Both the position numbers and the translations under genes were made by a program. From IMG/VR virus record IMGVR_UViG_3300020057_000153, positions 1 to 23,837 of that record: DNA of 23,837 bases, one strand, 5' to 3'. This stretch comes from a virus. Below, one piece after another: positions 1 through 23,837 of this stretch; positions within the stretch are counted from its first letter, which is position 1; each line of letters begins with the position of its first letter. Below the pieces are notes generated by a model. It did no database searches and had not been told where the DNA came from. It was given only the letters and a program-made list of their open reading frames with translations.

Positions 1-879
1 TTGACCAGAAATTAAATCTGTCCCACCAATTGAGGCTAGGTCAGTTTGCAATTTTCCAGATGTGTCGGTTAGTAAATGTCTTTTTAGTCCCCCGCCATCA
101 ATGCCCGAAACTGAAACGGGCGGCACTGTCGGAGTAGCTCCCGCAGCAGCAGCACCAGATACAACAATAGCATTTTCGTCAGAGGCGAGCGTTACCGCAA
201 GTGAGTTTGCTTTTGTTTTTGTCCCGAGTGTTGACGGGAGTTTGCCGTCGATTGCGGACAAAGAGGCATTGCCGTTTGATTGCAGAGTTGTTGTAGCAAG
301 TGAGGCGGACGGCGTTGATGTTTCCACAATTAACCGGCCTGAGCTATCAGTTAAAATATCTTTATAAATATTCCCAGAAGTTTTCCCAACTAATAAAGAT
401 TTTGTTTCTAATAATTTATCGGTTGAAACAATTTGATCCGTTGCAGTTCTAGAGTGTAATCGCTGATTATCTCCTGTTGTTTTATCTAACACTCCCACGC
501 CTACAACACTGTTCGGTAAAATAAAATCGGCAACCTCTCCGAGCGGTAGAACTATTGCGCTTGTGTTGTCTTTTATATCTAGTAATAAACCATTAGTAGA
601 AGATTGCAGCGCGCTGGTTGATGCGCCTGAAGGGAGCGGTAGTGATGCGGAATAAACCGTTTGCGTAAAGCCTGAACCGTCAATTTTTAAACCCGTTGCC
701 GATAGCGGTAAGCTCTTTAAGGCCCCAGAAGCGTCTTTCCCCCCGATCAAAATTGGGTTAACTAATGAGGTGGAAGCCGAAGGGGAGGAGTCAGGTATAA
801 TGCCCTGCGTACCACTCAGGTATGCCGCCCTAACGTCAGGTATGATTAAAAAACAAAAAAGAAAAAATTTAGATTTCAC
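1..879 (-). CDS. Exported virion-type protein, partial (runs off left edge)
   Basis: An uninterrupted frame of 293 codons leaves the window at its left edge, so the C-terminus is missing. I chose the GTG at 879. It overlaps the stop of the upstream gene as GTGA, and a GGAG lies 6 nt before it; an in-frame ATG at 891 would put that GGAG inside the gene. Residues 1-18 look like a Sec signal peptide: a short basic start (MKSK), a hydrophobic core (FFLFCFLII) and a VRA-AY cleavage-like site. The rest is Ser/Thr/Ala-rich and contains TLGTKTKANSLAVTLASDE. This matches a motif (TLGxKxxANSxxVxxASD) that recurs in uncharacterised phage tail-associated proteins. It closes a run of virion-type genes, so a tail or surface role is inferred. 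The signal peptide is unusual for a virion protein. Confidence 0.75.
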   Translation of the reverse strand, partial: MKSKFFLFCFLIIPDVRAAYLSGTQGIIPDSSPSASTSLVNPILIGGKDASGALKSLPLSATGLKIDGSGFTQTVYSASLPLPSGASTSALQSSTNGLLLDIKDNTSAIVLPLGEVADFILPNSVVGVGVLDKTTGDNQRLHSRTATDQIVSTDKLLETKSLLVGKTSGNIYKDILTDSSGRLIVETSTPSASLATTTLQSNGNASLSAIDGKLPSTLGTKTKANSLAVTLASDENAIVVSGAAAAGATPTVPPVSVSGIDGGGLKRHLLTDTSGKLQTDLASIGGTDLISGQ

Positions 880-1325
880 GATATTCTCCATTGTGTTCCG
901 TTAAATTGAAGCCTAACAGAATCGTAATTTATTAAGTATAGTAATGCTTCTCCGTTTATATTTTTGCCGTTCCCGTTTATAGTTAGGCCACCGGCAAGGG
1001 TGCCATTATAAATTATAAACTCTCTCCCTGTGCTTGGGGAGGCCTCTAGTAAAAACGTCGCCCCTGGATAATTGTTTTCTAGCGATCCGTCAGTGTTAAC
1101 TACGGTATATGTAGGGATATTTTTAATGACGTATGTGGGACTAGGTGTAAAAGCGTTGGCCCACTCTAAGTCATAGTCTGTGTTAGAAACTTTTCTTAAT
1201 ACTTGATTAGTACTTCCGCCCGTAGGAATCCCCACCCCTCTCGGACCTTCCGCAATTTTAATCACAGTCGATTCTTGGTTGGCCAAAACTTTAACGGGAT
1301 TTGTATTAACTATAACTATGGTCAT
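876..1325 (-). CDS. Short tail-fibre-like protein
   Basis: 149 residues. The middle has GGSTNQVLRKVSNTDYDLEW, a linker typical of phage fibre proteins (G-x-x-x-QVL-x-K-x-S-x-x-DYDxxW). The last 86 or so residues, ending NGTQWRIS, match the C-terminus of the collagen-like fibre encoded at 1746-3161, including PGATF, GNGKNING and LINYDS. The shared module is probably a trimerisation or receptor-contact tip (inference). The ATG overlaps the preceding stop by one base (TAATG), and its own stop overlaps the next start (GTGA), so the three genes are coupled. It may be a co-fibre or chaperone-like partner of the longer fibre. Virion assignment is fairly sure; the exact role is unknown. Confidence 0.75.
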   Translation of the reverse strand: MTIVIVNTNPVKVLANQESTVIKIAEGPRGVGIPTGGSTNQVLRKVSNTDYDLEWANAFTPSPTYVIKNIPTYTVVNTDGSLENNYPGATFLLEASPSTGREFIIYNGTLAGGLTINGNGKNINGEALLYLINYDSVRLQFNGTQWRIS

Positions 1326-1696
1326 TACACTCCTACAATTACGCTAGCTATACCGTATGCCAATCTTTGTACCTTCCCACCTGGGTCGGTTATGTCTAGG
1401 GAGTAGATATATATTGTAGGTCTGAAAGCTGACTTAACATCTAACTGTACGGGTATTGTAGAAGTGTCGGCCAAAGATAGTGAGATAGTTACAACATTCG
1501 CCACAAGCGCCGAGGTGAAGTCAATAACGTCTGAAATATCCGTAGTGGGAAACTTCTTCATTTTTGCCACGGGGTTGGTGTACCCTTCTGTTTGCAGATT
1601 TTTTATTGTAACTCCGTCAGCTTCGAAAACTTGAAAATCAAAGTCAAAGTTTGCGCCCATATATATATTTAAATCTACAATCGCAGGGGTTAGCAT
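1325..1696 (-). CDS. Small phage structural protein, beta-rich
   Basis: 123 residues with no signal peptide or membrane span. The start is well supported by GGAGG 6 nt before the ATG. The opening (PAIVDLNIYMGANFDFDFQVFEADG) resembles small phage virion proteins that begin with a beta-sandwich 'G-x-x-F' strand. The rest alternates hydrophobic and polar residues as expected for beta-strands. It lies between two fibre-type genes and is coupled to the downstream one by TAATG, which suggests a baseplate or fibre-attachment part. No family is recognised with certainty. Confidence 0.65.
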   Translation of the reverse strand: MLTPAIVDLNIYMGANFDFDFQVFEADGVTIKNLQTEGYTNPVAKMKKFPTTDISDVIDFTSALVANVVTISLSLADTSTIPVQLDVKSAFRPTIYIYSLDITDPGGKVQRLAYGIASVIVGV

Positions 1697-1745
1697 AAAT
1701 CCTCCAAGTCCATTGTCTTTATTAATTTAAGTTTTGTAAATGTCA

Positions 1746-3161
1746 TTACAAGATTCTCCACTGAGTTCCGTTGTATTGTACTGGAGCAGAATCGTAGTTA
1801 ATTAATATTAGTGAAGCATCCCCGTTTATATTCTTACCGTTCCCATCTAGGGTTAAACTCCCTAGAGAAGTGCCGCTGAGTATTCTAAACTCTTGGCCCA
1901 GTGTGGGCGCAGCAGGTAGGTAGAAGGTGGCCCCGGGGTAGGTATTTTCTAGGGTGATATCTGAGTTTTGTATGGTGTAGGACGCTACATTTTTCACCTC
2001 ATAGGTACTCGTGGGTGTAGTAGATCCTCCTCCCCCTGAACCTGTATAAATGGTGCTGTGGGAAATCAATTTTTTAGTAGGCATTTGCACTTTATTTGTA
2101 ATCAGGGTGTGCCCGTCGGAGAAATCAAACTCCAGACTCAACTCATCGTAAACAGTTTCCTCTACTCTTATTCCGGTTATTATAGGGGCGCTGTCCCCTT
2201 TAGGGCCTTGAACCGAAAACCCATTACTCCCAGATATTCCAGGAATACCTCTAGGCCCAAGCGGGCCTCTTTCTCCCTTTAATAAATCTTTATTTTTTTC
2301 TACTACTGTTTGCACGTCTTCGGGGGTTATGTCTTTTCCATCTCGCCCCTGTCTACCTCTCTGGCCTCTGGGGCCTTTGAGAGAATATCTATCCTCTTCT
2401 GTTAAATCTTGAAACTTTAATTTGAGAGACTCTCGCTCCTCTTCACTTAACTCTGAGAACTTTAATTTAAGATCTTCTTTAACAGTAGTTATGTGGGCAA
2501 TAATCAGGGCGTTAACTGTATCTGCATTTTCTTCTATGCTAAAGTCTCTACCTTGTTTTCCCCTCTGACCACGAGGTCCGCGTATAGCTAATAACTCTTC
2601 TTCGTTTAGGTCAGAAATTTTTAACTTAAAATCGCTTTTAATTTCATTAATATAGTTAGAGACTAATGTGGATATTTCACCTTGGGTTTCTGCAAATACG
2701 AAATCCTTACCGTCTTTTCCGTGAGGCCCCTCTAAGCCGTCCCTACCGTCCCGCCCCTTGGGACCACGGAGAAGACCTATCTCATCTCCACTTAAATCAG
2801 AGAATTTTAATTTCAAACTCTCAGAAATACTTTCGATGTGACCGGCAATTATTTTAGTTATTTTCTCTTTGCTTTCATCGAAGTCGAATCCATCTCCGTC
2901 CTCACCCCGTAAAGCCTTTAGTTCGAATTCATTTAAGTCACAGTATTTTAATTTTAGGGAATTTTTGATCGACTCTATGTGGTCAGTGACTAGGGAATTT
3001 ATCCTGCCTTTGTATTCTTCGAAGTCGAAGTCTGTACCGTCGAAACCTCTAGGGCCTCGGATACCTCTAAGCCCTTGCTTGAACTCGGATGAACTAAAAC
3101 ATAGGTTAGTTTGTTCCTCTACTAGAGAGGCTATAAGTGCAATGATTACTTCGTTCTTCAA
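1746..3161 (-). CDS. Collagen-like tail fibre with alternating helical and Gly-X-Y segments
   Basis: 471 residues starting at a TTG; no in-frame ATG occurs before the repeats, and an AGGT-type SD lies just upstream. Short collagen-like blocks (GPRG, GEDGDG, GRDGRDG, GQRGRQGRDG, GERGPLGPRGIPG) lie near residues 32-42, 85-92, 132-153, 194-206, 262-277 and 296-325. They alternate with helices of about 40-50 residues ending in a repeated 'LKLKFSDLxEEE' signature. Residues about 386-471 repeat the C-terminal module of the 876-1325 protein. The architecture is that of a trimeric fibre shaft with a C-terminal tip, probably used in host attachment. The alternation looks like tandem duplication of a helix-plus-collagen unit. 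Confidence 0.85.
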   Translation of the reverse strand: MKNEVIIALIASLVEEQTNLCFSSSEFKQGLRGIRGPRGFDGTDFDFEEYKGRINSLVTDHIESIKNSLKLKYCDLNEFELKALRGEDGDGFDFDESKEKITKIIAGHIESISESLKLKFSDLSGDEIGLLRGPKGRDGRDGLEGPHGKDGKDFVFAETQGEISTLVSNYINEIKSDFKLKISDLNEEELLAIRGPRGQRGKQGRDFSIEENADTVNALIIAHITTVKEDLKLKFSELSEEERESLKLKFQDLTEEDRYSLKGPRGQRGRQGRDGKDITPEDVQTVVEKNKDLLKGERGPLGPRGIPGISGSNGFSVQGPKGDSAPIITGIRVEETVYDELSLEFDFSDGHTLITNKVQMPTKKLISHSTIYTGSGGGGSTTPTSTYEVKNVASYTIQNSDITLENTYPGATFYLPAAPTLGQEFRILSGTSLGSLTLDGNGKNINGDASLILINYDSAPVQYNGTQWRIL

Positions 3162-3192
3162 TTCTACCTAACCTACTACGCGCAAAGCGAGT

Positions 3193-4521
3193 TTAGTTAT
3201 GTTTAGTTCTTGTTTTTAAATACTCAATAGTGGCCAAGGCCAAATTCTTATCTTCTTCTATAGTATCTTTAGCGCCTTCTTTTTTTGGGTCCACTGTGGG
3301 TTGAGGGGTTGGAGCGGGCGCTACTTGAGCGTCTATCACTTCATCTAATCTATCGGTAGGTGTGAAATTGTTGGAGGCAATAAAAAATCTGTCTCCGCCT
3401 TCGTATCCTGGCATACCTTCTTTTTCTCGTATCTCATTAGGTGTGATGGCACCTGCTTGCATCATCTTTTGGAAGTAAGTGGCACGAGAAGACATATCCC
3501 CTCTGAACACTCCGTACAAATCTAATTGGGTGCTTCTAGAGTAGTCATTGATTAGTTTAAAATCTATTTCAGATTCTAAGTTCTTGGCCCAAGAATCTAA
3601 AGTATCCGTCACTACTTCCAACGCACTTTGTTCTTGGTTAGCGTAGCTTGCAGCTTCTGTGTCATATAACTTAGTAGGAGGAACTCCTAAAAATCGGGAG
3701 ATTTCAATTACGTTAAATTTTCTAGTTTCGATAAATTGCATTACTTGTGGGTCGAAAGAAATTGCGGTGTACTTTGCACCTTCCTCTAGGATTGCCACGC
3801 CGCCAGACTTGCGCCCACCGTGAGACTCTTTCCATGATTCTTTAATTCTCTCGTAAGCCTCGTCATCAAGCGCCCCTTCGAAACTTAAAACCCCACTCGG
3901 TCTACCGCCGTTGGCCATTAAAGAATTTGCAAACTTATCCCCACCTAAACTTATTCCCAAGATTTCCGTGGCGTAGGGTATAACTCCTATTCCAGAAATC
4001 CCGCCGAATGTGAGTGGACTTCTTATGTGAAGTACATCTCTTGGTTGTAGGTAAACATCGGCAGCTTGTCGGGAAGATCCACCGATTATTCTGTAGACTA
4101 ATTTTCCTGATACGGTTCTAGTCGGGCATACATCACAAGTTTCAATTGGCCAAAGATATTTAACTCTTCCTGCGGTGTCTCTTTCAATCTCAGCGTAAGC
4201 GTTTCCGGCAGTGATCGCCTGGGATACTAACCAAGTTTTAAAATTGAAGGCGGTCATCTCTTCATTCGGGCTAGTGTTTAAAAGTCGGTATAGGTTATCT
4301 TTAATCGGTCGTCTTTTTTGGTCTTTAACTTGCCACTCTAATTTAGCTATTTGGGTACAGATGAAGTTCACCCCACGGTAGAAGGCGGAGACTTGTAGTG
4401 CTGAGTCTGGAGTTACTTCCGATCCCCCTGAGTATGAGTACAAACTCCTAGGAGATCTAGGCTCCGTGGCTTGGTATTTACCTCTACTAAATATCTTTTT
4501 TATTTTAGAAGTTATGCTCAT
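3193..4521 (-). CDS. Phage portal protein, HK97 family
   Basis: 442 residues, the usual size for HK97-type portals. Family hallmarks are the basic N-terminus, 'SALQVSAFYRGVNFICTQIAKLEW' near residues 40-63 (quoted here only as a landmark), 'LYRLLNTSPNEEMTAFNF', a 'KYLWPI' strand and 'RFLGVPPTKL' near residue 275. The dodecameric portal forms the DNA entry and exit channel at one capsid vertex and docks the terminase. The Pro/Ala/Lys-rich C-terminal tail is typical. It sits 11 nt downstream of a hypothetical gene and follows, rather than precedes, the capsid gene, which is an unusual order. The ATG at 4521 has a TAGGTG-like SD. Confidence 0.95.
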   Translation of the reverse strand: MSITSKIKKIFSRGKYQATEPRSPRSLYSYSGGSEVTPDSALQVSAFYRGVNFICTQIAKLEWQVKDQKRRPIKDNLYRLLNTSPNEEMTAFNFKTWLVSQAITAGNAYAEIERDTAGRVKYLWPIETCDVCPTRTVSGKLVYRIIGGSSRQAADVYLQPRDVLHIRSPLTFGGISGIGVIPYATEILGISLGGDKFANSLMANGGRPSGVLSFEGALDDEAYERIKESWKESHGGRKSGGVAILEEGAKYTAISFDPQVMQFIETRKFNVIEISRFLGVPPTKLYDTEAASYANQEQSALEVVTDTLDSWAKNLESEIDFKLINDYSRSTQLDLYGVFRGDMSSRATYFQKMMQAGAITPNEIREKEGMPGYEGGDRFFIASNNFTPTDRLDEVIDAQVAPAPTPQPTVDPKKEGAKDTIEEDKNLALATIEYLKTRTKHN

Positions 4522-4532
4522 CTACACACCTA

Positions 4533-4847
4533 CTATTTGCTGGCTTCTAATTTCTTTTTAATAGCTTCTAATTTCTTTTGATTTCCTTTCTTAACCGAAA
4601 TAACGGTTTCCAAAAATATCCCCTCATCTAATGTGGGTGCTTCGATTACTTCCTTAACTGGAATGGCGGGAGTTAAAATTATCTCCTCATCTAATGTGGG
4701 TGCTTCGATTACTTCCCCACTAACTTCTGAGTGGCCTCTTCTAATCCAGCGATTAGCGAAGTCATCTTCTAGTTTTAATATTTCATTTCTTTTTGCAAGG
4801 AGTTCTCCATTGTAAAAAGCGTCTGTGTTGAACTTAACATGTTTCAT
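4533..4847 (-). CDS. Hypothetical protein with a duplicated 21-residue segment
   Basis: 104 residues; I do not recognise the family. A 63-bp period puts two copies of 'EVIEAPTLDE' in tandem in the centre, and the C-terminus is a Lys/Glu-rich helix with a short repeat (KKLEAIKKKLEASK). The N-terminal half (FNTDAFYNGELLAKRNEIL) looks globular. The start has a good GAGAGGT SD. It lies directly downstream of two terminators and 11 nt upstream of the portal. A small head or connector accessory role is possible from position only. Confidence 0.6.
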   Translation of the reverse strand: MKHVKFNTDAFYNGELLAKRNEILKLEDDFANRWIRRGHSEVSGEVIEAPTLDEEIILTPAIPVKEVIEAPTLDEGIFLETVISVKKGNQKKLEAIKKKLEASK

Positions 4848-4856
4848 AAATACCTC

Positions 4857-4887
4857 TCATAAACAAAGGGAGGTATCTCTACCTCCC
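4857..4887 (-). terminator. Intrinsic terminator (second of a tandem pair)
   Basis: An 8-bp perfect stem, GGGAGGTA with TACCTCCC (4868-4875 and 4880-4887), has a 4-nt loop. Read leftward it is followed by TTTGTTTAT, a U-rich tract. It lies between the capsid-associated gene and the 4533-4847 gene. Confidence 0.7.
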
Positions 4888-4894
4888 TAAGACA

Positions 4895-4940
4895 AAATAA
4901 AAACTCTTGTGGTGCGAAAAGGAGCTAACACACCTACAAG
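4895..4940 (-). terminator. Intrinsic terminator (first of a tandem pair)
   Basis: Inverted arms CTTGTAGGTG and CACCACAAG (4931-4940 and 4906-4914, one bulged base) enclose a 16-nt loop. Read leftward they are followed by AGTTTTTATTTTG. It ends directly after the capsid-associated gene and probably lowers expression of the portal and fibre genes relative to the capsid genes. Confidence 0.75.
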
Positions 4941-4946
4941 CTGAAA

Positions 4947-5432
4947 TTAAACAACTTCGCTGAAGGCAGGTTGGAATTTCATATCGTGTAAGTGATACAC
5001 TGCTGAACCTAGTTTAGCTGCCGTAGTGTCTGCAATGTCGATAGAAAACCAAGCAAACCCATTGTTAATATCTAATTCTTCAGCACTCGCTTCTACTACA
5101 AGAATTCCGCCGTTAGATGCGAATTGAGTAGAAACATCTTTCAACGCAAGAGCAGTTACTTGCTCCACTTTAGTGAATGAAGTTTCTGCTCCAGACTTAG
5201 TGAAGTGTGGCTTATTGCCAACTAGATCTTTAGAAGTCCCAGCAGAAGCTGCGTTGTGCTGACGTAGAGTAACTTCCACCACTGCCGCAGTAGAAGTTCC
5301 CATAGAAAGTACTGCCGCGATTCTGTGGCCTTTTTCTAATTTAATTCTAGCTCCAGTAACGGCGGCAGTATTTAAATCTACAGGTGCCATTACTTGTTTA
5401 ATTGCCGTTTGTTCTGATAGTAGGTTTTCCAT
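4947..5432 (-). CDS. Capsid-associated protein next to the major capsid gene
   Basis: 161 residues from the ATG at 5432, which has GGAG 9 nt upstream. A longer reading from a TTG at 5447 would swallow that SD and is rejected. The sequence runs 'DLNTAAVTGARIKLEKGHRIAAVL', then 'STAAVVEVTLRQHNAASAGTSKDL' and 'FSIDIADTTAAKLGSAVYHLHDM'. This is a pattern I recognise from small structural proteins encoded beside phage capsid genes, without a proven function. Head decoration is the natural guess. It is separated from the capsid gene by a hairpin and followed by two terminators, so it is probably co-expressed at high level with the capsid. Confidence 0.7.
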   Translation of the reverse strand: MENLLSEQTAIKQVMAPVDLNTAAVTGARIKLEKGHRIAAVLSMGTSTAAVVEVTLRQHNAASAGTSKDLVGNKPHFTKSGAETSFTKVEQVTALALKDVSTQFASNGGILVVEASAEELDINNGFAWFSIDIADTTAAKLGSAVYHLHDMKFQPAFSEVV

Positions 5433-5475
5433 ATAAAAAATCTCCAATGTTAAATTCTAATCCCTCAATTTATAA

Positions 5476-5508
5476 TTCCGAAGGTAGGAGAGAGGACTAC
5501 CTTCGGAA
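5476..5508 (-). other. Long hairpin after the capsid gene
   Basis: A 10-bp perfect stem, CCGAAGGTAG with CTACCTTCGG (5478-5487 and 5497-5506), can be extended by two A-T pairs and has a 9-nt loop. Read leftward there is no U-run after it, so it is more likely an mRNA-stabilising or processing hairpin between the capsid gene and the next gene than a full terminator. Confidence 0.6.
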
Positions 5509-5518
5509 ATTTTAGCTA

Positions 5519-6814
5519 TTATCTATCTTCGAGAGTGATAAAAGCAGACATATTGAACGAACCAAATTCAGTAGTAACTGGAGCTTTGTAAGGAACTCCG
5601 CCGCCAATACGAGTTTGGATCTTTAATGCTTGAACATCTTTATCCCAGTATAACCAAGGATTGATTTCAGACTTAAAGCCAGAAACTTTAACTAATGAGT
5701 GGTAGTAAGATAAATCAACAAGTGAAATATCCCCTTCGTCACCAAGAGCTTTAACTCCTGCCATTTGAACTCTGATAGGTAAACCCATTAAGTATCCGTG
5801 TGGTGCAGAAGCTAGGCTTCCAACTCCACCCATACCTGGGATATAAACTGGAGAGTTATCAGTGAACTTCATCAAACGAAGTTGAGGAAGAACCGCTGGG
5901 TTAACTAACCAGAAAGATTTACTTACTGAGCTTGGTAATAATTGGCCAAACATTTTGTTAATGTTTTCAAATAAAACCGTGTCAACCGCTTGTCCGCCTT
6001 CTTTCAATACTTTAATTTTGAAAGCAGAACTTAAAAAGCCCGCTGGTTTCCCAACGCCGTCACCGCTGATAATTGCAGAGTTAATTTTGTGTACTAAAGC
6101 GTTTGGAGCTTCTTGTCTTACATAAGATTCAATTAAGCTTGTGTCGCTTAAAATTTCGTCAGTAAGTTTTACTAAAGCCGTAAGCTTATTTAATTTAACA
6201 TCAAACAAACCAAACTTAGTTTTAGATTCGGTATGGCTTACTTCTTCGCCTTCCCAGTAAGCTTGGAATCCAGTAGAATCCCATGGCGCTACTTCATTAA
6301 TTGGCAATTCAACTCTGTTAGAATTAGTTTTGAATTGTTTAGTAAGTGGAAGTAAAGATTCATCTCCCATTACTTTCTTTTGAATTTCTTGTCTCATATC
6401 AGCAGGAACTAGAAATCCGCCAGCTTCTCCAGAACCTTCATTTTGAGAAGCGTTCATGAATTTATTCAAACGTGGATCAACATTTCCGTAAGCAGAATCT
6501 TTAATCGCTTTAACATAGTGTCCAGCAGACTCGAAACCAAAGTTAATGTCTTCTCTTTTGTTTCCGATAACTACAACTTCATTAGGTTTAGCTGAAGCTG
6601 AAGCTGGGCCTGTCTTACGAGTAGACGCAGACGCAGAAGCAGTGATTGCAGCAGCTTTTTTTACTGCTTCAATTTTAGCTGTTAATGCAGTGGCTTCATC
6701 ATTAAGAACATTTAATTGTTCTACTTCTTTGTCGCCTAAAGTTCCAGCAGTGATACCTTCTAGCGCAGCAATGATTTCTAATAATCTTGCTTCCATTTTT
6801 TCTACTTCAGTCAT
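5519..6814 (-). CDS. Major capsid protein, HK97 fold
   Basis: 431 residues. The first 50 or so form a coiled-coil scaffold-like delta domain (EKMEARLLEIIAALEG...). An Ala/Ser-rich linker follows near residues 52-75, then the HK97 core. Recognisable landmarks are 'GGFLVPADM', 'EGEEVSHTESKTKFG', 'KLTALVKLTDEILSDT' and 'GDGVGKPAGFL'. The delta domain is probably removed by the adjacent ClpP-like protease during head maturation; the cut site cannot be set by eye. The ATG at 6814 has an AAGGGGAT SD. Length and order fit the family. Confidence 0.96.
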   Translation of the reverse strand: MTEVEKMEARLLEIIAALEGITAGTLGDKEVEQLNVLNDEATALTAKIEAVKKAAAITASASASTRKTGPASASAKPNEVVVIGNKREDINFGFESAGHYVKAIKDSAYGNVDPRLNKFMNASQNEGSGEAGGFLVPADMRQEIQKKVMGDESLLPLTKQFKTNSNRVELPINEVAPWDSTGFQAYWEGEEVSHTESKTKFGLFDVKLNKLTALVKLTDEILSDTSLIESYVRQEAPNALVHKINSAIISGDGVGKPAGFLSSAFKIKVLKEGGQAVDTVLFENINKMFGQLLPSSVSKSFWLVNPAVLPQLRLMKFTDNSPVYIPGMGGVGSLASAPHGYLMGLPIRVQMAGVKALGDEGDISLVDLSYYHSLVKVSGFKSEINPWLYWDKDVQALKIQTRIGGGVPYKAPVTTEFGSFNMSAFITLEDR

Positions 6815-6859
6815 ACGATCCCCTTATAAAAATTAATATTTAATCCCAGAGTCGCTACG

Positions 6860-7576
6860 CTATTTGCGAGCTAAAAAACTCTTTAAATTCCCAGTCAATT
6901 CTACTGCTTTACCCATTGCCACTTTCTCTGCGCTATTCGCATTAAGTGGTTTCTTTTTCATCCAAACACATCCCTCTAATAAAGAGGCGGCGATTGGCAT
7001 TGCTTCTTCCTCCGACTTCTTATCAGCAAATTTATTTTCAATTGCTTGGTCAGCGTCGAACCAAGTTTCCTTGGATAACATATCTATTAAATCAGAACGT
7101 GATATGCCGGTTCTCTTCATGTAAATACCAATGAGTTGGTTTTCCACATCGTCCAGACGGTTAACTATCGCTTCTAAATCGTTGGCGTTCCCGCCTGCGA
7201 AAGTCCATGGCTTGTGAATCATTACTTGTGCGCCTTCACCAATAATAATCTCGTCAGCGGCCAGTATAATGATAGAGGCAATAGAAGCCGCCATACCGTC
7301 TATGTGACAAATTACTTTTGCTTTGTGTTGCTTAAGTCGATTGTAAATTGTAATCCCCTCAAACACATCTCCACCTGGAGAGTTTATTCTTAAGGATATT
7401 TCATTAACCGTATCGGGTAGGTCTTTTAGAATGTCCGAAACTTGTTTAGCTGAAATGGACTCCTCCCAGAAACTAGATCCGATTGGACCGTACATAACAA
7501 TCTCGGCCTTAGTGACCGATTTATTACTTATCTGAAGAGTACGCGCTTTCATTTTGAAGTCTAATAATTTTGCCAT
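6860..7576 (-). CDS. Head maturation protease, ClpP-like (S14)
   Basis: 238 residues with the ClpP/crotonase fold landmarks. These are 'YGPIG' near residue 29, 'INSPGGDVFEG' (64-74), the nucleophile Ser98 in GMAAS, and His121 in MIHKP; Asp174 or Asp176 is the likely third residue. The family cleaves the capsid delta domain inside the prohead. It is encoded directly upstream of the capsid gene, as expected. No clear SD precedes the ATG at 7576, so an internal ATG at 7552 cannot be excluded. The tail of about 50 residues after the protease domain is probably auto-processed (family knowledge). Confidence 0.93.
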   Translation of the reverse strand: MAKLLDFKMKARTLQISNKSVTKAEIVMYGPIGSSFWEESISAKQVSDILKDLPDTVNEISLRINSPGGDVFEGITIYNRLKQHKAKVICHIDGMAASIASIIILAADEIIIGEGAQVMIHKPWTFAGGNANDLEAIVNRLDDVENQLIGIYMKRTGISRSDLIDMLSKETWFDADQAIENKFADKKSEEEAMPIAASLLEGCVWMKKKPLNANSAEKVAMGKAVELTGNLKSFLARK

Positions 7577-7618
7577 AGTAGTTCTATGTTAAGAATTTTT
7601 AACCCACTATGACAAGTG

Positions 7619-9322
7619 CTAAATTGTACGAATTCCGCGAGAAGAGTAAACGGACTTATTATCTTCTTCCTTCACCCAACCGGCCAGACACATAAGAAGA
7701 GTTATCACGGGGTCAATTTTTAATTTTTCGTGAGTCTTCCGAGGGAATACATTCCCGTTCGCATCTTCCTTGGCCACGACATTTCCCACACACCAACGTA
7801 ATAGTGGACTTCCGTTGTGTTCAAACTCCCCTTCACGAATCAGCGCATCTAAAGTCTTCATTGGCTCCGAAAAATTTGCAGTGGTCATTCTAAATTCTTG
7901 AGCGTCGAACTTCTTGGCCACTAATATTTGACCAAATTGAGTGGCGTTCCACGGGTCATAGAAAACGGAGTTAAGTTTTAAAGGTTTCACTGAGGCGATA
8001 AATTCCTTTTCAATAGTGTCGTAACTAATCGCCTCCCCTTTAGTAGCTATGAGGTGTCCAGAGCCGAGGCAGTTGGCGAGTAGTACGTTGTTAGATTCTT
8101 CTATCCGCACTTCTGGTATGAATGACTTCTCTAGAAATTTGTATTTAAACTTATCCGCACCTAAGGCAGTTTTATAAGGTATGCGAAATAAAAACCCCAT
8201 AGAAGTTAAATCCACCTTAGAAGATAAATCCACCGCAGCGAAACATCTAAGGCCACTTACAGACTCCCATGTTAATTCTTCATTGGCGCACTTATCCCAT
8301 TTAGCTAAATCGAAATAAGCATTGGCTTCAGATACCCAAATATTTAAATGTTTAGTTTTAAAGTTAGGTAAGTCACTCGGAGTTATTTTTGCCTTTTCAG
8401 ATTTTGCATGGAAAGTAATCGGATCTACTGAAACGCCGTAATTGGGATTTGCCTTTCTCCAGGTTCTCTCACTGTGGATATTATCAGTTTCATCCACAGT
8501 ATATACTAAGGAGAAAAATTGTTCGTCTAGGTGCTCTCCCATTGCCACTTTCTTGGCGTAGGAAGATTGAGAATACCCAATAGATTCCACCGACCTTCCG
8601 GCAGTGGTGATAGTTAATAGGAGCGAGTCATTACGCTTAGAAAGGCCGGAGGAAATAACCTCAAACAACTCTGTAGATACCGCATGTAATTCGTCAATGA
8701 CGCAAAGTATATCGTTAAGCCCATCTAAAGATTTATCATCACTAGATAGGGCACGGACAAAAGAGTTAGACCTATCGTGGATTATCTTGTGGGCCAATAC
8801 TTCCACTCCGGTGGACTCTAGGTATTTGGGGCAGGCCTTGGCCATGGCACGGGAAGAGTCTAGGACAATCCGCGCCTGATCGGTCTTGGTTGCGGCGCAG
8901 GAAATCTCATTCCCTTTAGGGTTATCTAACGCTAGAAAATATAGTACGGCCTGGGAGGCGAGTAAGCTTTTTCCATTCCCTCGGGGAAATTCTAAGTGAG
9001 CTACTCTAAACCTTCTCTCGCCGGTTCTGATATCCACCCACCCAGCAATATTCATAAAGGCAAAACATTGCCACGGCTCATAGGTTATGTTTTCAGTCTT
9101 CCAATTCTTACCTTTAACATGCTTAAATTTTTGAGTGAGTCTTAAGTATCTTTCCGCTTTATTTAAATCAAAGTAGAAAGTGGGGTTGTTAAAATCTTTG
9201 AAGTATCTCTTACAGGCCCCTATTACAAATTTGCAAGCGGGGATCTCCCCACTAACTACTTGGGTGGCATAAATATGACCGTCTGTGACAAAGGGGTAAT
9301 CCAGGGGGTCAATATCAATCAT
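7619..9322 (-). CDS. terL: Terminase large subunit (TerL)
   Basis: 567 residues from the ATG at 9322, whose ATGA overlap with the methyltransferase stop decides the start; a TTG at 9379 is less likely. The ATPase has Walker A FPRGNGKS (residues 112-119), Walker B ILCVIDE with Asp210-Glu211, and a coupling motif TITTAG near 238-243. The nuclease half has acidic landmarks in AAVDLSSKVD, FYDPWNA and KIDPVITLL, consistent with the RNase H-like metal site. It packages DNA through the portal and cuts concatemers. The small-subunit candidate is far away on the other strand (23228-23599). Confidence 0.97.
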   Translation of the reverse strand: MIDIDPLDYPFVTDGHIYATQVVSGEIPACKFVIGACKRYFKDFNNPTFYFDLNKAERYLRLTQKFKHVKGKNWKTENITYEPWQCFAFMNIAGWVDIRTGERRFRVAHLEFPRGNGKSLLASQAVLYFLALDNPKGNEISCAATKTDQARIVLDSSRAMAKACPKYLESTGVEVLAHKIIHDRSNSFVRALSSDDKSLDGLNDILCVIDELHAVSTELFEVISSGLSKRNDSLLLTITTAGRSVESIGYSQSSYAKKVAMGEHLDEQFFSLVYTVDETDNIHSERTWRKANPNYGVSVDPITFHAKSEKAKITPSDLPNFKTKHLNIWVSEANAYFDLAKWDKCANEELTWESVSGLRCFAAVDLSSKVDLTSMGFLFRIPYKTALGADKFKYKFLEKSFIPEVRIEESNNVLLANCLGSGHLIATKGEAISYDTIEKEFIASVKPLKLNSVFYDPWNATQFGQILVAKKFDAQEFRMTTANFSEPMKTLDALIREGEFEHNGSPLLRWCVGNVVAKEDANGNVFPRKTHEKLKIDPVITLLMCLAGWVKEEDNKSVYSSRGIRTI

Positions 9323-10302
9323 AGATCTACCGGATGCAGGCCGCACCTTAGTATGTGAATAATAACTTCGGTACACCAACCATTACCAATGGCCTTATAC
9401 GCGTGGGTTTTACTCACAGGGTTAAGATGAAACCAATCTGGTATGGTTTGAAGTCTGGCGCACTCTCTCACTGTGAGTTTTCTAAGAGTTATTCCCGTGG
9501 GGGAAATATTGGCCACTCCGTTTATAGATCTATTCCCCGAACTCCCTCCACTGCCTGTGGCAAGAGTGTTGGCCTTCCCTGAAATATTGGAGCGCCTGTC
9601 TATACCCCATGCCCTGCTAGAGGAAGAGTAGGCAAAGACAACTTGCTTTTGTGATTTAATTATATGGTCTTTTAAGGTGACTCCCTTAATTTCTGAGTCA
9701 TCTAGGCAAACCCTAGAGTTTAGTATTTGGTCAAACTCCCCAGGGGAGAAGATCATACTTTTATCTGGAGTGGATTCCAGTACGTCTTTTAATAATAATC
9801 GTCTATCTGTAGGTTGGGGTACGGAAAAATTGCACCAATAATACCGCTCCCGTTTCTGGGCGGAAACTAAGGCGGCGTTTATCAACACTGCCTCGTGCCC
9901 TATTAAAGATACAAATTGAGAGTAGAACTCTTTCTTCATTTTAACATTCTCAATAATATACTTTAAAGAGGGGTTGTGTTTCTGGCAGAGTTTTAATATC
10001 TCCATGCACTTTATAAGCAGACCGGAGCTTCCATTTAATCCCGAACCATCGCCCGCCACAGAAACACTCTGGCATGGGCTACCAAACACAACCCAGTCAT
10101 AAGGGCCGTGCGCCACTATGTCGGACTCCGTGATGGAATTAACATCATTCTTCCAACGCACTACCTGTACATTAAAGTCGGCCAACGCCCCCACCTGGCG
10201 ATCCGTTTCCACGGCATGTACTTCCACCTCTATACCTAATTTATTAAATGCTAGAGAAATACCCGATAGGCCGTCACATAAACTTAAAACTTTTAAAGTC
10301 AT
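9319..10302 (-). CDS. DNA (cytosine-5) methyltransferase
   Basis: 327 residues with canonical C5-methyltransferase motifs in order. They are I (LCDGLSGI, 8-15), II (VETD, 31-34), IV with catalytic Cys77 in GSPCQ, VI (ENV, 118-120), VIII (QKRER, 149-153), a target-recognition region about 160-270 with a Gly/Ser-rich stretch, IX (TVRECARLQTIPDWF) and X (KAIGNGW). No motif is missing, so it should be active. No partner restriction enzyme is visible. Its stop overlaps the TerL start (ATGA), placing it in the packaging operon. Protecting phage DNA from host restriction is the likely role; marking DNA for packaging is a less usual alternative. Confidence 0.96.
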   Translation of the reverse strand: MTLKVLSLCDGLSGISLAFNKLGIEVEVHAVETDRQVGALADFNVQVVRWKNDVNSITESDIVAHGPYDWVVFGSPCQSVSVAGDGSGLNGSSGLLIKCMEILKLCQKHNPSLKYIIENVKMKKEFYSQFVSLIGHEAVLINAALVSAQKRERYYWCNFSVPQPTDRRLLLKDVLESTPDKSMIFSPGEFDQILNSRVCLDDSEIKGVTLKDHIIKSQKQVVFAYSSSSRAWGIDRRSNISGKANTLATGSGGSSGNRSINGVANISPTGITLRKLTVRECARLQTIPDWFHLNPVSKTHAYKAIGNGWCTEVIIHILRCGLHPVDL

Positions 10303-10354
10303 AGTCTATATATTTAGCAATCTGTTGGGGGGTTTGAAAACAATTTAATTTTAA

Positions 10355-10552
10355 CTAAGGGCGGATTAATTCAAATAGCTTCTTGGGGTTTTTCTTTAGT
10401 AGTTCCTGCGCCAACTTATTAGAAATTTCCACCGCCTTTTGACGCTCTTTCTTTAGCAATTCGCACTCCTTTTTTAAGGCCAAATAATCCGCCAAAACAT
10501 AGGTCAAAAGAAGGGTTAAAATTAGATCAAAAAAGAGCCTCAAAATACGCAT
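10355..10552 (-). CDS. Small membrane-anchored coiled-coil protein
   Basis: 65 residues from the ATG at 10552; an upstream TTG at 10579 is possible. Residues about 3-24 (ILRLFFDLILTLLLTYVLADYL) are one membrane span. A highly charged Lys/Glu helix then runs to the end (KKECELLKKERQKAV...). The topology resembles inner-membrane spanins and other small phage membrane proteins, but no lysis genes are nearby and no family is recognised. It is the first gene of the leftward operon, so it would be transcribed from the promoter at 10646-10674. Confidence 0.6.
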   Translation of the reverse strand: MRILRLFFDLILTLLLTYVLADYLALKKECELLKKERQKAVEISNKLAQELLKKNPKKLFELIRP

Positions 10553-10620
10553 GAAAAACCATACTAATTCAGGGGCCAAAAAGGTAGTGAAAATGTAAAA
10601 ATAACCGGATTTTGGGTAAG

Positions 10621-10648
10621 CTTGTATTCAACGATTGTTGACTACAAG
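10621..10648. promoter_or_regulatory. 28-bp dyad, candidate operator
   Basis: Outer arms CTTGTA/TACAAG and inner arms TCAAC/GTTGA are symmetric about a central GATT; 24 of 28 positions obey the symmetry. The dyad covers the -35 of the rightward promoter and touches the -10 of the leftward promoter, the placement expected for a dimeric repressor that controls both. No repressor gene is evident in the window. Confidence 0.6.
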
Positions 10649-10666
10649 TTAGCATATTGCTTTTAT
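10638..10666 (+). promoter_or_regulatory. Putative rightward sigma70 promoter
   Basis: TTGACT (10638-10643), a 17-nt spacer, then TTTTAT (10661-10666). The -35 matches 5 of 6 and the -10 matches 4 of 6. Transcription would start near 10673 and meet the GC hairpin at 10824-10857. Confidence 0.45.
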
Positions 10667-10674
10667 GGTGTCAA
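10646..10674 (-). promoter_or_regulatory. Putative leftward sigma70 promoter with extended -10
   Basis: Perfect TTGACA (10674-10669), a 17-nt spacer, then TAACTT (10651-10646) preceded by TGC, an extended -10. It would drive the small membrane protein, methyltransferase, TerL and head genes. Its -35 overlaps the spacer and -10 area of the rightward promoter. Confidence 0.45.
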
Positions 10675-11091
10675 ATACGACTTTTTAAAATATATGCGCA
10701 CCTCCTCGAAAAAAAAAAAAAAAAAATTTCGAAAAAAAAAAAAGTAACTGCGTCTTTTCTTTTTGACCTACCAAAAAAAAGAAAAATATTCTTCTTTACT
10801 TATTGTAATCACGTGATAAACTGCCCTGTACGGGCGGTCGGCACGACCTGTACAGGGTTTTCGCGCGTATGTATTGAATGTAAATCTTAACCCTTAAACC
10901 AGGTTTAGGATTAAAAAATAAATAAAAATTTTCTTTACGTGCGGCGATTTGCCAAGTGACACATTCGCGTATTCCAAAATATTTATCTTAAATTTTTGAG
11001 TGTGAAATGACTTTTATTTTTTGGGTTATATTTCCCCTCTCTTTTTGGGGCCAAATTCCTCCCTTCTTTTTACCTACATATTTAATTGCAA
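10675..11091. other. Gene-free control region with A-tracts and dyads
   Basis: No credible gene is seen. The region holds A18 (10709-10726) and A12 (10732-10743) separated by TTTCG, the hairpin described separately, and a 17-bp dyad CCTTAAACC-A-GGTTTAGG (10893-10909). The nonamer TAAACCAGG of that dyad recurs at 11226-11234 just before the helicase start. Phased A-tracts and AT-rich DNA beside a replicative helicase would suit an origin, but no iteron set is visible, so this is a weak inference. Confidence 0.4.
10824..10861 (+). terminator. GC-rich hairpin with short T-run, candidate terminator
   Basis: CCCTGTAC (10824-10831) pairs with GTACAGGG (10850-10857), and an inner stem GGTCG/CGACC closes on a 3-nt loop. 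TTTT follows (10858-10861). It could terminate rightward transcripts from the 10638 promoter. The T-run is short, so an operator or RNA-structural role is an alternative. Confidence 0.5.
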
Positions 11092-11120
11092 TTGACAGTA
11101 AAGTTTCAGGTTGATAGAAA
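11092..11120 (+). promoter_or_regulatory. Putative promoter of the replication/array operon
   Basis: Perfect TTGACA (11092-11097), a 17-nt spacer, then TAGAAA (11115-11120) preceded by TGA, an extended -10. Transcription would begin near 11127 and give a 5' leader of about 117 nt before the helicase ATG. Confidence 0.55.
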
Positions 11121-11134
11121 GAATATTCCTGGAA

Positions 11135-11220
11135 AGTAAATTTAGTGATGGGGGGTGGAGTGTTCCAACACTTTTCCCCTGTCCGCCTTTACCACTGGGA
11201 AGGTGTTACTAAACTTTTAC
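11135..11220 (+). promoter_or_regulatory. Structured 5' leader of the helicase mRNA
   Basis: GTAAATTTAGT (from about 11136) can pair imperfectly with ACTAAACTTTTAC (11208-11220). Enclosed is a hairpin in which AGTGTT/AACACT (11159-11164 and 11167-11172) is extended by GGGG/CCCC (11152-11155 and 11176-11179). It may control translation of the first gene; no known riboswitch is recognised. Confidence 0.35.
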
Positions 11221-11243
11221 TTACCTAAACCAGGAACCTAAAA

Positions 11244-12830
11244 ATGAATTTAGATACCATCGCATTAAAATTTGGCGTGGAGAGAAGAGGCACTAAATAT
11301 AAAACCTCCACTATGTCCAGCTTCAAAGAGAAAACTTATGTCCATCAAAAGATAAGTTCCGTTTTAAGTAAATCCGAACTACTCCCATTTTTAATCCAGC
11401 ACTATAAGGACTTAGATTCGCTGGTTGAGTTAATACTGGCCGGGGCCAAGGTTCGTGAAATTCCCACAGAGGTTCTAGATTGGGTTACTGAATACATCAC
11501 GCCAATACATGACAACCACGGAGGATTTTCTTTTGTAGATAGTCGAACCGGCATGACGGTTGTAATGGACGCTAAGTTTTATTTAGCAGCAGTGAAGAGT
11601 GAAGTACTTGGTATGAGCTTAGATAAATTAAGGTTATCCGCAATACCTGCCTTTAAGACTTATAACCCCCAGATTCAACCAGGTATGCAGGTATCTGCGA
11701 CGGTTGATAAAATGACCGGCAGAGAGATTTTTGAGATAAACCGATACAATCCCCCCATTTGGATATCGAAACCTCAAATTAAGGCGGATAAGTTGGTCAT
11801 ACCGACGATTTTAGATATGTTTCTCGTCCACCTTTTCCCAATACCTCAAAATAAGTTGGAAGCACTGCATTGGTTATACCACGCCACTTTCAGTAGACGT
11901 TCGCAGGTTATACTAGTTCTCTGTGGTAAACAGGGTATTGGTAAATCTATTTTCGGGGATAGTTTGTGCGCCGCCATGGTGGGAAGACACAACCACGCCA
12001 CCGCCCCGAGGAGTTTAACTAAAAAAGAATTCAACGATTGTTATGACGAAAAGAGAATTGTATTAATTGAGGAAATAGATATTAGGGAAGAGGAAGGGCC
12101 TTCGGCCAAGGCGGAAGTTAATGATCGGCTAAAGGCCTTTAGTAATGATGTGATTAGTGTCGAAGGGAAAGGCATTAGAGCTAGAACTATTATCAACTTC
12201 GCCTCCACAGTTATTACTAGTAATAAAACCAAATCAATTCCAATCATGGTGCCCGACGAGAGGCGATTTCTATGTATAGAAACCGGACACACTCCTCTGA
12301 AAGAGGTGATGAATCCAGAACTAATAACAAGTTTAGTAGAGCAATTAGAAGATCCCGAGGGGAAAGTGGTACAGCAATTTGGGGAGTGGCTCAGAGAGTT
12401 TGGTAACTTACAAGAGGAAGGGGGAGAGTTTAGAATGGTTCACTCCCAAATTAAGTACGATATGTATATGAGTGGAATACCGCTATCTATGAAACAAGTA
12501 GTGGAGCACATAAGAAAAAGAAAGGAAGGGGCCAGAGAAGATCTTGAACTAGAGATGAACTCACCCCTGTCTAAATTACCAGGGTATAAATTAGATATGT
12601 TAGAGGAGTGGCACGGGGTGACCATTAAGGAATTAGTAGAGGCCAGTAAAGTAGTGAGGGGGAGAGAAAAGATCTATGCGCGGGAAGAGGCCATAAGGGA
12701 ATTTCTAAGGGATCACTTAGAGGCACCGCCGGAGTTTTTACCTTTAGTTTATTTTAGTGAGTCGGATAAAGATTTCCTTTATTTTTCTAAAGTGGATAAC
12801 GGAGAAGGGGTTGAGGATGAAATACTATGA
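11244..12830 (+). CDS. SF3-type replicative helicase (phage primase-helicase-like)
   Basis: 528 residues. The centre has Walker A GKQGIGKS (228-235), Walker B IVLIEEID (272-279) and an SF3 motif C with a sensor Asn in TVITSNKTKSIP (about 322-333). It ends with Arg340/Arg341 in PDERR, a likely arginine finger. This is the D5/DUF5906-like AAA+ helicase used by phages to unwind DNA at replication forks. The N-terminal 180 residues show no clear primase catalytic motif, so primase activity is not claimed. Its stop overlaps the next start (ATGA), making it the head of the long rightward coupled operon. An AGGA lies about 10 nt before the ATG. Confidence 0.9.
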   Translation: MNLDTIALKFGVERRGTKYKTSTMSSFKEKTYVHQKISSVLSKSELLPFLIQHYKDLDSLVELILAGAKVREIPTEVLDWVTEYITPIHDNHGGFSFVDSRTGMTVVMDAKFYLAAVKSEVLGMSLDKLRLSAIPAFKTYNPQIQPGMQVSATVDKMTGREIFEINRYNPPIWISKPQIKADKLVIPTILDMFLVHLFPIPQNKLEALHWLYHATFSRRSQVILVLCGKQGIGKSIFGDSLCAAMVGRHNHATAPRSLTKKEFNDCYDEKRIVLIEEIDIREEEGPSAKAEVNDRLKAFSNDVISVEGKGIRARTIINFASTVITSNKTKSIPIMVPDERRFLCIETGHTPLKEVMNPELITSLVEQLEDPEGKVVQQFGEWLREFGNLQEEGGEFRMVHSQIKYDMYMSGIPLSMKQVVEHIRKRKEGAREDLELEMNSPLSKLPGYKLDMLEEWHGVTIKELVEASKVVRGREKIYAREEAIREFLRDHLEAPPEFLPLVYFSESDKDFLYFSKVDNGEGVEDEIL

Positions 12831-12940
12831 CTGAAATATTAACTTCCCTTGCGGTGAGCTGGATTCTCATACTCGGGACTTGTGTAATTCTCTTTTCGCT
12901 GAAATGTTTTCTTATTAAATTATCGGGTGAGAAATTATGA
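12827..12940 (+). CDS. Membrane miniprotein, copy 1
   Basis: 37 residues beginning MTEILTSLAVSWILILG and ending KLSGEKL. It is one hydrophobic span with a basic C-terminal end. It overlaps the helicase stop and the next start by ATGA at both ends, so it is locked into translation of the operon. It is the most diverged of four homologues (others at 13445, 15776 and 20422); the shared pattern is 'xxLTSIALxxxFxLWxxVIxSLxxxxxKLxGEK'. The conservation of length, frame and coupling across four copies supports it being real. Function unknown; a small toxin, holin-like or membrane-effector role is speculation. Confidence 0.7.
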   Translation: MTEILTSLAVSWILILGTCVILFSLKCFLIKLSGEKL

Positions 12941-13203
12941 AAGACGCAGAAAATAAATTTATTAGTTTTTTGGAAGAGGAGGGAGTTTTGGAAGAACTCG
13001 AAACTAACTTTGTGAATAGCTGGGGAAACAATGGTTTTATTGTCTTTAAAGCTTGGATTAAATCTGCTAACCCCCGTGATTTCACCCTCTTTGCTTTTTT
13101 TCGGGGCCATGCGAACGAGGAAATAAAACGGAGAGAGGAAGAAAAATGGCGCGCGATTCACTATAAATGGCAGGATTTTATCAAACAGGATGGTGCAGAA
13201 TGA
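12937..13203 (+). CDS. MKDAEN-family protein, copy 1
   Basis: 88 residues, acidic, with no membrane span. The family pattern is MKDAENKFIxFLEExGVLEE at the N-terminus, a middle 'AWIKSANPRDF' block, an aromatic 'FAFFRGHA' block, and a C-terminus WQDFIKQDGAE. Conserved Trp, Phe and Lys residues suggest a small globular fold. It is coupled to its neighbours by ATGA at both ends. The closest relatives are the other copies at 13200, 14534, 15218 and 15537. I do not recognise an outside family; function unknown. Confidence 0.75.
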   Translation: MKDAENKFISFLEEEGVLEELETNFVNSWGNNGFIVFKAWIKSANPRDFTLFAFFRGHANEEIKRREEEKWRAIHYKWQDFIKQDGAE

Positions 13204-13448
13204 AAGACGCAGAAGATAAATTTATTAAGTTTTTAAAAGATAGAAATCTTTTTGAAGCATTTAAAACTAACTTTGACCTTAGAGGGGAAGAATTCCTAGA
13301 AGAATTTCTTGGGAGGTCGCGACCTATGGATTATGTTAGTTATGCTTTTGATTGGGGCAGTGGTGACGAAAAATTTAAAGAGTTTCTAAAGTGGGAGAAA
13401 CTCCATATTGAATGGCGTGAGTATATTAAATTGCATGGTGCAGAATGA
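13200..13448 (+). CDS. MKDAEN-family protein, copy 2 (divergent)
   Basis: 82 residues from the ATG at 13200, which overlaps the previous stop (ATGA); an earlier in-frame ATG at 13167 lies inside the previous gene and is rejected. The N-terminal MKDAEDKFIKFLKD and C-terminal 'EWREYIKLHGAE' keep the family shape, but the middle differs (RGEEFLEEFLGRSRPMDYVSYAF). This suggests faster divergence of the central part while the ends that carry translation signals are preserved. Function unknown. Confidence 0.7.
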   Translation: MKDAEDKFIKFLKDRNLFEAFKTNFDLRGEEFLEEFLGRSRPMDYVSYAFDWGSGDEKFKEFLKWEKLHIEWREYIKLHGAE

Positions 13449-13558
13449 AAGACGTATTAACTGCAATCGCCTTATACATGTTTTTTTATCTTTCGGCGTA
13501 TGTTATTTTTTCACTGGTGATATGGATTATTAATAAATTAATAGGTGAGAAATTATGA
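13445..13558 (+). CDS. Membrane miniprotein, copy 2
   Basis: 37 residues, MKDVLTAIALYMFFYLSAY through IINKLIGEKL. One membrane span of about 22 residues is followed by a short basic tail. ATGA overlaps join it to the genes on both sides, and GGTGAG shortly before its end serves as the SD for the next ATG. It is closest to copy 3 (15776) in its C-terminal half (WIINKLxGEK). Function unknown. Confidence 0.7.
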   Translation: MKDVLTAIALYMFFYLSAYVIFSLVIWIINKLIGEKL

Positions 13559-13725
13559 GTGCATTAAGGGATTATTTCGGAGTAGGCGACACTCCCGACG
13601 ACTATTACTCTTTGAATGTTTGGTGGAATGTTGTGACTAATAATTTTTATTTTAGGTATAACGGGGTTTTGCCGCCAAAACCTTATCAGTGTGTTCTTTT
13701 AGGAAAGCTGCCGGTGATAATATGA
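13555..13725 (+). CDS. Small hypothetical protein, 56 residues
   Basis: The frame MSALRDYFGVGDTPDDYYSL ends KLPVII and overlaps both neighbours by ATGA. It is rich in aromatic residues (Tyr, Trp, Phe) with 'NVWWNVVTNNFYFRYNG', suggesting a small beta-rich fold. It is a singleton in the array and belongs to none of the three repeated families. Coupling at both ends is the main support for translation. Confidence 0.55.
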   Translation: MSALRDYFGVGDTPDDYYSLNVWWNVVTNNFYFRYNGVLPPKPYQCVLLGKLPVII

Positions 13726-14537
13726 AAGTAACATTTAAAGACGATTATGTTTTATTTAGTAACAAAAACGGTTCTTATCATTTATCAACAAAGCAGTTTA
13801 AATCAATGGGACGTGAAAACTCCATTTTGTTTGCAGAACGGGAGATTAATAAAAAGAATCATTCGATTTATATTAAAAAAACTATTAACTTTAATGATGC
13901 CCGTGCAATAGGGTTATGTGAGTATGGAATTAAAGATTTTTGTGATGAACTAAATCTCGATATTTCTAAAACATACAAACTCAGTTATCTAGTAAATAAG
14001 CTAACTGTACGAATTATTAATAAGTATCTAGATGAATGTTTGAAGTTATTTGATAAAGATATTTTTAAATCATTTGGAGGTGCTATTGGGTATCTTGAGT
14101 GTACTGGTTCAAGAATGCCGGTTGTTTTCAAAAGTGGTATTTTTTCAGATCGCATACTTTATTTAATGGCCTGTGATTTTGCTTATTCCACACTACATAT
14201 TTTTGAAAAAGAATTGCCTAACGACAAGCGACCAAGGTTGGCCATCGAGGCAAGATTGGATTGGTTAGAGGGAAAAATAACGGACAAAGAGTTAGAAGAT
14301 GCTGCACATTCTGCTAAACACTCTGCCTCCTATTCTGCCGATAATTATGCCTCCTATTCTCCTTCCAGTTCTGCCGCCTATTCTGCCTTCTATTCTGCCG
14401 ATAATTATGTCCTATCTGCCGCTATTTCTACCGCTGCTGCTGCTTCTTATAGTGAGGACGCTGTTCGAACTGCTGAATTCTACAAGAAGCAAAAGAACTA
14501 TGTAATTTTCATGCTGTGTTTGGAGGGTCTAAAATGA
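13722..14537 (+). CDS. Hypothetical protein with an Ala/Ser/Tyr-rich repeat region
   Basis: 271 residues from the ATG at 13722, chosen because it overlaps the previous stop (ATGA); the in-frame ATG at 13689 lies inside the preceding gene. Residues about 1-180 look globular (e.g. 'GAIGYLECTGSRMPVVF'). Residues about 190-250 are low-complexity with repeats such as SASYSADNYASYS and SAFYSADNYV. At DNA level a 19-nt unit recurs with a 60-bp period (14331-14349 and 14391-14409). Similar Ala-rich repeats are common in phage and plasmid proteins of unknown function. It is the largest member of the array. Confidence 0.65.
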   Translation: MKVTFKDDYVLFSNKNGSYHLSTKQFKSMGRENSILFAEREINKKNHSIYIKKTINFNDARAIGLCEYGIKDFCDELNLDISKTYKLSYLVNKLTVRIINKYLDECLKLFDKDIFKSFGGAIGYLECTGSRMPVVFKSGIFSDRILYLMACDFAYSTLHIFEKELPNDKRPRLAIEARLDWLEGKITDKELEDAAHSAKHSASYSADNYASYSPSSSAAYSAFYSADNYVLSAAISTAAAASYSEDAVRTAEFYKKQKNYVIFMLCLEGLK

Positions 14538-14773
14538 AAGATGCAGAAAATAAATTTATTAAGTTTTTAGAAGAGAAGAAAGTTCTGGAAGAATTCAAAG
14601 CTAGCCTTAAAAACACTAGAGGCTTCGACGATCCTAAGGTTTGGCTCAAATCGGTTAATCCTAGCCATTGCATTAGTTTAGCTTTCTACTGGGGCCATGC
14701 GGGCGAGTGGGGAAAATGGAGCGCGATTAACAATGAATGGCAGGATTTTATTAAACAGGATGGTGCAAAATGA
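14534..14773 (+). CDS. MKDAEN-family protein, copy 3
   Basis: 79 residues from the ATG at 14534 (ATGA overlap with the previous stop). It follows the family consensus closely: MKDAENKFIKFLEEKKVLEE, then 'VWLKSVNPSHCISLAFYWGHAGE' and 'NNEWQDFIKQDGAK'. The last 43 nt, with the start of the next gene, form the left copy of an exact 56-bp direct repeat. The gene is coupled to the WDGY gene downstream. Function unknown. Confidence 0.75.
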   Translation: MKDAENKFIKFLEEKKVLEEFKASLKNTRGFDDPKVWLKSVNPSHCISLAFYWGHAGEWGKWSAINNEWQDFIKQDGAK

Positions 14774-14786
14774 AAGATGCAGAAAA
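14731..14786 (+). repeat. Exact 56-bp direct repeat, left copy
   Basis: Positions 14731-14786 are identical to 15179-15234, 448 bp apart. The repeat spans the 3' end of one MKDAEN gene, the ATGA junction and the first 17 nt of the next gene. It brackets the body of the WDGY gene. Confidence 0.9.
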
Positions 14787-15165
14787 GACAGAATCATTGT
14801 TTTCAAAAGCAATAACAGACATTGAGCGCTATCTGGCTTTTCCACCTAAGTGGGACGGCTATAAAGCACCACCATTTTCCAAAAATGCAGTTAGCTTTTG
14901 CACCGAATTGGTTTTGAATGTTAGGGCATATGTAGACTTTATAAATACAGATCTTTCTAAGATTTCACCTTGCCCGTGCCCTGATGGATCTATAGATATT
15001 GAATTTTCATCAAAACATAAGACACTCGTATTTAACTTTTCAAATAATTTAGAAGAGATTGGAATTTTCTTTGAAGACAAAATTTCTAACCAAAATCCAG
15101 AAGAAGTTACATGCATACACCATGAAGCACCTTTGGCAAAATACCTTACTAAGTTCTTTGCTTAG
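14770..15165 (+). CDS. WDGY-type hypothetical protein carrying a borrowed MKDAE start
   Basis: 131 residues. The first five residues (MKDAE) are the beginning of the MKDAEN family; the remainder is unrelated to it. 'FPPKWDGYKAPPFSKNAV' near residues 24-41 and 'PCPCPDGSIDIEF' near 67-79 match a widespread bacterial/phage hypothetical family with a 'W-D-G-Y-x-A ... P-D-G-x-I-x-x-E' pattern. Its function is not established to my knowledge. The gene ends in TAG without overlap, and a 43-nt MKDAEN tail follows, so it appears to have replaced the middle of a family copy by recombination. It depends on the array's translation signals. Confidence 0.7.
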   Translation: MKDAEKTESLFSKAITDIERYLAFPPKWDGYKAPPFSKNAVSFCTELVLNVRAYVDFINTDLSKISPCPCPDGSIDIEFSSKHKTLVFNFSNNLEEIGIFFEDKISNQNPEEVTCIHHEAPLAKYLTKFFA

Positions 15166-15178
15166 GAAGTGGAGTCAG

Positions 15179-15221
15179 CAATGAATGGCAGGATTTTATT
15201 AAACAGGATGGTGCAAAATGA
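15179..15221 (+). pseudogene. 3' remnant of an MKDAEN gene
   Basis: These bases encode NEWQDFIKQDGAK plus stop in one frame, identical to the end of the 14534 gene, but no start or upstream part is present. The remnant still supplies the SD-like AGGATGG and the ATGA start for the next gene. Confidence 0.8.
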
Positions 15222-15234
15222 AAGATGCAGAAAA
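15179..15234 (+). repeat. Exact 56-bp direct repeat, right copy
   Basis: Identical to 14731-14786; identity stops at 15178/14730 on the left and after the AAAA at 15231-15234 on the right. It lies between the WDGY gene and MKDAEN copy 4. Confidence 0.9.
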
Positions 15235-15523
15235 TAAGTTTATTAGTTTTTTGGAAGAGAGAGGAGTTCTGGAAGAATATAAAGCTAGTTTTAAAAAATT
15301 CAGAACAAGGTTTGGTTTGGATAAACCTCTTGAGGTTTGGCTTAAATCAGTCGGGCCTCGCTATTACGTCGAATATGCTTTTTCATGGATTTATATTGGA
15401 AACGAAAAAAAATGGCGCGACCTTAGTATTGAATGGGAAGACATAGTTAGTTGTCTAGAGCATGAAAATTTCTTCCCAGTGAATCAAAGGGGCGATTATA
15501 TAAATAAATTATGTACGACTTAA
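15218..15523 (+). CDS. MKDAEN-family protein, copy 4 with altered C-terminus
   Basis: 101 residues. The N-terminal and central blocks follow the family (MKDAENKFISFLEERGVLEE, 'VWLKSVGPRYYVEYAFSW'), but after 'LSIEWEDI' the usual FIKQDGAK end is replaced by about 27 unrelated residues ending NKLCTT. The replacing DNA (around 15497-15540) resembles the 3' end of the membrane-miniprotein gene (AATAAATTA ... GTGAGAGATTATGA), suggesting recombination between the two families. There is a 13-nt gap to the next gene, whose SD lies in that remnant. Confidence 0.7.
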   Translation: MKDAENKFISFLEERGVLEEYKASFKKFRTRFGLDKPLEVWLKSVGPRYYVEYAFSWIYIGNEKKWRDLSIEWEDIVSCLEHENFFPVNQRGDYINKLCTT

Positions 15524-15536
15524 AAAGTGAGAGATT

Positions 15537-15779
15537 ATGAAAGATGCGGCAAATAAATTTATTAAGTTTTTAGAAGAGAAGGGAGTTCTGGAAGAATATA
15601 AAGCTAGGTTTGCGAATGGCGGGGGAAGCGACGATCTTAAAGATTGGCTCAAGTCGAGTAATCCCAGCGATTTCATCCTCTCTGCTTTTTTTTGGGGCCA
15701 TGCGAACGAGGAGGCAGAAAAATGGGGCGTGATTAACTATAGATGGAAGGATTTTATCAAACAAGATGGTGCAAAATGA
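15537..15779 (+). CDS. MKDAEN-family protein, copy 5
   Basis: 80 residues, near the family consensus: MKDAANKFIKFLEEKGVLEE, 'DWLKSSNPSDFILSAFFWGHANEE', and 'RWKDFIKQDGAK'. GTGAGAG before the ATG acts as SD. Its stop overlaps the next start (ATGA). It is closest to copy 1 in the central aromatic block and to copy 3 at the ends, a mosaic pattern consistent with exchange among copies. Function unknown. Confidence 0.75.
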   Translation: MKDAANKFIKFLEEKGVLEEYKARFANGGGSDDLKDWLKSSNPSDFILSAFFWGHANEEAEKWGVINYRWKDFIKQDGAK

Positions 15780-15886
15780 AAAACGTATTAACTTCAATCG
15801 CCCTATGCGGAATTTTTCTCCTATGGGCGTATGTTATTCTTTCACTACTGAAGTGGATTATTAATAAATTAATGGGGGAGAAATGA
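15776..15886 (+). CDS. Membrane miniprotein, copy 3
   Basis: 36 residues, MKNVLTSIALCGIFLLWAY through IINKLMGEK. It has a single span plus a basic end. ATGA joins it at both sides, and the GGGGGAG that encodes its last residues is a strong SD for the following ATG. Its last 67 or so bases recur almost exactly at 16184-16250 as an out-of-frame remnant. Function unknown. Confidence 0.7.
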   Translation: MKNVLTSIALCGIFLLWAYVILSLLKWIINKLMGEK

Positions 15887-16080
15887 GTGACGATAAAAAG
15901 ATGAAATCATTTACCGAATGGCTTCATGAGTCAGTGAAAGGTGATAGCTTAAAAATTGTAAGATGCACTGACTTAAGTACTACCGTTCTTGGATTACTCG
16001 ACGAAGAATCAGGGGAAGTTTTTATAGTTGGTAATATGCATGATTTAACATTTGTACTTAATGGCAATCATTGTAAATAA
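15883..16080 (+). CDS. Small hypothetical protein, 65 residues
   Basis: MSDDKKMKSFTEWLHESVKG, then alternating beta-type sequence (LKIVRCTDLSTTVLGLLDEE, 'GEVFIVGNMHDLTFVLNG'). It starts with an excellent SD (GGGGGAG) supplied by the preceding miniprotein gene and an ATGA overlap, and ends in TAA without overlap. No family recognised. Confidence 0.6.
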   Translation: MSDDKKMKSFTEWLHESVKGDSLKIVRCTDLSTTVLGLLDEESGEVFIVGNMHDLTFVLNGNHCK

Positions 16081-16094
16081 GGGAGAATGTTGAA

Positions 16095-16235
16095 ATGATT
16101 AAAAAATACAGAACAATACCTGTGGAAAAAATTGCACTTCTTTTTGATGGAAACAATTACAAAGAGTGTGAACAATTGCAGGATTTTTCTCCTGTGGGCG
16201 TATGTTATTCTTTCACTGCTGAAGTGGATTATTAA
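16095..16235 (+). pseudogene. Truncated KKYRxxPV-type phage protein fused to a foreign tail
   Basis: 46 residues. The first 31 (MIKKYRTIPVEKIALLFDGN and on to QLQDF) resemble the N-terminus of short phage proteins starting 'KKFRKKPVxxEA'. From 16184 the DNA is the membrane-miniprotein sequence read in a different frame, giving FSPVGVCYSFTAEVDY and an early stop. GGGAG upstream gives a usable SD, so it may still be translated, but the original protein is lost. Possibly a short functional peptide; broken gene is the simpler reading. Confidence 0.6.
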
Positions 16236-16250
16236 TAAATTAATGGGGGA
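16184..16250 (+). repeat. Remnant copy of the membrane-miniprotein 3' end
   Basis: These 67 bp match 15813-15879 with two A/G differences. The reading frame of the miniprotein is not used here, but its GGGGGA tract still serves as SD for the gene starting at 16257. Confidence 0.85.
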
Positions 16251-16256
16251 AAGATT

Positions 16257-16583
16257 ATGAACGAGGACATTTGGGTAACAAAAAAAGATGACGTGCGGTA
16301 CAGAATCAAGGATTACACTGGCGAGGATTTTTCTTACAGTGTTTTAAGAGTCTGCCCATGGTACGAATGGCAAAAGATTAAGTGTCTTTCGGATTTAGCT
16401 GAACGAATCGGAGAGGATCATTATCATGATGAACCTTGTAGTATCGAGACTTATGAGTGCAATGTGGATCTTTTATACAATGGGAAAATTTACCCTTTTA
16501 AAATAACAGGCCAGATTTCCATAGATTGGCAAAGCAAACAAGGTGAAGCTGTTAACTACATAATGACAGAGGAAGACGCATGA
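16257..16583 (+). CDS. Hypothetical protein, 108 residues
   Basis: MNEDIWVTKKDDVRYRIKDY leads a probably alpha/beta protein with several Trp and Cys residues ('VCPWYEWQKIKCLSDLAERIG', 'YECNVDLLYNGKIYPFKITG'). No membrane span, signal or known motif. SD GGGGGAAAG comes from the miniprotein remnant. Its stop overlaps the next start (ATGA). Singleton in the array; function unknown. Confidence 0.65.
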   Translation: MNEDIWVTKKDDVRYRIKDYTGEDFSYSVLRVCPWYEWQKIKCLSDLAERIGEDHYHDEPCSIETYECNVDLLYNGKIYPFKITGQISIDWQSKQGEAVNYIMTEEDA

Positions 16584-17020
16584 GCGAGATAGCTAATCAA
16601 AAAAACATTTCCCTCAAAGAGTGTCAATCGCGAGATTCATCTGTAAAGGTCGAAGGCTATACAAAAGGCTATACAGAGGGTTTTACAGAAGGCTTTACAC
16701 AAGGCTATTTCGACGGTGCAGAGCAAGGCGCGGGTTTAATTTGTGAAAGTCTTAAAATAGATTGCTCAGGCGCTTATGACTATGAAGATGCCGTTAAACT
16801 AATTAATCTTCATAACGAAAGACAAATAGAAAAAATCGCACAGCTAGAAGTAGAGAATGAGGATTTAAAAGTCAAACTCAATGTAGTTAAAAAAGACTAC
16901 TGGTTTATGATAAATTTGCTTGAGAGATACACTACAAACATAGATGAGTCGGTAGCCGATTGTCTTGAGAGAATGAAGCTTAGAAAGCCGATGTTTGAAA
17001 TTAAAAAGGAGGGCGTATGA
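16580..17020 (+). CDS. Gly-Tyr repeat plus coiled-coil protein
   Basis: 146 residues. Residues about 26-46 carry a tetrad repeat (GYTKGYTEGFTEGFTQGYFDG; spacing of four with G and an aromatic), as in amphipathic helix segments of some phage and FliH-like proteins. Residues about 78-105 form a coiled coil (NERQIEKIAQLEVENEDLKV). A 20-bp stretch encoding 'KIAQLE' recurs at 21186-21205 within another array gene. It ends with KKEGV, and the AGGAGGGCGT that encodes this is the SD for the first KYKLEDL gene. Function unknown. Confidence 0.65.
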   Translation: MSEIANQKNISLKECQSRDSSVKVEGYTKGYTEGFTEGFTQGYFDGAEQGAGLICESLKIDCSGAYDYEDAVKLINLHNERQIEKIAQLEVENEDLKVKLNVVKKDYWFMINLLERYTTNIDESVADCLERMKLRKPMFEIKKEGV

Positions 17021-17379
17021 ATAAATATAAAATAGAAGATCTGAAAGTGGGTGCGGTTTTTAAAGATGGGGACGCAACAAGAACAATTCTCCTGGTGGGA
17101 AAGACAGATGTTTTTTACTCCTATCGCTTCACGAGTGATCGCATTGAAAATATTTGCCCCCTTGGTGATTTTTTGCGTGGCGATAAGGGCGCATTAGTCG
17201 TACCAACAAAAAAAATTGCCTACGTTGAGTTCCAGAGTAACTACGACCTGGTATCAAAACACTATTGCTCAAAAGAGGTATGGTACCGTGAAATAAACGC
17301 TAGTACGAATCATAAATTTATTCGAGAATTTGAAATTGAAGTTGGTGAAGATGGCTTTCCAATTGAGAGGGGCGTATGA
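17017..17379 (+). CDS. KYKLEDL-family protein, copy A
   Basis: 120 residues. Domain 1 (1-65) is the family hallmark: MNKYKIEDLKVGAVFKDGD, a 'TRTILLVGKTDVFYSY' strand pair, a variable stretch, then 'FLRGDKGALVVP'. Domain 2 (66-120) has 'KIAYVEFQSNYDL', 'HYCSKEVWY', and 'HKFIREFEIEVGEDGFPIERGV'. The protein is small, soluble and probably beta-rich. The 3' block is nearly identical to copy E (18876), a sign of recent duplication. ATGA overlaps on both sides. I know no characterised homologue. Confidence 0.8.
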   Translation: MNKYKIEDLKVGAVFKDGDATRTILLVGKTDVFYSYRFTSDRIENICPLGDFLRGDKGALVVPTKKIAYVEFQSNYDLVSKHYCSKEVWYREINASTNHKFIREFEIEVGEDGFPIERGV

Positions 17380-17741
17380 ATAAATATAAATTAGAAGATT
17401 TAGAAGTGGGCGCAGTTTTTGAAGAGAGCGGCCATACGACGAGAACAATTATTGCCGTGGGCAAGATTGAGGTTCTTTATTCCTATCACTCCACGTGTGG
17501 CTACGTTGAAAAGATTTGTCCCATCGGAGAGTTTTTGCGTGGGGATAGGGGCGAATTAGTTAGGCCAACTATGAAAATCGCTTATGTTGAGTATTGGAGT
17601 TGCCGCGATCTTTCGTCAAAACGCTATTGCTCAAAAGAGGTTTGGAACCGTGGAGCAAGCACTAATAGCACTCTTAAATTTATTCGAGAATTTGAAATTG
17701 AAGTTGGTGAGGATGGATTTCCAATCGAGGGGGGCGTATGA
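17376..17741 (+). CDS. KYKLEDL-family protein, copy B
   Basis: 121 residues with both family domains intact (MNKYKLEDLEVGAVFEESG; ending GEDGFPIEGGV). Relative to copy A the variable stretch after 'YSY' is different (HSTCGYVEKICPIGEF), while the flanks are almost unchanged. This suggests a ligand- or partner-contacting loop. The GAGGGGGGCGT (six G) encoding the last residues is the SD for copy C, followed by an ATGA overlap. Confidence 0.8.
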   Translation: MNKYKLEDLEVGAVFEESGHTTRTIIAVGKIEVLYSYHSTCGYVEKICPIGEFLRGDRGELVRPTMKIAYVEYWSCRDLSSKRYCSKEVWNRGASTNSTLKFIREFEIEVGEDGFPIEGGV

Positions 17742-18115
17742 ATAAATATAAATTAGAAGATTTAAAGATCGGCTCGGTTTTTAAAAATGGTAGTAATATA
17801 AGAACAATTGTCACAGCAGGCAAGACACATGTTTTTTATTCTTTTATTGAGGATGGAATTTACAAGGAATACGCCGCTACTATTAAACTATTCCTTGACG
17901 GATGGTATGGCGATTTAGTTAAGCCAACTACGAAAGTTACCTACGTTGAATACCAGAGCAAGAGCGACCTGATAACAAAACACTATTGCTCAAAAGAGGT
18001 ATGGTACCGTGAAATAAACGCTAGTACGAATCATAAATTTATTCGAGAATTCGAAGTTGAAGTTGGTGAAGATGGATTTCCAATCAAGGGGGGCGTATGG
18101 ATAAGTATAAATTAA
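17738..18115 (+). CDS. KYKLEDL-family protein, copy C (stop lost, extended)
   Basis: 125 residues. Its variable stretch differs again ('FIEDGIYKEYAATIKLFLDGW'). At the usual ATGA junction the sequence is ATGG, so the family stop after GGV is gone and five extra residues (WISIN) are read before TAA; the overlap with copy D becomes 19 nt. Domain 2 is near-identical in DNA to copy A. It is otherwise intact. Confidence 0.8.
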   Translation: MNKYKLEDLKIGSVFKNGSNIRTIVTAGKTHVFYSFIEDGIYKEYAATIKLFLDGWYGDLVKPTTKVTYVEYQSKSDLITKHYCSKEVWYREINASTNHKFIREFEVEVGEDGFPIKGGVWISIN

Positions 18116-18462
18116 CTGATATAAAAGTGGGTGCGGTTTTTAAAGAGAGTGGCACAACAAGAACAATCATAGCAGTATGTAACTTGCTGGTAATTTATTC
18201 TTATACTGAGAATGGGCTTTATAAGGAAAGTGCCGCTAACATTAACCACTTTTCTGACGGGGATTATGGCGAATTAGTCGTGCCAATTACGAAGGTTGCC
18301 TGTGTTGTGTACCAGAGCAAGTACGACCTGAGATTCACACACTGTTGCTCAAAAGAGGTATGGTACCGTGGAATGAACGATAGTACGAATCATAAATTTA
18401 TTCGAGAATTCGAAATGGAACTCGGCGCAGATGGCTTTCCAATCGAGGGGGCGTATGAGTAA
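18097..18462 (+). CDS. KYKLEDL-family protein, copy D (G-tract shortened)
   Basis: 121 residues, MDKYKLTDIKVGAVFKESG through ADGFPIEGAYE. The terminal G-tract has five G instead of six, which shifts the frame so that it ends GAYE rather than GGV and overlaps the next gene by 8 nt. Some conserved residues are changed ('AVCNLLVIYSY', 'HCCSKE'), so it is the most eroded full-length copy. The variable stretch resembles copy C (TENGLYKESAANINHF). Confidence 0.75.
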   Translation: MDKYKLTDIKVGAVFKESGTTRTIIAVCNLLVIYSYTENGLYKESAANINHFSDGDYGELVVPITKVACVVYQSKYDLRFTHCCSKEVWYRGMNDSTNHKFIREFEMELGADGFPIEGAYE

Positions 18463-18883
18463 ACCATTTTTCATACATGACGATTTTGATTCAAACATCG
18501 AATATTTTAAGACAGAAAAAGAAGCTCTGATATATTTTGAGCGCATAAAAATTAACCTAAAAGAAAACGGCGGTTGGCCGCAGGAAGTTCTGGACGGGGC
18601 TATAAAGTTTGGGGTTGTCATTTGTGATAGCCGTGCGGCAAGTAAAATGTCGGTACCCATAGATCCATATGGTGACCCTATTGAAGTTGAGCTTGCTGAT
18701 ATTGAAAATCCTTTAATGAAAATGCTTGAACAACTAGAAACAGAAAACGAAACTCTGAGGGGTCGCTTGCTCCACGAAGTTAAACTAATTGGCGATGCTG
18801 CGAATGACGAAATCAATAGACTAGAAGCAGAGCATGAAAAATTAAAGGCAATAATTAAAAAACTTAGGGGAGAAAATGACTAA
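18455..18883 (+). CDS. Hypothetical phage protein with C-terminal coiled coil
   Basis: 142 residues from the ATG at 18455 preceded by GAGGGGGCGT; an ATG at 18431 lies inside copy D and is rejected. The N-terminal domain (KPFFIHDDFDSNIEYFKTEK, 'ALIYFERIKINLKENGGWPQEV') looks like a small alpha/beta fold. Residues about 90-142 form a long Glu/Leu coiled coil. The frame ends in TAA 8 nt after the next ATG. No family recognised with confidence. Confidence 0.65.
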   Translation: MSKPFFIHDDFDSNIEYFKTEKEALIYFERIKINLKENGGWPQEVLDGAIKFGVVICDSRAASKMSVPIDPYGDPIEVELADIENPLMKMLEQLETENETLRGRLLHEVKLIGDAANDEINRLEAEHEKLKAIIKKLRGEND

Positions 18884-19255
18884 ATATAAATTAACTGATT
18901 TAAAAGTCGGTGCGGTTTTTAAAGAGAGTGACGGAGCGAGAACAATTATAAGAACAATTATTACAGTGGGCAAGGCAGACGTTTTTTACCACAGTAAGCC
19001 CACGTTTGGTTACGTTGAAGATTGTGCTTCGATTGATTTATTCTTATCTGGACACTATGGTGAATTAGTCGTACCCACAAAAAAATTGCCTACGTTGAGT
19101 TCCAGAGTAACTACGACCTGGTATCAAAACACTATTGCTCAAAAGAGGATTGGAACCGTGGAATAAACGCTAGTACGAATCATAAATTTATTCGAGAATT
19201 TGAAATTGAAGTTGGTGAAGATGGATTTCCAATTGAGGGGGGGCGTATGTTGTGA
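18876..19255 (+). pseudogene. KYKLEDL-family copy E, frameshifted
   Basis: The frame from 18876 follows the family up to 'GELVVPTKK', then an A7 run (A8 in copy A) shifts it and it stops at 19166 after unrelated residues. In the -1 frame the family continues (IAYVEFQSNYDLVSKHYCSK on to GEDGFPIEGG) until 19255, where a seven-G tract alters the end. The downstream half is almost identical to copy A. It may be a dead copy, a sequencing error in homopolymers, or a site of ribosomal slippage. The truncated product would be 96 residues. Confidence 0.75.
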
Positions 19256-19319
19256 TGTTGATAACTTATAGAATGGTGCCCGATACAGAATAAAAATTTA
19301 AAAATGAAAGGAGAAACAA

Positions 19320-20069
19320 ATGAAATATCCAAAAGTACCTCAGATTTATGTAACTGTTGATTACAAGGCCTTTAAAATAATAAGTTTTAATAGGCAAATT
19401 AATTCACGCAATTTAGGTCGAATTATTGCTCAAGCACAGAAAGATTTTAAACTACAATTGTTCCCTATTATCGTGAACGAGAATATGGAAATCATAGACG
19501 GACAGCATCGTTTCACCGCTTGTAAAACTCAAGGGTGGCCGGTGTATTACATTAAGATGCCGGGGAAATCTGCCACAGTGGAAGAGGTTTACTCTCTTAA
19601 TATTGTAGGTAAGAAGCATACCCTGAGCGACAAGATTCAAATGCTATATTTAGCAGGGGATGCGGAAATTTCTAAGGCATTTGTTCTGGTAGATAGGTTT
19701 CCAAAAGTTGCTGCATCGGACATAGTGATGCTTTGCGTTTCTCACCAATCCTCTGGTAAAACTTTAGATTCAGTAAATCGGGGAGAGTATAAAGTTACAC
19801 GTTTTCGTGAAGCCGGCGAACTTTTAATGGCCCTTGAAACTAGTACACTACCTGAGAGATTTACCAATAGAACTATTTTTGCGGTGGCCACTCTTTGTGT
19901 ACACAATAACATTAAACCAAGTCAGTTAATGGCGCAGATTGAAAAGTATAAACATCTAGTTAAACCTTATAAAACTAAGGACGATGTGCGACGTAATTAT
20001 GCTGACGTTTATAATTATCGTCGCCATTCAAGTTCTCATATTAGCGGAAGTAAAAAAGGGGCTTTATGA
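19320..20069 (+). CDS. ParB-like nuclease-domain protein
   Basis: 249 residues. Residues about 45-80 contain 'FPIIVNENMEIIDGQHRFTA' and 'GWPVYYIKM', the ParB/sulfiredoxin-like N-terminal fold with the DGQHRF nucleotide-binding motif. The remainder is helical and basic, with no clear ParB central HTH. Phage members are usually DNA-binding or nuclease/CTPase-type proteins of unclear role. It has its own strong SD (AAAGGAG, 7 nt spacing) after a 64-nt gap, so translation restarts here. Its stop is again coupled to a KYKLEDL gene by ATGA. It interrupts the family array. Confidence 0.85.
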   Translation: MKYPKVPQIYVTVDYKAFKIISFNRQINSRNLGRIIAQAQKDFKLQLFPIIVNENMEIIDGQHRFTACKTQGWPVYYIKMPGKSATVEEVYSLNIVGKKHTLSDKIQMLYLAGDAEISKAFVLVDRFPKVAASDIVMLCVSHQSSGKTLDSVNRGEYKVTRFREAGELLMALETSTLPERFTNRTIFAVATLCVHNNIKPSQLMAQIEKYKHLVKPYKTKDDVRRNYADVYNYRRHSSSHISGSKKGAL

Positions 20070-20425
20070 CTAAGTATAAATTGGAAGATTTGAAAGTTGG
20101 TGCGGTTTTCAAGAGCAGTCATTCGACGAGAACGATTATCACAGTAGGGAAGATAGATGTCTTTTATTTCTATCACTCAAAGTATAGCTACGCTGAGGCT
20201 ATTTGCCGCATTAGTGAGTTTTTGAGCGGAGAAAGGGGCGATTTAGTTAAGCCAACAAAAAAAATCGCTTATGTTGAGTTTTGGAATTCCCACGATCTCT
20301 CGTCAAAGAAGATTTGCTTAAAACAAATATGGGGCAACAGAATAAGCACTAAACCTAATAAATTTATTCGAGAATTTGAAATTGAAGTTGGCGAGGATGG
20401 CTTCCCGATTGAGGGGGGCGTATGA
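20066..20425 (+). CDS. KYKLEDL-family protein, copy F
   Basis: 119 residues, with both domains intact (MTKYKLEDLKVGAVFKSSHS; end GEDGFPIEGGV). The variable stretch is 'HSKYSYAEAICRISEFLSGE', and domain 2 differs from A-D in 'FWNSHDLSSKKICLKQIW'. The six-G tract at the end gives the SD for membrane miniprotein copy 4 and an ATGA overlap, showing that the signal works across families. Confidence 0.8.
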   Translation: MTKYKLEDLKVGAVFKSSHSTRTIITVGKIDVFYFYHSKYSYAEAICRISEFLSGERGDLVKPTKKIAYVEFWNSHDLSSKKICLKQIWGNRISTKPNKFIREFEIEVGEDGFPIEGGV

Positions 20426-20535
20426 AAGATATATTAACTTCAATCGCGTTGTGCTGGATTTTTATACTCTGGACTTGTTTCATTCTCTTTTCGCTGAAGA
20501 GGCTTTTTAAAAAATTAATGGGGGAATTAAAATGA
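20422..20535 (+). CDS. Membrane miniprotein, copy 4
   Basis: 37 residues, MKDILTSIALCWIFILWTC through KLMGELK. One hydrophobic span of about 20 residues and a basic end (KRLFKKL). It lies far from the other copies, between two KYKLEDL genes, coupled on both sides by ATGA. GGGGGAATTAAA before its end serves as the next SD. Its presence in a different neighbourhood supports mobility of the cassette. Confidence 0.72.
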   Translation: MKDILTSIALCWIFILWTCFILFSLKRLFKKLMGELK

Positions 20536-20996
20536 GCAAATATAAATTAGAAGATTTAAAAGTGGGTGCGGTTTTTAAAGAGAGTGGCGGATCGGGAACA
20601 ATTATAAGAACAATTATTGCCGTGGGCGAGACAAATGTTTTTTACTCCTATCCCACTGCATCTAACCGCGCTGAAGGTGCTTGCTCTATTGGTGGGTTTT
20701 TGAATGGCAATAGGGGCGAATTAGTCAAACCAATTAAAAAAGTTACTTTGGTTGAATATGGAAACAAGGATTCTATAGGTTTAAGAAGTTGGTGCAAAAA
20801 AGAATATTGGGATAGTGTCGAAAGTGCCATTTCTGGCAATAAGCTTGTCAGGGTATTTGAAATTGAGAGCGAGGTTGACGATGAGGATTTTCCAATTTGT
20901 GAGGCTTTTTGGAAAAAAATAGAAGAGGATGATTTGTTAAAAAGAGCTCGCGAAGCACTGGAGCTGTACGGGAGGGGAGAAAATGAGCAAATATAA
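20532..20996 (+). CDS. KYKLEDL-family protein, copy G with acidic C-terminal extension
   Basis: 154 residues. Domain 1 is typical but has a small insertion (SGGSGTIIRTII), also seen in copy E. Domain 2 is diverged ('KVTLVEYGNKDSIGL', 'KLVRVFEIESEVDDEDFPI') and is followed by about 35 extra residues, acidic and helical (FWKKIEEDDLLKRAREALEL). The stop lies 14 nt inside the next gene; GGGAGGGGAG is the SD for that start. Confidence 0.75.
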   Translation: MSKYKLEDLKVGAVFKESGGSGTIIRTIIAVGETNVFYSYPTASNRAEGACSIGGFLNGNRGELVKPIKKVTLVEYGNKDSIGLRSWCKKEYWDSVESAISGNKLVRVFEIESEVDDEDFPICEAFWKKIEEDDLLKRAREALELYGRGENEQI

Positions 20997-21228
20997 ATTA
21001 GAAGATTTAAAAGTGGGCGCAGTTTTCAAAGACGGGGATATCACGAGAACAATTCTCATGGTGGGCAAGACAGATGTTTTTTATTCTTTTGCTCATAATG
21101 GAATTTACAGGGAATACGCCGCTACTATTAACCACTTCCTTAGCGGACAGTTTGGTAAATTAGTTAGACCAAATGTTAAAACAAAAAAAAATCGCACAGC
21201 TAGAATCCGAAAACAGGCTTCTGGTTGA
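20983..21228 (+). CDS. KYKLEDL-family copy H, domain 1 with frameshifted coiled-coil tail
   Basis: 81 residues. Domain 1 is intact (MSKYKLEDLKVGAVFKDGDI through 'QFGKLVRP'). After 'NVKTKK' an A9 run leads to NRTARIRKQASG and a stop at 21228. With one A fewer, the frame would read KIAQLESENRLLVEIKREGSK and stop at 21253 in a perfect ATGA overlap with the next gene. That tail matches the coiled coil of the 16580 gene (20 identical bases). So the ancestor was a domain 1-coiled coil hybrid, and the present copy is frameshifted or slippage-dependent. Confidence 0.65.
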   Translation: MSKYKLEDLKVGAVFKDGDITRTILMVGKTDVFYSFAHNGIYREYAATINHFLSGQFGKLVRPNVKTKKNRTARIRKQASG

Positions 21229-21249
21229 AATTAAAAGAGAGGGGAGCAA

Positions 21250-21660
21250 ATGAGCAAATATAAATTATCAGATTTAAAAGTGGGCGCAGTTTTTAAGAGC
21301 AAATATGCGATAAGCACAATTATTAGAGTAGGCAAGTCAGAGGTTTGTTACTCCTATCAGTCCACGCTTAGCTACGCTGAAAAGTTTTGTTCCATTGAGA
21401 GTCTTTTGCGCGGCGAAAAGGGCGAATTAGTTAAGCCAGATATTAAAACTAATAAAATCAAAACACAAAAAGGGACTGTAGCATGGGCGATGGTTCAGCT
21501 CGTGAAAGGGTTAAGGGTGAGACACGAGGGGTGGGATTCCGGCAAATATATTAACCTTGTGGAGTATGGCGATTGCGACTGGTGGCTTCCGCTGGTAACA
21601 CGGGGAAAAAACGCAGCCGGATGGGAGCTTTATGAAGAGAAAGAGGAAAAAACAAAATGA
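21250..21660 (+). CDS. KYKLEDL domain fused to a DUF2829/Tad2-like domain, copy I
   Basis: 136 residues. Residues 1-63 are family domain 1. After a linker (KPDIKTNKIKTQKG) comes a different C-terminal domain, about 75-130: 'AWAMVQLVKGLRVRHEGWDS', 'KYINLVEYG', a Trp-rich middle and 'AAGWELYEE'. The A-x-x-x-L-x-x-G-x-x-V-R-x-x-GW ... DWELxE-type layout resembles DUF2829 proteins, the family of Thoeris anti-defence protein Tad2, which binds a cyclic ADP-ribose signal. The usual 'WLASQTD' part is not clear, so this is a resemblance, not a proof. GGGGAG SD and ATGA coupling are present. Confidence 0.7.
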   Translation: MSKYKLSDLKVGAVFKSKYAISTIIRVGKSEVCYSYQSTLSYAEKFCSIESLLRGEKGELVKPDIKTNKIKTQKGTVAWAMVQLVKGLRVRHEGWDSGKYINLVEYGDCDWWLPLVTRGKNAAGWELYEEKEEKTK

Positions 21661-22085
21661 GCAAATATAAATTAGAAGATTTAAAAGTGGGCGCAGTTTT
21701 TAAAAATGGTGACGTAACGAAAACAATTATCGCAGTGGGAAAGAAAGATGTTTTTTACTCCCATCACTCCCTGTTTGGTACCAGTGAAGGTATTTGCCGT
21801 ATTGGTGAGTTTTTGAGCGGCGGAGGGGGCGAATTGGTCGTGCCAGATGTTAAAACTAATAAAATCAAAACAAAAAAAGGAACTTTAGCGTGGGCGATGG
21901 TTCAGTTAGCGAAAGGGCTTAAGGTGCGACGCCAAGGAGGGGACGCCGGTGGCTATATTCAACTCACGGGCGAGCTAAATGCACAGAGATTAGTCACTGG
22001 GAGAGGAGGGCAGGCATTAATAGGATGGTCGCACAGAGTAGACGAATGGGAGCTTTGTGAAGAGAAAGAGGAGAAAATAAAATGA
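21657..22085 (+). CDS. KYKLEDL domain fused to a DUF2829/Tad2-like domain, copy J
   Basis: 142 residues. It has the same architecture as copy I: domain 1 (MSKYKLEDLKVGAVFKNGDV to 'GGGGELVVP'), the linker VKTNKIKTKKG, then 'AWAMVQLAKGLKVRRQGGDA', 'GYIQLTGEL' and 'VDEWELCEE'. The GW seen in copy I is GG here, so a key aromatic of the DUF2829-type pattern is lost and binding may differ. Its stop overlaps the downstream methyltransferase-like gene (ATGA), ending the array. Confidence 0.7.
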   Translation: MSKYKLEDLKVGAVFKNGDVTKTIIAVGKKDVFYSHHSLFGTSEGICRIGEFLSGGGGELVVPDVKTNKIKTKKGTLAWAMVQLAKGLKVRRQGGDAGGYIQLTGELNAQRLVTGRGGQALIGWSHRVDEWELCEEKEEKIK

Positions 22086-22669
22086 AGGTCTTAGTTGCTT
22101 GTGAGTATTCTGGAACTGTTAGGGAAGCATTTAGAAAATTGGGGCATGATGCTTGGTCTTGTGACATTTTGCCACCAGACGACAACTCAGAATTTCATTA
22201 TCAATGTGATGTTTCCAGCATACTAAATAATGGTTGGGATTTAATGATTGCGCACCCGCCTTGTACTTATTTAACAGTCAGCGCGAACAAGTGGTTAAAA
22301 GATCAACCTAAGAGAAAAAGCGGGGCATTAGTAGGTAAGGCCCGGAGAGATGCAAGGGAAGAAGCCGCCACTTTCTTTATGATGCTTTATAATTGTGACA
22401 TACCGAAAATCTGTATTGAAAATCCAATTGGAGTAATGAGTAATAGATTTAGAAAACCAAATCAAGTTATTCAGCCCTGGATGTTTGGCCACGGCGAGAC
22501 TAAGGCAACCTGCCTTTGGCTAAGAGGGCTTTCAAACCTAACGCCTACTAACGTAGTGGAAGGCAGATTTCAAAGGCTTCACTTACTACCAAAAACAGTG
22601 GACAGATGGAAAATTAGATCGGTTACTTACAGAGGAATTGCCGACGCAATGGCGCAACAATGGGGATAA
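22082..22669 (+). CDS. Short cytosine-methyltransferase-like protein
   Basis: 195 residues. It opens with a nucleotide-binding motif (MKVLVACEYSG, motif I-like, 5-11) and then HPPC (58-61) as a motif IV with a likely catalytic Cys61. ENP (113-115) is motif VI-like and 'QPWMFGHGETKATCLWL' (131-147) is a family signature. This family is common in phages, often called DNA cytosine methyltransferase, but it lacks an obvious target-recognition domain and later motifs, so activity is uncertain. It is unlike the canonical methyltransferase at 9319-10302. Coupled to copy J by ATGA; a 56-nt gap follows. Confidence 0.82.
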   Translation: MKVLVACEYSGTVREAFRKLGHDAWSCDILPPDDNSEFHYQCDVSSILNNGWDLMIAHPPCTYLTVSANKWLKDQPKRKSGALVGKARRDAREEAATFFMMLYNCDIPKICIENPIGVMSNRFRKPNQVIQPWMFGHGETKATCLWLRGLSNLTPTNVVEGRFQRLHLLPKTVDRWKIRSVTYRGIADAMAQQWG

Positions 22670-22675
22670 CGGAAA

Positions 22676-22705
22676 TTTACGAAGAAAAAGTGGATAAATC
22701 ATAAT
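22676..22705 (+). promoter_or_regulatory. Possible promoter for the sigma-like and TerS genes
   Basis: TTTACG (22676-22681), an 18-nt spacer and CATAAT (22700-22705) lie in the only gap of the region, 21 nt before the next ATG. The -10 matches 5 of 6, the -35 only 4 of 6. No strong SD follows. Confidence 0.3.
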
Positions 22706-22725
22706 TAAAGAGTAATGATTCTGGC

Positions 22726-23235
22726 ATGACAGATTTTATCTTCACGCCGGAGCATTACGAAAGAATAAGAAAATTTTGCTCCAGATTTATTTTTAAACAT
22801 CACTATCACAGGCACTACGAAGATATGGTTCAACACATTGCAATGGAATTTTTTAGAAAAGGGGGGAACGTACCAGACCTAAGATTTTTAGCGGTGGACT
22901 ATTGCCGCCTAAACGGGCTTATGGATCGCCTGAAAGACAAGCGAGTCATTGCGGGTGCAGTGCCACTAGAAAGAAGCCAGTCACTCGATGAGGACTATCT
23001 AAGAGTGGAGGCAAAGCCACCATTCGTAGACCGAACCATGGAAGAAAAACTTGAAATTTTTAATGGAATTCCCTTTTCACCACAAGAAAAAAAAGTTTTA
23101 ATCAATATCCTAGAAGGCCACGACTCCTGGGATGGCGCAAAGCTCATCAAGGTTTCTTTGGTTAATTACCAGCAAGCAAGATTTAACCTTTGCAAGCGCG
23201 CTAAAAAGTATTTGCTACGAGGAAAATATGAGTGA
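22726..23235 (+). CDS. Sigma-like putative transcription regulator
   Basis: 169 residues. Residues about 25-75 ('HYEDMVQHIAMEFFRKGG', 'FLAVDYCRLNGLMDRLKDKR') resemble a sigma region 2-like helical bundle. Residues about 115-165 (FSPQEKKVLINILEGHDSWD, 'AKLIKVSLVNYQQARFNLCKRAKKYL') resemble the region 4 helix-turn-helix with its final recognition helix. Phage regulators of this shape (ArpU/RinA-like) often precede the small terminase and switch on late genes, and the next gene here is a TerS candidate. Similarity is by eye only. Confidence 0.55.
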   Translation: MTDFIFTPEHYERIRKFCSRFIFKHHYHRHYEDMVQHIAMEFFRKGGNVPDLRFLAVDYCRLNGLMDRLKDKRVIAGAVPLERSQSLDEDYLRVEAKPPFVDRTMEEKLEIFNGIPFSPQEKKVLINILEGHDSWDGAKLIKVSLVNYQQARFNLCKRAKKYLLRGKYE

Positions 23236-23599
23236 ATTAATACAAATAGATCTCACCCCGCCCAGGAAAGATGAACAGTTTTTAGAATACTGGGAAGTGT
23301 TTATTGAAGATATAAGGCACCGAGAGAATCTAAAACCTAGTCACCTAACCCAGCTTAGATTTCTATGCGAAATTTGTATTCACTACGACAAGGTGAATGT
23401 GATTTTAGAGGAGCATGGTTATACTTACGACGTGGTTTCAGAAAGAAACGGAGCGCAATTAAAGCCTAGACCTGAAGTGACTATTTTAAAAGGCCTACTA
23501 ACCGAAATTAGGGCCTACAGTAATATGTTGGGACTCCAATTGGTGAAAGATAACGAATCAACTAAGAAAGAAGAAAAAATAGTAGATGAATGGGAGTAA
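23228..23599 (+). CDS. Terminase small subunit candidate, P27-like
   Basis: 123 residues from the ATG at 23228, which overlaps the previous gene by 8 nt; an in-frame ATG at 23132 inside that gene is rejected. The pattern 'LTQLRFLCEICIHYDKVNVI', then 'LEEHGYTY', 'LKPRPEVTILKGLLTEIRAY' and a final 'LGLQL' is that of P27/Terminase_4 small subunits. These bind DNA and load the large subunit. The C-terminus is charged. It is on the opposite strand from TerL and about 14 kb away, which is unusual. Repeats directly downstream might be a recognition site. Confidence 0.72.
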   Translation: MSELIQIDLTPPRKDEQFLEYWEVFIEDIRHRENLKPSHLTQLRFLCEICIHYDKVNVILEEHGYTYDVVSERNGAQLKPRPEVTILKGLLTEIRAYSNMLGLQLVKDNESTKKEEKIVDEWE

Positions 23600-23837
23600 T
23601 CCCAATCTAACGGGCGATAATTCAAGTTAAATTCAGCTAAACACTACATATTCCCAGATCAATAGTACGATATTCATACCAAATTCAGCTAAACATTACA
23701 TATTTCCAGATCAATAGTACGATATTCATACCAAATTCACGCGCCCAATATTCCCCATAAGTAATAGAAAGCACAGAAGTAACGTAATTTCAAGCACTTA
23801 GTCCCCACCACTTTTCAAAACTCACCTCGTAAGAATC
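23600..23837. other. Right-end non-coding region
   Basis: Apart from the 52-bp repeats, I see a small TGGGA/TCCCA hairpin over the TerS stop (23591-23604) without a U-run, and no gene on either strand up to the window edge. Confidence 0.5.
23629..23732 (+). repeat. Two tandem 52-bp direct repeats
   Basis: Unit 1 (23629-23680) and unit 2 (23681-23732) differ at only two C/T positions; a third unit begins (AAATTCA, 23733-23739) and then diverges. They are AT-rich and lie 30 bp after the TerS gene. Possible roles are a terminase binding site, replication iterons or a regulatory array. Confidence 0.9.

Follow-up and report, generated by a model that had tools for sequence, protein, structure and literature searches.

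Organization of the locus

The window analysed here, positions 1 to 23,837 of IMG/VR record IMGVR_UViG_3300020057_000153, is a linear phage fragment of 23.8 kb (23,837 nt). Genes for the terminase, the portal and other head proteins lie on the minus strand of the fragment, and a gene for a DUF5906 (VapE-like) protein is followed by an accessory region on the plus strand, at 12.8-22.1 kb. The second half of this region is occupied by the KYKLEDL family, which forms ten tandem copies, A to J, on the plus strand between positions 17017 and 22085 (Table 1). Several neighbouring copies overlap through ATGA stop/start sequences, so that the array reads as a single gene run. A scan of the fragment for promoters and terminators returned matches at chance level only.

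Table 1. Features of the accessory region and the KYKLEDL array (positions are those of the window).
Feature	Coordinates	Strand	Description
DUF5906 (VapE-like) gene	11244-12830		
MKDAENKFIKFLEE family	12937-15779	+	second multicopy family of the same accessory region; five full copies
~37-aa transmembrane-like protein	20413-20532	+	one of five copies or remnants
~37-aa transmembrane-like protein	12821-12937, 13430-13555, 15743-15883, 16099-16257		remaining copies or remnants
Coiled-coil protein	16580-17020	+	immediately upstream of array; 3' part (16844-17039) 95% identical to L009 4237-4432
KYKLEDL copy A	17017-17379	+	N-domain and standard tail; A8 tract at joint (17208)
Copy B	17376-17741	+	ATGA overlap with A; N-domain and standard tail; block 36-62 nearest relative of L010 hybrid copy 10c
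Copy C	17738-18115	+	cassette shares 94-97% identity with that of L009 copy 9d; tail that of A over codons 86-110
Copy D	18097-18462	+	N-domain and standard tail
SKPFFIHDD coiled-coil protein	18431-18883	+	within array; probable start 18456; 18449-18865 92% identical to L019 12004-12429
Copy E	18876-19166	+	N-domain; tail DNA intact to ~19250, out of frame; A7 (19079), not A8, at joint
Copy F	20066-20425	+	N-domain and standard tail; joint with A8 tract (20257); modelled with AlphaFold2 (m44b200453380)
Copy G	20532-20996	+	cassette shared with L009 9a and L011 11a at 98-100% identity; tail diverged and extended
Copy H	20983-21228	+	first half A-like, second half C/9d-like; coiled-coil tail out of frame after A9 tract (21183)
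Copy I	21250-21660	+	N-domain; tail resembling first half of Tad2/DUF2829
Copy J	21657-22085	+	N-domain; homologue of the I tail

The ten copies counted in a reading of the letters alone (hereafter the sequence-only reading) were all recovered, both by a profile search (E 1e-31 to 1e-36, with a profile itself built with these copies) and by single-sequence search (E 4e-17 or better), and these values exclude chance. We detected no homologue in Pfam, PHROGs, an annotated phage collection or 85,000 genomes; the genome scans were two contig scans by short peptide patterns and are sensitive to close relatives only. The family is present in three other IMG/VR contigs, all of them fragments: L009 carries five copies, the contig ending within one of them; L010/L019 has four N-domains, of which two are fused in a single ORF; and L011 has one copy, likewise cut short where the contig ends. 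Six further peptide-pattern matches were attributed to chance. The comparative set is thereby limited to 19 copies from four contigs.

The MKDAENKFIKFLEE family and the ~37-aa transmembrane-like protein accompany KYKLEDL in all four records. RecT and YqaJ genes lie upstream of the array in L010/L019 and L011, where a stretch of 1,964 nt that includes both genes is 97% identical between the two contigs; the match breaks off where YqaJ ends, ahead of the array. RecT was not seen in the incomplete 23.8-kb fragment studied here.

Predicted fold and pattern of conservation

AlphaFold2, run with 12 sequences, predicts a small barrel for residues 1-60 (pLDDT 84-93), with the secondary structure elements E14-16, E21-27, E31-37, E42-48 and H49-53. 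The tail of copy F is modelled as strand-strand-helix-strand; that of copy J has a pLDDT below 50, too poor for interpretation. Neither the viral fold library nor the PDB contained a fold match at E<0.001, and the N-domain has no Pfam or PHROG profile match above chance. The viral Foldseek search returned many phage proteins of 55-90 aa, a DUF1653 protein among them, with a probability of ~0.99 at E>0.08 and 10-27% identity. Weak PDB matches (E>0.05) comprise several SH3/KOW-like barrels and include NusG/DSIF KOW, PWWP and a TnsB domain. From the models and these weak matches, we infer that the N-domain (residues 1-66) may be an SH3-like small barrel.

The first 65 residues had been described as almost unchanged among the copies, which holds only for the leader (residues 1-16, amino-acid diversity 0.15). 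Diversity rises to 0.70 in a second variable loop (residues 17-22), is 0.35 in residues 23-36, 0.67 in residues 37-57 and 0.32 in residues 58-66, and pairwise identity over residues 1-66 averages 57% (47-67%). The variable window that had been placed between VFYSY and FLxGxxGELV is borne out, as residues 36-58 differ more between copies than the remaining positions do (permutation p=0.0003), and of all 23-residue stretches the one starting at residue 35 varies most. Within it E44, G55 and G58 are invariant and F52 and L53 nearly so. Conserved positions (E44, C/A47, F52, L53, G55, G58) alternate with variable ones on the predicted strand beta-4 (42-48) and the following turn. This pattern, rather than model coordinates, suggests that the variable residues form one exposed face, a point that the sequence-only reading had put forward for checking.

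That reading had named uniform substitution along the domain as evidence against itself. Substitution is not uniform, with omega rising from 0.29 in residues 1-35 to 0.93 in residues 36-62. In the leader, dN/dS is 0.09-0.14, and pS in codons 1-16 (0.53) is as high as elsewhere, which indicates that the protein and not a DNA motif is conserved; this synonymous divergence rules out a DNA-level recombination signal as the cause of leader conservation. Tails have an omega of 0.46. The per-site dN/dS check that had been proposed gave 2dL=10.6 for M2a against M1a over residues 36-62 (0/20 null simulations as high), but significance was lost when the block was halved (2dL 1.2 and 5.2), so recombination may have produced the signal. 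IQ-TREE block omegas of 1.1 (residues 36-58) and 1.6 (residues 36-51) were not robust on the M1a/M2a fit. Positive selection on residues 36-62 is therefore no stronger than suggestive.

Mosaicism at conserved joints

Recombination, which had been proposed as a further check, left strong traces in both window and tail. Cassettes of ~150 nt (codons ~13-62) are near-identical between phages and have diverged flanks: the G/9a/11a cassettes (98-100% identity) and the C/9d cassettes (94-97%) are both bordered by diverged upstream DNA and tails. Copy G and L009 9a share 112 consecutive polymorphic sites without a difference (codons 12-68, alignment numbering) between a diverged upstream gene and diverged tails, and C and 9d do not differ over codons 13-43 and show few differences up to codon 62. 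Conversely, the tails of A and C are identical over 54 polymorphic sites (codons 86-110), whereas their cassettes are only 49% identical.

Hybrids locate the breaks. L010 copy 10c is 9b-like before and B-like after a break at VFY|S (p=0.0002), with informative sites 21:3 for 9b up to residue 33 and 38:2 for B from residue 35. In copy H an A-like first part gives way to a C-like one (p=0.001 taking C as the parent, p=0.025 taking 9d). A proposed A/F origin of copy J was unsupported (p=0.35). Distances in the cassette and the tail are uncorrelated (Mantel r=0.016, p=0.40), as are those in blocks 13-35 and 36-62 (r=0.021, p=0.42). Mapped hybrids, shared runs and uncorrelated block distances together indicate that the joints recur at KVGAVFK (codons 11-16), VFYSY (32-36) and GELVxPTxK (58-66). 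An intragenic mosaic structure of the array is strongly supported by these sequence comparisons, and shuffling is the best-supported result of the analysis.

Tails and reading frames

Different tails do exist, with at least two classes beyond the standard one: a coiled coil (H, out of frame) and a partial Tad2-like tail (I and J). The standard tail that had been assigned to copies A-G is not uniform, as E is frameshifted and G has a homologous but diverged tail that is extended at its C-terminus. No tail matched the defence-system models of PADLOC-DB.

The A-tract at the domain joint comprises eight nucleotides in copies A and F, seven in E and nine in H. Copies E and H (2/10) are thus each one A off, with the tail open in another frame in both, and the remaining eight are intact ORFs. 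For H, the out-of-frame coiled coil reported earlier is confirmed and reduces to one A of the A9 tract. The frame changes may reflect errors of assembly, recent mutations or programmed slippage, which are indistinguishable here.

The I and J tails had been called DUF2829-like. The first ~21-31 positions are indeed alike: the I tail scores 15.4-16.2 bits against PF11195 (Tad2/DUF2829), hhalign gives 64% probability over 21 columns (at most 9% in 100 shuffles), and the N-terminal helix and G-x-x-V-x-R-x-G-W strand of Tad2 are present. The remainder is unmatched, the I and J scores lie below the curated cut-off of 25 bits, and the closing motif W-x-[PA]-S-x-x-D-x-x-A-x-D-[WY], found in 11/11 aligned phage Tad2-like proteins, is absent from I and J. 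Membership of Tad2/DUF2829 was rejected on score and missing motif. A scan of viral contigs with SPO1 Tad2 found nothing.

Interpretation

We propose that the locus is a recombination-shuffled tandem array of SH3-like phage accessory proteins that bind variable host partners, an account to which, taken whole, we give roughly an even chance. The array would have diversified through homologous recombination among its copies and among phages, each protein combining a putative SH3-like small barrel (residues 1-66) with an exchangeable tail. Exchange at the three conserved coding joints would re-assort the two variable segments and the tail, and purifying selection would keep the scaffold. The motor of exchange may be RecT-type annealing. 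The variable barrel face, a candidate binding site on the predicted fold, and the swapped tails would most likely contact host proteins or signals that vary between strains (defence or take-over targets), and such differences between host strains could explain why each phage carries several variants at once. An anti-host role is suggested by position, by variability and by what variable accessory genes are known to do in phages, anti-defence proteins being among those encoded in highly variable regions (PMC12373910). Searches of Pfam, PHROG and PADLOC-DB gave no family or annotation match linking KYKLEDL proteins to a host target. The earlier idea of diversification against changing partners thus retains non-uniform substitution and recombination, with positive selection only suggestive.

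Neutral tandem amplification, in which copies arise by unequal recombination, relaxed constraint lets loop and tails drift and the diversity is not selected, strikes us as unlikely. Mosaics can arise through shuffling alone, two of the ten copies are frameshifted, and the window omega is ~1 and not clearly higher once blocks are split. However, relaxed constraint fits poorly with a leader omega of 0.14, a tail omega of 0.46, the invariance of E44, G55 and G58 inside the variable stretch, eight intact ORFs and retention of the family in four contigs.

The proteins could instead be regulators or nucleic-acid binders, with an SH3/KOW-like barrel that binds DNA, RNA or RNA polymerase and tails that vary as in Bro/KilA-N/Rha antirepressors. 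This possibility draws on the weak NusG/DSIF KOW, PWWP and TnsB matches, on the KYKLEDL leader that begins an otherwise unrelated NikA-like ORF in L010, and on the proposed origin of Bro-type viral proteins by combinatorial domain shuffling (PMC6145125). We consider it improbable, as every fold match has E>0.05, none being significant, and a domain search found no Bro-N, KilA-N, ANT or Rha domain.

A bolder form of the shuffling account, phage cassette switching akin to antigenic switching, seems to us quite improbable. Here a surface cassette and tail would be exchanged at fixed joints by a phage annealing recombinase, slippage at A7/A8/A9 tracts would toggle tails, and each population would hold a combinatorial host-binding repertoire.

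Tad2 sequesters gcADPR and cyclic dinucleotides (PMC12043709), and the partial match of the I tail (first 31 positions of PF11195, 15-16 bits, with the hhalign result above) raises the prospect of nucleotide-signal sponges of this kind, each copy tuned to another immune signal. That the match is under the cut-off, that I and J lack the closing motif and that 8/10 copies are without even a partial Tad2-like tail make this very unlikely. Hardly plausible is a constant leader acting as a targeting signal before differing bodies (e.g. for capsid packaging and injection): it is the most constrained part, also starts the NikA-like ORF, and recalls T4 Ip1-3, which have only an N-terminal packaging leader in common (PMC12373910), but the fold prediction places it within the barrel, and the bodies of 19/19 copies are homologous over residues 17-63. 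For a DGR origin, which was set aside, no RT-like ORF was visible by eye among the ORFs of the window, itself an incomplete fragment, nor was any template-type invariant repeat seen.

Comparison with known systems

The shuffling account has several partial counterparts. DUF1653 and other small phage SH3-like barrels resemble the KYKLEDL N-domain in Foldseek probability but differ in the weak E values, low identity and absence of a sequence-profile match noted above. The helix and RxGW strand of Tad2/DUF2829 recur in the I tail, within its first ~31 residues, whereas I and J are without the second half of Tad2/DUF2829. Bro/KilA-N/Rha antirepressors are likewise viral proteins with combinatorial domain shuffling, but none of their domains was detected here. 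Accessory and anti-defence hotspots such as the T4 Ip locus are also variable small-gene regions whose products share an N-terminal leader, which directs packaging in Ip1-3, before a differing remainder; KYKLEDL copies instead have one fold in common, with recombination inside the genes, and an anti-defence function is here putative.

In process the array resembles phage proteins with mosaic domains (Nat Commun 2023, PMC10684548), which combine conserved and swapped domains in one protein through recent inter-phage exchange, some with anti-defence roles. Domain mosaicism as such is thus already known in phages, where it is usually seen between genomes and mostly in tail fibres, endolysins and polymerases. 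If the KYKLEDL proteins bind host factors, their array would be a natural variant library on one scaffold, and its joints allow the rate of exchange to be read directly from deep sequencing. The KYKLEDL array is a variant of the known mosaicism: ten tandem paralogues of an unnamed family in one genome, exchanging sub-domain cassettes of ~70-150 nt at repeatable joints.

Additional multicopy families and related sequences

The two further multicopy families are listed with one other protein in the table. Distant relatives of the MKDAENKFIKFLEE family were identified as the C-terminal region of one coiled-coil protein (L035 9701-10222) and in the Microviridae record MG945453, and the protein at window position 14770 has only its MKDAE start in common with the family. 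The ~37-aa proteins (MKDILTSIALCxIFxLW) occur in all four contigs (the window, L009, L010/L019 and L011).

Features of the window
Feature	Position	Strand	Remark
Long protein, several collagen-like GXX stretches	1746-3161	-	Placed among head/tail genes
MKDAENKFIKFLEE family (second multicopy family)	12937-15779		Five full copies
~37-aa transmembrane-like protein (third multicopy family)	12821-12937, 13430-13555, 15743-15883, 16099-16257, 20413-20532		

In L010, one of the contigs carrying the KYKLEDL family of small proteins, a single 200-aa ORF (3127-3729) is a fusion of two KYKLEDL N-domains, with the leader fragment SDLKVG within the junction. A second ORF (5196-5435) has a KYKLEDL-like leader, MSKHGLEDLKVKPIFK, at its start; the sequence behind this leader gives a weak match to a NikA-like mobilization protein (E 0.001, below the cut-off).

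The window DNA contains an A18 and an A12 tract with TTTCG in the middle (10709-10743), located between the two gene blocks of opposite direction, and a pair of 52-bp direct repeats, 88% identical (23620-23723), past the small terminase gene and close to the fragment end. The protein encoded at window positions 13689-14537, which also contains an Ala/Ser/Tyr-rich repeat, has a significant Imm5-like match (PF21805, E 4.5e-9).
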